64,000 nucleotides of DNA from Ensifer sp. LC163 (GTDB lineage: Bacteria > Pseudomonadota > Alphaproteobacteria > Rhizobiales > Rhizobiaceae). The notes beneath the pieces are model-generated. The model was not told the DNA's origin. It ran no database searches and saw nothing but the letters and a program-made list of their open reading frames with translations. The stretch is taken from positions 1 through 64,000 of the forward strand of contig NZ_MBSS01000018.1 of the NCBI RefSeq assembly GCF_001695855.1, given 5' to 3'. A program made the translations under genes and the position numbers. Each line of letters begins with the position of its first letter. Within the stretch, counting starts at the first letter, position 1. This document shows positions 1 through 64,000 of the stretch, one piece after another.

Positions 1-186
1 CCTCCCTTGCAACCCGGACCAGCCGGGCGGATCGGGGGCTGACCGTCAGCGCCAGCAGAGGTGTCGAGTGTCGCATTTCTAACTGGCTGGCGGCGCCGCA
101 TCTCTAATCAGCTGTGACAGCATGTCCCAGGGGGCGGATTCCATTTTCAAATGCAACAGAGACAAATTGGCCCAGGTTTCAGGAGG

Positions 187-330
187 ATGGATGTGGCCCG
201 CTCTTTTGTGCAGCTGAGTATGGATGAACGCCGCGTCATTTGGCGGATGCATGAGAAGAAGATCAGCCAGGCGGAGATCGCGCGGATCAAGTTTCATCGT
301 TTCATCATGGAGATTGGCACGGATTGTCAC
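187..330 (+). pseudogene. IS30-family transposase N-terminal fragment
   Basis: An AGGAGG at 181-186 precedes ATG 187, although the spacing is tight. The reading frame gives a segment typical of the start of IS30-type transposases: QLSMDERRVIWRMHEKKIS followed by QAEIAR, the helix-turn-helix that opens the family. After about residue 30 the match degrades (FHRFIMEIG, where a family member would read something like HRSTIxREI). No DDE catalytic domain follows, and ugpB starts at 409. This is therefore a 5' remnant of an insertion sequence. The identification rests on pattern memory of the family. I saw no clear terminal inverted repeat or target duplication. Confidence 0.55.
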
Positions 331-408
331 AGTCGGATGCTAGCAGATGCCCGGTTTCATTCGTGTCACCGATTGGTTGGCCCATCCTATCTGCAAGGAG
401 CATTTGCA

Positions 409-1752
409 ATGAGAATCTCCGCTACTCAGTCCTTTATCGCCGGCCTTCTGGCGGCCACCACCCTCGGTGCCTCGCCGGCTGCGGCCGAAAAGACGAAATT
501 CGAATTCTGGTACGGCCTTTCTGGCGATCTTGGAGAACGGGTCCAGGATGCCTGCAAGAAATTCAACGACAGCCAGGCCGAGTTCGAAATCGTCTGCACC
601 TCCCAAAATGGCTACGACACGACCCTGCAAAACACGATTGCCGCCTACCGTGCCAAGAAACAGCCGGCGATCACGCAGATCTATGATGCCGGCACTCTGG
701 ACATGATGCTGTCCGGCGCATTCGTGCCCGCCAAGACGCTGATGGCCGACAATGGCTACACGATCGACTGGAACAACTATTTCGGCGGCATCGCCAACTA
801 CTATGCAACCGCCGGCGGCGAATTGAACTCCTTCCCCTTCAATTCCTCGACCGCAATGTTTTATTACAATGCCGACGCCTTCCAGAAGGCTGGCGTGGAC
901 TTCAAACCGGATACCTGGGAACAGGTCGACGAAGCAGCCCGCAAGCTGAAGGCTGCCGGGTTCGAGTGCCCGCTCGCCTTCAACTTCGATACCTGGGCGC
1001 TCATGGAGCAGTTCTCGGCCATCCACAACCAGCCGATCGCCACCAAGGCGAATGGTTATGAGGGGCTGGATGCCGAACTCGTCGTCAACAAGACCAAGTT
1101 CGTCGATCACGTGAAGTTCTTCAAGAAAATGGCCGATGAAAAGCTCTTCGTCGTCAAGACCAAGCAGCTCGGCATGGATATCGTACCTGCCTTCACATCC
1201 CAGACCTGCCAGATGATACAGACCTCGATCGCCGACCATGGCACCATCGGCAAGTCTCTTCCCGAGGGTGTGAAGTGGGATGTTGCCATGCTGCCCGTAT
1301 GGAAGGGCACGGAGCGTCAGAATTCGCTGGTCGGTGGCGCCTCCCTTTGGGTGCTGGCTGGCCGTCCGGAAGCGGAGTACAAGGGTGCAGCCGCGTTCCT
1401 CAACTACATCGCGGCACCGGAAATGGCCGAATGGTGGTCGACGGTAACGGGCTACATTCCGGTGACAAAAACCGGTTTCGACGCCATGAAGTCCAACGGG
1501 TTCTACGACAAGGCGCCCTATAAGGGGCGTGAGTTCGCCATTCAGAGCCTTTCCTTCACCCCAACGTCGGAAAACACCCGCGGCATTCGCCTGGGCGGGT
1601 TCACGCAGATCCGCAAGGAATTCGCGACGGCCCTCGAAGCGATCTTCATGCAGAACGCAGACGTACAGGTTGAACTCGACAAGACGGTCGAGCGCGGCAA
1701 CGCAGTTCTGCGTCGCTTCGAGAAGACCTACGCCGGACAGACGCTGAACTAA
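409..1752 (+). CDS. ugpB: ABC transporter substrate-binding protein, UgpB-like
   Basis: Periplasmic binding protein of 447 residues in the family of glycerol-3-phosphate binding protein UgpB (extracellular solute-binding family 1). Start ATG 409 follows an AAGGAG and gives a clean signal peptide (MRISATQSFIAGLLAATTLG, cleavage near ASPAAAE). Signature stretches shared with UgpB include FNSSTAMFYYN, LVGGASLWVLAG, the glycine-rich RLGGFTQIR near the C-terminus and the final ERGNAVLRRFEK. The frame stays open upstream to 151 but that part is transposase debris. It heads a five-gene run with two permeases, an ATPase and an isomerase. The true ligand could be glycerol phosphate, a glycerophosphodiester or another polyol/sugar, because no ugpQ is present. 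Confidence 0.85.
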   Translation: MRISATQSFIAGLLAATTLGASPAAAEKTKFEFWYGLSGDLGERVQDACKKFNDSQAEFEIVCTSQNGYDTTLQNTIAAYRAKKQPAITQIYDAGTLDMMLSGAFVPAKTLMADNGYTIDWNNYFGGIANYYATAGGELNSFPFNSSTAMFYYNADAFQKAGVDFKPDTWEQVDEAARKLKAAGFECPLAFNFDTWALMEQFSAIHNQPIATKANGYEGLDAELVVNKTKFVDHVKFFKKMADEKLFVVKTKQLGMDIVPAFTSQTCQMIQTSIADHGTIGKSLPEGVKWDVAMLPVWKGTERQNSLVGGASLWVLAGRPEAEYKGAAAFLNYIAAPEMAEWWSTVTGYIPVTKTGFDAMKSNGFYDKAPYKGREFAIQSLSFTPTSENTRGIRLGGFTQIRKEFATALEAIFMQNADVQVELDKTVERGNAVLRRFEKTYAGQTLN

Positions 1753-1766
1753 AACCTGATCCGTCC

Positions 1767-1800
1767 GGAGCCTGCCGCGGTAGTGGCGGGCTCCCATTTT
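1767..1800 (+). terminator. stem-loop after ugpB (attenuating hairpin)
   Basis: GGAGCC at 1767-1772 pairs with GGCTCC at 1789-1794, extended by further pairs toward an 8-base loop and followed by ATTTT. It lies between ugpB and ugpA, so it is probably a partial terminator or 3'-end stabiliser that keeps binding-protein mRNA in excess of permease mRNA. The function is inferred. Confidence 0.6.
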
Positions 1801-1828
1801 CTGTTCTTACGCATCGGAATTTGTACAC

Positions 1829-2719
1829 ATGGACAAGCGTGCGGCCTTTCGGAGCTGGTGGTTGCCCAGCCTATTCGCCCTGCCGCAGATCATCCTGATC
1901 CTGCTCTTTTTCTATTGGCCGGCAGTCGCCGTGCTGCGGTGGGCATTCACGCTCGAGCCACCCTTCGGGGGAGCCGCGGAATTCGTCGGCCTTGCCAACT
2001 TCCAGGAAGTGTTCGCCGACCCGCTCTATTGGAATTCCGTGGGGGTCAGCCTGGCATTTGCCCTGTGCGGAACCTTGGCCACCATTTTCATCGGCCTTGT
2101 CCTTGCTCTTGCGGTCGACCGGCAGCTACCGGGGTCCGCGCCGTTCCGGTTCCTCTACATCCTGCCTTACGCGATTGCCGGGCCCGCCGCTGGCATGGCC
2201 TTCCGTTTCATCCTGTCGCCCGAGCGCGGGTTGATGGCATCGGTCAACGCCGCTTTTCCGGACTTCTGGAATCCGGCCAAGTACGGCAGTCACGCCCTTA
2301 TCCTCGTGATTGTCGTCTTCGCGTGGAAATGGGCGGGCTACACCTTCATCTTCCTTCTCGCCGGCCTGCAATCTGTTCCGCGATCGCTCATCGAGGCGGC
2401 CGCGATGGACGGCTGCGGCCCGATACGCCGCGCAGTCGACATCCAGATACCGATGCTGGCGCCAACGCTCTTCTTCCTGCTTGTGATCATGATGACGGAA
2501 GGTTTCGTTGGCGCGGACACTTACGGCATCGTCGCACGCACGACCGATGGCGGCCCGAACCACGGCACCGATGTGATGGTGTACCGCATCGTCGAGGAGG
2601 CGTTCCGCGGACTGAACTATTCCGGCGCGTCGGCCCAGAGCCTCGTGCTCATCGGCCTCATCATGGTCTTCACGTTCATCCAGTTCCGCTTCATCGAGCG
2701 CCAGGTCCATTACAAGTGA
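1829..2719 (+). CDS. ugpA: ABC transporter permease, UgpA-like
   Basis: Inner-membrane permease of 296 residues in the MalF/UgpA group. The N-terminus has a first membrane segment (LPQIILILLFFYWPAVAVL) followed by the conserved FVGLANFQEVF. The EAA loop that docks with the ATPase is seen as EAAAMDGCGPIRRAVDIQIPM. The end, FIQFRFIERQVHYK, matches UgpA C-termini closely. It sits 76 bases after ugpB and seven bases before ugpE, in one transcription unit. Confidence 0.88.
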   Translation: MDKRAAFRSWWLPSLFALPQIILILLFFYWPAVAVLRWAFTLEPPFGGAAEFVGLANFQEVFADPLYWNSVGVSLAFALCGTLATIFIGLVLALAVDRQLPGSAPFRFLYILPYAIAGPAAGMAFRFILSPERGLMASVNAAFPDFWNPAKYGSHALILVIVVFAWKWAGYTFIFLLAGLQSVPRSLIEAAAMDGCGPIRRAVDIQIPMLAPTLFFLLVIMMTEGFVGADTYGIVARTTDGGPNHGTDVMVYRIVEEAFRGLNYSGASAQSLVLIGLIMVFTFIQFRFIERQVHYK

Positions 2720-2726
2720 GGCTCAC

Positions 2727-3614
2727 ATGATTCAGCGGACTCCTTTCGCAAACGCCCTCACCTATGGCGTGATGGTCTTCGGCTTCCTCCTGCTGATAGG
2801 TCCCTTCGTCGTCATCATGTCGGGTGCCAGCCAGACATTTCAGCAGGTCAACGCCATACCCTTCAGCTTCCTGCCCCAGGACCGCCTGCTTGAAAACATG
2901 AGCGCCGCCTGGACGCGGGCGAGCCTCGGTACGGCGATGCTGAACAGCTTCGTCATGGCCAGTCTGGTGACTGTCGGCAAAGTCGCGCTGTCGGCACTGA
3001 CGGCCTTTGCCATCGTATTCTTCCGAACCCCGCTCAAGGGCTTCTTTTTCTGGATGGTGTTCATCACCCTGATGTTGCCGCTCGAGGTGCGCGTGGTGCC
3101 CACCTACGCGGTTGCCGCCGATCTCTTCCAGCCTGTTCGGCTCCTCATCTCCGCCGTGACCGGCTTCGAGGTTTCGGTCGACTGGAACCTTCTCAACTCC
3201 TACGCCGGCCTCACGCTGCCGCTGATCGCCACGGCGACGGGAACATTCCTCTATCGCCAATTCTACCTGACCCTGCCCGATGAACTGGCGGAAGCAGCGC
3301 GGATGGACGGATCAGGCCCGATCCGCTTTTTCATCGATATGCTCTTGCCGCTCTCACGCACCAACATGCTGGCGCTGACCACGATCATGTTCGTCTACGG
3401 CTGGAACCAGTATCTCTGGCCTCTCCTGATGGTGACGGACCCTGAATACAAGACCACGATGATGTCGCTGGTGGCACTTCTGCCGTCCGACAACGGCACT
3501 CCGGACTGGAACGTCACGCTTGCCGGTTCCCTGATCATCATGCTGCCGCCATTGATCGTCGTTGCCGTCCTGCAGCGGTGGTTCGTTCGCGGCCTCGTGG
3601 CTACGGAAAAATGA
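2727..3614 (+). CDS. ugpE: ABC transporter permease, UgpE-like
   Basis: Second inner-membrane permease, 295 residues, MalG/UgpE group. Its EAA loop reads EAARMDGSGPIRFFIDMLLP, and YGWNQYLWPLLM is a UgpE hallmark. The C-terminal LQRWFVRGLVATEK is typical of the family. The start ATG lies seven bases after the ugpA stop, so translational coupling is likely. Confidence 0.88.
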   Translation: MIQRTPFANALTYGVMVFGFLLLIGPFVVIMSGASQTFQQVNAIPFSFLPQDRLLENMSAAWTRASLGTAMLNSFVMASLVTVGKVALSALTAFAIVFFRTPLKGFFFWMVFITLMLPLEVRVVPTYAVAADLFQPVRLLISAVTGFEVSVDWNLLNSYAGLTLPLIATATGTFLYRQFYLTLPDELAEAARMDGSGPIRFFIDMLLPLSRTNMLALTTIMFVYGWNQYLWPLLMVTDPEYKTTMMSLVALLPSDNGTPDWNVTLAGSLIIMLPPLIVVAVLQRWFVRGLVATEK

Positions 3615-3656
3615 ACCCGCTTCCCCAAATCAGCATAAACAAAAAGGTCCACGCTC

Positions 3657-4784
3657 ATGGCTGACATCGCAATTCGCGCCGTGCGTAAATCCTATGGCAA
3701 GACCCCCACCTTGCATGGCATCGACCTTGCTTTTGCGTCGGGAGAGTTCGTCGTGATCCTCGGTCCGTCCGGCTGCGGAAAATCCACGCTCTTGAGGATG
3801 ATCGCGGGGCTGGAGGAAATCACCGCGGGTGAGATCGCCATCAACGGCCGGGTCGTGAACAGGCTCGAGCCACGCGAGCGCGGTTGCGCCATGGTGTTCC
3901 AGAATTACGCCCTCTATCCGCACATGACGGTCGCGGGCAACATCGGATATGCCCTGAAGGTGGCTGGCGTACCAAAGGCAGAGCGCCTCCGCCGGATCGA
4001 GGAGACAGCCAAGATCGTCGGGCTCGTGGACTATCTCGATCGCAAGCCCGCGGCCCTCTCCGGTGGCCAGCGGCAAAGGGTCGCCATGGCGCGCGCGATC
4101 ATCCGCGAACCGAACGTATTCCTTTTCGACGAACCACTGTCGAACCTGGATGCCAAGCTGCGCGTCACCATGCGCGCCGAGATCCGCAAGCTCCATCAGC
4201 GCCTGTCGGCAACCTCCATTTTCGTCACCCACGATCAGGTGGAAGCGATGACGCTGGCCGACAAGCTGGTCGTCATGAACAAGGGGGTCGTCGAACAGGT
4301 GGGCCAGCCGCTCGACATCTACCATCGTCCGGCAAGCATCTTCGTCGCCTCCTTCATCGGTTCGCCGGCGATGAACCTGTTTGACGCTCACATCAGTGTT
4401 CACGACGCTTGCCTGGCGTTCGGCGGTACGAAGATGCCGATCGAAAAGGCTCTTGCCGCGCGTCTCGGTGAAAGACACGTGACCGTGGGCATTCGTCCGG
4501 AACAGTGTGTCGTTGCGTCTGAAGCAAGAGGCATCGCGATGAAGGTGGACTTCGTCGAGGAGCTCGGATCTGGCCGTGTCATCCATTCGGAATTGGGTGG
4601 CCAGCCGTTTGCAGCCTGTATCGATGAAGAAACGCACGTAAGGCCCGGCGATCGGATCGCGCTGGAACTGCCACTGGCGCACTTGCATGTCTTCGACCGG
4701 GAGACCGGTCGACGTATCGAGCTTGAATTCGAGCCACGCAGTGGCCGCGGTGCGACCAAGCGGCAAATGCTCGAAGCAGTCTGA
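3657..4784 (+). CDS. ugpC: ABC transporter ATP-binding protein, UgpC/MalK-like
   Basis: Cytoplasmic ATPase of 375 residues in the MalK/UgpC carbohydrate-importer class. Visible motifs in order are Walker [10 protein letters not shown] near residue 36, Q-loop [13 protein letters not shown], signature LSGGQRQRV, Walker [16 protein letters not shown] and switch histidine [13 protein letters not shown]. The C-terminal half carries the regulatory OB-like domain (GIRPEQCVV). It energises the UgpA/UgpE pore. Its start is 42 bases after ugpE, with an AAGGT upstream. Confidence 0.9.
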
Positions 4785-4809
4785 TCACAACATCGAAGGA
4801 ACGATGGCA

Positions 4810-5724
4810 ATGAACGAAATCATATCCGCCGTGGGCTTTTGCAATCGGACCGGCAAGGGAGACCTGTCGAGCCTTGACGTTTCCTTGCGGGAAATCGCCG
4901 ATACGGGCGCCGATGCCTGCGAGATCGGGATCTATGGCGAGGAAATCATAAGCGGAGGTCGGCTCATCGAGGACCGGCTGCAGCGTGTCGCCGACATAAC
5001 CCGGCACTACCCGTTCAAGAAACTCTCCCTGCACGGCCAGATCGTCTCCAATTTCATGGATCGTGAACATCTCGGGCTGCAGAAGAAGGTCGTGCGGGCG
5101 ATGCTCGAGCTTTGCAATCGCCTCGAGGCAGGCATTCTCGTGCACCATTCCGGTGCGGCTCGGCTCGCCGACGGAGAGAACGCCGCCGATCTCGACCGGA
5201 TGGAACGCGAGGCGCTGGCGGAGATGGCGGACATCGCAGGACAATACGGCGTGCGCATCGCCCTTGAGAACATCTTCACGACCGAAAGCGGTCAGTATCG
5301 GCAAACACCCAGCCAGGTTGCAGAAACCGTGCGCTCGATCGGTTCGGACAATGTCGTGGCGCTGATCGACTTCTCGCACGCCTATATCGAGGCCACTTAC
5401 CGGGGGCTGGATTTCCGCGAACAATTGCGCGCGATGGCCCCGGTGACTGGCCATCTGCATGTGCACGACAGTTTCGGACTGCCCTATTCGATGAAGCATT
5501 TTTATCACCCGGCCGAGGCGACCGCGTTGGGAATCGGTGATCTGCACCTGCCTATCGGCTGGGGCGACATTCCATGGGAAGACATTTTCTCCGAGCTTAC
5601 CTTCCTTCCGGATACGACGCTGATCATGGAGATCAACGCCGAACGCTTTGCCGACCAGCAACCGGCTTGCCTGGAGCGTGCGAGGGCGTTGGCCACCGGG
5701 CTTGGCTTTCGCGCCGCAGCCTGA
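4810..5724 (+). CDS. sugar phosphate isomerase/epimerase-like TIM-barrel protein
   Basis: Protein of about 304 residues in the xylose-isomerase-like TIM-barrel family (also AP-endonuclease family 2). Metal-ligand patterns of that fold are visible: SLHGQIVSN, the HHSG strand, IALENIF with its glutamate, VALIDFSHAY, HLHVHDSFG and IMEIN. The AAGGA at 4796-4800 favours ATG 4810 over ATG 4804, which would be only three bases away. It follows ugpC by 25 bases and closes the operon, where many ugp operons carry the phosphodiesterase gene ugpQ. Substrate unknown; it may isomerise or epimerise the compound the transporter brings in. Confidence 0.75.
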   Translation: MNEIISAVGFCNRTGKGDLSSLDVSLREIADTGADACEIGIYGEEIISGGRLIEDRLQRVADITRHYPFKKLSLHGQIVSNFMDREHLGLQKKVVRAMLELCNRLEAGILVHHSGAARLADGENAADLDRMEREALAEMADIAGQYGVRIALENIFTTESGQYRQTPSQVAETVRSIGSDNVVALIDFSHAYIEATYRGLDFREQLRAMAPVTGHLHVHDSFGLPYSMKHFYHPAEATALGIGDLHLPIGWGDIPWEDIFSELTFLPDTTLIMEINAERFADQQPACLERARALATGLGFRAAA

Positions 5725-5762
5725 CGGCCTGGTGCAGCAGGCGTTAGCGTAGCAATTATCAA

Positions 5763-5800
5763 AGAGACCGCGCACTACTCCGCAGGCGCGGTCTCTCATT
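5763..5800 (+). terminator. terminator-like hairpin at the end of the ugp-like operon
   Basis: AGAGACCGCGC at 5763-5773 is perfectly complementary to GCGCGGTCTCT at 5786-5796 with a 12-base loop. A short T-rich stretch (CATTCTT) follows. It lies between the isomerase gene and the convergent secreted-protein gene and may serve both. Confidence 0.7.
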
Positions 5801-5824
5801 CTTGCGGTCGTCTTGGTTCCCGGA

Positions 5825-6193
5825 CTATTTTTGTGATCGCTCCAAAAGGATGCGCATTTCGTCGAACCTCCTTTTTCGCGCCGCGTCCTCCTCCTGGGGC
5901 GAATAGCAAGTGTTCGATTGGCAGAACCGAACCAGTGTAAAAGGCGGCTTCGCGTCACGGAATTCACACGCAAACGTGTCCGACATTTCCGATTTTGCCA
6001 CTCCGGCGCGCGTCGAATAGGTCAGCCGAACACCGGGCGGTTTCAGTTCCGGAAAGGACTGAACGATTCCAAGCTGCAAAACGTCAGTCAGAAGGAAGTT
6101 TTTTGCGACCGTCGCACATACCGCCTCCAGATCCCCGGATTGGGCGAAAGCTGGAAATGCGACCAGGTTCAACAAGAGCGCGTAGCGTTTCAT
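5825..6193 (-). CDS. hypothetical secreted protein, 122 residues
   Basis: Small protein with a clear signal peptide (MKRYALLLNLVAFPAFAQ) and a mature part of about 104 residues. The mature part holds four cysteines (VCATV, FACEF, RFCQSNTCY), which suggests two disulfides in the periplasm. The tail is charged. I do not recognise a family. It is a single gene facing the ugp-like operon across a shared hairpin. Confidence 0.6.
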   Translation of the reverse strand: MKRYALLLNLVAFPAFAQSGDLEAVCATVAKNFLLTDVLQLGIVQSFPELKPPGVRLTYSTRAGVAKSEMSDTFACEFRDAKPPFTLVRFCQSNTCYSPQEEDAARKRRFDEMRILLERSQK

Positions 6194-6467
6194 GCCGTTC
6201 CTCCAAGGCGTTATCTGCTGAATAACTAGAGGACGGACAGCAATATCAATCGGCTAACGAGATGAAATCTCGATTTGGCGGCATCGCGCGCGGGTAACTT
6301 GACGATAGGTGTGGGTGGCGATCGACACATCCGACCCCTTCGCCTCGACAACTTTTCGGCGATTTGAGGTGCCCATGCCCGGCGGAAATTCGACTGTCAG
6401 AGGGAGCAGGCTGGACGTGCGGCGCCAGAGACCGCCGCAACTCTCAAGGTTTGTCCACGAAGCGCGC
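6194..6467. other. intergenic region without recognised gene
   Basis: About 270 bases between two minus-strand secreted-protein genes. Only short overlapping reading frames without ribosome sites are present. It should contain the promoter of the 5825-6193 gene. I see no clear motif. Confidence 0.4.
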
Positions 6468-6818
6468 TTATCCGATGCGAGGACAGCCTGGCCGATTGGC
6501 AAATGCCACCGTAACGAACCGCCCGCGCCGTTCGCCGTCGATGATGATCTGCCTGCGCGTAACGGCCTGGATTTCCGGGTCACGAACTCCGAGTCTCAAT
6601 GCACGACGAAGGGCTTGGCGCTCGCTACAGCCAGGCCGCTCGTACTCGTCGTCGTAATATCGACGGTCTCGATCTCTATCGCGGAGCTCCAGGCCTGGGC
6701 GTCCGTCGGGCCCGATGTAGAGGTCCAGGGACTGCGCCGATGACGTGGATAAAGCGGCTGAGAGGGCGCCGACCGCGACCAGGCTTGCCGCCAGAAAGTT
6801 GTGAATGGACTTTTGCAT
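6468..6818 (-). CDS. hypothetical secreted protein with basic C-terminal domain
   Basis: Protein of 116 residues with a signal peptide ending near TSSAQS, a charged DRDRDRRYYDDEYER linker, and a conserved-looking C-terminal segment CSERQALRRALRLGVRDPE through RFVTVAFANRPGCP. Similar short proteins with a CSxxQAxxxARRxGxRxxxV segment are frequent in rhizobia and usually annotated hypothetical. An AGGAGGC lies upstream (complement of GCCTCCT near 6825). The two cysteines at the ends of the domain may pair. Function unknown. Confidence 0.65.
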   Translation of the reverse strand: MQKSIHNFLAASLVAVGALSAALSTSSAQSLDLYIGPDGRPGLELRDRDRDRRYYDDEYERPGCSERQALRRALRLGVRDPEIQAVTRRQIIIDGERRGRFVTVAFANRPGCPRIG

Positions 6819-7066
6819 GTTCGCCTCCTCAGTGGAGTTCAGTTGAACCTATTGAAAACTGAACGAGGAAGGCGGACTAAGGTTCCGCCGTATCGACGGC
6901 GGTTGCCGCGTGCCTTTTTCGTTCGCCAATCACAATGGCGCGGAAGGGGCGACAACCCGTTGCCGTTTACCGCGTTCCGTCGCGATCGCTACCGGTTGCC
7001 GTCACCGCCTTTCTTCTGCCCTTTCCCGCACTAATTTCTTAGACGGAACAATAGCGCCGGCAGGAA

Positions 7067-9415
7067 ATGACCCACTCTGCAGACAGCCCAAATCAGACCG
7101 ACGGTAAAAGTGCCGACTCTTCGACAATGGGGGCCGAACCAGAAAACCTTCAGGCAGTGGACGAACCGCTTGTAAGCCCCAACGAAAGCGGGGAAGTGAT
7201 CGCATCGTCACGGCAAGGCGATCCGCAAATGCCCGAGCCGCACCCGCCAGTCTTCACAGAAAGCAAGCGTGCGCTTCGCCATCTTGCATCTGCTTTTCGC
7301 CGCGATCTCGGCATGGTCGGGCAGCATTGCTTGGCGGGTTCATCCGCGCTGGTAAAAATGCTCAAACCGGCCGCCAGCGCTTCGCGCGCTTGGATCCCGC
7401 ACGATTTTATGCTGAAGACGGCATCAACCACAGGCTCGCTTCGCAAATTCATATCCGGTGCAATTAGCGTCATTTCCAGGCCCGCATGGCTTCCTCCCTT
7501 GCGACCCGCACCACGGTCATGGAAAGCCGGGATTTTGACGGTGGCGTTGACCTTTGCGATCTTCGTGACCGGAATGCTGATCTGGGCGCTGAAGGATGTC
7601 CCGTGGGAAGAAATCGCCGAGGGCTCCCTAAAACCTGTTGTGGTCCTTGAAGCGGCGGACGGCGAGCCAATCGTAAGACAGGGCCCTTTCCAGGGGCCCT
7701 ATGCCCGATACGAGGAGTTTCCCGGACATTTGGTCGATGCCGTTCTTTCGATAGAGGATCGGCGGTTCATGGTCCATTACGGCGTCGATTTGAAAGGGAT
7801 CATGCGGGCGGTGCTGAGAAACTTCCAGGCTGGCTCGGTCGTTCAAGGTGGCAGCACCATTACCCAGCAACTGATCAAAGTGCAGTATCTTGAAAGCGAT
7901 CGCACGCTGAAGCGCAAGCTGCAGGAACTGGTCATCGCATTCTGGCTCGAGTGGAAGCTCGGCAAACGCGAAATCCTCACGCGATACTTGAACTCCGTTT
8001 ACCTTGGATCCGGCGCGACAGGAATGCCCGCGGCGGCCCGTATCTACTTCAACAAGGACATCGCCGCACTCAACGTTCAGGAGGCCGCGATGCTGGCCGG
8101 ACTGCTGAAGGCGCCGAGCCAATTGAATCCGATCGACAATTTTGAGGCCGCACGTGAAAGGACGACAACGGTCCTCGACGCGATGGTGGCAAACGGCAAG
8201 CTCGAAGCGAAGGATGCGTCCGCCGCCAAGGCAGAGTTTGCCGAGTTGCACCCGACCACCCCGACGCCGCGCTCGGGCAGTTGGTTTGCAGACTGGATCT
8301 CGTCCCAGGCCGGCGAAATTGCGGGAGCCTCTCCAGGTTCGACAACCGTGCGCACGACGCTGGTACCACGCCTTCAGCAGCTTGCCGAAGATGTGGTCGC
8401 TCGCAATCTTGATAAGGATGGGAAAGCGCTGGGTGCGTCGCAGGCAGCGCTGGTGGCGATGACACCAGATGGAGCAGTCGTCGCCATGGTGGGTGGACGC
8501 GACTATAAGACCAGCCAGTTTAATCGCGCCGTCGCCGCCAAGAGACAGCCGGGCTCAACATTCAAGCTATTCGTCTTTTATGCAGCATTGAAGAGCGGAC
8601 TTACCCTGCGTGATCGGGTCTTCGACGGCCCGATTGAAGTCGACGGTTGGTCGCCGCAAAACTCGACAGGCCGCTATCGCGGTTGGGTGACAATTGCGGA
8701 AGCCTTTGCCCGATCTCTCAATGGCGCAACCGTAGCGCTCGCGCAGGAAGTGGGCATCGAGAACGTCGTCGCCGCCGCAAGGGAGCTTGGTATCGACAGC
8801 CCACTGAATCTGGTGCCGGCATTGGCGCTCGGATCATCCGAAGTCAGTCTGCTTGACCTGACGGGTGCCTATGCTTCGATCCGCCTTGGCAGATCCCCCG
8901 TCGAACCCTGGGGCGTGATCGACTTTCAGGCGTCGACCCAAGCCAAGGCGTTCCGCGTCGGTCCGCTGGTACCCGCTTCGGCCGATCTCTCCTCTTACCA
9001 GCAGGATCTGGTGAGCCTCCTGCAGCTCGTGGTCGAGCGTGGTACCGGGCGAGACGCTTCTCCGGGCGCATTTGCAGCCGGAAAGACCGGCACCAGCCAG
9101 AACAATCGTGACGCCTGGTTCGTGGGTTTTACGGAAGATCTTGTTGCCGGCGTCTGGGTCGGTAACGATGACGACACGCCCATGAAGGGCGTCACCGGGG
9201 GCGCGCTTCCCGCTCGCATTTGGCGGGATTTCATGCAAGCGGCGATGGCGCAACCTGCGCCCCAGATCGATCCAGATACGGGGCTCATGACAAGCCAAGG
9301 AACGCCCGCGGCGTCCTGCAATATCAGGGCTTGCGCCGGGAGCTATCGATCGTTTCGAGCTTCCGATTGTACCTACCAGCCATATTGGGGAGAGCGGCGG
9401 CTGTGTGAGAGGTAG
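7067..9415 (+). CDS. class A penicillin-binding protein (PBP1A/1C family)
   Basis: Bifunctional peptidoglycan synthase of 782 residues. After a long polar N-terminus (about 150 residues) comes one membrane anchor (residues about 155-174). The glycosyltransferase-51 domain shows EDRRF at 230-234 and GGSTITQQ at 261-268. The transpeptidase domain has the acyl-serine motif S497-TFK, an SLN motif, and K673-TG. All key residues appear intact. The cytoplasmic extension is longer than usual. Start choice is uncertain because AGGA sits almost against ATG 7067; an internal ATG 20 codons downstream is possible. The gene stands alone; an extra plasmid-borne PBP could have a niche-specific cell-wall role. 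Confidence 0.88.
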   Translation: MTHSADSPNQTDGKSADSSTMGAEPENLQAVDEPLVSPNESGEVIASSRQGDPQMPEPHPPVFTESKRALRHLASAFRRDLGMVGQHCLAGSSALVKMLKPAASASRAWIPHDFMLKTASTTGSLRKFISGAISVISRPAWLPPLRPAPRSWKAGILTVALTFAIFVTGMLIWALKDVPWEEIAEGSLKPVVVLEAADGEPIVRQGPFQGPYARYEEFPGHLVDAVLSIEDRRFMVHYGVDLKGIMRAVLRNFQAGSVVQGGSTITQQLIKVQYLESDRTLKRKLQELVIAFWLEWKLGKREILTRYLNSVYLGSGATGMPAAARIYFNKDIAALNVQEAAMLAGLLKAPSQLNPIDNFEAARERTTTVLDAMVANGKLEAKDASAAKAEFAELHPTTPTPRSGSWFADWISSQAGEIAGASPGSTTVRTTLVPRLQQLAEDVVARNLDKDGKALGASQAALVAMTPDGAVVAMVGGRDYKTSQFNRAVAAKRQPGSTFKLFVFYAALKSGLTLRDRVFDGPIEVDGWSPQNSTGRYRGWVTIAEAFARSLNGATVALAQEVGIENVVAAARELGIDSPLNLVPALALGSSEVSLLDLTGAYASIRLGRSPVEPWGVIDFQASTQAKAFRVGPLVPASADLSSYQQDLVSLLQLVVERGTGRDASPGAFAAGKTGTSQNNRDAWFVGFTEDLVAGVWVGNDDDTPMKGVTGGALPARIWRDFMQAAMAQPAPQIDPDTGLMTSQGTPAASCNIRACAGSYRSFRASDCTYQPYWGERRLCER

Positions 9416-9545
9416 GTTTGGCCCGCCCAGATAATTCACATTTCCAAGCCGTTTAATTTTGTCGTCCTTGGCCGTCCGCCTCGCAAGTCGAGGGAACAAC
9501 TGCTCTCGCTATCAAGCTTATGTCAGGCAGCATCAGTCTGCGACT

Positions 9546-9650
9546 TTACAGCGCCGTGCGTCAAATATGACGCGCTAAGGACGCTGTAACACCCTAAACT
9601 TGCTGCATAATTTTCTCCTTAAATCGATTCCGATTTAAGGAATTATGCAG
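9546..9650. repeat. intact RIME1-like two-palindrome element
   Basis: About 105 bases made of two imperfect palindromes. Palindrome B runs from TTACAGCG at 9546 to CGCTGTAA at 9582-9589 with an inner GTGCGTCA/TGACGCGC pair. Palindrome A runs from CTGCATAATT at 9603 through CCTTAAATCG, loop ATTC and CGATTTAAGG to AATTATGCAG ending at 9650. Size and two-palindrome design match the Rhizobium-specific intergenic mosaic element RIME1 (about 108 bp) as I remember it. Truncated relatives occur at 42441 and 45064. Confidence 0.7.
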
Positions 9651-9875
9651 TAATCGTCTGGGGACCGGAAGACGGTTGCATGCCTGCAGAGTCTGGCCAA
9701 GATTATTCGTGCGACCTGCCGGATGCACAGCAGTATCTGATCGCCGGTGCCGGTCATTAGCTGCTGGAATCGCACTTTGACGGCGCACAGGCGCGAATTT
9801 CTTAGCCGGCTATCCGCATCGGGCCGATGCCGCTGAAACTGCCGGCAATATTCTGGCTGCAGCGGCGTCCACGAT
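9651..9875. other. intergenic region, nothing recognised
   Basis: Bases between the RIME-like repeat and the DUF2188 gene. Only short frames without ribosome sites; no clear hairpin or promoter seen. Confidence 0.35.
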
Positions 9876-10148
9876 CTATGGGGTTTCGTGCCCTTTCGGT
9901 TCGTTGCTGCGATCGACCACTTCGGTATCGGGTCGGTCTTCGCCATCGGCGTGTTCCTGACGCCAATTCCCGCTTCCGTCCTGATACTCGATTTCCTCGT
10001 CTTTCCCCGCGCTTTGGTGTTCCTGGGCGGCAATGCGGGCCGCCTCAAGAGCCTCGTCATGAGAGGGAAAAGCTTCCGAGAAGACACCGCCCGACTTGTA
10101 TGCCCAGCCGCCGTCGTGGGGGACAACCTCGTATTTCGTTTTCGCCAT
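9876..10148 (-). CDS. DUF2188 domain-containing protein
   Basis: Ninety-residue protein. Start is ATG 10148, preceded by a GGAGG ribosome site; the longer frame upstream lacks one. The first half (KYEVVPHDGGWAYKSGGVF, then SHDEALEAARIAAQEH) is the DUF2188 pattern: a short beta strand, GGWAVK-like turn and a helix ending the domain. The second half is acidic, polar and probably unstructured. Function unknown; related proteins are often found with stress genes. Confidence 0.75.
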   Translation of the reverse strand: MAKTKYEVVPHDGGWAYKSGGVFSEAFPSHDEALEAARIAAQEHQSAGKDEEIEYQDGSGNWRQEHADGEDRPDTEVVDRSNEPKGHETP

Positions 10149-10469
10149 TTCCACCTCCGATGCACAAATCCGGTTTTGACGGCGCCAAGCTGATTTCTGC
10201 GACACCTCCGGTTCACGCCGAAACTGATGCTCCGTGTTTCAACAGCCGCAGTGAGCGCCTTCGAGCCGGGCACTCATATTTCAGATAGGGCGCCGAGATC
10301 GCAATGGTACCATATGCAGAACCTTCACGGGCACACCTTCACCACGGCCGTCCGCCGGGGTGCTGACCAATGCATTGACAAGTCTTCCAATCGTGGTCTT
10401 CCCGCCCCGGTGGCTGATTGGAACAATGCGCGCCGGCATCCGTTCTGCGCCCATGAACAGAGACAAATT

Positions 10470-10619
10470 TGTTGCAGCACTTATAATATTCACGGAACAC
10501 CCGAGCCTGCGCTCATTGACCAAGTCGGTTCGCACGGCTGCGTCCGCCTTGCAAACTGGGATGTGGAGGAATTGGCCGCAACGGTCAAACCGCGGGTTAG
10601 CGTCGAATTCGTGGATTAG
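10470..10619 (+). pseudogene. L,D-transpeptidase (YkuD) C-terminal remnant
   Basis: The frame ending at 10619 carries YNIHGTPEPALID and SHGCVRLANWDVEELA, the catalytic end of YkuD-type L,D-transpeptidases. The HGCVRL motif holds the active-site cysteine. The upstream half of the domain and the signal peptide are missing from this frame, and the preceding 300 bases show stops in the alternative frames. I read this as the 3' remnant of a broken gene. It sits 200 bases before the DUF899 gene. Confidence 0.7.
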
Positions 10620-10834
10620 TTGCTCACTGCTTGAGCTAAAAACGCGTGCATCGCCTGCTCACGTAGCCGTGGCAAAGAAAACATCGGCAGGCTGCCGCCC
10701 GGCGTGGGCAGAGCAGAAATGGTCATCGTGTCAGCGGAAATGCCGCCACACTTGTTACTCCCGTCGTTTGATTTCCGGTGCAAGACTATCTCCTATTCAG
10801 CAATGAGCGAACTCGCACCAACGAGGAGGTTGCC

Positions 10835-11620
10835 ATGACGACAACAACGGACAAAAGCGAACACGGAGCCATGCAGAGACCATCGGTCGTCTCGGCGCAG
10901 GCGTGGGAAGAAGCCCGCCAGCAACTGCTGGTCAAGGAAAAGGCTCAGACCCGTGCCCGTGACGCCCTGGCGGCAGAGCGTCGGCGAATGCCGTGGATGG
11001 AAGTGGACGCCGGTTATGTCTTCGAGGGGCCTTCAGGCAAGGCCAGCCTACTCGAACTCTTCGCTGGTCGGCACCAGTTGATCGTCTATCGGGCCTTCTT
11101 CGAGCCGGGGGTATTCGGTTGGCCAGACCACGCCTGCAGAGGGTGCTCCATGGTAGCCGACCAGGTTGCTCACCTTGCCCATCTGAACGCCCGTGACACC
11201 ACGCTGGTTTTCGTTTCGCGTGCTCCGCAGGCGGACATTGCGCGGCTGAAGGCTCGGATGGGCTGGCAGATGCCCTGGTACACCATTACCGACGGTTTCG
11301 ACGCCGACTTCGGTGTCGCCGAGTGGCATGGCACCAACGTGTTCTACCGCGACGGCGGGCGCGTGTATCGCACCTACTTCATCAACAACCGCGGCGACGA
11401 GCAGATGGGGAGCACGTGGAACTACCTCGACATCACACCGCTCGGCCGCCAGGAAGTCTGGGAAGACTCGCCCAAGGGCTACCCGCAGACGCCGACATAC
11501 AAATGGTGGAACTGGAACGACAGCTACGTCGCAGACGCCGCACCCGACCAGAAGTGGGTCGAAGTGTCGGAGGCCGGCGAAGCGGCATTCAGGGACAAAC
11601 AAGCCAACGCGAAGCCCTGA
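10835..11620 (+). CDS. DUF899 family thioredoxin-fold protein
   Basis: Protein of 261 residues. ATG 10835 follows GAGGAGGT at the right distance. Family features are RRMPWMEVDAGYVFEGPSG near residue 50, LIVYRAFFEPG, the cysteine pair in HACRGCSMVADQVAHL, VFVSRAPQADIARLKARMG, and the aromatic DITPLGRQEVWEDSPKGYP followed by YKWWNWNDSY. DUF899 proteins have a thioredoxin-like fold of unknown substrate. Monocistronic as far as can be seen. Confidence 0.85.
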   Translation: MTTTTDKSEHGAMQRPSVVSAQAWEEARQQLLVKEKAQTRARDALAAERRRMPWMEVDAGYVFEGPSGKASLLELFAGRHQLIVYRAFFEPGVFGWPDHACRGCSMVADQVAHLAHLNARDTTLVFVSRAPQADIARLKARMGWQMPWYTITDGFDADFGVAEWHGTNVFYRDGGRVYRTYFINNRGDEQMGSTWNYLDITPLGRQEVWEDSPKGYPQTPTYKWWNWNDSYVADAAPDQKWVEVSEAGEAAFRDKQANAKP

Positions 11621-11746
11621 GTACGTCTACGGAGGAAGCGTCTCTTTCCTCTCGGGTCATCTAGCTCCAGTGTACGGTCTGAGGACAGATCGAGCAGACG
11701 GCGCCCCGCATAATTGGCAACGCGGTGGGGTGCCCTCTTCGTTTCG

Positions 11747-11881
11747 CTAGTTGCCTGGAACAATTGCAGGGGCTCCGGCTGGGGCCACCTCTGGTCCCGG
11801 CCCAAATGCGAGAATGCTGAGCGCGAGAGCGACCAGTACGCAGATGAGTATGAGGAAGGCGAGACCGGCTTTGTCCATCAT
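11747..11881 (-). CDS. small single-pass membrane protein, 44 residues
   Basis: A short frame on the minus strand starts at one of three tandem ATGs (11884, 11881 or 11878). AAGGG lies upstream, giving best spacing to 11881. The product has a polar start (MMDKAG), one long hydrophobic segment (LAFLILICVLVALALSILAF) and a proline/alanine-rich tail ending in PGN. Composition and ribosome site argue for a real small membrane protein. No family recognised. Confidence 0.55.
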   Translation of the reverse strand: MMDKAGLAFLILICVLVALALSILAFGPGPEVAPAGAPAIVPGN

Positions 11882-11884
11882 CAT

Positions 11885-12317
11885 CAGGCCCTTAGTATCG
11901 GATAATCGATGCAAGAGAAATTTACCTGACCCGTCCGGGCTGAGGACTGGTGGCTGGACGTCCCGCGCCAGCGCGACGCCGAATCCGATGATGCTCCAAC
12001 ACCGCCTAGGCTTGGCCCTGCACTGTTCTATTGCAGTGTTGCGATGCTATCTATGGCCAGCGCCTGGTGCGTTCATTTCCCTTCTTTTCTTGAAAAGAGG
12101 TGGCGCCGGCCGCTTGCCTTCCGCCGTGCGCGAAGTCGAAAAGAGGGGGCGCCTCTGAGGCGATGACCCTGAGGCTCGACGAACCGAATTTGACATGTCG
12201 CTGAGAAGTCTGCGACACCGGGTGTTTCCTTGGGGGCAACTTACCGCTTGGCTATAACTGCGCATTTTTAGGCCCTGCGGTCATACGTTCGCTGGTCTTA
12301 TGACGCCTGAAGGCCTG
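11885..12317. other. intergenic region upstream of lacR
   Basis: About 430 bases without a convincing gene. Reading frames here lack ribosome sites. A small dyad (CACTG...CAGTG, about 12020-12037) is the only structure noticed. The 3' end leads into the lacR operator. Confidence 0.35.
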
Positions 12318-12333
12318 GTAAAACTTTACTAAA
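12318..12333. promoter_or_regulatory. candidate LacR operator upstream of lacR
   Basis: GTAAAACTTTACTAAA lies 62 bases before the lacR start. It matches the sequence at 13470-13485 (GTAAATATTTACTAAA) at 14 of 16 positions and has partial dyad symmetry, as expected for a LacI-family operator. This suggests autoregulation. Confidence 0.6.
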
Positions 12334-12395
12334 AGCGATTTCGGAATTCGTGCGGATGTGACATAGTCGCCCGATGACAACAATGGAATGACGGC

Positions 12396-13451
12396 ATGGT
12401 CACTATCAAGGAAATCGCCAAAAGCGTTGGCGTGTCGTCGGCCACGGTGTCGCGGGTGCTCAATTACGACCCCGCCTTGTCCATCTCGCCCGCGAAGCGC
12501 CAGGCGATCATCGAGACCGCCGAGGCTCTGAACTATGAGACCCCGCGCAATCGCAACAAGGCGAACGGACAGGTTGCCCCCAGCCTTTTGACGAAGCTCG
12601 TCATCGTGCACTTTCTCGAGCCTTCGGACGAGATTGCCGACCCCTACTATGTCGGCGTCCGGCTTGGCATCGAAAGCCGCTGCCGTGACTTGAGGGCGGA
12701 GATCGTCAAGGTCTTCCATTCCGATGCGCTACCCGAGGCGTCCCTGCTCGAAGGCGCTTCGGGTGTCATCGTCATAGGCAAGCACTCGGACAACGAGATT
12801 GAGTGGCTGAACCAGCATGCCCGGCACATCGTTTTTGCCGATTTCGACCCCAGGAGCGACCGGATCGACAGTGTATTTTCCGATGTGGCGCTCGCCACTT
12901 GCAAGATCCTCGATGCCTTGAAATCCAGCGGATACAAGCGCATCGGCTTTATCGGAAGCCACGAAAACCTCAATGGTGCCGTGCAGCATTTCGCCGAGCG
13001 CCGCTGTGCTGCGTATATCGACTGGCAGAAGAAGAACGGCACCTTCGCACCCGAGCTTTTGGCGCTCGCCGATTGCTCGTCGGGTCAGAGCCTTCGGCTG
13101 GATACCGGTTATCGTCTCGCGCGCGAACTGCTTTCGCTCACTGACCGTCCGGATGTGATCGTGACGTCCAACGACAATATGGCGATCGGCACCTATCGGG
13201 CGGTCCAGGAGGTCGGCCTGTCGATCCCTGGCGACATTGGCGTCATCTCCTTCAACGACATCCCCGTCGCACAGTTCCTGACGCCGTCGCTGACCACGGT
13301 GCGCATTCATGGCGAACATATCGGCGAGACGGCCGTCGACCTGTTGCTCGAGCGTCTTTCCGGTCGCAGCTACGGCAAGCAGGTGCGCATCGCCACGGAA
13401 CTCGTCTGGCGCGACAGCTGCCGCAAACCCTTGGAATCCCAGTCGTTGTGA
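12396..13451 (+). CDS. lacR: LacI-family transcriptional regulator of the lac operon
   Basis: DNA-binding repressor of 351 residues. The N-terminal helix-turn-helix is textbook LacI (TIKEIAKSVGVSSATVSRVLN), followed by the hinge helix region and a periplasmic-binding-protein-like sugar domain (VTSNDNMAIGTYRAVQEVG, GVISFNDIPVAQFLTPSLTTV). It lies 126 bases upstream of lacE in the same direction, as in rhizobial lac loci, and is expected to repress lacEFGZK until a galactoside inducer binds. Two matching operator candidates flank the gene. Confidence 0.85.
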   Translation: MVTIKEIAKSVGVSSATVSRVLNYDPALSISPAKRQAIIETAEALNYETPRNRNKANGQVAPSLLTKLVIVHFLEPSDEIADPYYVGVRLGIESRCRDLRAEIVKVFHSDALPEASLLEGASGVIVIGKHSDNEIEWLNQHARHIVFADFDPRSDRIDSVFSDVALATCKILDALKSSGYKRIGFIGSHENLNGAVQHFAERRCAAYIDWQKKNGTFAPELLALADCSSGQSLRLDTGYRLARELLSLTDRPDVIVTSNDNMAIGTYRAVQEVGLSIPGDIGVISFNDIPVAQFLTPSLTTVRIHGEHIGETAVDLLLERLSGRSYGKQVRIATELVWRDSCRKPLESQSL

Positions 13452-13469
13452 CGCTGCTCCAGGTGCGAA

Positions 13470-13485
13470 GTAAATATTTACTAAA
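13470..13485. promoter_or_regulatory. candidate LacR operator before lacE
   Basis: GTAAATATTTACTAAA contains the perfect 12-base palindrome GTAAATATTTAC (13470-13481). It lies about 90 bases before the lacE start and matches the copy upstream of lacR, so it is the likely repression site of the structural genes. Confidence 0.65.
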
Positions 13486-13576
13486 TCGCCCTTGCGTGTT
13501 GCCTGAATTTCGGTAACTCTTGCGCGGACGGCAGGAGAGGAGACCCTGCCCTCAGCAAGTTTCTAGGGAGGAAACA

Positions 13577-14845
13577 ATGTATCGCAAAACGAACCTGTCG
13601 CGGGTGGCGGCTGGCGCGCTCGCCGCAGCGAGCCTGCTTGCGTCCACCGCCGCCTTTGCCGGTGAAGTCACGATCTGGTGCTGGGACCCCAACTTCAATG
13701 TCGCAATCATGAAGGAAGCCGCGTCGCGCTACAGCGCGAAGCATCCTGAGACGACCTTCAACATCGTCGACTTCGCCAAGGCCGATGTCGAGCAGAAGCT
13801 GCAGACGGCGCTGTCCTCCGGCACCACCGATGCCTTGCCGGATATCGTGCTGATCGAGGACTACGGTGCGCAGAAGTACCTTCAGTCCTTCCCCGGCGCT
13901 TTCGCCGAGCTTTCCAGCAAGATCGATTTCTCCGGGTTCGCGCCCTACAAGGTTCAACTGATGACGATGGACGGAGCCGTCTACGGCATGCCGTTCGATT
14001 CGGGCGTCACAGGTCTCTACTACCGCAAGGATTACCTGGAACAAGCCGGGTTCAAACCCGAAGACATGCAGAATATCACCTGGGACCGTTTCATCGAGAT
14101 CGGCAAGCAGGTCGAAGCCAAGACCGGCAAGAAGATGCTCGGCCTCGACGTCAATGATGCGGGCTTCGTGCGTATCCTGATGCAGTCCGCCGGTGGCTGG
14201 TACTTCGACAAGGATGGCAATCTCTCGATCGAGAACAACGCGGCCTTGAAGGCGGCACTCGAGACCGAGCAGAAGATCCTGCAGGCCAATATCCATAAGC
14301 CGGCTGCCGGCTGGACGGAATGGGTGGCGACCTTCACCTCCGGCGACGTCGCCACCGTGACGACGGGTGTGTGGATCACCGGTACGGTCAAGGCTCAGGC
14401 CGATCAATCCGGCAAATGGGGTGTTGCGCCCATTCCCAAGCTTGATGTCGAGGGCGCTTCGCATGCCTCCAACCTTGGCGGTTCCAGCTGGTATGTTACC
14501 GCAGGCTCCGCCGAGAAGGACGAGGCCATCGATTTTCTCAACGAAGTCTACGCCAAGGACATCGATTTCTACCAGAGGATCCTGACGGAACGCGGTGCCG
14601 TCGGCTCGCTCCTGGCTGCCCGCAACGGGCCGGCCTATTCCGAAGCCGACGCCTTCTTTGACGGCGAGAAGGTCTGGCAGAATTTCTCCGACTGGCTGGC
14701 GAAGGTTCCGGCGGTCAACTACGGCGTCTTCACCAATGAGGTAGACACGGCGGTCACCGCGCATCTGCCCTCGCTCGGCCAGGGTGCCCCCATCGATGAC
14801 GTATTGAAAGCGGTCGACAGCCAGGCCCAGGGCCAGATCCAGTAA
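13577..14845 (+). CDS. lacE: lactose ABC transporter substrate-binding protein
   Basis: Periplasmic binding protein of 422 residues, extracellular solute-binding family 1. GGGAGGAAACA stands directly before ATG 13577. The signal peptide ends near TAAFAGE. The mature start EVTIWCWDPNFNVAIMKEAA closely resembles LacE of Agrobacterium/Sinorhizobium. The gene order (lacR, E, F, G, Z, K) is the same as the known rhizobial lactose operon, so lactose and related beta-galactosides are the expected ligands. Confidence 0.85.
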   Translation: MYRKTNLSRVAAGALAAASLLASTAAFAGEVTIWCWDPNFNVAIMKEAASRYSAKHPETTFNIVDFAKADVEQKLQTALSSGTTDALPDIVLIEDYGAQKYLQSFPGAFAELSSKIDFSGFAPYKVQLMTMDGAVYGMPFDSGVTGLYYRKDYLEQAGFKPEDMQNITWDRFIEIGKQVEAKTGKKMLGLDVNDAGFVRILMQSAGGWYFDKDGNLSIENNAALKAALETEQKILQANIHKPAAGWTEWVATFTSGDVATVTTGVWITGTVKAQADQSGKWGVAPIPKLDVEGASHASNLGGSSWYVTAGSAEKDEAIDFLNEVYAKDIDFYQRILTERGAVGSLLAARNGPAYSEADAFFDGEKVWQNFSDWLAKVPAVNYGVFTNEVDTAVTAHLPSLGQGAPIDDVLKAVDSQAQGQIQ

Positions 14846-14853
14846 CGGCCCAA

Positions 14854-14880
14854 AGGCAGGCGGCGACCGCCTGCCTCTTT
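14854..14880 (+). terminator. stem-loop between lacE and lacF
   Basis: AGGCAGGCGG (14854-14863) pairs perfectly with CCGCCTGCCT (14867-14876) around a CGA loop, followed by CTTT. It is likely an intra-operon attenuator or mRNA stabiliser favouring lacE expression. Confidence 0.7.
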
Positions 14881-14950
14881 CGCTGGAGGGTATGCGGCCA
14901 TCACGTCGCGTGCCTTCCGCAATGTCGTCCCTTTTCGTTGAGAGCATCCC

Positions 14951-15847
14951 ATGGCTGCCGGCAAAACAGGCGGATTGAAGCGCTATTACGATCTGAACGG
15001 CTGGTTGTTCGTCGCCCCGTCGTTGCTTCTCATCGCAATCTTCCTCGTCTATCCGATCTTGCGCTCGCTCTACCTGTCGTTCTTCTCGGGCAAGGGCATG
15101 ATGATGAAGTTTGCCGGCTTCGGAAACGTCGCGCGGCTATGGAATGACCCGGTCTTCCTCCAGGCGCTAACGAATACCGTCACTTTCTTCGTCGTGCAGG
15201 TGCCGATCATGATCACGCTGGCGCTTATGCTCGCAGCGGTCCTGAACGACGACAAACTGAAGTTCATCGGCTTTTTCCGCACCGCCATTTTCCTGCCCTG
15301 CGTCGCTTCGCTGGTTGCCTATTCCGTGCTCTTCAAAAGCATGTTCTCCGTCGACGGCGTGGTGAACTCCGCACTTCTGGCGGTCGGTCTGATCGCCACG
15401 CCGATCGGCTGGCTGACGGAACCCTTCTGGGCCAAGGTGCTCGTCATCCTCGCCATCACCTGGCGCTGGACCGGCTACAACATGATCTTCTACCTTGCGG
15501 CGCTGCAGAACATCGACAAGTCGATCTACGAGGCGGCGAGGATCGACGGCGTACCCGCCTGGGCCCGCTTCGTCTACATCACCGTGCCGATGCTGAAGCC
15601 GGTGATCCTGTTTACGACGATCATCTCGACCATCGGGACGATCCAGCTGTTCGACGAGGTCTACAACCTGACCGAGGGCCGCGGCGGCCCGGCGAACGCG
15701 ACGCTGACGCTCTCGCTCTACATCTACAATCTGACCTTCCGCTTCATGCCGAGCTTCGGCTACGCAGCGACCATTTCCTACGTCATCGTGATCATGGTGG
15801 CGCTTCTCTCCTTCCTCCAGTTCTATGCGGCGAGGGATCGCTCATGA
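14951..15847 (+). CDS. lacF: lactose ABC transporter permease, MalF type
   Basis: Inner-membrane permease of 298 residues. The first membrane segment (LFVAPSLLLIAIFLVYPIL) and the EAA loop (EAARIDGVPAWARFVYITVP) are clear. The tail of the previous hairpin region and GAGAG precede the start. Its stop overlaps the lacG start by ATGA (15844-15847), so the two permeases are translationally coupled and form the LacFG pore. Confidence 0.87.
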   Translation: MAAGKTGGLKRYYDLNGWLFVAPSLLLIAIFLVYPILRSLYLSFFSGKGMMMKFAGFGNVARLWNDPVFLQALTNTVTFFVVQVPIMITLALMLAAVLNDDKLKFIGFFRTAIFLPCVASLVAYSVLFKSMFSVDGVVNSALLAVGLIATPIGWLTEPFWAKVLVILAITWRWTGYNMIFYLAALQNIDKSIYEAARIDGVPAWARFVYITVPMLKPVILFTTIISTIGTIQLFDEVYNLTEGRGGPANATLTLSLYIYNLTFRFMPSFGYAATISYVIVIMVALLSFLQFYAARDRS

Positions 15848-16659
15848 ACGCCTCGCGCCTTTTCACAGCCGCGCTGCAATACGTCTTCCTCGCGACCGCA
15901 GCCTTCCTGTCGATTTTCCCGTTCATCTGGATGGTGATCAGTTCGACGAACACGTCGATCGACATCATCAGCGGCCGAACGGGCATCGGCGAGGCTTTCG
16001 CCACCAATGTCGGCAACTTCTTCGCACAGGTCGATGTGCCGCTGGTTTTCTGGAACTCCACGAAGCTCGCGGTGCTTGCGACGCTGCTGACGATCGTCGT
16101 GTCGTCGCTGGCCGGCTACGGCTTTGAGATGTTCAGGTCCAAGGCGCGCGATCGCATCTACGCGCTGGTGCTTTTGACACTCATGGTGCCGTTTGCGGCG
16201 CTGATGATCCCGCTTTTCATGATGATGGCGAAGAGCGGCCTCATCAACACGCATATCGCAATCATGCTGCCGACGATCGCGTCCGCCTTCATCATCTTCT
16301 ACTTCCGCCAGTCGACGAAGGCCTTTCAGACGGAGCTTCGCGATGCGGCCAAGGTCGACGGCCTCAAGGAGTGGCAGATCTTCCTCTACATCTACGTTCC
16401 GGTGATGCGCTCTACCTACGCGGCCGCATTCGTCATCGTCTTCATGACGAACTGGAACAACTACCTCTGGCCGCTCATCGTCCTCCAGTCGAACGAGACC
16501 AAGACGATCACCTTGGTCGTCTCCTCGCTCGCGTCCGCCTATTACCCCGACTACGGCGTGGTCATGATCGGCACTATCCTCGCCACCCTCCCCACCCTTT
16601 TCGTCTTCTTCGTCATGCAGCGCCAGTTCGTCCAGGGCATGCTCGGCTCAGTGAAATAG
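15844..16659 (+). CDS. lacG: lactose ABC transporter permease, MalG type
   Basis: Second permease, 271 residues. Family features are FPFIWMVISSTNTS after the first membrane segment, the EAA-like loop DAAKVDGLKEWQIFLYIYVP, and TNWNNYLWPLIVLQS near the C-terminus. It overlaps lacF by four bases and is followed after 11 bases by lacZ. Confidence 0.87.
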   Translation: MNASRLFTAALQYVFLATAAFLSIFPFIWMVISSTNTSIDIISGRTGIGEAFATNVGNFFAQVDVPLVFWNSTKLAVLATLLTIVVSSLAGYGFEMFRSKARDRIYALVLLTLMVPFAALMIPLFMMMAKSGLINTHIAIMLPTIASAFIIFYFRQSTKAFQTELRDAAKVDGLKEWQIFLYIYVPVMRSTYAAAFVIVFMTNWNNYLWPLIVLQSNETKTITLVVSSLASAYYPDYGVVMIGTILATLPTLFVFFVMQRQFVQGMLGSVK

Positions 16660-16670
16660 GAAAGTCGTCA

Positions 16671-18917
16671 ATGCGTATTACTGAAAACTTCAATGGCAAC
16701 TGGGTCTTCCGCGACGGCTTCGAGCCGGTGCATGTCCATGCGCTTCAGCCGGGCGAAACCGTGCGCCTGCCGCACAGCGCGGTCGAACTGCCCTACAACT
16801 ACTTCGACGAGACCGATTACCAGAAGCCGTTCACCTATCAGAAGCGGTTCGACTGGCGCCCGGAATTCGAGGGCCGCGAGGTCTCGCTCGTCTTCGACGC
16901 CGCCATGGCCGACAGCGTCGTCTATCTGAACGGCCAAGAGATTATCGCGCACAAGGATGGCTACACGCCCTTCGAGGCGCGATTGACGCCGCATCTTACG
17001 CACGGTGAAAACCTGATCACGGTGAAGATCGACGGTTCGGAAAACCCCGAGATCCCGCCCTTTGGCGGCCAGATCGATTATCTCTGTTATGCCGGCATCT
17101 ACCGCGACGTCTGGCTGAAAGTGGCAAGCCCGGTCTCGATCGCCAACGTCAAGATCGAGACGCCGGATGCGCTCGCTGAGAAGAAGTCCGTCATCGCCCG
17201 CGTCTTCCTCGCCAATCCGCAAGGGCAGGCCTTTTCCGGCACACTCACTGCCAAGATCCACCGCAAGGGTGGCGGCGATGTTGCGGCTTCCTCGATCAAG
17301 GTCGATGGCAACGAAGTGGCGCTCACCTTCCCCGATCTCACCGATATCGAACTCTGGGATATCGACAATCCGGTGCTCTACGCCCTGTCGCTCAAACTTG
17401 AGACCGAACACGGTGAAGACGTGCTGACGCAGCGCTTCGGCTTCCGCACGGCACTTTTCACGCCGGAGGGTTTCCAGCTCAATGGTAGGCCGCTGAAACT
17501 GCGCGGGTTGAACCGCCACCAGGCCTTTCCCCACACGGGCTATGCCATGGGTCGGCGCGCGCAGGAAAAAGACGCCGACATCCTGAAATATGAACTCGCC
17601 TGCAATGTCGTTCGCACATCGCACTATCCGCAGTCGAAGTGGTTCATCGAGCGCTGCGACGAAATCGGCCTGCTCGTCTTCGAGGAAATTCCCGGTTGGC
17701 AGCATATCGGCGGGCAAGCCTGGCAGAAGGAATCGATCGAGAATGTGCGCCGCATGATCGAGCGGGACTGGAACCATCCCTCGATCATCATCTGGGGCGT
17801 TCGCATCAACGAAAGCCAGGACAATCACGCCTTCTACACCGAAACGAACCGTCTTGCCCGCGAGCTTGATCCCACCCGTCAGACCGGCGGCGTGCGCTTC
17901 ATCACCAATTCGGAACTACTGGAAGACGTTTATACGATGAACGACTTCATACTCGGCAACGAGGAGTTGCCGGGCAACAACCGTGGACGCGTGGTGCTGC
18001 GCGATCGGGTGGAAACGACGGGCATCAGCCGGCCGATCCCGTATATGATCACCGAATATAACGGTCACATGTATCCCACGAAACGCTTCGACCAGGAGCA
18101 GCGTCAGGCCGAGCATGTGACCCGCCATCTCTTGATCCTCAACGCCGTTGCCGGCGACCAGGACATCTCCGGTTCCACCGGTTGGTGCATGTTCGACTAC
18201 AACACCCACAAGGACTTCGGCGCCGGCGACCGCATCTGCTATCACGGTGTGCTCGACATGTACCGGATCCCGAAACTGGCCGCCTATGCCTATGCCTCGC
18301 AAGGAGACCCCAGGGACAATGTCGTGCTTCAGCCGGTAACCTTCTGGGCGCGCGGCGAGCGCAATATCGGCGGCGTGCTGCCGCTGATCGTGCTGACGAA
18401 CTGCGACTATGTCGAAGTGAAGTTCGGCGAATGGCCGGCAAAACGGATCTATCCGGACAGAGAGAATTACCCGCACCTACCGCATCCGCCCGTCGTCCTC
18501 GACCTGCGCAGCGTGACGCCGGAAGAATTCGGCACCTGGGGCCGGGTGTGGCGCGAAGGTACCATTACCGGCTACGTCGACGGCGAGCCCGTCAAGACGC
18601 TGACCCTGCCGGCTGACCCGGTGCCGGCGACGCTGGAAGTCATCGCCGACGACTTGGAGCTTCGCGCTTCGGAGAAGGATGCCGTGCGGGTGGTCGTGCG
18701 CGCGCTTGATCAATGCGGCAACCTGTTGCCCTATTTCGAGGAGCCCGTCATTCTTTCGCTCGCCGGTCCGGGCCGGATCATCGGTCCCTCCGAACACACA
18801 CTGAAGGGCGGAGCGACCGGCTTCTGGATCGAGGCCGGTGACGCCAAAGGCAAGCTTGAGCTGACCGTGAAGAGCCGGCGCTTCGACACCCAGTCCATCA
18901 CCTTCACCGTCAGCTGA
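16671..18917 (+). CDS. lacZ: beta-galactosidase, glycoside hydrolase family 2
   Basis: Cytoplasmic enzyme of 748 residues that splits lactose to glucose and galactose after uptake. ATG 16671 follows AGGAAAG; the frame is open upstream but that part overlaps lacG. Domain order is GH2 sugar-binding jelly roll (about residues 10-170), an immunoglobulin-like domain, TIM barrel, and a C-terminal beta domain. Likely catalytic residues are the acid/base glutamate in WGVRINESQDN and the nucleophile glutamate in YMITEYNGHMY. It is shorter than E. coli LacZ (about 1020 residues), as in rhizobial LacZ1. No signal peptide, which fits the operon logic. Confidence 0.85.
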   Translation: MRITENFNGNWVFRDGFEPVHVHALQPGETVRLPHSAVELPYNYFDETDYQKPFTYQKRFDWRPEFEGREVSLVFDAAMADSVVYLNGQEIIAHKDGYTPFEARLTPHLTHGENLITVKIDGSENPEIPPFGGQIDYLCYAGIYRDVWLKVASPVSIANVKIETPDALAEKKSVIARVFLANPQGQAFSGTLTAKIHRKGGGDVAASSIKVDGNEVALTFPDLTDIELWDIDNPVLYALSLKLETEHGEDVLTQRFGFRTALFTPEGFQLNGRPLKLRGLNRHQAFPHTGYAMGRRAQEKDADILKYELACNVVRTSHYPQSKWFIERCDEIGLLVFEEIPGWQHIGGQAWQKESIENVRRMIERDWNHPSIIIWGVRINESQDNHAFYTETNRLARELDPTRQTGGVRFITNSELLEDVYTMNDFILGNEELPGNNRGRVVLRDRVETTGISRPIPYMITEYNGHMYPTKRFDQEQRQAEHVTRHLLILNAVAGDQDISGSTGWCMFDYNTHKDFGAGDRICYHGVLDMYRIPKLAAYAYASQGDPRDNVVLQPVTFWARGERNIGGVLPLIVLTNCDYVEVKFGEWPAKRIYPDRENYPHLPHPPVVLDLRSVTPEEFGTWGRVWREGTITGYVDGEPVKTLTLPADPVPATLEVIADDLELRASEKDAVRVVVRALDQCGNLLPYFEEPVILSLAGPGRIIGPSEHTLKGGATGFWIEAGDAKGKLELTVKSRRFDTQSITFTVS

Positions 18918-18926
18918 GTAACCGCC

Positions 18927-20015
18927 ATGGCCGAAGTCCGTCTCACCGACATTCGCAAGCGCTTCGGCGCGCTCGAAATCATCAAGGGTGTCGATCTGTC
19001 GATCGAGGCCGGAGAGTTCGTCGTCTTCGTTGGCCCGTCGGGCTGCGGAAAGTCGACGCTGCTGCGCATGATCGCCGGGCTGGAGGACATCTCCTCCGGC
19101 GAGCTCACCATCGGCGGCGCGGTAATGAACGATGTCGATCCTTCCAAGCGCGGCATCGCCATGGTGTTTCAGTCCTATGCGCTCTATCCGCACATGACTG
19201 TCCGCGAGAACATGGGCTTCGCGCTTAAATTCGCCGGCATGGCGAGGGAGGAAATCGATAGCCGGGTCAACGACGCGGCACGCATCCTTGAGCTTGAACC
19301 GCTCCTTGATCGCAAGCCGAAGGCGCTCTCAGGCGGTCAGCGGCAGCGCGTCGCGATCGGCCGCGCCATCGTGCGCAACCCTCTCGTCTTCCTGTTCGAC
19401 GAGCCGTTGTCGAACCTGGACGCCGAACTGCGCGTGCATATGCGCGTCGAAATCGCCAAGCTGCACAAGGAACTGAAATCGACCGTCATCTACGTTACGC
19501 ATGATCAGGTGGAGGCAATGACACTCGCCGACAAGATCGTCGTCCTGCGGTCGGGTGTTGTCGAACAGGTCGGCGCGCCGCTTGAGCTTTACGACGACCC
19601 GGCAAACACCTTTGTTGCCGGTTTTATCGGCTCACCGCGGATGAACTTTCTTAAAGGCCGCGTCGCCACCGTCGCGGACGGCCATGTGACCGTGGCACTG
19701 ACGAGCCAGCCCGAAGTTGCGCTGACCCTTCCCATTGCATCGACGTCGGTCACCACGGGTGACGCCGTCACCCTCGGAATTCGGCCCGAACATTTTCTTG
19801 CCCAGGAAAAAGGTGATGCGGAACTCGCCGTCGAGGTCGATGTTGCAGAGCACCTCGGCAATACGAGCTATGTCTATGCTCATGTCTCCGACAGCGAGCG
19901 GATCATCATCGAACACGCTGATGTCCGCAAAATCGCAAGTCGCGAGACCTTGACCATCGGCATCGCTGCATCGCGGTCATTCCTGTTCGATGATGATGGT
20001 AATCGTATCAGGTAA
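18927..20015 (+). CDS. lacK: lactose ABC transporter ATP-binding protein
   Basis: ATPase of 362 residues, MalK type. Walker [52 protein letters not shown] and [13 protein letters not shown] are all intact. The C-terminal regulatory domain includes LGIRPEHFL. It ends the lac operon, nine bases after lacZ, and faces the fructoside operon. Confidence 0.88.
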   Translation: MAEVRLTDIRKRFGALEIIKGVDLSIEAGEFVVFVGPSGCGKSTLLRMIAGLEDISSGELTIGGAVMNDVDPSKRGIAMVFQSYALYPHMTVRENMGFALKFAGMAREEIDSRVNDAARILELEPLLDRKPKALSGGQRQRVAIGRAIVRNPLVFLFDEPLSNLDAELRVHMRVEIAKLHKELKSTVIYVTHDQVEAMTLADKIVVLRSGVVEQVGAPLELYDDPANTFVAGFIGSPRMNFLKGRVATVADGHVTVALTSQPEVALTLPIASTSVTTGDAVTLGIRPEHFLAQEKGDAELAVEVDVAEHLGNTSYVYAHVSDSERIIIEHADVRKIASRETLTIGIAASRSFLFDDDGNRIR

Positions 20016-20074
20016 CGGAATTGGGCGCGCTTCGCGCGACCCGCCAATCTCCGGTCTAGCCAATGAGAAGCGAC

Positions 20075-20107
20075 GCCTGCGCGCAATGTGGCGCGTTGCG
20101 CGCAGGC
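20075..20107. terminator. bidirectional terminator-like hairpin between convergent operons
   Basis: GCCTGCGCGCAA (20075-20086) is perfectly complementary to TTGCGCGCAGGC (20096-20107) with a nine-base loop. It lies between the 3' ends of lacK and the fructoside ATPase gene and has no long T tract. Confidence 0.6.
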
Positions 20108-20143
20108 TGTCGTCAAAATCCGCAATGGACGAAATCCATTGTT

Positions 20144-21190
20144 TCAGTTCAAGCGCGCCCCTTGCGCCGAGAAGAGGTGGATCTTCGCCAGATCAGGGGC
20201 GATCGCCACCGACTGCCCGGGGCGAACATCGACACGGTCGCGGATGACCAATGTCGTATCTAAAGCGCCAAGCTTGACCACCAGGTGCGTCTCGGCGCCG
20301 GTGGGCTCCACCACGCCGACCGTCACTGGAATGCCGCTCTCGGCGATGGCCAGATGCTCGGGGCGGATGCCATAGGTGCGCGCAGCACCGCCGGAGTAGC
20401 CGGGCGGCAGCGGAAGCGCCTTGCCGTCATCGGTGACGAACCGCCCATCCACGATCGAGCCGTTGAAAAGGTTCATGGCGGGCGAGCCGATGAACGTGGC
20501 GACAAAGGTGTTTACGGGCCGGTCATAGAGGTCCAGCGGCCGGCCAATCTGCTCGACCACGCCGCCACGCATGACGACGATCCGGTCTGCCATTGTCATC
20601 GCTTCGATCTGATCATGCGTGACGTAGACCGTCGTTGTCTTCAGCCTTTGGTGCAGATCCTTGATTTCGGCACGCATGGTCACCCGTAGCTTGGCATCGA
20701 GGTTCGACAGCGGTTCGTCGAACAGAAACACCTGGGGATGACGGACAATCGCACGGCCCATCGCCACGCGTTGGCGCTGACCGCCGGAAAGCTGCCTGGG
20801 CAGGCGGTCGAGCAACGGTCCGAGTGCCAGGATATCGGCCGCCTCCTTTACGCGGTTTTGGATCGCGGCCTTGTCCTGGCCCTTCAGCTTCAGCGCGAAT
20901 CCCATGTTCTCGGCCACGGTCATATGCGGATAGAGCGCGTAACTTTGAAAAACCATGGCGATATCGCGCTCCTTGGGCGCGATATCGTTGACGACGCGGC
21001 CGCCGATGCGGATCTCGCCGCCGCTGATGTCTTCGAGACCGGCAAGCATGCGCAACAATGTCGACTTGCCGCATCCCGAGGGGCCGACAAGTGTGACGAA
21101 CTCGCCATCGTCGATGTCGATGGAGACATCCTGAATGACAGGAACGGCGCCATATTGCTTTCTAACCTGTTCGATGGTGACAGATGCCAT
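20144..21190 (-). CDS. fructoside ABC transporter ATP-binding protein
   Basis: MalK-type ATPase of 348 residues. Start is ATG 21190 with GGAGGAA upstream; the frame open to 21598 overlaps the GH32 gene. Motifs are Walker [39 protein letters not shown] and VTHDQIEAMTMAD. The C-terminal regulatory domain includes YGIRPEHLA. It is the last gene of the minus-strand fructoside operon and should power the two permeases at 22938-24759. Confidence 0.87.
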   Translation of the reverse strand: MASVTIEQVRKQYGAVPVIQDVSIDIDDGEFVTLVGPSGCGKSTLLRMLAGLEDISGGEIRIGGRVVNDIAPKERDIAMVFQSYALYPHMTVAENMGFALKLKGQDKAAIQNRVKEAADILALGPLLDRLPRQLSGGQRQRVAMGRAIVRHPQVFLFDEPLSNLDAKLRVTMRAEIKDLHQRLKTTTVYVTHDQIEAMTMADRIVVMRGGVVEQIGRPLDLYDRPVNTFVATFIGSPAMNLFNGSIVDGRFVTDDGKALPLPPGYSGGAARTYGIRPEHLAIAESGIPVTVGVVEPTGAETHLVVKLGALDTTLVIRDRVDVRPGQSVAIAPDLAKIHLFSAQGARLN

Positions 21191-21212
21191 GGTTATTCCT
21201 CCCCTTGCGCAA

Positions 21213-22934
21213 TCAGAGTTCGAGTTGCCAGATCGTGGCGGCGGCAATGTTGCCCGCCGGCGCTGACAGGCGTGCCGAGCGCACGCCGGTGAAGCCTGGC
21301 AACCGTTTCGTCCCCGTCCAGCGGCCGTTGTCTGCGAAGACCTCAATGGAGCCGACATCGAGGAAGATACGCAGCGTCGACGGCTTCGCACCGACGGCGA
21401 TGTAGCGCGGCGTCTCCTTGCCGTTCGGCGGGTCGTAGTGGATGACCAGGCCCTCCGGGCCGAGCTGCACGCCGAGGCCGACGGCCGGATGATCAAGCTC
21501 GAGATGAAACGCCGCACCCGGCGCCGCGAGTTCGATGATGATCTCGACCGCCCCGTTACCGAGGCTGACAGGCTCCTGCCCCTTGAGTTTGCTGTCATCG
21601 ATCAGGTCCCGGCGCAGCGTCGCGACTGTTTCGACCGGGGGCGTCAGCAGTGCGCCCTGCTGCAGCAGCAGCTGGCGAGGCAGCGTCATTGCCGTTGGAA
21701 AGTCGATCTTTTTTGAGACCTCGGTCCAGTTTGCAAGCCAGGCGATGCCGACCGGCCCGGATCGATCCACGAATGCCTGGAAAGCATAGGCGTCGGTTGC
21801 GAAATCCAGCTCCTGCTCGAACTCCTTGACGAACGTGCGGCCATCGAAGCGGCCGACAGTTGCAGCCGTGATGTTCCGGCGCCCCGATTTCGGGTCGCGG
21901 CTTGTCAGCAACCCGAAGATGAGAGCCCAGCGCGTTTCCGGATCCTCGGCCGGCCCGTCAAGCGGCACGATGCAAGGGCACTCTGCCGCCGTCATCCCGA
22001 ACCGGTCCTCCCGGTGCAGAATGCCGATGAAGGTCCAGTCTGAGGCGCCGTCCGGATCGCCGCTTTCATAGAGCAAAACGACGCCGCCGGCCCGGTCGCG
22101 GCTGCCGATCAGCATCTGCCAACGACCGTCCGGGCCCTTGAAGACATAGGGATCGCGGAAGTCGAGCGTCAAGTCGAGACCAGCCGGTCGCTCAGGAAGA
22201 ATGATCTCTTCGGCGCCAGCCGTGATCTGGTCCCGCGACACGGCCGTCAATTGGATCTGCTCCTCGGGCTCCCGATCCTTGACCTGCTCGGTGAAGAAGA
22301 CCCGGATACCGGGTTCACTTGGCGATAGCGGAATTGCCGAGCCCGAAAACGCCCCGCCGCGACCATCGGCGCGCACCGAAAGGTCCGCCGAGGGAAACAG
22401 GAAGATCGGCAGGTGTCGCCAATGAACGTAGTCGTCAGATACCGCATGGCCCCAATGCATGGTGTTCCAGCGCAGGCTGTGCGGATAGTGCTGGTAGAAC
22501 AGATGGACATGATCGCCGAAGCGGCCAAATCCGTTTGGATCGTTCATCCATCCGAAGGGGGGACGGAAATGATAGCTGCCGGCGACTGTCGGCGCTGCAT
22601 TTTCCCGACTGCTGTGTAGGATCCGGACGCCTTTGGCAAGGACATCCCGCTGCTGAAAGGCATAGGCAACGGAGACTGCCGTTGTGGTCGGGTCATAGGC
22701 GAGGACGGTTCGACCGCCCTCCTCCAGCTGCAGGCTGCGCTGCTCGAACTCGTCAGCGTTGGAAACCACAAGACGGCTGATCTCGTGGCCGGCCACGGAC
22801 GCCGAGATCTCGGCCGGTGCTCCTGCCCGTGTCGCCTTCAGCCAGATGTGGATCGTGGTCGCATCCGCAAGGACGGCGCTGATCGTCTCGATTTCTCCGG
22901 CTTGAGCGGGAGCTGTATTTGCATGCGTTGTCAT
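21213..22934 (-). CDS. beta-fructosidase, glycoside hydrolase family 32
   Basis: Enzyme of 573 residues that should cleave terminal beta-fructosides (sucrose, raffinose-type sugars or fructo-oligosaccharides). The GH32 triad is visible: nucleophile in WMNDPNG (residues 129-135), the stabiliser in LDFRDPYVF, and the acid/base in AAECPCIV. A C-terminal beta-sandwich follows. About 115 residues precede the first catalytic motif, more than in most cytoplasmic invertases. No signal peptide, so the sugar is split after import. It sits between the permease and ATPase genes of its transporter. Confidence 0.88.
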   Translation of the reverse strand: MTTHANTAPAQAGEIETISAVLADATTIHIWLKATRAGAPAEISASVAGHEISRLVVSNADEFEQRSLQLEEGGRTVLAYDPTTTAVSVAYAFQQRDVLAKGVRILHSSRENAAPTVAGSYHFRPPFGWMNDPNGFGRFGDHVHLFYQHYPHSLRWNTMHWGHAVSDDYVHWRHLPIFLFPSADLSVRADGRGGAFSGSAIPLSPSEPGIRVFFTEQVKDREPEEQIQLTAVSRDQITAGAEEIILPERPAGLDLTLDFRDPYVFKGPDGRWQMLIGSRDRAGGVVLLYESGDPDGASDWTFIGILHREDRFGMTAAECPCIVPLDGPAEDPETRWALIFGLLTSRDPKSGRRNITAATVGRFDGRTFVKEFEQELDFATDAYAFQAFVDRSGPVGIAWLANWTEVSKKIDFPTAMTLPRQLLLQQGALLTPPVETVATLRRDLIDDSKLKGQEPVSLGNGAVEIIIELAAPGAAFHLELDHPAVGLGVQLGPEGLVIHYDPPNGKETPRYIAVGAKPSTLRIFLDVGSIEVFADNGRWTGTKRLPGFTGVRSARLSAPAGNIAAATIWQLEL

Positions 22935-22937
22935 TGA

Positions 22938-23831
22938 TCAACCTTTCACGGCCGAGCCAACGAAGGAACTGACGAACCAGCGCTGGAAGGCAAGATAGAG
23001 GGCGAGGATCGGCAGCATCATCAATACGGACGCAGCCATGGCGCGATCCCAATAGATGCTGTCCTGACCGAAGAACGTGGCGATCGCGACGGCGATCGGC
23101 CGTGCGTAATCGGTCTGGGTGACGAGGATCGGCCAGAGATACTGGTTCCAGCTCTCGATCCCCATCAGGATCGAAACGGTGGCAAGTGCCGGGAGGCTGA
23201 GCGGCAGGAAAATCGACCGGTAGATGCGGAAGATGGATGCGCCGTCGATCTGCGCCGCTTCGACGAGTTCCTTCGGAAGCTGCGCGAAGAACTGGTAGAA
23301 GAGGAAGATATAGAGCGGGCTGGCGATCCAGGGCACGATCTGCACCGCGAATGTATCTGTCATGCCGGCGCGCGACACCATGATGACGAGCGGCATGATG
23401 ATGCTTTCCTGTGGGATCACGTAGAGAGCAATAACCAGCGACAGGATCAGTGCGCGCCCACGCACGGAGCCCCAGGCAAGAACGAATCCTGCCATGGAAT
23501 TGACGATCAGGCCCGAACCGACCGTCAGCGCGAGGATGATCAGCGAGTTCAGTAGATAGCGTCCGAAGGCGAGCTCGCCGGAGAAATTGCCGACCTCCGC
23601 GAAATTGGCGAATGTCGGATCGGACACCCAGAACGCCCTGAAGCTCCCCATGTCGGCCAGGATCTGAAAACGATCGTCCTTCAGGCTGGCGATCAGCAGC
23701 ATGAACAAGGGCGACACGATGACGAGCGCGATGACAAGGATGCAGGCCGTCTGGACGATGCGCAGCGAACCGACGGCCGAGTGGGTGCGCGTCATCTGCG
23801 CCTGCGGTGTGGAGATTGCAATATCAGACAT
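22938..23831 (-). CDS. fructoside ABC transporter permease, MalG type
   Basis: Permease of 297 residues. Family marks are the first membrane segment (ACILVIALVIVSPLFMLLIAS), EAAQIDGASIFRIYRSIFLP and the terminal LAFQRWFVSSFVGSAVKG. It overlaps the upstream permease gene by eight bases and lies three bases before GH32, indicating tight coupling. Confidence 0.86.
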   Translation of the reverse strand: MSDIAISTPQAQMTRTHSAVGSLRIVQTACILVIALVIVSPLFMLLIASLKDDRFQILADMGSFRAFWVSDPTFANFAEVGNFSGELAFGRYLLNSLIILALTVGSGLIVNSMAGFVLAWGSVRGRALILSLVIALYVIPQESIIMPLVIMVSRAGMTDTFAVQIVPWIASPLYIFLFYQFFAQLPKELVEAAQIDGASIFRIYRSIFLPLSLPALATVSILMGIESWNQYLWPILVTQTDYARPIAVAIATFFGQDSIYWDRAMAASVLMMLPILALYLAFQRWFVSSFVGSAVKG

Positions 23832-24759
23832 CGAAACGCCTCAGAAGTTGACGCTGAAGCAGCGCGATAACGAGAACGATGAGAAAGAGAATGACCGATA
23901 CGGCCGAGGCATAACCGAGCTTCTGCTCCTCGAAGCCGGAGCGGACCATGTAATGGACCACCGTCTCCGTGCTGCTCTTCGGGCCGCCCTGGGTCAGGAT
24001 GGCAACCTGCGTATAGAGCTTGAACGCCTGGATTGTCGTGATGACCAGCACGAAGACATGGGTCGGCCGCAAGCCCGGCATTGTCACATGCCAGAAGCGC
24101 TGCAGCGCGTTTGCGCCATCGATCCTTGCTGCGTCGTAGAGTTCGTCCGGTATAGATTGGAGACCGGCGAGATAGACGATCATCTGGAAGCCATAGGCCT
24201 GCCAGGCCGATAGCAGCACGATCGAGAACATCGCCCAGTTGGGGTCCCCGAGCCAGTCGATTGGTTCAATTGTTCCGCCCGACAGAAAGCCGATCACCTG
24301 GTTGAAGGGTCCGGTTGGGTACTGAAACAGCGTTCCCCAGATGACGCAGACGACGACCATCGACGTGATCGCAGGCAGGAAAAACAGCCCGCGAAAGAGA
24401 TTTCGGAACGGCATCTTCTGGTGCAGCAGCAGCGCGGTGGCAAATGCCAGGCCGCATTGCACCGGCAGGATCCAGAAGGTAAAGCGCGAGACGTTCCAGA
24501 GCGATGTCCAGAACAGATCATCTCTAAAGATACGCAGGAAGTTGCCGAAGCCGACAAAGCGGATCGGCGTTGGCCGCGGCACCAGCGGCTGGTTGGTCAT
24601 CGCCGTCCAGAACGACAGTAGGAACGGGACGATCAGGAAAATCGTCAGCAGCGCCACCGCGGGCGCAAGCATGCCGATCTCCTGAAACAGCCGGCTCTTG
24701 TCCCGGCGCCAGGCGGGACGCGCTGCAACCGCCGGCTGGGCTGATTGTTGCAATGTCAT
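23824..24759 (-). CDS. fructoside ABC transporter permease, MalF type
   Basis: Permease of 311 residues with a cytoplasmic N-terminus, first membrane helix (LAPAVALLTIFLIVPFLLSF), FVGFGNFLRIF and the EAA loop DAARIDGANALQRFWHVTMP. It pairs with the 22938-23831 product. GGAGGAGAG stands before the start. Confidence 0.86.
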   Translation of the reverse strand: MTLQQSAQPAVAARPAWRRDKSRLFQEIGMLAPAVALLTIFLIVPFLLSFWTAMTNQPLVPRPTPIRFVGFGNFLRIFRDDLFWTSLWNVSRFTFWILPVQCGLAFATALLLHQKMPFRNLFRGLFFLPAITSMVVVCVIWGTLFQYPTGPFNQVIGFLSGGTIEPIDWLGDPNWAMFSIVLLSAWQAYGFQMIVYLAGLQSIPDELYDAARIDGANALQRFWHVTMPGLRPTHVFVLVITTIQAFKLYTQVAILTQGGPKSSTETVVHYMVRSGFEEQKLGYASAVSVILFLIVLVIALLQRQLLRRFDV

Positions 24760-24796
24760 ACTCTCCTCCTCCCTGCATCAATAGGCGGGACCGGTA

Positions 24797-24843
24797 ACGG
24801 GCCCGATGGCGGTAGATCTTTTGTGGCCGTCATCGGGGCCCGT
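24797..24843 (-). terminator. stem-loop between binding-protein and permease genes
   Basis: The segments 24797-24812 and 24827-24843 pair along ACGGGCC/GGCCCGT and CGATG/CATCG, separated by a loop of about 14 bases. It has the same position, just after the binding-protein gene, as the hairpins in the other transport operons here. Confidence 0.6.
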
Positions 24844-24853
24844 CTTCGATTGT

Positions 24854-26149
24854 TTATTGCTGCTCGTCGAAAGGCGGGTAGCCGTCGTTTTCCTCGATGT
24901 CCTCATCGATCTTGGCTGCCGCCGCAGACAATGCCGACTTGGCGTCGCCGCCATTGAAGATCTCATCCACAGCCTGCATGAAGGCAGACGTGATGACGGG
25001 ATAGGCAGGGTGCGGGGGACGCGCGACGGCGGTCTTGGACGCCTGTTCGAACGCGACGGCGAGCGGACCGCCGGTGTCGTACAGGGGCGATGCCGCCGCG
25101 AAGCTCTTCAAGCCAGGATAGCCGGAATCGGCCGTCGCATAATCGCGATAAAGCTTGTCCTTCAGCATGAAGCTGACGAACTTGCCGGCGATATCCGGAT
25201 GCTCGGAGGCCGTGGTAATGCCCCAGATCCAGGTACCGTTGGGGCTTGCGCCCTTCGGTCCGAACTTCGGCAGCGGCATGACGACGATGTCGTCCTTCAT
25301 CGAAGCGGCTGCTTCCGCATAGAACCAATGGCCGCCGAGCGCGAGCGCGGCCGGATGGCCTTCGGCGAAGAACTGGTTGGTGCCCGAGGATTGTGGCACG
25401 ACCCAGCCGTTTTTGACCCAGGTCTGCATCATCGTCAGGGCTTTGACGCACGCGTTGCTGTCGAGGGCGCCGGTCGATTTCCAGGTCGTGCGATCGATCA
25501 GGTCGCAGCCTGCCGACTGCAGGATCGGGCCGTAGGCATAGGTGATCCATTCGGTCTTGATGCCGTAGCCGCGAAACGTGTCGATCGGCCACTTGACGCC
25601 ATCGACCTTGGCGAGTTTTTCGAGATAACCTTCAAATTCTTCTTGCGTCCAGGCATCATCCACCGCCTTCGGGATGCGGGCGCCGATCGCTTCCAGATAC
25701 TTCCTGTTGCCGTAGAGCACGACCGAGGAATCGGTCAGGCCGATCGCATAGAGATCCTTGTCGATCGGATAGGTGCCCTGGGCGATGTTCGATGCGGTCA
25801 TGTCATCGAGCACATCCTGATCGACCAGAGGCTTGATCGGCTGCAGATAACCGGACCAGACATAGTTGGCGAGGAAAGGCGCATCGAGCTCCATGACGTC
25901 AGGCAGTTGCTTGGACATAACCGCGGCGCTGAATTTTTCATTGTAGGCATCGTGCGGCGCGTAGATCAGCTCGACATCCACATCCGGATTGGCCGCCTCG
26001 AAACGTTTGGCGACCTCGCCATAGGTCGAAACCCAGCCCGGATCGCCTTGGTGCATGACATGCAGGACGGTTTTCGCCTCGGCGCTCACGCCCGTAGCCG
26101 CAAGGGCCACCGACGCCATCAACATTGAAAGTAAACGTTTACCCATCAT
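24854..26149 (-). CDS. fructoside ABC transporter substrate-binding protein
   Basis: Family 1 binding protein of about 431 residues. GGAGGAG with seven-base spacing selects ATG 26149 (or ATG 26146). The signal peptide is MMGKRLLSMLMASVALAAT with cleavage near VSAEAK. The mature protein has the typical WVSTYGEVAKRFEAANPDVD opening. The LacI-type palindrome GTAAACGTTTAC lies inside codons 3-7, so the signal-peptide coding DNA doubles as an operator. Operon context with GH32 implies a fructose-containing ligand. Confidence 0.82.
   Translation of the reverse strand: MMGKRLLSMLMASVALAATGVSAEAKTVLHVMHQGDPGWVSTYGEVAKRFEAANPDVDVELIYAPHDAYNEKFSAAVMSKQLPDVMELDAPFLANYVWSGYLQPIKPLVDQDVLDDMTASNIAQGTYPIDKDLYAIGLTDSSVVLYGNRKYLEAIGARIPKAVDDAWTQEEFEGYLEKLAKVDGVKWPIDTFRGYGIKTEWITYAYGPILQSAGCDLIDRTTWKSTGALDSNACVKALTMMQTWVKNGWVVPQSSGTNQFFAEGHPAALALGGHWFYAEAAASMKDDIVVMPLPKFGPKGASPNGTWIWGITTASEHPDIAGKFVSFMLKDKLYRDYATADSGYPGLKSFAAASPLYDTGGPLAVAFEQASKTAVARPPHPAYPVITSAFMQAVDEIFNGGDAKSALSAAAAKIDEDIEENDGYPPFDEQQ
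26131..26144. promoter_or_regulatory. candidate operator inside the binding-protein gene start
   Basis: GTAAACGTTTAC (26131-26142) is a perfect 12-base palindrome of LacI-family type. With its flank (GTAAACGTTTACCC) it matches GTTAACGGTTACCC upstream of the neighbouring repressor gene at 12 of 14 positions. Confidence 0.6.
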
Positions 26150-26188
26150 TGTCACTCCTCCTCCACAGGGTTTGGTCTTTCAGTATGA

Positions 26189-27193
26189 TCAGACGGATGA
26201 GCGCTCCACCAACTGGAACGCGAGTTTGCGCACCTCGCCGGGGGCGGCATTTTCTGCAAGCAGAATGTCTGCCGCCAGGCGGCCCATGGCACGGTGCGGC
26301 AGGGCCATGGTCGTCAACGGTGGATCGAGCCTGGAAGCAATGTCCACCTGATTGTCGAAGCTTGCGACGGCAACGTCATCCGGAATCTGCGCGCCGACCC
26401 GTCGCAGCGCTGCGTAGACTTCCATCGCGACACGGTCGTTACCGCAAAGGATAGCATCCGGACGCTCCGGGCCATCCATCAGCGCGGTTACATGTGAAAG
26501 GACAAGGCTATGGGCCCGGTCGCTGTAGATCGCCCGCCGGACCGCCGGCAGCACGCGGGCACGACCTGCGTCAAGCCCTGCTTCCTCAAGCGCACGCCGG
26601 AACCCGGCTTCACGCAACTCTCCCGCCAAAAGCCCCGGCAGGTTGATGAAGGCAATATTCCGGCGGCCAGCCTCGATCAGATAGCTGGTGATCTCGTGGG
26701 CCGCGCCGATCTCGTCCGGCACCAGCGACGTCACCTTGTCATTGGCCTCGCGGCAATTGATCATCACGCCGACCGTCTCTGCGAACTCCGCCGGCAGCGA
26801 TACCGTCTTGTGATACATCGCCGCGTAGGCAATTGCGCGTGGGCGGAAGCGGCGCACTTCCTCAAGCACGGAGGCCACATCGCGACCGCCGCCGAGCGTC
26901 ATGGCAAAGACCGCCATGTCGGCGGCGCGGGCGGCACCATCCAGTCCACGGATGATCTCGGTGGCAAACGGCGAGGTGATCAGGTCGTCGGCGACGACGC
27001 CAATCAGCGGCATCCACCCCTGCCGCATGCCACGCGCGGCGAGGTTGGTGACGTAACCCAGCTCCTCGGCGATCTCCTTGATGCGCAGTCGCGTTTGTTC
27101 CGACATCCGCGCCGAACCGCCGTGCAACGCACCCGAAACGGTCTTGATGGATACGCCGGCGCGTTCCGCAATGTCGCTCAACGAAGTTGTCAC
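26189..27193 (-). CDS. LacI-family transcriptional regulator of the fructoside operon
   Basis: Repressor of 334 residues. The helix-turn-helix (SLSDIAERAGVSIKTVSGAL) is followed by a sugar-binding domain (ILCGNDRVAMEVYAALRRVG, DVAVASFDNQVDIASRLDPP). It is the first gene on the minus strand, 39 bases ahead of the binding-protein start, and probably forms one transcription unit with it. Matching operator candidates stand before its own start and at the start of the binding-protein gene. Confidence 0.83.
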   Translation of the reverse strand: MTTSLSDIAERAGVSIKTVSGALHGGSARMSEQTRLRIKEIAEELGYVTNLAARGMRQGWMPLIGVVADDLITSPFATEIIRGLDGAARAADMAVFAMTLGGGRDVASVLEEVRRFRPRAIAYAAMYHKTVSLPAEFAETVGVMINCREANDKVTSLVPDEIGAAHEITSYLIEAGRRNIAFINLPGLLAGELREAGFRRALEEAGLDAGRARVLPAVRRAIYSDRAHSLVLSHVTALMDGPERPDAILCGNDRVAMEVYAALRRVGAQIPDDVAVASFDNQVDIASRLDPPLTTMALPHRAMGRLAADILLAENAAPGEVRKLAFQLVERSSV

Positions 27194-27204
27194 GGGCAGC
27201 CTTT

Positions 27205-27220
27205 GGGTTAACGGTTACCC
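27205..27220. promoter_or_regulatory. candidate operator upstream of the fructoside repressor gene
   Basis: GGGTTAACGGTTACCC is an imperfect palindrome centred on CG, 12 bases ahead of the repressor start. It resembles the operator at 26131-26144, which supports autoregulation. Confidence 0.55.
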
Positions 27221-27363
27221 ATCTCTACCCAATCGGTATCCTCGAGTCAATCCTCGGCGTTGAATGACCTGCAGCAAGGCTCGTGAAAAGACAATCATCC
27301 CCTCCCCTGCCCCGGCAAGACATGTCCGCACATTTCTTGTCGGCGCGGCAGGTAAACGAACAA

Positions 27364-27400
27364 AGGAAAACCCCGAAACTGGGAGGTTCCGGGGCTTCCT
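27364..27400 (-). terminator. terminator of the agp/melA operon
   Basis: On the minus strand AGGAAGCCCCGGAAC (complement of 27386-27400) pairs with GTTTCGGGGTTTTCCT (complement of 27364-27379), followed by TTG and further T residues. It lies 24 bases after the melA stop. Confidence 0.65.
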
Positions 27401-27423
27401 CGCCGCGCGGCCGGGAGAAAAAG

Positions 27424-28794
27424 CTACGCGGCGTGAACTTTCTTGGCACTTCGCGCCCATTCCGGGATCCAGTTGCCGTGCGCGGCGAGCAGGTCGTCGG
27501 TAAGGGACCAGATCTGGTCGAGATCGAGCTCGGCGGCGGTGTGGGGATCCATCATCGCTGCATGATAGAGGTGCTCGCGGTTCTCGGTCATCATGGCGGC
27601 GACCGTCAGTTCCTGCACGTTGATATTGGTGCGGATCAGTGCGGTGAGCTGCGGCGGGAGATCGCCGATAAAAGTTGGCTGTATGCCGTTCTCGTCGACG
27701 AGGCACGGCACTTCCGCCGCGCAATTGTCGGGCAGAGAGGTGATGCAGCCATTGTTGCGCAGGTTGCCGTAGATGACCGAGGGCTCGCCCGTCCAGACGG
27801 AATTCATGATCGAGGAGGCATATTCCTTCGATGGCTTGACCTCGATCTTGTCGGTAGATCGATAGGCGGCCGCCTGCCCCTTCCACCGCTCGACCTGCTC
27901 GATGCAGCGCTTGGGATATTCGTCGAGCGGGATGCCGAATTTCTCGATCAGATCGTCGCGGCCTTCCTTGATGAAGTAGGGCGTATATTCGGCGAAGTGT
28001 TCCGAGCTTTCGGTGACGAAATACCCGAGCCGGGTCATCATCTCATACCGCACCTTGTTCGGGCAGCGCGGGTTCCAGCCGGGCTTGGGCGCGCGACCCT
28101 CGCGGTAGGCGCGCAGAAGATCGGGGTAGAGGTTGCGGTAGGATCCATCCGGCTGGCGGTGCTCGAACTTGAGGAAGAACGCCATGTGATTGATGCCGGC
28201 CGAGCGGTAGCGGATCTCCTCGTAAGGGATGTTCAGATCCTCGGCGAGCTCCATCGCCGTGCCCTGAACCGAGTGGCAGAGACCGACCTGCTTGATATGA
28301 GGGTACTTCTCGGCGATTGCCCAGGTGTTGATCGCCATCGGGTTGACGTATTGAAGCAGGATCGCCTCGGGGCAGACCTCGGTCATATCGGCGCAGATGC
28401 TCCACAGATGCGGCACCGTGCGCAGGCCGCGCATGATGCCGCCAACGCCAAGCGTGTCGGCGATCGTCTGACGCAGGCCGTACTTCTTCGGCACCTCGAA
28501 ATCCGTGACCGTGCACGGCTCGTAGCCGCCGATCTGGAACGCGACGACAACGAAATCGGCGCCGTCGAGAGCCTTGCGCTGGTTGGCGTGCAGCTCGATG
28601 GTCGCTTTGACGCCGAGCGTCGAGATCAGCTTACGGACGACGACCTCGCTTTCCTCAAGTCGCTGCGGATTGATGTCCATCAGCGCGATGCGTGCGCCCG
28701 ACAGGGCCGGACGCTGCAGCACGTCGCCGATGATGTTCTTCATGAACACGGTCGATCCGGCGCCGATGAAGGTGATCTTGGGTTGTCTCGTCAT
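27424..28794 (-). CDS. melA: alpha-galactosidase, glycoside hydrolase family 4
   Basis: NAD- and Mn-dependent alpha-galactosidase of 456 residues that cleaves melibiose and raffinose-type sugars inside the cell. GH4 features are the N-terminal dinucleotide fold (KITFIGAGSTVF), the metal-binding cysteine/histidine motif GLCHSVQGT, and INHMAFFLKF with a metal histidine. It is the last gene of the operon, 18 bases after agpD. The AraC-type gene agpT at the other end fits the known Sinorhizobium alpha-galactoside system. Confidence 0.87.
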   Translation of the reverse strand: MTRQPKITFIGAGSTVFMKNIIGDVLQRPALSGARIALMDINPQRLEESEVVVRKLISTLGVKATIELHANQRKALDGADFVVVAFQIGGYEPCTVTDFEVPKKYGLRQTIADTLGVGGIMRGLRTVPHLWSICADMTEVCPEAILLQYVNPMAINTWAIAEKYPHIKQVGLCHSVQGTAMELAEDLNIPYEEIRYRSAGINHMAFFLKFEHRQPDGSYRNLYPDLLRAYREGRAPKPGWNPRCPNKVRYEMMTRLGYFVTESSEHFAEYTPYFIKEGRDDLIEKFGIPLDEYPKRCIEQVERWKGQAAAYRSTDKIEVKPSKEYASSIMNSVWTGEPSVIYGNLRNNGCITSLPDNCAAEVPCLVDENGIQPTFIGDLPPQLTALIRTNINVQELTVAAMMTENREHLYHAAMMDPHTAAELDLDQIWSLTDDLLAAHGNWIPEWARSAKKVHAA

Positions 28795-28811
28795 GAAATG
28801 CCTCTTTTTTG

Positions 28812-30482
<1,671 letters not shown>

Positions 30483-30492
30483 TTGCGCCTCC

Positions 30493-31614
30493 TCAATAGG
30501 GGTCGACGGCGTCGCGCAGGCCATCGCCCAGCGCGTTGAACGCAAAGACGGTGATCAGCACGAAGGCGACGGGCGACAGGATCCAGGGATAGGACCCGAT
30601 GACGGAATAGGTGGCGGTGTCCTGGAGCATCAGCCCCCAGGACATCAGCGGCGGCTTGACCGCGAAACCGAGGAAGCCGAGGAACGATTCCAGGAGGACC
30701 ACGTTCGGGATCGCCAGTGTGACGGCAACGATCACGTGGCTCATGACGTTGGGAAAGATGTGCTGGAAGATGATGCGGCGATCGGTGGCGCCGATCGCGA
30801 TGGCCGCCCGCACATAATCTATTCTGGCGAGTGCCAGCGTCTTGCCCCGCACCTCGCGCGACATCTGCGCCCAGCCGAGTGCCGACATGACGAAGATGAC
30901 GAAGGCAAGGAAGACGTTGGTCGGTGCCGTCACGGGGATCAGCGACGTCAGCGCCAGGTAGAGCGGCAATTGCGGGAAGGCCAGCACCAGCTCGACGAAA
31001 CGCTGCATCCAGACATCGAAGCGTCCGCCGAAGTAACCGGACACCATGCCGATCGTGGTGCCGACGACGGTGACGATGAACACCACCGTCAATGCGATCA
31101 TCAGGGAGACGCGAGAGCCGTGGAAGATGCGCGACAGCACATCGCGGCCGAACTTGTCGGTGCCGAGGAAATTCACCGGCGTGCCGTCGACGGCGCCGAA
31201 GAAATGTCGGTCGGTCGGCAAGAGGCCGAAGAGCCGGTAGCTGAAGCCCTTGACGAAGAAGCCGAGGTCCTTCGGATTGGCATAATCCGGCCCGACGATC
31301 GGCTGGAAGGTGATCGGGTCGAGCTCGGTGCCCTCGCCGACCTGGTAGGTGCGCGGCCAGACGAGCCTGCCGTCCTGATCGGTGATGCTGATCCTCTGCG
31401 GCGGCGCGAAGGCGACGCCGGTGAGCTTCGGATCGACGGGGGAGAAAAACTCCGCGAAGATCGTCATGACCAACAGGAGGCAGACGAGAATGAGGCCGGC
31501 CATGCCGGTCCAGGAGCGCTTGAGGCGGCGCCAGACGAGCGCCAGATAGGTTTCGTTGCCGTGATGAGGCGCCGGAATGGGAGCGGCGATGATGTCTTGA
31601 ACGTCGGCCTTCAT
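30493..31614 (-). CDS. agpC: alpha-galactoside ABC transporter permease, OppC/DppC type
   Basis: Permease of 373 residues. It starts at ATG 31614, overlapping the agpB stop by four bases; the frame open further upstream overlaps agpB and is not used. DppC features are the N-terminal LKRSWTGMAGLILVCLLLVM helix, LGTDKFGRDVLSRIFHGSRV and the C-terminal ALGDGLRDAVDPY. A long periplasmic loop of about 120 residues follows the first helix, typical of larger OppC members. Confidence 0.84.
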   Translation of the reverse strand: MKADVQDIIAAPIPAPHHGNETYLALVWRRLKRSWTGMAGLILVCLLLVMTIFAEFFSPVDPKLTGVAFAPPQRISITDQDGRLVWPRTYQVGEGTELDPITFQPIVGPDYANPKDLGFFVKGFSYRLFGLLPTDRHFFGAVDGTPVNFLGTDKFGRDVLSRIFHGSRVSLMIALTVVFIVTVVGTTIGMVSGYFGGRFDVWMQRFVELVLAFPQLPLYLALTSLIPVTAPTNVFLAFVIFVMSALGWAQMSREVRGKTLALARIDYVRAAIAIGATDRRIIFQHIFPNVMSHVIVAVTLAIPNVVLLESFLGFLGFAVKPPLMSWGLMLQDTATYSVIGSYPWILSPVAFVLITVFAFNALGDGLRDAVDPY

Positions 31615-32624
31615 GCGTGTGCACCTCCGCCAAGACGCACCCGCGGGTCGAGCATTGCCAGGAGCAGGTCGGCTATGATGTTGCCGATAATGAGCGTTGC
31701 CGACAACACCAGCATGAAGGTGGCTGTGACATAGACGTCGCCGACCCACATGGATCCCACGATCGCCGGGCCGACGGTCGGCAGGGCGAAGATGATCGCC
31801 GTCTCGATTTCGCCAGTCAGCATGTAGGGCAGAACGACACCCTGATACATGACCAGCGGGTGCAGCGCATTCGGCACGGCATGGCGCATGATGACGGCAC
31901 CCTCCGAAAGCCCTTTGGCACGGGCGGTCTCGACATATTGGGCGTTGAGCGTATCGAGCAGATTACCCCGCATCACGCGCATGTTGTAGGCGAGGCCGCC
32001 GAAGGTGGCGATGGCGATCACCGGCCAGACATGCGTCAGGAGGTCGACGAACTTGTCCCAGGACCAGGGCGCGCCGCCGTAGCGGGCGGAATGGAAACTG
32101 TTGATCTCGGTCACGTTGAAATGGAAGACCAGGACATAGACGATGATCAGTGCCATCAGGAAACGTGGCACCGTCATGCCCAGAAAGGAAATGCCCGACA
32201 GCAGGCTGTCGATCCAGGAATATTGCCGCGTGGCAGCCAGGATGCCGAAGGTGATGCCGATGATCGATGCGAGGATGTGGCACACGAGCGCCAGAGCCAG
32301 CGTGCGCGGCAGCCGTTCGCCGACCACATCCGCCACCGGCTTGTTGTAGAACAGGCTATGGCCGAAGTCGCCGCGCGTCAGGATGCCCGTGATCCAATTG
32401 ACGTACTGCACCGGCATCGGTTTATCGAGGCCGTTGGCGATCTTGTAGGCCTGGGCCTGGGCGTCGGCTTCCTCAAAGGAGGCGCCGCCCTGGTTGATCA
32501 GTTGCGAACGGATATAGTCGCTGTAGTCGCCCGGCGGCGCCTGAATGATCGCAAACGTGACGACGCTCAGCACGAAGAGTACGGGTATGGCGGATGCGAT
32601 GCGCACAAGCAGAAATCGGAACAT
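31611..32624 (-). CDS. agpB: alpha-galactoside ABC transporter permease, OppB/DppB type
   Basis: Permease of 337 residues with the DppB opening (MFRFLLVRIASAIPVLFVLS, VTFAIIQAPPGDY), GDFGHSLFYNKPV and the EAA-like loop ETARAKGLSEGAVIMRHAVP, ending in LLAMLDPRVRLGGGAHA. It forms the pore with AgpC. Confidence 0.84.
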   Translation of the reverse strand: MFRFLLVRIASAIPVLFVLSVVTFAIIQAPPGDYSDYIRSQLINQGGASFEEADAQAQAYKIANGLDKPMPVQYVNWITGILTRGDFGHSLFYNKPVADVVGERLPRTLALALVCHILASIIGITFGILAATRQYSWIDSLLSGISFLGMTVPRFLMALIIVYVLVFHFNVTEINSFHSARYGGAPWSWDKFVDLLTHVWPVIAIATFGGLAYNMRVMRGNLLDTLNAQYVETARAKGLSEGAVIMRHAVPNALHPLVMYQGVVLPYMLTGEIETAIIFALPTVGPAIVGSMWVGDVYVTATFMLVLSATLIIGNIIADLLLAMLDPRVRLGGGAHA

Positions 32625-32655
32625 GGCTGTTAGCTTCTCTTGTGTGTTTAAGGGA

Positions 32656-32689
32656 TCGTTCCGGCCACGATCGGCTGCGGCCGGAACGA
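32656..32689 (-). terminator. stem-loop between agpA and agpB
   Basis: TCGTTCCGGCC (32656-32666) is perfectly complementary to GGCCGGAACGA (32679-32689) with a 12-base loop. There is no strong T tract on either side. It is probably an attenuating or stabilising hairpin after the binding-protein gene. Confidence 0.65.
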
Positions 32690-32701
32690 ACTCTGTGAGG
32701 G

Positions 32702-34789
32702 TCAGTTGATGGGGCCGCCTTCACCCGGCTTGCCCGGCAACTGCTCGGGGAACAATTCATAGTCCCCCTGCTTGTCGGCAGCGACGAAGACCCTTTCCCG
32801 GATGATCGTGTCCTCCGCCCAGTTGAACATGAAGATCGGGGCGCCGCTCGGAATGTTGGAGAAGCGCTTGTTGATGACCAGAGCGCCCGGATACTCCGTC
32901 AGGCCGACCGTATCGACATTGCTCGTCGACACCTTCTGATACTGCTTCATCAGGTCTGCCCGCTCGTCATTGTCATTGCTGGCGATGAACTTGTTGACGA
33001 TATCGACGAGCTCTTGTTCGAACGGCATCAGATCAAGCGCGCCGCTCTCCGGCACGCGGTGATGCCAGCTGGTGCGCGGGCCGGTGGCCGCAAGCTGGGG
33101 CGTGTTCTGCACGACGGAGGACAATTCGGCTCCGTTGCGATGAACCATCCAGTCGAAGCGGCCGGCATAGTTCGTTGCGTCCCGCTGCTTGCCGTCCAGC
33201 GAGTTCAGGACGATGCGAAGCCCGAGCTTTTCCATTTGCCCGACCACCCCTTCGGCGAGGTTCTTGTCGGTATTGTAGTCGGAGGTCACGAGTAGCACGA
33301 TCTCGACATCCTTGCCGCCCAGCTTGTCGGCGGGGTAGTTGACGAAGCCGTTGCCGTCCGTGTCCTTCAAGCCGGCCTTTTCGAGCAGTGCCTTGGCGCC
33401 TTCGAGATCAAAGGGATAGTAGACCGTCGACTGGCGATCGTAAAAGCTGGTGCCGGACGACAGCCCGCCGGGATAGATCGCGGTGAAAGGCCCTTTGACG
33501 AGTGACTCCCCAAGCTTCTTGCGGTCGATCGCCATTGTCACGGCCTTGCGGAAATCCGCGTTGCGATTGAGTTCGCGCACGGCCTTCGCGCGTTCATCCG
33601 GATCACCCCAACCGTTACCGGAAAAGTTCATGTGAAGATTGTAGCCGATCAGGCGAGCGCCGAAGGCAAGGCGTGCGGGTGCGGTCTCCGATGCCGCGCG
33701 CTTCAACGATTCGACGAAGTTTTCCGGCTGCTCGAGGTTGGAGAAGTCGCCTGACCCGGCGATCGCCTGCACATCCCGGTCGGCCCAGGTCGACAGCTTG
33801 TAGTGCATCTCGTTGATGTAGGGCAGCTGGTTGCCCGCCTCGTCGACCTTCCAGTAGTAGGGATTACGACGCAGCACGATGATGTCGTCGGAGCGATACT
33901 CGACCGGCACCCACGCGCCCATAACAGGCGTGTTCATGTATTCCGGCGGAAAGCCGTTCTTGTATTGGTCGTAGGTCATATCCTTGTTGTATTTCGGGTG
34001 CTTGGTCTTGAGGATATGCGCCGGCCCCGGGCAGAAGGTGCCATAGGCCATGGAATAGAGATGCTGGCGCGGGAACGCCTCCTTGAAGGTCCATTCGACG
34101 GTGTTGGCGTCGATGGCCCTCAGCGTCGTGCCCTCCCCGAAGGTTTCCGGCGTCGCTCCATTGAGCGGGGAGACGTTCGGATCGACGACGTTGTCCTCCC
34201 AGTAGAACATCACGTCTTCCGACGAAAACGGAACGCCGTCCGACCATTTGGCGCCCTCAATCAGATGCATGGTCAGCTTGTGCCCGTCCGGCGACCACTC
34301 CCAGCTTTTCGCTAGGTTCGGCAAGGGTTCCATATCCTTCGCCTCGACCTGAAAAAGCGGCGCGGTGCGGGTCAGGCATTCGAATATTTCGATATCGATG
34401 CCGCCCCAGCCTTGCGTCTGCCCGGCCGAATAGTTCCAGCCTTCCGGACGCCCGCCGACGACGTGGCGCATCGTGTCGCCATAGACGCCAATACCGTCAG
34501 CCATGTTCCCCGTCTTGAAGACCAGTGGTTCCTTTGGCAGGCGCTCGGCCACCGGCGGCAGCTTGCCGGTTTTCACGAATTTCTCCGTGACCCATTCTGG
34601 CTCGCGATATTCCGGCAGCGCCTTGTATTCAAGGATGGAATCGCGTGGCACATAGGTAATCTTGCCCTGTGCGGGGAATGGCGGTTGTTCGGGCACAACA
34701 GTTGGCTCCGAGGCCCAGGCCTGCAGGGCAAAGCCCGATACGCCGAGCATCAAGGCCGCTCGCAGTCTAAGATAGCGCATTGCGTTCAT
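32702..34789 (-). CDS. agpA: alpha-galactoside ABC transporter substrate-binding protein
   Basis: Binding protein of 695 residues in the peptide/nickel family (extracellular solute-binding family 5). GGGAGAG before ATG 34789 selects this start, giving the signal peptide MNAMRYLRLRAALMLGVSGF with cleavage near AWASE. Family 5 features are EWSPDGHKLTMHLIEGAKWS, DGVPFSSEDVMFYWED and RKAVTMAIDRKKL. It is longer than most DppA proteins (about 530), like S. meliloti AgpA. The agpA-agpB-agpC-agpD-melA order and agpT nearby support alpha-galactosides such as raffinose as ligands. Confidence 0.82.
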   Translation of the reverse strand: MNAMRYLRLRAALMLGVSGFALQAWASEPTVVPEQPPFPAQGKITYVPRDSILEYKALPEYREPEWVTEKFVKTGKLPPVAERLPKEPLVFKTGNMADGIGVYGDTMRHVVGGRPEGWNYSAGQTQGWGGIDIEIFECLTRTAPLFQVEAKDMEPLPNLAKSWEWSPDGHKLTMHLIEGAKWSDGVPFSSEDVMFYWEDNVVDPNVSPLNGATPETFGEGTTLRAIDANTVEWTFKEAFPRQHLYSMAYGTFCPGPAHILKTKHPKYNKDMTYDQYKNGFPPEYMNTPVMGAWVPVEYRSDDIIVLRRNPYYWKVDEAGNQLPYINEMHYKLSTWADRDVQAIAGSGDFSNLEQPENFVESLKRAASETAPARLAFGARLIGYNLHMNFSGNGWGDPDERAKAVRELNRNADFRKAVTMAIDRKKLGESLVKGPFTAIYPGGLSSGTSFYDRQSTVYYPFDLEGAKALLEKAGLKDTDGNGFVNYPADKLGGKDVEIVLLVTSDYNTDKNLAEGVVGQMEKLGLRIVLNSLDGKQRDATNYAGRFDWMVHRNGAELSSVVQNTPQLAATGPRTSWHHRVPESGALDLMPFEQELVDIVNKFIASNDNDERADLMKQYQKVSTSNVDTVGLTEYPGALVINKRFSNIPSGAPIFMFNWAEDTIIRERVFVAADKQGDYELFPEQLPGKPGEGGPIN

Positions 34790-34870
34790 CGTTTCTCTCT
34801 CCCTCATGCTTCACGCCGGTCCGAAACGGCACGGCTTGCTCCTCAAGCATTTCCTTCATCCGAAGACGCG

Positions 34871-34898
34871 CATGGGATCCGCGGGGGGCTCTCCCATG
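34871..34898 (-). other. small hairpin between GH4 gene and agpA
   Basis: CATGGGA (34871-34877) and TCCCATG (34892-34898) form a seven-base stem with a 14-base loop in the 140-base gap between the first GH4 gene and agpA. Role unknown. Confidence 0.35.
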
Positions 34899-34929
34899 GT
34901 GCCGCATCCCCTGCCCTCGCCTCGGCCGG

Positions 34930-36402
34930 TCAGCCGGCCGCGCGCAATTTCGTCGCGTCCATCTCGGCGCGCAATTCCTCGATCGATCGGATTTCGCGGC
35001 GGGCAACACCCTTCCACTCGCGGGTCCTGACCGTTGCCTTGCTCAGACGCTCCCTGGCGGCAGGTATTGCGTCGGCGTATTGGGGAAGCCACTCCGCCTG
35101 GGCGACGACCATCTCGTCGACCATCTGCCAAACCTCTTCGGGCGTGCAGACGGCCCCGACCAGGGGATCGTGCAGGACTGCAAGCTTCAGAAGGTCGATA
35201 TCGCCGGAGATCGCCGCATGGACCGACATGCGCTGGACGTTGATCGATGAGATGCAGGTGGCGGCACAAGCCTCGGGAAGCGTGATGCCCGCGACCATGT
35301 TGATGCCGAAGCGGTCGACGAAACCTGGCGATTCAATGATCGCATCCGACGGCAGGTTGGTGATCACGCCGTTGTTCTTCACATTGAAGTGGCCGCGGTA
35401 GACGCGCCCGGTCTCGAGCGCCTCGAGGATATGGCTGGCGTGCTCGTTGGAGCGGCGGGTCGGGTCGATCGGCTTGGCGGCGGCTTCGAGGAACTGTGGG
35501 AACTCGGTCTCAAACCAGTTGCGGGTTTCGGTCGAGTGACGCAGATAGCCGCCGGTCTCACCATGGATCCAATCCGACATGTCGATCCAGCGGGCCACTT
35601 CTTCGGGCCGTTTGCGGTACCAGGGCAGGTACTCCGACAGGTGGCCGTTGCTCTCGGTCGAATAGACGCCGAACCGCTTGAGCACGTCGATGCGCAGCTT
35701 TTCCTGGGCGGAGAAAACTGGGTGCGCCTCGAAGGCTGCAACCAGTTCGTCCTTGCCGATCCTGCGGCCGCGCAGCCTGACGTCGACGAACCAGGTCTGG
35801 TGATTGATGCCCGAGCAGATGAAGTCGAGATCGCCCTCCTTCGCGCCAAGGATCTCGGCGATCTGCTCGCCGCCGTGTTGGACGCCATGGCAAAGGCCGA
35901 TCGTGTCGACCTTGCCGTACTCGATCGCCGCCCAGGTGTTCATCGCCATCGGATTGGCATAGTTGAGGAATTTCGCGCCCGGTTCGGCCAGTTCGCGGAT
36001 ATCCCTGCAGAAATCCAGGATCACCGGAATGTTGCGCTGCCCATAGAGAATGCCGCCGGCGCAGATCGTATCGCCGACGCACTGGTCAACGCCGTATTTC
36101 AGCGGGATCTGGATATCGTCGGCATAGGCGCTGAGCCCGCCGACCCGCACGCAGCTGATGATGTAGCGCGCGCCTGCGATTGCCTCGCGGCGGTCAGTCG
36201 TTGCCGTGACCTTGGTCGGCAAGTTGTTCGCCTCGATAACTTTGTCGAGGATCGATTTGATCATGTCGAGATTGTGCGCGCTCAAGTCAGTGAGCGCGAA
36301 TTCGACGTCGTGGAACTCCGGAACGCAAAGAATATCGGTAAAGAGCTTCTTGGTGAAACCGACGCTGCCGGCGCCAATGATGGCAATCTTGAAGTTGCTC
36401 AT
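34930..36402 (-). CDS. second family 4 glycoside hydrolase (alpha-galactosidase-like)
   Basis: Protein of 490 residues starting at ATG 36402 with GAGGA upstream. It has the GH4 dinucleotide fold (FKIAIIGAGSVGFTKKLF), the metal motif GLCHGVQHGG and INHQTWFVDVRLRG. It resembles the AgaL-type alpha-galactosidases of Sinorhizobium and is distinct in sequence from MelA at 27424. It is first in the agp operon, so it is probably the most strongly induced of the two. It may prefer a different alpha-galactoside or aglycone. Alpha-glucosidase or alpha-glucuronidase activity, also found in GH4, cannot be excluded. Confidence 0.78.
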   Translation of the reverse strand: MSNFKIAIIGAGSVGFTKKLFTDILCVPEFHDVEFALTDLSAHNLDMIKSILDKVIEANNLPTKVTATTDRREAIAGARYIISCVRVGGLSAYADDIQIPLKYGVDQCVGDTICAGGILYGQRNIPVILDFCRDIRELAEPGAKFLNYANPMAMNTWAAIEYGKVDTIGLCHGVQHGGEQIAEILGAKEGDLDFICSGINHQTWFVDVRLRGRRIGKDELVAAFEAHPVFSAQEKLRIDVLKRFGVYSTESNGHLSEYLPWYRKRPEEVARWIDMSDWIHGETGGYLRHSTETRNWFETEFPQFLEAAAKPIDPTRRSNEHASHILEALETGRVYRGHFNVKNNGVITNLPSDAIIESPGFVDRFGINMVAGITLPEACAATCISSINVQRMSVHAAISGDIDLLKLAVLHDPLVGAVCTPEEVWQMVDEMVVAQAEWLPQYADAIPAARERLSKATVRTREWKGVARREIRSIEELRAEMDATKLRAAG

Positions 36403-36593
36403 GCTGTCCTCGTCGCTGTTCGTTCGGCCGCGTGAAGGGGAGTGGGTAAAATTGGTGCGCCGAGAAGGTTGCACTGAAGTGCATTTTCCCTCCCAGATTT
36501 CTTCTCCCTGATCGTTCAGAACCGGCCATCTTGCGTTGCTGAAAGGTATTATGCGTATAATGCTTGGCGTCACCAGAGAGGTATTGTGCTTTC
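36403..36593. promoter_or_regulatory. divergent agp/agpT promoter region
   Basis: This 190-base gap separates the divergent agp operon and agpT, so it should hold both promoters and AgpT sites. The only structure I noted is the AT-rich dyad ATTAT-GCGT-ATAAT near 36549-36562. Exact sites cannot be assigned by eye. Confidence 0.5.
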
Positions 36594-37523
36594 ATGGGTA
36601 ATTCTATGCTGAAACGCTTGATCGAGAATGGCCCCGCCATGAAGACTGTCTCGCTACCGCGCGGACGCCAAAGCCTGCACACGATGCCGACCAGTACGGG
36701 CTATGAGATCCGCACGGATGCAAGTTACGATTGGGATGGACGCAAGCGTGGCCAGACGCCGTTTACCGTGCTGCAGCATACGATCTCGGGTGCCGGGAAC
36801 CTGCGCTACGAATCGCGCAACCACCGTGTGCGCGAGGGCGAGACGCTGCTCCTTCTCGTGCCGCACAACCATCGCTATTGGCTCGAGCAGAATGGTCGTT
36901 GGGAGTTTTTCTGGATCTCCATGAACGGCGAAGAGGCGCTGCGCATCCACAAGGCCATTCTTTCGACAACCGGTCCCATCCTGAACCTGAAGCCCGAGAC
37001 GATCGAGCACCTGGCAGACTGCAGCCTGCGGCTCATTTCAGGCGGCGGCGAAGCGCCGGGCAGCGCATCGGCTATCGCCTACGAGGCGGCGATGGCGCTC
37101 TATGACGACGTCTTCGGCGCACATCCCGTATTTAGCCAGGAATACCGGACAATGCAGCATGTGATCCAGCACATCATGGCGAACCTGGAGCATCCCCTGC
37201 CCGTCGAGAGGCTCGCCGAAGTCTCGGGGCTCAGCCGAGCCCATTTCTCGCGCGTCTTTGCCGCCAGCGAAGGCATGCCGCCCGCGGAGTTCGTGCTGCG
37301 CAAGAGATTACAGCGAGCAACGAAGCTCCTGACAAAGGCGGCGCATCTCTCGGTCAAGGAAGTGTCGATCATGTCCGGCTTCGAAGACCCGAACTATTTC
37401 GCCAAAGTGTTCCGGCGCTATTTTGGCGCAAGTCCCACGGAGTTCCGCACGACGGGCATGTATTCGAGTGTCGCTGCCAGGAGCCAGGAAGCGGCAAACC
37501 TCCCTCCTGCGGGAAATGAGTAG
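36594..37523 (+). CDS. agpT: AraC-family transcriptional activator of alpha-galactoside genes
   Basis: Regulator of about 309 residues. The N-terminal cupin-like sensing half holds QTPFTVLQHTISG, RYESRNHRVREGETLLL and PHNHRYWLEQNG. The C-terminal double helix-turn-helix is seen as VERLAEVSGLSRAHFSRVF and VKEVSIMSGFEDPNYFAKVF, then RRYFGASPTEFR. It is divergent from the agp operon, matching AgpT, the activator known for alpha-galactoside genes in S. meliloti. GAGAGG is 12 bases before ATG 36594; in-frame ATGs at 36606 and 36639 are alternatives. Confidence 0.8.
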   Translation: MGNSMLKRLIENGPAMKTVSLPRGRQSLHTMPTSTGYEIRTDASYDWDGRKRGQTPFTVLQHTISGAGNLRYESRNHRVREGETLLLLVPHNHRYWLEQNGRWEFFWISMNGEEALRIHKAILSTTGPILNLKPETIEHLADCSLRLISGGGEAPGSASAIAYEAAMALYDDVFGAHPVFSQEYRTMQHVIQHIMANLEHPLPVERLAEVSGLSRAHFSRVFAASEGMPPAEFVLRKRLQRATKLLTKAAHLSVKEVSIMSGFEDPNYFAKVFRRYFGASPTEFRTTGMYSSVAARSQEAANLPPAGNE

Positions 37524-37739
37524 CCGCGGTTGCGACCAGCGCCCGCGAAATTCCGAACGGGCAATCCTCCATGGATCCCCTCCCCGCGCCGGTTCAGTGA
37601 TCCAGTGCATTGCGTAGCCGCGTGCAACTGACTTGCTGCCTCGCTCCTCTTGGAACGGAGAAGCAACGCAGCCTGTGCATAGCTGCATTGCACAATAAAT
37701 GTTTTCCAAATGATCAAAAAACGATCATAACGCTCACAG
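37524..37739. other. intergenic region downstream of agpT
   Basis: No convincing gene. A small dyad TGATC-N7-GATCA sits near 37713-37730, just ahead of the possible small RNA. Confidence 0.35.
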
Positions 37740-37852
37740 CTGATGCACATGGCGGCTTCTCCTCCCAGTGCCGCCGCAGCAGCTGTTCCCCTCTGGAGGT
37801 TTTATGACCTTCACACTTCATGGGCCGCGGTCTCCGCAGGCCCATTTTTTTT
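37740..37852 (+). ncRNA. possible trans-acting small RNA with CUCCUCCC loop
   Basis: GGCGGC (37751-37756) pairs with GCCGCC (37770-37775) and exposes CTCCTCCC (37759-37766) in the loop. A strong terminator follows: TGGGCCGCGG (37821-37830) with CCGCAGGCCCA (37834-37844) and then eight T residues (37845-37852). A CUCCUCCC loop plus Rho-independent terminator is the layout of the anti-Shine-Dalgarno small RNA families known in Rhizobiales (alpha-r14/cuckoo type). The 5' end is unknown and no convincing promoter was found. A short frame starting at 37804 overlaps it but would run through the terminator. Confidence 0.45.
37820..37852 (+). terminator. Rho-independent terminator
   Basis: A GC-rich stem of about ten pairs (37820-37830 with 37834-37845, one bulge) with a tight loop is followed directly by eight T residues. 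It is the strongest terminator seen in the window and ends the possible small RNA. Confidence 0.8.
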
Positions 37853-38023
37853 GCCATGATTTTTTGGTCGATCTCGTCCGGCGCAATTGCCTGGTACGCT
37901 TTCGCGCTCATATCGCCCTGCCGTACGTAATACAGCCGCGCTTGTCTGTTCCGCTTTAGCCCGGGTGTCGATCGGGTTAGCAAGCCGGAGCCGATCGCGT
38001 ACCGCAAGCGTGAGCAGGATCGC

Positions 38024-38194
38024 TTACGGTCGACCGCTCTCGGCGACGGGCTCCTCAGCGGGAACAGGTTCTGCTTGCAGATCGGGTTCGACCCTCAGAT
38101 CCAGCTTCCCCCAGATCGATGTCTTTTGGGTATCGGCCCTCACTCTGCGGGACTGCTTGATCTCAACGATGAACGGCTTTGTCTGCTGACGCAT
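38024..38194 (-). CDS. conserved small hypothetical protein, 56 residues
   Basis: Minus-strand frame starting at ATG 38194, where a GGAGG stands upstream (complement of CCTCC at 38200). The product begins MRQQTKPFIVEIKQSRR and contains SIWGKLDL, a combination I associate with short conserved rhizobial proteins (RxxRPFxVEIKxSRR...SIWG) of unknown function. The C-terminus is acidic and proline-rich. It faces away from repA. Confidence 0.6.
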   Translation of the reverse strand: MRQQTKPFIVEIKQSRRVRADTQKTSIWGKLDLRVEPDLQAEPVPAEEPVAESGRP

Positions 38195-38531
38195 GTATCC
38201 TCCAGGCGACGAATCGCATTGGAACGATATCGTCTGGTTCGGCAGACGCAACTGCCACATCAGGTGGGTGCGCCGACGGCCAACCCAACCGTTCTCATTC
38301 GAATCAATCGATCGAGTCGCAAAAGTGAGGGCCGTTCGATGGCGATTCTGCCGTTTTCGCCTTGTTGCCGACGTCGATCAGCGCAAGAAACGGTTGACAA
38401 AGGCACTTGAAGGACGCGCAAAAGTAAGAGCTCGTCGCGCCGGACGTTGAGGCGTTGGCGCGATCAACATGCTGAGAAATATACGAAAAATGGTGGCGCG
38501 AAGCCGGGGTGAGGCCGCCGGCACTACAACT
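38195..38531. other. upstream region of the repABC operon
   Basis: About 340 bases with no supported gene. It presumably contains the repA promoter upstream elements. No parS-type palindrome was found here. Confidence 0.35.
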
Positions 38532-38552
38532 GTTAAGGGTTTGTTAACCCTA
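38532..38552. promoter_or_regulatory. candidate RepA operator upstream of repA
   Basis: Two GTTAA words 11 bases apart (38532 and 38543), the second continuing as GTTAACCCTA, with AGGGTT/AACCCT also forming a small dyad. The same arrangement, GTTAA-N6-GTTAACCCTA, occurs at 50141-50161, also about 90 bases before a repA start. RepA proteins of repABC plasmids repress their own promoters, so this is a likely binding site. Confidence 0.5.
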
Positions 38553-38643
38553 AAGCGGCTTGTCGGTTCGAATAGAATCGTGTCTCTACTTCCAGACGGA
38601 AACAATGCGTCAGACGCGAAGAAACCGTTTTGAAGAGCCCACG

Positions 38644-39852
38644 ATGTTAAAGCCCGCGAATCCCCAGTTTGAAAACGAGACGACGTCCGAGCGTATCACA
38701 CGTCAGGCGACCGCGCTTTCGGACCGTCTGCGGGCCGTCGGCGAGATCGCGTTTCCGCCGAAGGCGATGAAGTCGCTCAGGTCGTTCACGTCAGGCGAAG
38801 TCGCGCAGATCGTCGGCGTCTCGGACGGCTACCTCAGGCAATTGTCTCTGGACGGTCTGGGGCCGATACCGGAACTGGGCACTGCCGGCCGCCGCTCCTA
38901 CACACTGCGCCAGATCAACGAGCTTCGCGCCTATCTTGCCGAAGCGCGCCCGAAGGAAGCGCTGAAGTTCTGGCCGCGCCGCCGCGAAGGCGACAAGCTG
39001 CAGATCATCAGCGTCGCCAACTTCAAGGGCGGCTCGGCCAAGACGACCTCGTCGCTTTATCTCGCACAGGGTCTGGCGCTGCAGGGTTACCGCGTTCTGG
39101 CGATCGACCTCGATCCCCAGGCATCCCTGTCTGCCATGTTCGGCTATCAGCCGGAATTCGACATTGCCGAAAATACCACCCTTTACGGTGCGATCCGCTA
39201 CGACGACGAGCGGGTCGGCATGCGTTCGGTGATCCGTTCGACCTATTTCGAGGGCATCGACCTGGTCCCGGGCAATCTCGAGCTCATGGAGTTTGAGCAC
39301 GAAACGCCGCGCGCCATGGGCAAGCGCGCCGGACCAGAGGATCTGTTCTTCCGCCGCGTCGCAGCCGCGATCAATGAAGTCGAGGCGGACTACGACGTCG
39401 TTGTCATCGACTGCCCGCCGCAACTCGGCTTCCTGACCATGGGCGCTCTCAATGCCGCAACCGGTATGCTGGTGACGATCCACCCGCAGATGGTTGATGT
39501 CGCCTCGATGAGCCAGTTCCTATTGATGACGGCCGATCTTATCGCTGTCATCGAGGACGCCGGCGCACACCTGAACTACGATTTCATGAAGTTCGTCGTG
39601 ACCAGACACGACCCGCGCGACGTGCCCGAACAGGAGATCGTCGGACTGTTGCGCGACCTCTTCGGAAGCGATGTCCTCAACGCGACGGCCTGGAAGTCGA
39701 CCGCCATCGCAAATGCGGGCCTCACCAAGCAGTCGCTGTTCGAATTGTCGAAAGGTGCCGTCGGGCGGTCCGTTTATGATCGCGCCATGGAATCCGTCAA
39801 CGCAGTCAACACCGAGGTGATCGACCTGATTTCGCAGGTATGGCAGCGATGA
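38644..39852 (+). CDS. repA: plasmid partition ATPase RepA (ParA family)
   Basis: RepA of 402 residues. ATG 38644 gives the usual RepA length; an in-frame ATG at 38605 is the alternative. An N-terminal MerR-like helix-turn-helix (TSGEVAQIVGVSDGYLRQLS, SYTLRQINELRAYL) precedes the ParA ATPase with deviant Walker A NFKGGSAKTTSS, VLAIDLDPQASLSAMFG and VVIDCPPQLGF. It drives segregation with RepB and autoregulates the operon. It is first of repA-repB-repC. RepB starts 95 bases later. Confidence 0.93.
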   Translation: MLKPANPQFENETTSERITRQATALSDRLRAVGEIAFPPKAMKSLRSFTSGEVAQIVGVSDGYLRQLSLDGLGPIPELGTAGRRSYTLRQINELRAYLAEARPKEALKFWPRRREGDKLQIISVANFKGGSAKTTSSLYLAQGLALQGYRVLAIDLDPQASLSAMFGYQPEFDIAENTTLYGAIRYDDERVGMRSVIRSTYFEGIDLVPGNLELMEFEHETPRAMGKRAGPEDLFFRRVAAAINEVEADYDVVVIDCPPQLGFLTMGALNAATGMLVTIHPQMVDVASMSQFLLMTADLIAVIEDAGAHLNYDFMKFVVTRHDPRDVPEQEIVGLLRDLFGSDVLNATAWKSTAIANAGLTKQSLFELSKGAVGRSVYDRAMESVNAVNTEVIDLISQVWQR

Positions 39853-39901
39853 GTGATTGCGCCTTCCCCGTGCCAGTACTCTTTCCCCTTGGGCGAGCGA
39901 T

Positions 39902-39917
39902 GTTGTCTACAGACAAC
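39902..39917. other. parS-like palindrome in the repA-repB gap
   Basis: GTTGTCTACAGACAAC is a palindrome with one central mismatch. It differs in one base from the GTTGTCTGCAGACAAC sites at 46430, 46533 and 47030 and nearly fits the repABC parS consensus GTTNNNNGCNNNNAAC, lacking the central G. It lies 30 bases before the repB start. Confidence 0.65.
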
Positions 39918-39946
39918 GCCTCGCCTCTATCGAGGAGGTCCTTCCA

Positions 39947-40963
39947 TTGAGCAAGCGCACCCAGTCCATTCGCTCGATGTTTGCCGGGCAGAGCGAGCAT
40001 GCCATTGACAATGACATCAAGCGGCCGTCGCTGCCACGCGTGAGTTCCGGCGCAGTGCGCTCACTCAAGGATACCTTCTCCGACGTCGAGAAGGAGTATG
40101 AAGTGCTTCGCGCGAAGCTTGCTTCGGGCCAGCTCGCCGTGGAGGTCGACCCTTCCCTGATCGATCCCTCGCCTCTTGCCGATCGCTTCAGCGAGCAGGA
40201 CGCTGTCAGTTTCGAGGCGTTGAAGACTTCGATCCGGGAAAGGGGCCAGGAAATTCCCGTCCTCGTTCGCGAGCACCCTTCGGTCACCGGCCGCTACCAG
40301 AGCGCCTATGGGCATCGCCGCATTCGCGCCGCTCGTGCACTCAATATCCCTGTCAAGGCCTATGTGCGCACGCTGACCGATGAAGATCTGGTCGTCGCGC
40401 AAGGGGTGGAGAACTCCGCCCGTGAAGATCTGAGCTTCATCGAACGCGCGGTATTTGCCGGTCGTTTGGAGGATGCAGGGTTTGCTCGGGCGCTGATCCA
40501 GTCGGCACTTTCCGTTGACCGGGCTGAAGTTTCCAAGCTTGTCGCCGTTGCGCGCGCGCTGCCAGGTGAACTTGTGGACGCCATCGGGCGTGCACCGAAG
40601 ATTGGTCGCGGCCGTTGGCAGTCGCTGGTCGATGCGATCGGCAACGAGGCGGCATTGAAGCGTGCGCTGGCTGTTGCAACGAAACCCGGCTTTGCGACAC
40701 GGGAAACGGACGACCGCTTTATGGTGGCGTTTGCGGCGGCAACCAAATCCGAGGAGAGGCCGGCCGCTCAGCTTGCGCCCGAGGTCGTTACCAGCGGATC
40801 AGGCGCGGAGATTGGAAAGGTGGCTACGACCGACAAGCAATGGCGCCTGTCGATCCGGCGCGATCGCAATGACGGATTTGCAGATTATCTGACGGCGAAG
40901 CTGCCCGAGCTGTTTGAAGCTTACGAGGCGGTGCTTGCGGAAAAGCAGAGCAGCGCCGAATAG
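39947..40963 (+). CDS. repB: plasmid partition DNA-binding protein RepB (ParB family)
   Basis: RepB of 338 residues. TTG 39947 is chosen because GAGGAGGT lies seven bases ahead and gives the usual RepB start (MSKRTQSIRSMFAGQ). ParB features are PSLIDPSPLADRF, IPVLVREHP, GRYQSAYGHRRIRAARAL and the helix-turn-helix around SVDRAEVSKLVAVARALP. It binds centromere-like parS sites and works with RepA. The parS-like palindromes at 39902 and 46430-47045 are probable targets. Confidence 0.92.
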   Translation: MSKRTQSIRSMFAGQSEHAIDNDIKRPSLPRVSSGAVRSLKDTFSDVEKEYEVLRAKLASGQLAVEVDPSLIDPSPLADRFSEQDAVSFEALKTSIRERGQEIPVLVREHPSVTGRYQSAYGHRRIRAARALNIPVKAYVRTLTDEDLVVAQGVENSAREDLSFIERAVFAGRLEDAGFARALIQSALSVDRAEVSKLVAVARALPGELVDAIGRAPKIGRGRWQSLVDAIGNEAALKRALAVATKPGFATRETDDRFMVAFAAATKSEERPAAQLAPEVVTSGSGAEIGKVATTDKQWRLSIRRDRNDGFADYLTAKLPELFEAYEAVLAEKQSSAE

Positions 40964-41010
40964 GGCGCCGTACTGAAGACTGAAAATTTAGAGGAGCAGC
41001 ACCGGCAAAA

Positions 41011-41064
41011 GAAAAAAGGCCCCCGAAACACCGTCTCTGAAGGCCCTTTCTCGTCATTTGGCGA
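41011..41064 (-). ncRNA. antisense RNA (ctRNA) controlling repC
   Basis: Small antisense RNA of about 52 bases in the 205-base repB-repC gap. On the minus strand a -35 TTGACT (complement of 41093-41098) is followed after 17 bases by -10 GAATCT (complement of 41070-41075), so transcription should start near 41063. The end is a hairpin built on AAAGG/CCTTT with an inner GAGAC/GTTTC stem, then a T run (complement of 41011-41017). In repABC plasmids such an RNA represses repC and sets copy number and incompatibility. Confidence 0.82.
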
Positions 41065-41069
41065 TTTCG

Positions 41070-41098
41070 AGATTCGCACTTCCGGGATTCACAGTCAA
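41070..41098 (-). promoter_or_regulatory. promoter of the repB-repC antisense RNA
   Basis: TTGACT and GAATCT hexamers on the minus strand with the ideal 17-base spacing, immediately upstream of the predicted antisense RNA. Confidence 0.75.
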
Positions 41099-41168
41099 GA
41101 CTCTCTCAAGAGATTTGGCGCCGTTTCGGTGACCGCTATTCCTTTGCCTGAAAGAAGGTAAGGCTGAA

Positions 41169-42386
41169 ATGGACAGGTTATCCGTAACGACGCCATTCGG
41201 GCGGCGGCCGATGTCGCTCGCCCTGGTGAAGGGGCAGATCAGATCGTCCGGCGTAAAAGCCGGAAAGACCGTCGACAAGTGGAAGGTCCTTCGCGACGTA
41301 TGCGAGGCAAGGACGCTTCTTGGTGTCCAGGACCGTGCTCTGGCCGTGCTGAATGCACTGCTGTCGTTCTATCCGCAGGGCGAACTGGCCGAAGGCAAGG
41401 ACCTCATCGTGTTTCCGTCGAACGCGCAGCTGACCCATCGTGCCAATGGCATCGGTGGCAGCACGCTTCGCCGCAGCCTCGCTGCATTGGTCGAGGCGGG
41501 CCTGGTTTCGCGCAAGGACAGCCCGAACGGCAAGAGATACGCGCGCAAGGATGGTGAGGGCGGCATCGAAGAGGCCTATGGCTTCGACCTCGCGCCGCTG
41601 TTGGCCCGCTCGGAAGAACTGGCAGGAATGGCGCAGGAAGTTGCGGCCGAACGCCGGCGGTTTCTGATCGCCAAGGAGCGTGTGTCCCTGTGCCGTCGAG
41701 ACATTCGCAAGCTGATTACTGCCGCGATCGAAGAGGGGGCCGCCGGCGATTGGGCTCATGTCGAAGACATGTTTGTCGCCCTCGTCGCACGAATTCCACG
41801 CTCGCCGAGCCTGAAGGACTTGGCGGCCATCGCCGATGAGATGACGCTTCTGCACGAAGAAGTCGTCAACATGCTGGATGATAACGAATTTTCCGAGAAT
41901 ATGACCGGCAATGCTGGTCCATTTGAGCGGCACATACAGAATTCAAAACCCGAATCCTTCCATGAACTTGAACCTAGCTCTGAAAAAGAGCAGGGCGAAA
42001 AGCCGAAGGCAGAAACTGGAGCAAAGCCGAAGGGCTTACAGCCATTCCCGTTGGAGATGGTCTTGCGGGCCTGCCCCGAGATCAAACCGTTCGGGCCAAA
42101 CGGCGAGGTTTCGAGTTGGCGTGACCTCATGATGGCTGCCGTGACGGTCCGCTCGATGCTTGCCGTCAGCCCGTCAGCCTATGAGGAGGCGTGCGAGGTG
42201 ATGGGGCCGGCAACGGCAGCATCTGTGGTGGCCTGCATCTACGAGCGATCAGGTCACATCAATTCGGCCGGCGGCTATCTCAGAGATCTGACGAACCGAG
42301 CGCGGCGCGGTGAGTTCTCGATTGGGCCCATGCTGATGGCACTGCTTCGCGGGGCGCCGGCATCCAATCTGGCTTCCGCATCGTGA
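41169..42386 (+). CDS. repC: plasmid replication initiator RepC
   Basis: RepC of 405 residues, complete. It opens in the usual way (TTPFGRRPMSLALVKGQI) with DKWKVLRDVCEARTLLGVQDRALAVLNAL, a winged-helix core (LIVFPSNAQLTHRANGIGGS, TLRRSLAALVEAGLV), then an acidic low-complexity linker (about 255-290) and a C-terminal domain (SWRDLMMAAVTVRSMLAVSP to the end). It is the only replication initiator in the window and starts 205 bases after repB, behind the antisense RNA. Replication is expected to begin within repC itself. Confidence 0.93.
   Translation: MDRLSVTTPFGRRPMSLALVKGQIRSSGVKAGKTVDKWKVLRDVCEARTLLGVQDRALAVLNALLSFYPQGELAEGKDLIVFPSNAQLTHRANGIGGSTLRRSLAALVEAGLVSRKDSPNGKRYARKDGEGGIEEAYGFDLAPLLARSEELAGMAQEVAAERRRFLIAKERVSLCRRDIRKLITAAIEEGAAGDWAHVEDMFVALVARIPRSPSLKDLAAIADEMTLLHEEVVNMLDDNEFSENMTGNAGPFERHIQNSKPESFHELEPSSEKEQGEKPKAETGAKPKGLQPFPLEMVLRACPEIKPFGPNGEVSSWRDLMMAAVTVRSMLAVSPSAYEEACEVMGPATAASVVACIYERSGHINSAGGYLRDLTNRARRGEFSIGPMLMALLRGAPASNLASAS
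41881..41993. other. probable oriV within repC
   Basis: The segment coding for the RepC linker is visibly AT-rich compared with its surroundings (for example AACGAATTTTCC at 41883 and AATTCAAAACCCG at 41940). In studied repABC plasmids the origin lies in an AT-rich stretch in the middle of repC. The placement is inference from that rule. Confidence 0.4.
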
Positions 42387-42440
42387 GCCGCCCTGGAGAT
42401 GGGCATACGTGGTTTCGGCTCGAAGCTTCCCTTCGAGAGC

Positions 42441-42510
42441 GGCGCTGTAACACTTTGAGTTGCTGCATAATTTTGTCCTTAAATCGATTCCGATTTAAGG
42501 AATCATGCAG
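42441..42510. repeat. RIME1-like element, truncated (palindrome A plus stub of B)
   Basis: GGCGCTGTAACACTTTGAGT leads into the full palindrome A (CTGCATAATT at 42462, CCTTAAATCG/CGATTTAAGG, CATGCAG at the end). Palindrome B is cut to its last dozen bases. It lies 55 bases after the repC stop. Confidence 0.7.
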
Positions 42511-42683
42511 GAGCGAGTGTCTGAAACAGCGAATGCCGGCGCCCCCATAGGGGTTTGCCGCGCCAGGGGGCCGGCCATTTCTCCGGAATGGGTTGGCAGG
42601 CCGGTCGCGGTTTCGACGATCGGTTGTCGTCGCCACAGCCCCTGACCTCCCCTCCTCCAATTTCGTCGCGGTAGGGAATGCCG

Positions 42684-42866
42684 TTAGCGCGATTGCTGCG
42701 ACACCATCGGAAGATAGACGGTCGGAACTGAGGGCTTCTTGCCAACAAGCTCGCTTCCGACAAGCAGATAGGCCGAAAGCGCGAAGACCAAGATGAGTAA
42801 TATGCCAACGGGCAGGCCGGCGGAGGCGTGACGTTCTGGCTTCAGGTAGTTTCTTTCATCCAACAT
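42684..42866 (-). CDS. small membrane protein, 60 residues
   Basis: ATG 42866 is preceded by GGAGGT at good spacing. The product has a polar N-terminus (MLDERNYLKPERHASAG), one membrane segment (LPVGILLILVFALSAYLLVG) and a short basic tail ending SQQSR. No family recognised. It is the only supported gene between repC and 45.3 kb. Confidence 0.6.
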   Translation of the reverse strand: MLDERNYLKPERHASAGLPVGILLILVFALSAYLLVGSELVGKKPSVPTVYLPMVSQQSR

Positions 42867-45063
42867 AGCGACCTCCATTTGCACGACCGGAACGGGGAAA
42901 GGGTGCAGCTGGCTCCCGGGAAACGGGCAGAGCCGAGGGACAGGTTCTTGGAATTTGTGGCTGGCGGCATTCTAGCACCAGGACCGGCCGATCACCTGAG
43001 ACCGGAGGTAGCATGAGGCCTGGATGTGAGGATTGTTCGCGCCCTGTTCTTAGCTATTTCGGGCGTCATCCAAAGAGGCGAAGCGGAAATGTGTTTAAAC
43101 AGGCAATTCCGCGTCCTGGCCGTTCAAATGCAGATCCGAAAATCCGCGCGTCGCGTTGCGCTATGCGGAACCGGGTCTTCCGGCTGGAGGTGCCGTGACC
43201 CGTCATTCCAAATGGCTGACGAACTCGCGAGCGTCTGTAACTTGCGCGGCGCGCATTTATGAACAAGCCGACGGTTCCCAGCAACTGGCGCGGCTCGTCC
43301 GTGTCACATTCGGTTGCCAGGCAATTGGCTGGTGGCTTTAGTCAACCGGCGATCACCGGATCGGTCGCCGCACGGTCCGATGATCCTCGTCACACCAGCG
43401 GTGTTGCGCCGGAAGATCTCTTGCCGATGGACGCCGTCATGGTTTCACCATGTCTGCGTATACGACAACCGGGCTGAAAGTGCTTGGCGGTCTCGTTGGC
43501 GCTCGCACTACTTGGCCGGTTGATCCCGTGGGTCAGGCTTCCACCGCGACATCGCTGCGAGGCCCGAGGCAAGCCGACGCTTGTCGGCGCTGTTGCAATT
43601 ATGGGCATCCGAAGCGGCCCTGGTTAGAACTGCGGGAACAGAAGAGCCCGACGATGACAGCAGGGCAATAGGAAAAGTGTCGCTAGAGTTCCGCCGAGAT
43701 AGACAGGTGTCCTTTCGCCCGCGGATTTGTGGCGATGCATGTAAAAAAATTCCGGTGATGGCGAGGCTAGAGATGCGCCGGCCAGCGCCCGCATCGCAAT
43801 GAGTTGCAAAGTGTGTCCAGACTTGCCGTGTGAGGTCCATGCCATAGGACCGATCGACCAAGGGTCATCCGCTAATGATCATGATTTCATTGGCAGGCAA
43901 CCTTGTCGCGGATCCGCAAATGGCCCTCAAGCGTATCTTTCACCTACATCGGTCGCCTCAGTCCCGGCCAGTGGCTATCCTGCGCAGCCGCGATTACGTG
44001 CGGGCATGGGAAATGACGGTCTTGATTTCGGCATCGTCGTCCGATCGATCGGGCGCCAGCGCGTCCGCGGCGGCCTCGTTTCCCTTGGTATTAGGTCACC
44101 CCATTCGTTCGCGCGACGCGCCAGGTGCTTTGCAGACGGGTCGGCCATGCGTGTCGCAATTCCTTGAAAGTCGCCGCCAACCGGATTGTCGCGGCGCGAA
44201 ATCTGCTGGCAACCGCTCGGATTTCACCGAGCCATGGGAAAGCGGGATTGGTCATGTTCCTGCGATTTCGGCGCCCAGATATCACGCAAGGACGCTCGGG
44301 AGGAGCCCTGTTGTTGTTGGTTGCACAACGTTAACTATATGTTCCTGTGACCAATAAACCGCGTAACGGAAGAAAAGGTGGAATTTACTTCTGCCACACA
44401 AACACCGGCGCAGCACGGTTGATATTGTCGCGTTTGGCTATGGCCGGTGATTTCGGGTAAAATGCCGTTGAAATAATGTTCATCGGTAGCAACTTTCGCT
44501 TGCTCCATCGCGCAAAATTGCCAGCTTGCGAAGCGCAGGTGCGTCCGTATTGGACGAGCCAAAGTGCGGTTCTCCATGTGCGAAACGGACGGCAGAGTTC
44601 GTCGAGCGCTGCCGGCGGGTACCGCCGGGCGAAGGTGCTATTTCACGCATGGGCTTAGCCCGGTGCTGCGACGCGATCGGATGCTCTGGAACATGGTTGA
44701 GGCTTGGACAAGAGTGCTCCCGTGGGTCGGTGCGTTTGGTCAGTTGGGAAACGCCGACCTTTTGAACGCCGGCACTCTGATGGTCTGTCAACCCGATGGG
44801 CTAATGCAGGATGTGCGATGCATCCCGAGAACGGGAAAGCCTCCGCAAAGGGTGAGCATATTCGAGAGAATATATGTCATTTCCAGCGTCCTCCAATGTG
44901 GGTTGGCAGCGATTGAATGGTTTCACGGGATTGCTGTTCGGGCACGTCGCAATTGAGAATTGCAGACATCGCCGTTAGCTACCGGAAGCGGCGCACGCGT
45001 TCTATTGAGCGCGACCAGCTGCCCTCTGTTGACATTGACGCGCTGAGTAATGCCCCGGCGGCG
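42867..45063. other. gene-poor, probably decayed region
   Basis: About 2.2 kb in which all six frames hold only short overlapping fragments, mostly without ribosome sites and without recognisable domains. I could not identify any remnant with confidence. It is bounded on both sides by truncated RIME-like repeats in opposite orientation. Confidence 0.5.
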
Positions 45064-45131
45064 GAATTATGCAGCAACTCAAAGTGTTACAGCGACCTTT
45101 GCGCGTCTAAATAGACGCGCGGCGCTGTAAC
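45064..45131. repeat. RIME1-like element, truncated (stub of A plus palindrome B)
   Basis: GAATTATGCAG, the last part of palindrome A, is followed by CAACTCAAAGTGTTACAGCG and the complete palindrome B (inner GCGCGTC/GACGCGC pair, ending CGCTGTAA). The shared linker is the inverted counterpart of that in the copy at 42441. Confidence 0.7.
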
Positions 45132-45360
45132 GTCATGGCATCCCGTATGTCGCAGTTTCTCCCCTCGCCTTCCCGAGTCCAGATCGGGAAGCTCTGGGGC
45201 GACTTTCAAAGGGCCTGATCCGACAGTGTCGGAATGCCGCCGCAACATGCGATGACTTGCGATCGCCCGTCTCACCAGCATCGTGATTGGACAGCGCCAC
45301 CGACTAGGAACAGGCTGGTGTTGGGCTGGCTTTCGCAACGTCGTTTGATTGGAGGCGACA

Positions 45361-45798
45361 ATGAAGCATCACACCTTGGAGCAGTTGCAGAACATTGCGC
45401 AGATAGAGCCATTCTTCGGTGCGCACGAGATGACGCGCCGCCAGCGACTGGAACGTTGGGCAGAGTTGTTGGAGGATATTCGGCATAGGCACCTCGATAC
45501 GCTTCATGAAACCGAATTCCAGTTCAGTGACGAGCGAGATGCGCTACGTAGCGACTACTCGCCGATAACGGTCGCCTTCCGCGATCCGGTTCTCCATGCG
45601 GCCGGCATGGACAACGACACCTATGGCGAGGCGAAACGCTTCTTCGAGATCTGTGACGAAGAGCTGCATGACATCGTCTGCTACTGCCGCTTCGGCACAA
45701 CGGTCAGCGCGGCCGCCGCGGCGCGCCAGGTCCGCGCTTTACTTTCGGAGCGGCCGAAGAGCTTCTGGTCGGCGGTGGCTGCATTTTTCATCGCCTAG
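45361..45798 (+). CDS. hypothetical protein, 145 residues
   Basis: ATG 45361 follows TTGGAGGCGACA with a good ribosome site. The product is hydrophilic and helical in its first two-thirds (MKHHTLEQLQNIAQIEPFFG, MTRRQRLERWAELLED), contains DEELHDIVCYCRFGTTVS, and ends in a weakly hydrophobic stretch (FWSAVAAFFIA). The even codon pattern and ribosome site make it a real gene. I associate the opening sequence with conserved hypothetical proteins of rhizobial plasmids but cannot name a function. Confidence 0.65.
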   Translation: MKHHTLEQLQNIAQIEPFFGAHEMTRRQRLERWAELLEDIRHRHLDTLHETEFQFSDERDALRSDYSPITVAFRDPVLHAAGMDNDTYGEAKRFFEICDEELHDIVCYCRFGTTVSAAAAARQVRALLSERPKSFWSAVAAFFIA

Positions 45799-45977
45799 GC
45801 TGGCGCTGCGGCCGCGATTTATAACCGATCGGGGTGCTGCTCGAAGGGCGCGACCCCTTTCCGTGTAGGGCGTATTGACCCAGTTTCGCGGCAATGTTGT
45901 GCGCTTAAATACATCGTTGGGAACGATCAGCGTAGCCTTGGATGTTGTGTCCTGATCCGGGGGTCGCGGATGCTGGT

Positions 45978-46007
45978 CTTCCAATAGGCCGCGCGGCCCA
46001 TTGGAAG
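45978..46007 (-). terminator. hairpin downstream of the cold-shock gene
   Basis: CTTCCAAT...ATTGGAAG enclosing GGCC/GGCC: 45978-45990 pairs with 45995-46007 with one mismatch and a four-base loop. Nineteen bases after the cspA stop on the minus strand; no long T tract. Confidence 0.55.
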
Positions 46008-46025
46008 GGGTGTTCCCGGATCGGG

Positions 46026-46232
46026 TCAGGCGCGCAGGTTGTCAGCCGACATCTTGCCTGATTTGCGGTCCTGGACCAGGTCGTAGCTGATCTTCTGGCC
46101 GTCGTTCAGACCGCGCATGCCTGCTCGCTCGACGGCGGAAGCATGGACGAAGACGTCTGTACCGCCATCGTCGGGCTGGATGAAGCCGTAGCCCTTCGTC
46201 GAGTTAAACCACTTCACGGTACCAGTCGCCAT
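46026..46232 (-). CDS. cspA: cold-shock domain protein (CspA family)
   Basis: RNA chaperone of 68 residues. ATG 46232 follows AAGGGGAAAG. The cold-shock domain is complete: GTVKWFNSTKGYGFIQPDDG carries RNP1 (KGYGFI), and DVFVHASAVERAG carries RNP2 (VFVHA). Single domain of normal length. A plasmid-borne csp copy is common in rhizobia. The last codons overlap a weak parS-like match (46038-46053). Confidence 0.92.
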   Translation of the reverse strand: MATGTVKWFNSTKGYGFIQPDDGGTDVFVHASAVERAGMRGLNDGQKISYDLVQDRKSGKMSADNLRA

Positions 46233-46429
46233 AACTTTCCCCTTTGTAAGCCTTGGAACCAGGGGTTCGCACGGCGTGTGTTGCGCCATCAAAACTAGCC
46301 CATCGGGCAGAGAAGGGAAGAGGGTGCTCCAAATTATGTCGTTTGAGCCGGTTTCTTTTTGCGTTGGCATTAACGGCACGGGAGATGGCCAGCAAACCTC
46401 CGGATCACGTTGGCATCAAGGACCGATTT

Positions 46430-46445
46430 GTTGTCTGCAGACAAC
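46430..46445. other. parS-like palindrome, site 1
   Basis: GTTGTCTGCAGACAAC, perfect 16-base palindrome fitting the repABC parS consensus GTTNNNNGCNNNNAAC. Confidence 0.75.
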
Positions 46446-46532
46446 AGATGATTGGAGGCCACCACCCCCATTTTCGAAGCATGAATGCAGTTGCGTGTAC
46501 GCTATTGTTCGGAAGGTAGTCCGACCTTGGAT

Positions 46533-46548
46533 GTTGTCTGCAGACAAC
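46533..46548. other. parS-like palindrome, site 2
   Basis: GTTGTCTGCAGACAAC, identical to site 1, 103 bases away. Confidence 0.75.
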
Positions 46549-46868
46549 AAAAGCAAGACCGAGCGGTCGCCGGGCCTAATGGGACGCAAGGTTCGCAGCC
46601 ATGCCCTGCCCTCTTGGTGTGCATGGTCGCGGGGTGGGAGATCATTGGGCGGGGTCTGTGCTGCGGATTTGGCGAGCGTGTCGGGACGGCCGGCGCGATA
46701 ACGCTTGTTGGCTGACGCCGTCACCCGACGCTGCTGCTGGAATACGTGCGTTGGCGTGCACGAAGCGGCACTCCGGTCCAGCGGGTCCGATCGCCGTTGG
46801 TGGTCGGTCTTGCGCTGATTGGCGGACGCGTAACCCTTGGGTTTTCGAAGGCTTGGATCGCGGCCGGT

Positions 46869-46884
46869 GTTGTCAGCTGACAAC
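46869..46884. other. parS-like palindrome, site 3
   Basis: GTTGTCAGCTGACAAC, perfect palindrome differing from site 1 only by the symmetric change T/A at positions 7 and 10. It also fits the parS consensus. Confidence 0.7.
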
Positions 46885-47029
46885 ATCGCACGATTCCGAT
46901 GTTTCCAACGGCAGGCTGAAGACGGGAACTGGTGGTCGGGATTCAGGTATCGCCGTGCGTAGTGCGCATGCCGATGACTGGCATATGCGACGGTCGCAGA
47001 GGCGCTCCAGGTGACCGCCCACCATCGAT

Positions 47030-47045
47030 GTTGTCTGCAGACAAC
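47030..47045. other. parS-like palindrome, site 4
   Basis: GTTGTCTGCAGACAAC, identical to sites 1 and 2, exactly 600 bases after site 1. Confidence 0.75.
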
Positions 47046-47177
47046 AAACCGACCTTCCATCCCTTTAGGCATGCCTTGAGGTGGGCGGGCGATGGCCGTC
47101 TCGCGAGCGTTGTTTTGGGTGGCCGTGGACCCCGAGATTCCCGTCTGCTTTGTTTTCAGAGGAAAGGAGGTCTCTAA

Positions 47178-47340
47178 TGCAAGATGGCAAGCTAAAAGCG
47201 TCATAGATCGACGCGTCGCAGCATGCAATCAGAAGTATGAGGTTGGCTACTTCGCGAAGGAGCATGATATCAAGGAAGGCGATACCCGAGGCATCATCAA
47301 ACAGCGTGGTATCGCCCCGCGCACGCAAATGCGCTTCGGT
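47178..47340 (+). pseudogene. DUF3606-like remnant
   Basis: After GGAGGTCTCTA an ATG opens a frame that stops after nine codons. The neighbouring frame then reads IDRRVAACNQKYEVGYFAKE followed by HDIKEGDTRGIIKQRG, which resembles the DUF3606 pattern (DRxRVxxxQxYEVxYxxxKxxxS). The start codon and body are out of frame, so the gene appears broken by a frameshift. Assignment from pattern memory only. Confidence 0.45.
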
Positions 47341-47960
47341 TCGTTGGCGTGCCCCCGACGTCATCGGAGCGTCTTGCAGGGGCCGGTGGTGAGAAGGGCT
47401 CTGATGCATGGGGAAAGTCATCTCACGTCGACGCAGTGGTCATTACTCGTCTAGGATCTGGTCGTCGGTGCTTCATTCGACCGCGAGAGCCCCCTGAACC
47501 CCCGTCATCAGCCGACTGATGCCGTTCCCTTTGAATTCGCCTATGCTCTGATGTAGGCTTGTTTCGGCGAAACACCTTGATCGGCTCCTCTGGTCAACCG
47601 ACCGCGACGAGACGAAATCTCAGGCGTGTTGACGAAAGGTTCTGGGCCCGCGCCTGCCAATGGGGCACCGCGCCGCGTCTGTCGTGGCAGTGCAAAACCT
47701 GCCCGTGACTGACAAAAATCGAGATCTTGCAAGAGGTTGCGCACCTGGCAGTGGATTTATCCAATCAAGGACAGTTGGGCGCGGTCATCCGGGTGGTGGA
47801 AGTGAATATGCCGATTGCTTCCGTATCGGAATATTACCTCGTGAATTCATATCGTTAATAAAGTGTACAACTGCTCAGTCTGCCTTGCAAATCCGTCACC
47901 TTTAAACACCCCACGCTTTACCAAGGGTCATCAGAAGCTCACACTGAAATCTGTCTCTTT
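47341..47960. other. non-coding region, nothing recognised
   Basis: About 620 bases with short unsupported frames only. No hairpin or repeat stood out. Confidence 0.35.
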
Positions 47961-48379
47961 TTGAACGGTGAAGCTCTGGGGGTCCGGATCGCTGCATTAT
48001 CCTGCGGGAGATCGGTCGGGCACGGAGCTTGCGGGCTGGCCGCCCGAGAGGCCGGCTACGCTGAAAATCATTGGGCTACCTTCAAGCAGCGGTCCGAGAA
48101 GGGCGCGCGCGCCAGCAAGGGGGCAAAGGCCACTCCGGTCATCTGGTTCAAAAAGCTCGAGTGCAAGGGCGACGGCGCCGATGACGAGGATAGCCGCCAC
48201 GCTCGCTGCGTCCGCCTGAGCTGGGTGTTCAACTCCGCCAGGTCGATGGCTGCCAGCCCGCGAAGGGCGCTCGCCCAAGGACAACCAAATCTCCCCGATT
48301 CGAGCTGGCCGATGCGCTGATTGCCGCCAGCCGCGCAAAAATCCGCTACGAGGGCGCGCGGGTGGCCAGATTGTAGCCC
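47961..48379 (+). pseudogene. ArdC-like antirestriction protein remnant, frameshifted
   Basis: The first frame contains ENHWATFKQRSEKGARASKG, AKATPVIWFKKLE and SWVFNSA, matching the N-terminal domain of ArdC/DUF1738 antirestriction proteins (xxWxTFKQ...GxxVRKGEKATxVVFWK...xxVFNAxQVDG). Near 48237 the match jumps one frame: QVDGCQPAKGARPRTTKSPR, FELADALIAASRAKIRYEGA, then stop at about 48379. The C-terminal metalloprotease-like domain is missing. ArdC proteins protect incoming plasmid DNA during conjugation, so this is debris of a conjugative element. Confidence 0.7.
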
Positions 48380-48438
48380 GCTTCATTTGCGCGTATCTTC
48401 GGCTCGGCCCCGGGAAAGCGGCGAGGAGCAGATTCCGT

Positions 48439-48969
48439 ATGGCGAAGCTCGTCTTTGGCTTGAACCAGTCGCTGGACGGCTACGTCGACCACACGGCGTT
48501 TGCGCCCGATCCTACGCTTTTTCGTCATTTCATCGACGACGTGCGCGGCCTAGCCGGCAGTGTGTATGGTCGCCGCATGTACGAGACGATGCGGTATTGG
48601 GACGAAGATCACCCCGAGTGGGACGAGGCACAACGTGACTATGCGGTGGCGTGGCGTAGCCAACCCAAGTGGGTTGTGTCGCGCTCGATGAAGTCGGTCG
48701 GCCCGAACGCCACTCTTGTCGAGGATGAGGTCGAGGCGGCGATACGCGGGCTGAAAGCTCAACTCGATGGGGTGATTGAAGTCTCCGGACCAGAGTTAGC
48801 GAGAAGCCTGACTGATCTAGGCCTTGTCGACGAGTATCAATTGTACATGCATCCCGTTGTGCTCGGCGGCGGTAAGCCGTTCTTCGCCGGCCCGCGGCCG
48901 CCACTGCGCCTCGTGGCGAGCGATCGTATCGGCGAGAACGTAATCAGGTTGACATACGTGCCAGCATAG
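48439..48969 (+). CDS. dihydrofolate reductase family (RibD C-terminal) protein
   Basis: Protein of 176 residues. ATG 48439 follows GAGGAG at nine bases. It has the RibD C-terminal/DHFR-like fold: LVFGLNQSLDGYVDH at the start, GSVYGRRMYETMRYW, PKWVVSRSM, IEVSGPELARSLTDLGLVDE and YMHPVVLGGGKPFF. Such proteins are NADPH-dependent reductases of unknown substrate, often on plasmids or near regulators. Intact and surrounded by pseudogenes. Confidence 0.82.
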   Translation: MAKLVFGLNQSLDGYVDHTAFAPDPTLFRHFIDDVRGLAGSVYGRRMYETMRYWDEDHPEWDEAQRDYAVAWRSQPKWVVSRSMKSVGPNATLVEDEVEAAIRGLKAQLDGVIEVSGPELARSLTDLGLVDEYQLYMHPVVLGGGKPFFAGPRPPLRLVASDRIGENVIRLTYVPA

Positions 48970-49249
48970 TCAGGGCGATTAGCCGACGGATAGCTGAAGT
49001 CGCCGCTTTTGGGATCGGTGACGCCAGTCTTTGATGTCCGCGATGAGGTCGGAAGCTGCCGCAACGCTGGTCAAAAGATATGGCTTCGGCGTCAAGATTG
49101 TCGCTCGAACGACATGGAGCACAAGCTTGCCTCCGGTGCGGCAAACTCGCACCGACGATCGTTGAGGGGAATAGCCCGGAAGGGTTTGGGATCGCACTTC
49201 ATGAGCAGCCGAGCGATTTCGCCCTGCCCGATGCTGGCCCGCATCAATT
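48970..49249. other. intergenic region, nothing recognised
   Basis: A 72-codon minus-strand frame (48979-49197) is open here and could be unread tail of the luxI-like pseudogene, but I see no family match. Confidence 0.3.
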
Positions 49250-49809
49250 GGGCGCTTTGCGACGATGGCTCATATCGGCAACAGGGCGTCGGGCGTTACA
49301 TCTGCCACGGATGCGTAGGTATGGGGGAACACCCTGCCCTGCCGAGAATTCGTTCGACGACGACGTCTGTTGCCGCGACGATCTCGGTGTAGCCATTGAC
49401 CAGGCACCACTCCATGATGCCGGCAAACATGACCCGGGTGATTTCGTGGAGTGCCCCCTTCCCCCCGCTCGCACACCGCCGTGTCCACGCAGAAGCGCGA
49501 GCTTTCGACCATCTGGTGCTTGCGAGTAAGAACATTGTCGCCCAAGTTTTCGGAAAACACGGTCGTGACCATCATCGGCCGGCTTGCCGGCGGCAGGCGC
49601 ACGCAGGCGACGACCCTGCCAGTGCCGTTCAAGGCGATGATGTAGGCGGGGCGCAGATCGTCGAAGGTATCGCGCTCGCGGCCATCGCGTATTGTCACGT
49701 CCCAGCCGAGGCGTTCGGAAAACACGCGGGCCCGCAGTCTGAACATCTGATCGAGATAAGCGTCCGACCTGTCACTGGCGCTGCCTGGCAATGCCGTAAT
49801 GCTGATCAC
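49250..49809 (-). pseudogene. LuxI/TraI-type acyl-homoserine-lactone synthase, frameshifted
   Basis: From a GTG at 49809 (GAGGAGGAAG upstream) the first frame reads DQMFRLRARVFSERLGWDV, RDTFDDLRPAYIIALNGTGR, VVACVRLPPASRP and MVESSRFCVDTAVCERG, the core of LuxI-family synthases. The key early residues R, F/W, D and the ESSRF motif are present. At a G-rich homopolymer (complement of 49452-49465) the match shifts frame to ALHEITRVMFAGIMEWCLVN, GYTEIVAATDVVVERILGR, then ends early. It lies divergent to repA2, the place traI has in Ti/Ri-type plasmids. Confidence 0.75.
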
Positions 49810-50140
49810 CCCTGCTTCCTCCTCGTTGCGGCGTTGAGGGGTGCGGCAGATCCATCGGCGGTTCAGGTCGCAGAAATGCAGGCGAGATTTCGTGACAAAG
49901 CGCTCGAAGCCGAGGCTCAAGGGAAGAGCCGAATCGGCCTTGCCAAGCCGAGTTCGAAGGTGAGTCGCCCCGATGCCGGTCTTTCGCGCAGGGATTGCCG
50001 CTCGTTGCTGCCGGTAGAAGAACGCTCGCCCCCGCAAATCTGCGAGCGGCCTCTGGTAGGGCTGATGCGCTCTAAGGCAAAGGATTCAAAGGACAATTTG
50101 CTATTTTGCGTGAGGATATCCGGCACCCTGTGCGAGCAAC
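49810..50140. other. intergenic region between luxI remnant and repA2
   Basis: About 330 bases without a supported gene; expected to hold divergent promoters. No lux-box palindrome was identified by eye. Confidence 0.35.
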
Positions 50141-50161
50141 GTTAATCCTCTGTTAACCCTA
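50141..50161. promoter_or_regulatory. candidate RepA operator upstream of second repA
   Basis: GTTAA at 50141 and GTTAACCCTA at 50152, 11 bases apart, the same layout as at 38532-38552 before the first repA and at the same distance from the start codon. Confidence 0.5.
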
Positions 50162-50249
50162 TATTCCTTGCCAGCAGGGCAATTTGACCCCTAATAACGC
50201 TTGGGCCGTCTATCCGACCGAAAAACCGTTATTCGAGAGTTACCCTGAA

Positions 50250-51473
50250 ATGAACGCTAATTCGCCCTCCGCGGCGCCTGCGCAGCCAATGCAATTCGAG
50301 GATCTGATCCTGGAACAGGGCGACCTGATCTCGAAGAAGCTTCATCTCTTGAGCATGCAGCAGTTCCCCCCGAACGCCAAGAAGCTGCTACGCCAGTTCT
50401 CGCTAAATGAAGTCGCGCAGTTTTTGGGTGTGTCGCAGAGCACCCTGAAAAAGCTTCACCTTGAAGGCAAGGGGCCCCTTCCCCAGACGTCGACGTCGGG
50501 AAGGCGTTCCTATAGCGCCGAGCAGATGGTGGAACTCCGCCAATATCTCGACCAGCATGGTCGCTCGGAGGCACGCAACTACGTGCCGCAACGGCGGGTC
50601 GGCGAAAAACTTCAAATCATTGCAGTCGTCAACTTCAAGGGCGGTTCGGGCAAGACGACGACGGCTGCCCACCTGGCGCAGTACATGGCCCTGACCGGCC
50701 ACCGGGTGCTGGCCGTCGACCTCGACCCGCAGGCCTCTCTCTCCTCGCTTCACGGCTTCCAGCCTGAGCTCGACATGACGCCGTCGCTTTACGAGGCGAT
50801 CCGGTACGACGAACAGCGTCGGCCGATTTCCGAGATCATCTTGCCGACGAATTTCCCGGGGCTCGACATCATCCCCGCGAACCTCGAACTGCAGGAATTC
50901 GAGTACGACACGCCGCTTGCGATGTCGAACAGGAGTTCGAATGAGGGCAAGACCTTCTTCACGCGCATCTCTCGCGCGCTTGCCGAAGTGGATGACCGAT
51001 ACGACGTCGTCGTGATCGACTGCCCTCCCCAGCTAGGGTATCTGACGATCACGGCGCTGACCGCAGCCACGAGCGTTCTCATTACAATTCATCCGCAGAT
51101 GCTCGATGTTATGTCGATGGGGCAATTCCTCCTGATGCTCGGCGGCATCTTGAAGCCGATCCGCGATGCGGGTGCCGAGGTGAACCTGGAATGGTATCGC
51201 TATCTGATCACCCGGTATGAGCCGACAGACGGACCGCAGGCGCAGATGGTCGGCTTCATGCAGACCCTGTTCCACCAGTTCGTGCTGAAGAACCAGATGC
51301 TGAAGTCAACAGCGGTGTCGGACGCCGGGATCACGAAGCAGACGCTTTATGAAGTCGACAAGAGCCAGATGACGCGCTCGACCTATGAGCGCGCCATGGA
51401 CGCCTTCAACGCTGTCAATGCCGAAATCACCGACCTGGTGCACGCGTCCTGGGGACGCAAGGTCGCCGGCTGA
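50250..51473 (+). CDS. repA: second plasmid partition ATPase RepA (ParA family)
   Basis: RepA of 407 residues from ATG 50250 (GAGAG upstream; the frame is open to TTG 50184). It has an N-terminal helix-turn-helix (SLNEVAQFLGVSQSTLKKLH, SYSAEQMVELRQYL) and a ParA domain with canonical NFKGGSGKTTTAAHLAQ, VLAVDLDPQASLSSLHG and VVIDCPPQLGY. It is clearly divergent from the RepA at 38644 (different N-terminus, KGGSGKTT instead of KGGSAKTT), so the two should be separate partition specificities. It is followed by repB but not by repC. Confidence 0.92.
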   Translation: MNANSPSAAPAQPMQFEDLILEQGDLISKKLHLLSMQQFPPNAKKLLRQFSLNEVAQFLGVSQSTLKKLHLEGKGPLPQTSTSGRRSYSAEQMVELRQYLDQHGRSEARNYVPQRRVGEKLQIIAVVNFKGGSGKTTTAAHLAQYMALTGHRVLAVDLDPQASLSSLHGFQPELDMTPSLYEAIRYDEQRRPISEIILPTNFPGLDIIPANLELQEFEYDTPLAMSNRSSNEGKTFFTRISRALAEVDDRYDVVVIDCPPQLGYLTITALTAATSVLITIHPQMLDVMSMGQFLLMLGGILKPIRDAGAEVNLEWYRYLITRYEPTDGPQAQMVGFMQTLFHQFVLKNQMLKSTAVSDAGITKQTLYEVDKSQMTRSTYERAMDAFNAVNAEITDLVHASWGRKVAG

Positions 51474-51494
51474 CGATCGCCGCGGTATGGGATG

Positions 51495-51508
51495 ACCGCA
51501 AATGCGGT
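51495..51508. other. candidate partition site in the second repA-repB gap
   Basis: ACCGCAAATGCGGT is a dyad (ACCGCA/TGCGGT, AA centre) in the 56-base gap between repA2 and repB2. It is at the place the parS-like site has in the first cassette, but its sequence is unrelated, as expected if RepB2 has another specificity. Confidence 0.5.
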
Positions 51509-51529
51509 ACTGACGAATGGAGTAACGAG

Positions 51530-52510
51530 ATGGCGAGAAAGAACCTACTGGCAGGCCTGGTCGACGCAGCCGATATCCCGCAGGGAGACATCGCGCCCGC
51601 CTATCCGATGCGCGGTGCATCGAAGAGCATGGTTCGTTCGCTCGATGAACTCTCCCGACAGGCCGACAAGTTTCTCGAGGGTGAGGCGGTCGTTGAACTC
51701 GATCCGGGATCGATCGAGCGATCCTTCGTGGCCGACCGCCTGGAGGATGACCGAGACGAATTCGAGGCTCTCAAGCACGCGATCGCTGAACGAGGCCAGG
51801 ATACGCCGATCCTGGTGCGCCCTCACCCGTCGGTTTCTGGTCGCTATCAGGTGGTGTTCGGACATCGCCGTGCTCGGGCCGCTCGCGAACTCGGCCGCAA
51901 GGTCAAGGCCGTCGTCAAGGCGCTGGATGATCGCACGCACGTCATCGCCCAGGGGCAGGAGAATTCCGCGCGTGCCAATCTCTCCTTCATCGAGCGGGCG
52001 AGCTTTGCCCATAGCCTGGAGGCGCTTGGATATGACCGCTCGGTGATCTCTGCATCGCTTGCTGCCGACAAGACCGCGATCTCGAAGATGATGACCGTGA
52101 CCGAACGGATTTCGACTGCGGTCATCGAGAAGATAGGCCCTGCCCCGTCAACCGGACGCGATCGTTGGCTTGAACTCTCGCTCCTTGCCGGCAAGGCCGA
52201 CAACGCCGAACAGATCGGTGAAGTCCTCGGCCAGGCTTGGTTTGGCTCGCTCGGCAGCGACGAGCGTTTCAATGCGCTCTTCAACGCGCTTGCGACGTCG
52301 AAGAAGCCCGTCAGAAAGGCGGTGCCTCAGGTCAAGGATCGCTGGCAGGCCGAAGATAAAGCTGTGCAAGCTCAGTATTCGAACTCCGGCAAGGCATTCG
52401 CGCTTTCAATGAAATCGAAGAATGCCGGACAGTTCGGAAAATACCTCGCAGACAACCTCGATCGGCTTTACGCCGAGTTCCTGTCAGCGAAGGATCGAAA
52501 AGAAGACTGA
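51530..52510 (+). CDS. repB: second plasmid partition DNA-binding protein RepB (ParB family)
   Basis: RepB of 326 residues with the standard opening MARKNLLAGLVDA. ParB features are ELDPGSIERSFVADRL, DTPILVRPHPSVSGRYQVVF, GHRRARAARELGRKVKAVV and a helix-turn-helix near DRSVISASLAADKTAISKMM. It appears intact. GAGTAACGAG precedes the ATG. No repC follows within 300 bases; the next gene is an unrelated LysR regulator on the other strand. Confidence 0.92.
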   Translation: MARKNLLAGLVDAADIPQGDIAPAYPMRGASKSMVRSLDELSRQADKFLEGEAVVELDPGSIERSFVADRLEDDRDEFEALKHAIAERGQDTPILVRPHPSVSGRYQVVFGHRRARAARELGRKVKAVVKALDDRTHVIAQGQENSARANLSFIERASFAHSLEALGYDRSVISASLAADKTAISKMMTVTERISTAVIEKIGPAPSTGRDRWLELSLLAGKADNAEQIGEVLGQAWFGSLGSDERFNALFNALATSKKPVRKAVPQVKDRWQAEDKAVQAQYSNSGKAFALSMKSKNAGQFGKYLADNLDRLYAEFLSAKDRKED

Positions 52511-52801
52511 ACGCGCAGTTGCGAGCGCAGACCGGCAACGCGCGAGGAAGGCGTCATGATTTTGTGAGGCCGTTTGGTGTGGAGTTGCCGGCCGGCAATT
52601 GCAGAAAATTACGATGAAAAATCAATATATTGCTCGCATTTTGGAATCAAGCCGAATCGCGTCATAGGTGAATTCGGGCCAGCCGTGCTGCGTCCAGTTC
52701 CATGTCATGAGTTATTGAATTCTTTTCTATAACTGTAAGCGGTGCATTGACGCCGTCTGGCGACAGCGGGGGATTGACAACGTATTCGGCGGGTATTGGA
52801 G
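52511..52801. other. region after repB2 where repC would be expected
   Basis: About 290 bases. It contains a perfect palindrome TTGCCGGCCGGCAA (52585-52598) and AT-rich DNA but no start of repC and no clear antisense-RNA promoter/terminator pair like that at 41011-41098. Confidence 0.45.
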
Positions 52802-53737
52802 TTATTTCGGGGTTAGCCGCCTGCTGACGGCAATCGCCCGAGCGAGCATTTCTGCGGCCCGCGAGGGCTTGTTGCGCGGATAGGCAATGTGAAATGTGTC
52901 CTCGAAGGTCATTCTTTCCGGGGCAAGCAGCCGCAGTCGGCCGAGGCGGACCCATTCGTCGGCGTAGTGATCGGGCAGGAAACCGATATAGGCGCCGGAG
53001 AGCAGGAGCAACAGCGTTCCTTCCATATGGGGGGTGGCTGCCGCCCAATTGAAGTTCACCCCGCAGATCGTCTCGTTCAGCATGTAGGTGCGACCGGCGA
53101 AGGATTGCGTTTCGAGAAGCGCGTCCGTGAGTTCCGCATCGGGGCGGGGGAAGAGCGGGTGTCCCTCGGCGCAGTAGAGTTTCTGCACCTCGGCAAAGAC
53201 CGGTTGACTGCGGAAATGCGGCATGACGCTGCCGACCGACGGCATGAGCACGATCTGGTAGGATCCGTTCAGAAGCCCCTGGTGCAGCACCTGAGGGGCG
53301 GCGACGTCGATTTCCAGATGCACGCGCGGCGCCTCGGCGTGAAAGGCGGCGAGCGCACCCGGGAGGTTCAGGTCGCGATTGGTGATCATCGCATCGACGG
53401 TGCCGAAGGTGAGGCTGCCCATGAGCTCGCCTTGAGCCTCGCCGACGCGGCTTTGGAACTTCTCCAACGAACCGAGGAGTTCCAGCGTGGCCTCATAGAC
53501 GAGCCGTCCCTCATCCGTCAGCAGGAAGCCGCTACGGCCGCGGCTGCACAGGCGCAGACCCAGGCGATCCTCCAGATGGCGCATATGGGTGGAGATCGTC
53601 GCCTGCGTCATGCCGAGCGCGGCCTGGGCGGCGGAGAAGCCGCCACACTGAACGACGGAGGCGAAAACGCGCAGCAGTCGAAGCTCGGCATCGCCGAGCG
53701 ACAGATTGAGGACGCGGTGGCGGATCTTGTTGATCAT
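52802..53737 (-). CDS. LysR-family transcriptional regulator
   Basis: Regulator of 311 residues. The helix-turn-helix is LRLLRVFASVVQCGGFSAAQ with AALGMTQATISTHMRHLEDR, followed by an effector-binding domain with LCSRGRSGFLLTDEGRLVYE. It is divergent from the ureohydrolase gene with 91 bases between starts, the usual arrangement for a LysR activator of the facing operon. The gap holds AT-rich DNA but I could not fix a T-N11-A box. Confidence 0.86.
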   Translation of the reverse strand: MINKIRHRVLNLSLGDAELRLLRVFASVVQCGGFSAAQAALGMTQATISTHMRHLEDRLGLRLCSRGRSGFLLTDEGRLVYEATLELLGSLEKFQSRVGEAQGELMGSLTFGTVDAMITNRDLNLPGALAAFHAEAPRVHLEIDVAAPQVLHQGLLNGSYQIVLMPSVGSVMPHFRSQPVFAEVQKLYCAEGHPLFPRPDAELTDALLETQSFAGRTYMLNETICGVNFNWAAATPHMEGTLLLLLSGAYIGFLPDHYADEWVRLGRLRLLAPERMTFEDTFHIAYPRNKPSRAAEMLARAIAVSRRLTPK

Positions 53738-53828
53738 GCATTGATTAAGTCACAACTAAACATCCAATCATAGATATTTTTATGTGTATCTGCCTTCTGC
53801 ACACTCCCTCCATCTGTGGAGGACAGAC

Positions 53829-54806
53829 ATGGCCAGCAATTCTTATGAGTCCGGACGTTTGAACCTGCCGTTCGTCGGCATCTGCACCTTCGGCAAATAT
53901 CCCTATCAGCCGGACTGGGACGCGATCGACGCGGACGTTGCCATTCTCGGAGCGCCGTTCGACTGCGGCACGCAATGGCGGGCGGGAACGCGCTTCGGGC
54001 CGCGCGCCATTCGCGAAGCCTCGACGCTGTTTTCCTTCGGCCACGGCGGCGCCTACGATCATGAGGACGACGTCACCTATCTGCCCAGCGGAGAGGTTTC
54101 GATCGTCGATATCGGCGATGCCGACATCGTTCATACCGACACGATGAAGAGCCATGCCAATATCGAATTCGGCGTGCGCAAGATCCTTGCCGCCGGTGCG
54201 CTGCCGGTGGTGCTGGGTGGCGATCATTCCGTCAACATCCCCTGCGTCAACGCCTTTGCCGAGGACTGTGCCCGTAACGGACCGATCCACATCGTCCAGA
54301 TCGACGCGCATCTCGATTTCGTCGACGAGCGTCACGGCGTGCGCTACGGCCATGGCAACCCGATGCGCCGCGCAGCGGAAAAGCCCTATGTCAGCGGCCT
54401 GTCGCAGCTCGGCATCCGCAACGTCTCCTCCACGGCGAAGGAGGGCTATGAGGATGCCCGCAAGATGGGCTCCGACATTCTGTCGGTACGGCAGATCCGG
54501 GCACTCGGCACGGATGCGGTCGTCGAGCGCGTGCCGGCCGGGGCGCGCTACTACGTCACCATCGACATCGACGGTTTCGACCCGTCGATCGCGCCGGGCA
54601 CCGGCACGCCGTCGCACGGCGGCTTCATCTACTACGAGGTGCTGGAGATCCTGGCGGCGCTGACCAAGCGCGGCACGGTCGTCGGCATCGACCTGGTCGA
54701 GGTGGCGCCCGACTACGACCACACCGGCGGCACCTCCATTCTGGCGGCACAGGTGCTGATGAACCTGATCGGTCGCGTCATGCATGACAGAGCAACGCAG
54801 CCCTGA
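53829..54806 (+). CDS. ureohydrolase (agmatinase/guanidinobutyrase family)
   Basis: Manganese-type ureohydrolase of 325 residues that releases urea from a guanidino compound. ATG 53829 follows GGAGGACAG. Metal ligands are all present: H133 in GGDHSV, D159-H161-D163 in DAHLD, and D246/D248 in DIDGFDP. The fold resembles SpeB/GbuA rather than arginase. Candidates are agmatine, 4-guanidinobutyrate, 3-guanidinopropionate or guanidine itself. First gene of an operon with an aldehyde dehydrogenase, a permease and a GMC oxidoreductase, which favours a larger guanidino acid as substrate. Confidence 0.85.
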   Translation: MASNSYESGRLNLPFVGICTFGKYPYQPDWDAIDADVAILGAPFDCGTQWRAGTRFGPRAIREASTLFSFGHGGAYDHEDDVTYLPSGEVSIVDIGDADIVHTDTMKSHANIEFGVRKILAAGALPVVLGGDHSVNIPCVNAFAEDCARNGPIHIVQIDAHLDFVDERHGVRYGHGNPMRRAAEKPYVSGLSQLGIRNVSSTAKEGYEDARKMGSDILSVRQIRALGTDAVVERVPAGARYYVTIDIDGFDPSIAPGTGTPSHGGFIYYEVLEILAALTKRGTVVGIDLVEVAPDYDHTGGTSILAAQVLMNLIGRVMHDRATQP

Positions 54807-54895
54807 TCGAAAAACCAGGGGAGGGCGGTGCGGCACTGCCGACATCGCAAAAAACCGGTGCGCGTGGAGCGCCCGGCTGATGAGGAGGAAGAGAC

Positions 54896-56404
54896 ATGGA
54901 CGATAGCGTCCGCAACTATCTGGAACAGTATGGCGTCAGCGACGCGACGCGCCGGTTCCTGGCCAAACCGCAGACGATGTTCATCGGTGGAGCCTGGGTC
55001 GACAGTAGCGACGGCGCGACTTTCGACGTCTTCGAGCCCTCCACTGGGGGCCAGATAACCCGAGTTCCCTCGGGCACGACGGACGATCTCGACCGCGCCG
55101 TCGCAGCCGCGCGCCGGCAGTTCGACGGTGGGGAGTGGCGCCGCCTCAAGCCACTCGAGCGAGAGCGCCTCCTGCACCGCCTCGCCGATCTTATCGAAAT
55201 GCACGCTGCAGAATTGGCGGAAATCGAAGCCATCGACATGGGCAAGTCGGTGACGTTTGCCCGCGAGGTAGACGTTCAGGGGACGATCGATACCTTCCGC
55301 TATTTCGCCGGCTGGGCTTCCAAGCTGCACGGGCGCACCGTCGAGCCGTCCATTCCCGGCAACTACCTGGCCTATACGCGCAAGGAGCCTCTTGGTGTCG
55401 TTGCGGCCATCGTTCCCTGGAACTTTCCGCTCCAGACCATGGCCTGGAAGCTCGCGGCCGCGCTTGCGGTCGGCTGCACGACGGTCGTCAAGCCGGCTGA
55501 ACTGACGTCGCTTTCGACCCTCCGCTTCGCGGAGTTGGTACAGGAGGCCGGAATCCCGGACGGCGTGGTCAATGTCGTGACCGGCCGGGGTAGTGTGGTC
55601 GGTGCGGCCATGTCGTCCCACCCGGGGATCGACAAGGTTACGTTTACCGGTTCTACGCCGGTCGGGCAGGAGGTCGGCCGGACCGCGGTCGGCGAGCTCA
55701 AGCACGTCACGCTGGAACTGGGAGGGAAATCACCCGTTCTGGTGCTCGAGGATGCCGACCTGACGAGCGCTGCCCGCGCCGTGGCCAACGGCGTGTTCTT
55801 CAACTCCGGGCAGGTCTGCGATGCCGGTACGCGTGTCTATGTCCAGCGATCGGTTCACGATGCCTTCCTCGACGAACTGGTCGCCGTCACCCGCACGCTG
55901 AAGATCGCGCCGGGCCTCGACCGCGATTGCTACATCGGACCCCTGGTGTCGGCGCAGCAGAAGAAGGTCGTTTCTGCGTATATCGAGGCTGGCCGCCGCG
56001 AAGGCGCCGAACTGATCCATGGGGGCGGCAGCCCCGATCGGCCGGGCCATTTCATCGAGCCCGCCATCTTCGCCCACTGCAAACCCGAAATGAGCATCGT
56101 GCGCGAGGAAATCTTCGGGCCTGTGCTGGCCACCGCCGCCTTCGGCAATCTGGACGACGCGGTCGCGCTGGCGAACGACTCCGCTTTCGGCCTCGCCGCC
56201 GCCATCTATTCGAACGACCTGTCGCGTGTGCATGGGCTTATTCCGCGCCTGCAGGCCGGCTCGATCTACGTCAACGCCCACAGCACCATCGATCCCTCCA
56301 TGCCGTTCGGCGGCTTCAAGGCGTCGGGCTTCGGCAAGGATCTGGGGCCGGAGCAGCTGGACTACCTGATGGAGACGAAGGCTGTCTGGATCACGCTGCC
56401 ATGA
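54896..56404 (+). CDS. NAD(P)-dependent aldehyde dehydrogenase
   Basis: Enzyme of 502 residues, ALDH superfamily. ATG 54896 follows GAGGAGGAAGAG. Motifs are PWNFPLQTMAWKLAAALAVG, FTGSTPVGQEV, the base in ELGGKSP, and the catalytic cysteine in FFNSGQVCDAGTR, then EEIFGPVLA and MPFGGFKASGFGKDLG. It resembles gamma-aminobutyraldehyde/betaine aldehyde dehydrogenases. With the ureohydrolase upstream it may oxidise a guanidino aldehyde such as 4-guanidinobutyraldehyde. Substrate is inference. Confidence 0.85.
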   Translation: MDDSVRNYLEQYGVSDATRRFLAKPQTMFIGGAWVDSSDGATFDVFEPSTGGQITRVPSGTTDDLDRAVAAARRQFDGGEWRRLKPLERERLLHRLADLIEMHAAELAEIEAIDMGKSVTFAREVDVQGTIDTFRYFAGWASKLHGRTVEPSIPGNYLAYTRKEPLGVVAAIVPWNFPLQTMAWKLAAALAVGCTTVVKPAELTSLSTLRFAELVQEAGIPDGVVNVVTGRGSVVGAAMSSHPGIDKVTFTGSTPVGQEVGRTAVGELKHVTLELGGKSPVLVLEDADLTSAARAVANGVFFNSGQVCDAGTRVYVQRSVHDAFLDELVAVTRTLKIAPGLDRDCYIGPLVSAQQKKVVSAYIEAGRREGAELIHGGGSPDRPGHFIEPAIFAHCKPEMSIVREEIFGPVLATAAFGNLDDAVALANDSAFGLAAAIYSNDLSRVHGLIPRLQAGSIYVNAHSTIDPSMPFGGFKASGFGKDLGPEQLDYLMETKAVWITLP

Positions 56405-56526
56405 GGCCCTGACCCATCGCCCGGCCGCCGCCCATGGGTGGCCCGGTTCCAAAGATCGGCGGCTGATGGAGCCGCAATTTCTCGCGGAAAGACGCCAGAA
56501 GGCGCGGTGCGACAAGGGGAACGACC

Positions 56527-56697
56527 ATGGAAGACAACGATATCGCCTGGCAAAACGAGCTGGCGCGCCGCGCCCGCATCTATGAGGATATTGAGGCGGG
56601 GCACTGCTTCGAGGGCACGATGACCGCGCTCGACTATACCGGCATGACTGTACTGACGGTCGTGCTCGTCGCCGCCTTCTGGATCTGGGGGGCCTGA
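56527..56697 (+). CDS. 56-residue single-pass membrane protein beside the NCS1 permease
   Basis: ATG 56527 is preceded by GGGGAACGACC. The product starts polar and acidic (MEDNDIAWQNELARRARIYE, DIEAGHCFEG) and ends with one membrane helix (YTGMTVLTVVLVAAFWIWGA). The stop is separated by one base from the permease start (ATG 56699), so the two are translationally coupled. Position and topology suggest an accessory subunit of the permease. No family recognised. Confidence 0.65.
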   Translation: MEDNDIAWQNELARRARIYEDIEAGHCFEGTMTALDYTGMTVLTVVLVAAFWIWGA

Positions 56698-56698
56698 G

Positions 56699-58159
56699 AT
56701 GACCGATCATGTTGCACACGAGCTTGTCGCCGCCGAAGTCGAGCGGGAGGACGCCAGCCGCAATCGCGCCGCCGCCGAACGCGGTGACGCGCCGCTGCTG
56801 CCGTCCGAGCGGCTCTGGGGCTTCTGGGAATTCACCTACGCCAATTCGGCGCTCGCCATCGCCACCTGGGCCTTCCTGATCGGTGGCGCCATCGGCCTTT
56901 TCGTCGGGCCGAAGGAGGGCATCGCCGCGATCATTATCGGCAACATCGTTGGCGTGGTTTTGACGGCGCTCGCCACCACCACCATGTCCGGCCGCTACGG
57001 CGTCGAGCAGTTCATCGCGCTGCGCAGCCAGTTCGGCTACAACGGCAGCCGCGTCGTCTATGTGCTGGCCGTGGTGCTGCTCACCATGGGCTGGCTTGCG
57101 GTACTCGCCATGATGTTCGGCCGCTCGATCGACGGCCTGATGGCGCTCAGCGCCGGGGAGGCCGCCAACCCGACCGGCGTCAAGATGATCATCGCCGCCG
57201 TCGGCGCCATCCTCGTCACCTGGTTCATCGTCGCCAAGGGGCCGACCTCGATCAAGTTCTTCAACATGGTCGTCTCGCCCGCGCTGGTGATCCTGATGGT
57301 GGTGATGCTCTATCTCATCCTCAGTCACCATTCCCTAGGCGAACTTCTGGCGATGCCGGCGCTCTCGCCTCCCTTCGAGGACAAGACGCTGAACTTCATC
57401 GTCGCGGTCGAAGTGAACCTTGCCGCCGGCTTCTCCTGGTGGCCCTATATCGGCAACCTGGCGCGGCTCACCAAGAACGAGCGCACCGCGTTCTGGCCGA
57501 ACGTCCTCGGCATCTTCGGCGCCGCCGCGCTCGGCGAGATCGTCGGTCTCCTGGCGGCCGTCGCGCTCGGCGAGAGCGATCCGACCATCTGGATGACCAG
57601 GATCGCCGGTCCCGTCATCGGCATCATCGCGCTGCTCTTCGTCGCCTTCGCCAACATGACCTCAATGGCGAACATCCTCTACACTTCCATCGTCGGCCTG
57701 AGGCAGGTCGGGACGGCCTCGGTGCGCGCCATTTCCTGGGGCACGGTCCTCTTCCTGTTCTGCCTCATCCCGCTCGGCCTCGTGATCTTCTATCCGCAGA
57801 TGTATGACGGCTTCTTCATCTTCCTCGTCTGGACCTCGGCGCTCAATTCCGCGCTCGCCGGCATCGGCATCGTCGATTACTTCTTCCTGCGCGGCCAGAA
57901 GCTCGACATGCGCAGCCTGCACGGGCCGCAGGAAAACGGCCCCTACCGCTTCTGGGCGGGGTTCAACCCCATCGGGCTCTTCGCGCTCGCCGTCGGCTGC
58001 ATCGTCTATGTCGTCGTCTTCAATCCGCAGACGCTCGCGAGCCTGCCGGCCTTCAAATACCTCACCGCTTCGCTTCCCGCCTGCCTTGCGGCCGGCGCCG
58101 TCCACTATGTCCTGACCCGGCTCTTCGCCCGCGGGCGCGGCTGGGGCCTCTATCCGTAA
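56699..58159 (+). CDS. NCS1-family nucleobase/hydantoin/purine-type permease
   Basis: Membrane transporter of 486 residues in the nucleobase:cation symporter-1 family. The N-terminal RLWGFWEFTYANSALAIATW and SRYGVEQF-like SGRYGVEQFIALRSQFGYNG are family marks; LAAGFSWWPYIGNLARLTKN and the many hydrophobic helices (about 12) fit. The likely cargo is the compound degraded by the operon rather than a nucleobase. Starts immediately after the small membrane protein gene. Confidence 0.83.
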   Translation: MTDHVAHELVAAEVEREDASRNRAAAERGDAPLLPSERLWGFWEFTYANSALAIATWAFLIGGAIGLFVGPKEGIAAIIIGNIVGVVLTALATTTMSGRYGVEQFIALRSQFGYNGSRVVYVLAVVLLTMGWLAVLAMMFGRSIDGLMALSAGEAANPTGVKMIIAAVGAILVTWFIVAKGPTSIKFFNMVVSPALVILMVVMLYLILSHHSLGELLAMPALSPPFEDKTLNFIVAVEVNLAAGFSWWPYIGNLARLTKNERTAFWPNVLGIFGAAALGEIVGLLAAVALGESDPTIWMTRIAGPVIGIIALLFVAFANMTSMANILYTSIVGLRQVGTASVRAISWGTVLFLFCLIPLGLVIFYPQMYDGFFIFLVWTSALNSALAGIGIVDYFFLRGQKLDMRSLHGPQENGPYRFWAGFNPIGLFALAVGCIVYVVVFNPQTLASLPAFKYLTASLPACLAAGAVHYVLTRLFARGRGWGLYP

Positions 58160-58177
58160 CCTTCCGGAACCACCGCC

Positions 58178-59863
58178 ATGACCGATACCTACGACTACAT
58201 CATCATCGGCGCCGGATCGGCCGGCTGCGTGCTCGCTAACCGGCTTTCGGAAGACCCGGCCACCAAGGTTCTGGTCCTCGAATACGGCGGCAGCGACAAG
58301 TCGATCTTCATCCAGATGCCGACGGCGCTGTCCATTCCGATGAACGGCACGAAATACAACTGGAAATACATGACGCTGCCGGAACCCGGCCTCGACGGCC
58401 GCCGGGTCCATTGCCCGCGCGGAAAAGTCATCGGTGGCTCCTCCTCGATCAACGGGCTCGTCTACATGCGCGGCCACGCCCGAGATTTCGACGAGTGGGA
58501 GGAATTGGGCGCGCGCGGCTGGCGATACGCCAATTGCCTGCCATATTTCCAGCGCGCGGAAAGCTGGCAGGACGGGGGCGACGCCTATCGCGGCGGCGCC
58601 GGCCCGCTTGCCACCAATGCCGGCAACAGGATGCAGAACCCGCTCTACCGCGCCTTCGTCGATGCCGGCCGCGAGGCGGGCTACATCGCCACCGACGACC
58701 CGAACGGCCATCTGCAGGAAGGTTTCGGACCCATGCATATGACCGTGAAGGACGGCGTGCGCTGGTCGACGGCGAATGCCTACCTCAAGCCGGCGATGAA
58801 CCGGCCGAACCTCACCGTGATCACCCATGCCATGACGCGGCGCGTGCTGCTGCACGGAAAACGCGCTGTCGGCGTCGAATATGAACTGGGCGGCGAACGC
58901 ATCGTGGCGAAGGCGAGCCGCGAGGTGCTGATTTCCTCCGGCCCGATCGGCTCGCCGCACCTTCTGCAACGCTCCGGCATCGGCCCGGCGGCGGTGCTGC
59001 GTCAGGCGGGCGTTCCCGTTCTGCACGACCTGCCCGGTGTCGGTGAGAACCTGCAGGATCATTCCGAGGTCTATATCCAATATGCCTGCAAGGAGCCGAT
59101 CACGCTCAACGGCAAGATGGGACTGTTGAGCCGCGCCCTGATCGGCGCCGAATGGCTGCTATTCAAGAAGGGGCTTTCGGTCTCCAACCACTTTGAAAGC
59201 GGCGGCTTCATCCGTTCCGACGCCTCGCTTCAATGGCCGGATATCCAGTTCCATTTCCTGCCGGCAGCCATGCGTTACGACGGCAAGAAGCCGCTCGACG
59301 GCCATGGCTTCATGGTGCTGACCGGGCCGAACAAACCCAAGAGCCGCGGCCATGTCAGGCTTCGGTCGCCGGAAGCCCATGAGCAGCCCGATATCCTGTT
59401 CAACTACCTCGACCGCGAGGAGGATCGCGAAGGCTTCCGCCGCTGCCTGCGGCTGACCCGCGAAATCGTCGCCCAGCCGGCCTTCGACCGCTTCCGCGGC
59501 GAGGAGATCGCGCCGGGCGAAAATGTCCGCAGTGACGACGAGATCGACGCTTGGGTGCGCGAAACCATGGAAAGCACCTACCATCCCTGCGGCTCCTGCC
59601 GCATGGGCGAGGATGCCATGGCGGTGGTCGACAGCGATCTCAAGGTGCGCGGTCTCGAAGGGCTGCGGGTGATCGACAGTTCCGTCTTCCCCGCCGAACC
59701 GAACGCCAACCTCAATGCGCCGACCATCATGCTGGCCGAGCGCGCCTCCGACATCGTGCGCGGCAAGCCCTTGCTTGCCGCCTCGAATGCCGAGGTCGGC
59801 GTCGCGCCCGGCGTCGGCGTCACCCAGCGCAGCGGCACGCCGATGCGTGCGGTGCGGCACTAG
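58178..59863 (+). CDS. GMC-family FAD oxidoreductase (choline dehydrogenase-like)
   Basis: Flavoenzyme of 561 residues that oxidises an alcohol to an aldehyde. FAD binding is shown by [20 protein letters not shown]; the GMC signatures are [19 protein letters not shown] and [17 protein letters not shown]; the active-site histidine is in [12 protein letters not shown] and the second residue in [15 protein letters not shown]. It is most like BetA, but no betaine genes are near. Placed in an operon with an aldehyde dehydrogenase and a ureohydrolase it could provide the first of two oxidation steps. Confidence 0.86.
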
Positions 59864-59924
59864 GAGCAGGGGCATGCTGCGGGGCATAGGATATGTCGTC
59901 GCGCGCCGGGATCGCGACGATCCG

Positions 59925-59950
59925 GAAGAGCCCCACGATTGGGCTCTCTT
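59925..59950 (+). terminator. terminator-like hairpin after the GMC gene
   Basis: AGAGCCC (59927-59933) pairs with GGGCTCT (59941-59947) around a seven-base loop, with flanking GA/TC pairs. The T tract is weak (CTTCATC). It lies between convergent genes. Confidence 0.5.
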
Positions 59951-60022
59951 CATCGAAACGCTTCTCCGCCGGCTGAGGTCCCGCTTCGGCGAAAGGCCTC
60001 GCGCGGAAACGGCGGAGCGGCC

Positions 60023-61492
60023 TCACGGCTGCGAAAGCGCTTCGGCAAGACGGCCGAGATAGGGCTTCATCCGCTCGGCGGGCACACCGGCATAGCCGAG
60101 GATGAGCGCGCCCGGCCGTCGGGTCGCGATCGTATAGTCGGACAGTGGATAACATTGCAGCCCGGCGTCGAGCACGGCGCGATGCACTGCCCGGTCGCCG
60201 CGGCTGCCTTCCAGCCAGGCGAGCGCGTTGAGCCCGCTTTCGGAGCAATCGACGCGCGCAAGCCCGGCAAGCGCCGTCCGGCCTGCCTCCTGGAAAGCCT
60301 CGCGGCGTTCGGCATAGAGGCCGCGCATGCGCCGCAGATGGCTGGCGAAATGGCCGCCACCGATGAATTCGGCAAGGGCGAGCTGGGTTTCCACCGGCAC
60401 GCTGCGATGGATCAGGCCCGAAAGATTGCGGAAGGCGCCGACGAGCTGCGGCGGCAGCACGAGATAGCCGACGCGGATGCCCGGATAGAGCGCCTTGCTG
60501 AAGCTGCCCGCATAGATGATCCGGTCATGGCTGTCGACGGAGCGCATGGAGGGCAGCGGCGCGCCGTCGTAGCGGAATTCGCTGTCGTAATCGTCCTCGA
60601 TGATCCAGGCATCGTTCGCCCGCGCCCATTCGAGGAGGGCGAGCCGGCGCGGCAGCGAGAGCGTCACCCCGAGCGGGTGGTGGCGCGAGGGCATGACGAA
60701 GGCAAGCCGCGCGTCGGGATGGCGCGCCATGGCGCCCGCGACATCCATGCCGTCGGAATCGACATCCACGGGGCAAAGATGCAGCCCGAGCGTGCGGAAC
60801 AGGTTGCTTGTCGTGACGGGGCCAGGGTCCTCGAACCAGATGCCGTCGCCGGGATCGGCGAGCGCCAGGGCGGCGAGCGTGAAGGCGGCATGCCCGCCGG
60901 GCGTGATGACGATCTGTTCCGGATCGCAGGAGTCACGCCGGTGCAGGGCGAGATATTCGGCGATCCTCTGGCGCAGCACCAGTTCGCCCGCGACATCGCC
61001 GTAGCCCATGGTGGCCCTGCCGCTGCGCGTCACCGCATTCCAGCATTTGCGCCAGACGGCGAAGGGAAAGCGGTCGAGCGCCGGTTGGTTGGGCAGGAAG
61101 GGTTTTTGTTCCATCTGACCGATTTCGGCCGATACGCCGCGCGATAGGGCGCCGATCCGCGACAGGCGCGGCGACGCATCGCTCTCGCCCAGCGTGAAGT
61201 GCGGTTTCGGCAACTGGCGGGGCAGGGCTTGGGAAACGAAGGTGCCCGCGCCCTGCCGCGCCTCCAGGTAACCTTCCGCCTTCAGGTTCTCCAGGACCCG
61301 CACCAGCGTCTGGCGCGACAGGCCCAGCTCTTCCGCAAGGATGCGGCTTGCCGGTAGGCGCGCGCCGGCGCGCAGGTGCCCGCGCAGGATCGCCATGCGC
61401 AACTGGTCCTGCACCTGGCGGAATTTCGGCAGGGCCACCGCCGCGTCGAGGCGAAGGAAGGGCAGGATCGGGCCTTCGAGCTGCTTGGCCAA
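60023..61492 (-). CDS. MocR/GabR-type transcriptional regulator (GntR HTH + aminotransferase-like)
   Basis: Protein of 489 residues. TTG 61492 is chosen because GGAGG stands six bases ahead; a GTG at 61525 is the alternative. Residues 1-75 form a GntR winged helix (PASRILAEELGLSRQTLVRV, LENLKAEGYLEARQGAGTFV). The rest is a fold-type I aminotransferase domain that binds pyridoxal phosphate, with the lysine in YAGSFSKALYPGIRVGY and IEDDYDSEFRYDGAPLPS. MocR regulators often sense PLP adducts of amino compounds such as GABA or taurine. Divergent from the ABC transporter genes at 61716, its likely target. Confidence 0.86.
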   Translation of the reverse strand: MAKQLEGPILPFLRLDAAVALPKFRQVQDQLRMAILRGHLRAGARLPASRILAEELGLSRQTLVRVLENLKAEGYLEARQGAGTFVSQALPRQLPKPHFTLGESDASPRLSRIGALSRGVSAEIGQMEQKPFLPNQPALDRFPFAVWRKCWNAVTRSGRATMGYGDVAGELVLRQRIAEYLALHRRDSCDPEQIVITPGGHAAFTLAALALADPGDGIWFEDPGPVTTSNLFRTLGLHLCPVDVDSDGMDVAGAMARHPDARLAFVMPSRHHPLGVTLSLPRRLALLEWARANDAWIIEDDYDSEFRYDGAPLPSMRSVDSHDRIIYAGSFSKALYPGIRVGYLVLPPQLVGAFRNLSGLIHRSVPVETQLALAEFIGGGHFASHLRRMRGLYAERREAFQEAGRTALAGLARVDCSESGLNALAWLEGSRGDRAVHRAVLDAGLQCYPLSDYTIATRRPGALILGYAGVPAERMKPYLGRLAEALSQP

Positions 61493-61715
61493 GGTGTGCC
61501 TCCGAAAATTGGTACAGTCGAACACACAATAATGGACGTTTGATTGTTGTCCAATTGTTACATCCTCTCCTTACACGAAGACGCACCGATGCAGCCCCAA
61601 AGGACGCAGACAGGTGCAAGGGGAACCGGGCCGGGCGGCAAGGCCGACGACCGGATGCAAGGACCAGAACAGCCATCGCCCACGCGCCGTCGAGAACGGC
61701 CAACAGGAGGTATCC

Positions 61716-62834
61716 ATGAACCGCTTCGTATCCCGCGCGGCCAGCCGCGCGTTCGTCTCGACGCTTGCCCTCGTCGTCGCCCTGCCGGGCCTCGCGAGCG
61801 CGGAGCCGCCGCAGGATCTCGTGGATGCCGCCACGAAGGAAGCCATGCTGACGGTCATCGCGCTGCCGCATGACTGGTGCAACTACGGCGAGGTCATCGC
61901 CGGCTTCAAGGCCAAGTATCCGGGCATCGAGGTCAACGAGCTGAACCCGGACGCGGGCACGGCCGACGAGCTGGAGGCGATCCGCGCCAACAAAGGCAAT
62001 ACGGGTTCGCAGGCCCCAGACGTCGTCGATCTCGGCCTCGCCTTCGCCCCGGCTGCAGCCAAGGAAGGCCTGCTCCAGCCCTACAAGGTGGCGACCTGGG
62101 ACGAAATCCCTGACAACATCAAGGACGCGGCCGGCTATTGGTACGGCGACTATTACGGCGTCATGGCGTTCGGCGTGAACAAGGACCTGCTGGAGACCGC
62201 GCCGGCCGATTGGTCGGATCTCTCCAAGTCCGAATACTCCGGCGCCGTTGCGCTCACCGGCGATCCGCGCTCCTCGGCGCAGGCGATCCTGGCGCTGATG
62301 TCGGCCGGCATTTCGCGCGGTGCGACGCCCGGCGCGGACTCCGGCGCCAAGGGGCTGGAACTCTTCGCGGAGCTGAACAAGGCCGGCAATTTCGTGCCCG
62401 TGCTCGGCAAGGCCGGCACCATCGCGCAGGGCCAGACGCCGATCGTCGCCGCCTGGGACTACAACCTGCTTGCCTGGCGCGATGCGCTGAACGGCAATCC
62501 GCCGATGGAGGTCGTCGTGCCGGCAAGCGGCGTGGTGGCCGGCGTCTATGTGCAGGCGATCTCGGCCTATGCGCCGCATCCGAATGCCGCAAAGCTCTGG
62601 ATGGAATATCTCTATTCCGACGAGGGCCAGACCGGCTGGCTGAAGGGCTACTGCCATCCCGCACGCTTCAACGCGATGCTGAAGGCCGGGAAATTCCCGC
62701 AGGAGCTGCTCGACAGGCTGCCGCCGACCGAGGCCTATGAGAAGGCGATCTTCCCGACCGTCGAGGCGCTGGACGCCAACAAGACTGCCATCGTCGAAGG
62801 CTGGGACAAGGTGGTCGGCGCCAACGTCAAGTAA
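61716..62834 (+). CDS. ABC transporter substrate-binding protein (polyamine/iron type)
   Basis: Periplasmic protein of 372 residues. CAGGAGGTATCC precedes ATG 61716. The signal peptide ends at LASAEPP. ATKEAMLTVIALPHDWCNYG, VIAGFKAKYPGIEVNELNPD and PIVAAWDYNLLAWRDALNGN fit the extracellular family that serves putrescine/spermidine and Fe(III)-type importers. The ligand is unknown; the neighbouring MocR regulator suggests an amino compound. Confidence 0.78.
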   Translation: MNRFVSRAASRAFVSTLALVVALPGLASAEPPQDLVDAATKEAMLTVIALPHDWCNYGEVIAGFKAKYPGIEVNELNPDAGTADELEAIRANKGNTGSQAPDVVDLGLAFAPAAAKEGLLQPYKVATWDEIPDNIKDAAGYWYGDYYGVMAFGVNKDLLETAPADWSDLSKSEYSGAVALTGDPRSSAQAILALMSAGISRGATPGADSGAKGLELFAELNKAGNFVPVLGKAGTIAQGQTPIVAAWDYNLLAWRDALNGNPPMEVVVPASGVVAGVYVQAISAYAPHPNAAKLWMEYLYSDEGQTGWLKGYCHPARFNAMLKAGKFPQELLDRLPPTEAYEKAIFPTVEALDANKTAIVEGWDKVVGANVK

Positions 62835-62849
62835 GCCGCGCATCCGGTG

Positions 62850-62876
62850 CGGAGGCTCCCCTTGGCGGAGCCTCCG
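62850..62876 (+). terminator. stem-loop after the binding-protein gene
   Basis: CGGAGGCTCC (62850-62859) is perfectly complementary to GGAGCCTCCG (62867-62876) with a seven-base loop. Same position as the hairpins in the other importer operons of the window. Confidence 0.65.
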
Positions 62877-62903
62877 GCCGCAGCGCCTTCAGGGAACAAT
62901 CCG

Positions 62904-63788
62904 ATGACGACAAGCGCCGCATCCCTGCCGTCCGCCTTGCGGCCGCGGCAGGTTCTCAGCTGGTTCGGGGTCGCCCCTTTCTTCCTCTTCGCCCTTCTGT
63001 TCCTCATCCTGCCAACGCTCAACATCGTCGTTGGCGCCTTCCGCAATGCGGCGGGTGAGGCGACGCTGGAAAACCTCGGCAAGCTTCTTTCGCCCTCCAT
63101 CCGGTCGGCCTTCTGGATCTCCATCGAACTCAGCCTGCTGACGGCGGTGCTCGGCTGTCTCTTCGGCTTCCTCATCGCCGCCGCCATCACGCTCGGCGGC
63201 CTGCCGCGCCCGCTGCGCAACGCCATCCTCACCTTTTCCGGCGTCGCCTCCAATTTCGCCGGCGTGCCGCTCGCCTTTGCCTTCATCGCCACGCTCGGCC
63301 GCCTCGGCTTCGTGACGATGCTTTTGCGCCACTGGTTCGGCATCAATCTCTACGGTTCCGGCTTCAACATCGTCTCGTTTCTCGGCCTGGCGCTCACCTA
63401 TCTCTATTTCCAGATTCCGCTGATGGTGCTGATCATCACACCGGCGCTGGAAGGCCTGCGGCGTGAATGGCGCGAGGCGGCCGAAAGCTTGGGCGCCAGC
63501 GGTTTCCAGTATTGGCGTCTGGTGGCACTGCCGGTGCTGTGGCCCTCGCTGCTTGGCACGCTCGCGCTCTTGTTCGCCAATGCCTTCGGCGCCGTCGCCA
63601 CCGCCATCGCGCTCACCGGCTCGTCGCTCTCCATCGCGCCCATCGTGCTCTTTGCGCAAATCCGCGGCGACGTTCTGAACGATCCGCATCTCGGCTACGC
63701 CATCGCCTTTGCGATGATCGTGCTCACCGCCATCGCCAACGGCATCTACATCCTGCTGCGCATGCGCGCAGAACGGTGGGTCAAATGA
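62904..63788 (+). CDS. ABC transporter permease (PotB type)
   Basis: Permease of 294 residues. ATG 62904 is favoured by AGGGA upstream. About six membrane helices are visible; the EAA loop reads EAAESLGASGFQYWRLVALP. It overlaps the next permease by four bases (ATGA). Confidence 0.82.
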   Translation: MTTSAASLPSALRPRQVLSWFGVAPFFLFALLFLILPTLNIVVGAFRNAAGEATLENLGKLLSPSIRSAFWISIELSLLTAVLGCLFGFLIAAAITLGGLPRPLRNAILTFSGVASNFAGVPLAFAFIATLGRLGFVTMLLRHWFGINLYGSGFNIVSFLGLALTYLYFQIPLMVLIITPALEGLRREWREAAESLGASGFQYWRLVALPVLWPSLLGTLALLFANAFGAVATAIALTGSSLSIAPIVLFAQIRGDVLNDPHLGYAIAFAMIVLTAIANGIYILLRMRAERWVK

Positions 63789-64000
63789 CGGGAAAACGCC
63801 TCTGGTCCTGGCTCGCCGTTGTGCTCGGCGGGCTCTATTTCCTGCTGCCGCTCGCCGGCATGGTTGATTTCTCGCTGCGCATGCAGCGCGACGGCTACAG
63901 TTTCGGGGCCTATCGCATCGTGCTGACCGACGCGCAGTTCCAGCAGACCTTCGGCTATTCGGTGGGGCTGGCGCTGCTCACCATCGTGCTCGGCATCCTG
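63785..64000 (+). CDS. ABC transporter permease (PotC type), partial
   Basis: Starts at ATG 63785 overlapping the previous stop and continues past the window end. The 72 visible residues include the first membrane helix (LAVVLGGLYFLLPLAGMVDF) and SFGAYRIVLTDAQFQQTFGY, typical of the second permease of polyamine-type importers. An ATPase gene is expected beyond the window. Confidence 0.8.
   Translation, partial: MTGKRLWSWLAVVLGGLYFLLPLAGMVDFSLRMQRDGYSFGAYRIVLTDAQFQQTFGYSVGLALLTIVLGIL

What the first reader, a model, noticed from the sequence alone, without database searches (positions are those of the whole stretch)
53829..59863. Possible undescribed guanidino-alcohol catabolic operon
Ureohydrolase, aldehyde dehydrogenase, small membrane protein, NCS1 permease and GMC alcohol oxidase are in one operon under a LysR regulator. 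Read as a pathway: uptake, alcohol to aldehyde (GMC), aldehyde to acid (ALDH), then urea release (ureohydrolase), for example from 4-guanidinobutanol through 4-guanidinobutyrate to GABA. Known arginine-derived routes reach 4-guanidinobutyraldehyde by other enzymes, so a GMC entry step and NCS1 uptake would be new. The ureohydrolase ligands are all intact.
Basis: inference. Interest (0 to 1): 0.7.

Follow-up and report, generated by a model that had tools for sequence, protein, structure and literature searches.

The report
Conserved guanidino-compound breakdown operon
A rhizobial plasmid-type region carries a real, conserved set of genes that probably takes up a small guanidine-bearing alcohol, oxidises it to an acid and then splits off urea; the exact substrate is unknown and no step has been tested in the laboratory.

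Summary
The gene content is confirmed at the stated coordinates: divergent LysR, then ureohydrolase (URH1), ALDH, 56-aa membrane protein, NCS1 permease and GMC oxidoreductase in one tight run. It is conserved: 13 of 16 genomes of the genus carry it (one split over contigs), and ALDH, GMC and URH1 recur together in two Betaproteobacteria and an Acidiphilium with a different NCS1 permease (about 17% identical). The middle position is modular: some operons carry ALDH, others two SDR dehydrogenases plus a PuuE-like amidohydrolase, with at least two swaps on a quick tree. A candidate promoter/operator block is shared by both types. The GMC is a clade beside choline dehydrogenase, with fixed differences near active-site residues. 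URH1 differs from the genome's SpeB and GpuA/GbuA-like enzymes and belongs to a large, mainly alphaproteobacterial clade with almost invariant loops. I read the operon as uptake plus oxidation of a short guanidino alcohol to a guanidino acid that URH1 cleaves. New variant of a known kind; substrate unproven.

The parts
52802..53737 (-). LysR-family regulator, divergent from the operon
   Evidence: PF03466/PF00126; same place in 12 of the 13 operons of the genus, the 13th (G015) starting at a contig end
53738..53828 (.). LysR/URH intergenic stretch with a candidate promoter/operator block
   Evidence: ACATNNAATCATAGATNNTTTT found with 0-4 mismatches (16 exact) in 23 of 24 upstream regions, in both ALDH and SDR operon types; the exception (L045, first copy) has no LysR directly upstream; L074 gave no region
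53829..54806 (+). ureohydrolase URH1
   Evidence: PF00491 273 bits; TIGR01230 182.9 against cut-off 174.3; metal-ligand motifs present
54896..56404 (+). aldehyde dehydrogenase
   Evidence: PF00171 570 bits; best NCBIfam models PaDhStyD and BADH, those shown all below cut-off
56527..56697 (+). 56-aa protein, soluble N-terminal part and one C-terminal TM segment
   Evidence: no Pfam or NCBIfam match at E 0.001; orthologues directly before NCS1 in other loci
56699..58159 (+). NCS1-family permease, nearest named relatives in the MetT-like branch
   Evidence: PF02133 93 bits; 39.4% identical to the NCS1 of the KHPS1 metformin plasmid
58178..59863 (+). GMC-family FAD alcohol dehydrogenase, clade beside choline dehydrogenase
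   Evidence: TIGR01810 759.6 against cut-off 732.1; URH-linked clade SH-aLRT 97

Best explanation
A LysR-controlled catabolic operon for a short omega-guanidino alcohol (C2 to C4; I favour C2-C3, such as 2-guanidinoethanol). The NCS1 permease, helped by the small membrane protein, imports the cationic substrate. The GMC flavoprotein oxidises the alcohol to an aldehyde and the ALDH oxidises that to a guanidino acid. URH1 hydrolyses the acid to an amino acid plus urea. In many relatives two SDR enzymes and a PuuE-like amidohydrolase stand where the ALDH stands and deliver to the same URH1. Shown: gene content, conservation, module swaps, separate clades of GMC and URH1. Inferred: every reaction, the substrate, the order of steps.
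For: Unit conserved in 13 of 16 genomes of the genus and in 13 of 13 plasmid records with a close NCS1 (partly the same strains). ALDH, GMC and URH1 recur together in Azoarcus (URH1 68.8%; order LysR-ALDH-NCS1-GMC-porin-URH) and Acidiphilium, and with URH1 about 3.4 kb away in Paraburkholderia; these carry an NCS1 only about 17% like the window's. GMC is a clade apart from BetA (SH-aLRT 97, 28 rows, quick tree) with fixed differences beside likely catalytic residues. A 35% NCS1 sits beside a 69% GbuA-like ureohydrolase and an ALDH in Thioclava, and a 39-41% one beside a ureohydrolase gene and HypAB on a metformin plasmid. Where a second ureohydrolase lies in the SDR-containing clusters of other Alphaproteobacteria, its nearest solved relative is the guanidino-acid enzyme GpuA (53-67% identity) in all 14 distinct cases compared (PDA is seen in 9 of these 14 clusters). 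Different delivery routes (GMC+ALDH, SDR/PDA, ABC transporters) meet one URH1 with almost invariant loops, as expected if URH1 acts on a hub guanidino acid.
Against: No biochemical or growth data. URH1 passes the agmatinase model TIGR01230 and its nearest solved relative is a D. radiodurans agmatinase at 38%. URH1 has Ser69 where GbuA has the carboxylate-capping Arg72. GMC passes the choline-dehydrogenase model. Many URH1 genes stand without GMC, NCS1 or ALDH, so the enzyme is not dedicated to this operon. Guanidino alcohols are rarely reported: a search for five of their names found 18 papers, none with a bacterial pathway in its listed title or abstract start. The chain length rests on indirect hints only.
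Confidence: 0.5

Rival explanations
1. Same substrates, opposite order: URH1 first turns a guanidino alcohol (or other guanidino compound) into an amino alcohol plus urea, and GMC and ALDH then oxidise the amino alcohol to an amino acid, much as TaoA/TaoB oxidise TRIS.
For: GMC belongs beside an amino-alcohol dehydrogenase family; TRIS is oxidised by a choline-dehydrogenase-like GMC and an ALDH (PMC10848231, passages); URH1 lacks the carboxylate-capping Arg of GbuA.
Against: GMC differs from choline dehydrogenase near active-site residues; guanidino-acid hydrolases accompany the related NCS1 in Thioclava and the SDR clusters.
Confidence: 0.18
2. URH1 is an agmatinase, as annotated; the operon handles agmatine or putrescine-type compounds, and GMC serves another amine-derived alcohol.
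For: TIGR01230 above cut-off; best solved match called agmatinase; annotated records name it speB; a class III aminotransferase family lies beside URH1 in L066 and, with an ALDH, within about 10 kb in L071 and L073 (only the L066 aminotransferase and the L073 ALDH were scanned).
Against: The genome already has a SpeB-type agmatinase (286 bits to 4dz4); agmatine and putrescine offer no alcohol for a GMC; subfamily PRK02190 cut-off not met (204.7 against 302).
Confidence: 0.15
3. The GMC/ALDH pair is a choline-to-betaine module that merely lies beside a ureohydrolase.
For: GMC exceeds the TIGR01810 cut-off and is 60-64% identical to matches in Vibrio and Pseudoalteromonas plasmid records; one of these, L141, is a true betIBA operon.
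Against: The genome has another BetA-like gene (55%) beside a BetB-like one (flags one TAG in that match); the URH-linked GMC is its own clade with fixed differences; the URH link holds across classes.
Confidence: 0.07

Closest known systems
Pseudomonas guanidino-acid hydrolases GbuA and GpuA, and human GDAH
   Same: Arginase-fold ureohydrolases that release urea from guanidino acids; a Thioclava cluster pairs a related NCS1 and an ALDH with a 69% GbuA homologue
   Different: URH1 is only 34-35% identical, lacks the GbuA Arg72 cap and has other loops; no GMC is annotated in the Thioclava stretch shown
MetT/MefH metformin cluster (PMC13390362, PMC9800807, PMC11399263; passages read)
   Same: An NCS1 permease (39-41%) beside a ureohydrolase gene
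   Different: MefH is a nickel heteromer with HypA/HypB nearby; here there is one ureohydrolase, no HypAB in the operon, and extra alcohol and aldehyde oxidation genes
TRIS pathway TaoA/TaoB (PMC10848231; passages read)
   Same: Choline-dehydrogenase-like GMC plus ALDH plus transporter for an amino alcohol
   Different: No ureohydrolase named in the passages on its clusters; TaoA was not compared by sequence here
betIBA choline dehydrogenase operon
   Same: GMC is a clade beside BetA; ALDH scores among BADH-like models
   Different: No betI in place; residues near the active site differ; linked to a ureohydrolase and NCS1
S. meliloti arginine transamination network, SpeB2 (PMC7268258; passages read)
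   Different: The aldehyde there comes from arginine or agmatine, not an alcohol; which gene here matches SpeB2 was not established

Membership tests
Ureohydrolase (arginase) superfamily | Arginase family model and complete metal-ligand motifs | tested here: met
   PF00491 273 bits; GGDHS, DAHLD, DIDGFD present
Agmatinase | NCBIfam agmatinase models above cut-off | tested here: inconclusive
   TIGR01230 182.9 over 174.3 (met); PRK02190 204.7 under 302 (not met)
Agmatinase | Urea release from agmatine | not testable with these tools
   needs an enzyme assay
GbuA/GDAH guanidino-acid hydrolase | Arg72 (GbuA) capping the neighbouring active site | tested here: not met
   Ser69 in the window, Ser or Ala in the other URH1 rows; but the human G105 variant without this Arg still works on guanidino acids (PMC9772407, passages)
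Choline dehydrogenase BetA | TIGR01810 equivalog cut-off | tested here: met
   759.6 against 732.1
Choline dehydrogenase BetA | Residues near the active site shared with BetA-like proteins and the solved 9lq0 | tested here: not met
   19 columns without a shared residue between 28 URH-linked and 7 BetA-like rows; of seven held against 9lq0, six differ there too (296, 379, 381, 382, 467, 507) and 342 does not
Choline dehydrogenase BetA | betI/betB operon context | tested here: not met
   LysR-URH-ALDH-small-NCS1-GMC instead
NCS1 transporter, MetT subfamily | NCS1 model match and closeness to MetT | tested here: inconclusive
   PF02133 93 bits, TIGR00800 below cut-off (92.7 against 353.1); 39.4% to the KHPS1 NCS1 gene, taken here as MetT from its plasmid context; MetT residue numbers could not be mapped
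NCS1 transporter, MetT subfamily | Transport of a guanidine compound | not testable with these tools
   needs uptake assay
Allantoinase PuuE (for the alternative module's 'polysaccharide deacetylase', not in the window) | TIGR03212 cut-off | tested here: not met
   72 against 424.6 bits; nearest solved 3rxz, 198 bits, named only a polysaccharide deacetylase; PuuE 68 bits

The most novel reading that the evidence does not exclude
The operon family embodies two interchangeable chemical routes to the same guanidino acid. In one, GMC plus ALDH oxidise a guanidino alcohol in open-chain form. In the other, the guanidino aldehyde closes to a cyclic hemiaminal, an SDR oxidises it to a cyclic acylguanidine (for example glycocyamidine or dihydroisocytosine), and the PuuE-like enzyme opens that ring. 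Both feed URH1, a so far uncharacterised guanidino-acid hydrolase clade that is annotated as agmatinase. Nucleobase-type transporters (NCS1, BMP, NMT1-like ABC) would fit pyrimidine-like cyclic guanidines.
Probability: 0.2. Interest if true: 0.7.

Novelty: new variant of a known kind. Interest (0 to 1): 0.48.

Why it matters
If true, bacteria have a dedicated route for guanidino alcohols, a compound class for which the listings showed no bacterial pathway, and a large ureohydrolase clade now named agmatinase would be re-annotated. It would also show that a choline-dehydrogenase-like subfamily and NCS1 permeases have been adapted to natural guanidine compounds, which gives a background for the metformin transporter MetT. 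The ALDH versus SDR/SDR/amidohydrolase exchange is a directly testable prediction about pathway chemistry.

Tried and rejected
Guanidine riboswitch or other known RNA: no Rfam match at the gathering threshold in 52500-64000. Nickel dependence: no HypA/HypB gene seen in the operon, unlike the KHPS1 plasmid. I first expected loss of a Trp pair, recalled from E. coli BetA, to separate the GMC from choline dehydrogenase; the betIBA-borne Pseudoalteromonas BetA lacks it too, so I dropped the idea. Mapping MetT's F47/W117/W231/T260 onto the window failed: only F47 fitted the KHPS1 protein as numbered, and the window has Ile there. A paper search for choline-oxidase pocket residues found nothing; searches for gbuA neighbours and guanidinoacetase gave listings that I did not follow. 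A survey over 297 genomes of the order, drawn evenly, was uninformative for the NCS1 gene: only the window's own genome has a close one and two others match at 32-34%, while URH1 of at least 74% is in 50 of 297 and GMC of at least 61% in 9 of 297, own genome counted. The first-copy upstream region of L045 does not share the regulatory block. Terminator and promoter scans gave no signal above chance.
Full report
What is there. A LysR gene (52802-53737, minus) faces a run of five plus-strand genes: ureohydrolase 53829-54806, aldehyde dehydrogenase 54896-56404, a 56-residue one-TM protein 56527-56697, an NCS1 permease 56699-58159 and a GMC flavoprotein 58178-59863. Gaps in the run are 89, 122, 1 and 18 bp. 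The ureohydrolase keeps its metal-ligand motifs. Terminator and promoter scans are no better than chance, and Rfam finds nothing. Co-transcription is therefore likely from anatomy, not measured.

Conservation in the genus. Of 16 genomes, 12 hold URH1 at 93% identity or more and one more (G015) holds it as two contig-end fragments at 96%. The same 13 hold the NCS1 gene at 90% or more; G008, G010 and G012 hold neither. Fetched stretches of 12 of these genomes, with the window as the 13th, show LysR - URH1 - middle module - small protein - NCS1 - GMC, then in most a MocR gene facing back. Gaps in that map: G015 begins at a contig end, so LysR and URH1 are not seen; the small gene was not picked up in L149 and L150, NCS1 not in L147 (one search finds it there), SDR2 not in L145 and L152, and MocR not in L147 and L150. 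Plasmid records agree: the 13 records with NCS1 at 78% or more are the same 13 that hold GMC at 83% or more, and all 13 hold URH1 close by.

The middle module is exchangeable. In the genus, 6 of 16 genomes carry the ALDH. The other 7 of the 13 operons carry SDR dehydrogenase genes (two, where both were picked up) and a 'polysaccharide deacetylase' (PDA) in its place, and there is no ALDH match at E 1e-180 anywhere in those 7 genomes. PDA at E 1e-60 is in 8 of 16 genomes: those 7 plus G015, which has it on another contig beside the second URH1 fragment. So the two modules exclude each other within an operon but can coexist in a genome; Shinella kummerowiae (L045) and record L127 also carry both. 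On the GMC tree the module label changes 3 times, with at least 2 changes forced by starred branches. This is a quick tree with SH-aLRT support only.

Beyond the genus. In 86 loci around URH1 relatives (75% identity or more; 80 of them the best of at least 585 found in one capped scan, 6 from plasmids), the NCS1 orthologue is in 12 and a GMC of 70% or more in 16. Azoarcus has LysR-ALDH-NCS1-GMC-porin-URH1 (URH1 68.8%, ALDH 74%, GMC 72%), Acidiphilium has LysR-URH1-ALDH-NCS1-GMC, and Paraburkholderia has ALDH-NCS1-GMC about 3.4 kb from URH1. Their NCS1 permeases are 69-77% like each other and about 17% like the window's, so two distant NCS1 types go with this enzyme core. The order differs too, which makes functional linkage a better explanation than inertia. 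Many of the remaining URH1 genes stand beside none of the reference genes, or beside other transporters; this counts against URH1 being dedicated to the operon.

Regulation. Upstream of URH1 the block ACATNNAATCATAGATNNTTTT (18 fixed letters) occurs exactly in 16 of 24 regions and with 1 to 4 mismatches in 7 more, in both module types; the one region without it is a URH1 copy with no LysR directly upstream. Rows of one genus are near-copies; the matches in Gemmobacter, Acidiphilium, Mesorhizobium and the Rhodobacterales carry 1 to 4 mismatches. It is a candidate LysR site or promoter.

URH1. Its best solved relative is D. radiodurans agmatinase at 38%, then GbuA, PAH and GpuA at 34-35%. The genome also holds a SpeB-type enzyme (C12, 286 bits to 4dz4) and a GpuA/GbuA-like one (C24, 281 and 266 bits), so URH1 is an additional type. 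The loops near the active site are almost invariant from Azoarcus to SAR116. At the place of GbuA Arg72, said in PMC9772407 (passages read) to cap the neighbouring active site so that it could contact the carboxylate, URH1 has Ser69. The human enzyme works on guanidino acids with or without that Arg, so this lowers but does not exclude a guanidino-acid substrate.

GMC. It passes the choline dehydrogenase model (759.6 against 732.1), yet the 28 URH-linked GMC rows form a clade (SH-aLRT 97) beside 7 BetA-like rows. Nineteen columns share no residue between the two sets. Of seven that I held against the solved choline dehydrogenase 9lq0, six (296, 379, 381, 382, 467, 507) differ there too and 342 does not. 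Position 296 precedes Glu297, and 467 lies two residues before His469; these correspond, by recall, to the Glu312 and His466 region of choline oxidase. The genome has another BetA-like gene at 55% beside a BetB-like one. I conclude that the substrate has probably moved away from choline, without knowing to what.

NCS1. MetT, an NCS1 permease, was shown in 2026 to import metformin (PMC13390362; abstract and passages read). A 39-41% identical NCS1 gene lies beside HypA, HypB and an agmatinase-family gene on the KHPS1 plasmid, whose shared region A is described in PMC9800807 (passages). In Thioclava a 35% NCS1 with its own small protein stands beside a ureohydrolase 69% identical to GbuA and an ALDH. 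So NCS1 permeases related to this one go with guanidine-compound hydrolases in at least these cases; other related ones (L124-L126) stand beside no annotated ureohydrolase. The MetT homologues tested in that paper did not restore growth on metformin, so the window's permease should not be called a metformin transporter.

Clue on chain length. In SDR-containing clusters of other Alphaproteobacteria a second ureohydrolase lies within about 7 kb of URH1. All 14 distinct ones compared are closest to GpuA, the 3-guanidinopropionase, at 53-67% identity; PDA is seen in 9 of these 14 clusters. The choline-dehydrogenase ancestry of GMC also suggests a short chain. I therefore favour C2-C3 over C4, weakly.

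Mechanism. Best reading: uptake by NCS1, GMC to the aldehyde, ALDH to the guanidino acid, URH1 to amino acid plus urea. The SDR/SDR/PDA module would do the ALDH's job by another chemistry; my boldest reading is oxidation of a cyclic hemiaminal and ring opening by the PuuE-like PDA, which matches the solved 3rxz and, weakly, PuuE allantoinase. All reactions are inference.

Literature. Searches for ureohydrolase gene clusters with ALDH or choline dehydrogenase (25 of 133 papers listed), for guanidino alcohols (all 18 listed), for agmatinase with polysaccharide deacetylase or SDR (1 paper) and for guanidino compounds with GMC (none) did not show this operon in their listings. The library is open-access only. 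The listing includes a paper on leonurine whose text holds 4-guanidino-1-butanol (seen as a listing only), so plant sources of such alcohols are conceivable. TRIS degradation (PMC10848231, passages) shows that a choline-dehydrogenase-like GMC plus ALDH can serve a non-choline amino alcohol.

Verdict. Best filed as a new variant of guanidino-compound catabolism with a testable substrate question.

Noticed in passing
window 50184-52510 and 41205-41726: A repA-like ORF (my reading) and a RepB (TIGR03454, 349 bits) have no repC after them; a RepC match (PF03428, 226.8 bits) lies about 8.5 kb upstream in the same contig, so there seems to be a second, repC-less partition pair beside the operon.
   Followed up: partly
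window 56527-56697; L123 5786-5965, L124 355-585, L125 5810-6019, L126 5674-5973: A small protein with one C-terminal TM segment precedes NCS1 permeases of several branches, also where no ureohydrolase is annotated nearby; no Pfam or NCBIfam family for the window protein. Possibly an undescribed accessory subunit; none was found within 700 bp before the KHPS1, Azoarcus or Paraburkholderia NCS1 genes.
   Followed up: partly
window 60023-64000: A MocR-like regulator (seen in 11 of 13 maps of the genus) and ABC transporter genes (SBP_bac_6) lie next to the operon, also in Aminobacter and record L127 (named Roseateles); in L127 and L153 a TIM-barrel protein and an inositol monophosphatase-like gene follow. 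In the Rhodobacterales versions only one MocR match of 55% (L052) was seen.
   Followed up: partly
L057, L066, L071, L073, L082 near URH1: URH1 relatives lie near gene clusters whose L082 members match diaminopropionate ammonia-lyase, an M24 peptidase-like protein and an EutA-like protein, and in L066, L071 and L073 near one aminotransferase family (L066 member scanned: class III type); may point to other guanidino-amino-acid pathways.
   Followed up: no
L042, L044, L056, L069, L088: ABC transporter genes of BMP (nucleoside-like) type, judged by clustering and by the L056 binding protein (PF02608), lie before PDA and/or URH1 with no SDR gene recognised in between.
   Followed up: no
window 49270-50037 (-): An ORF that I read, from recall, as an acyl-homoserine-lactone synthase; its C-terminal end looks frame-changed. 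The stretch 47229-49269 has no ORF of 200 aa or more.
   Followed up: no
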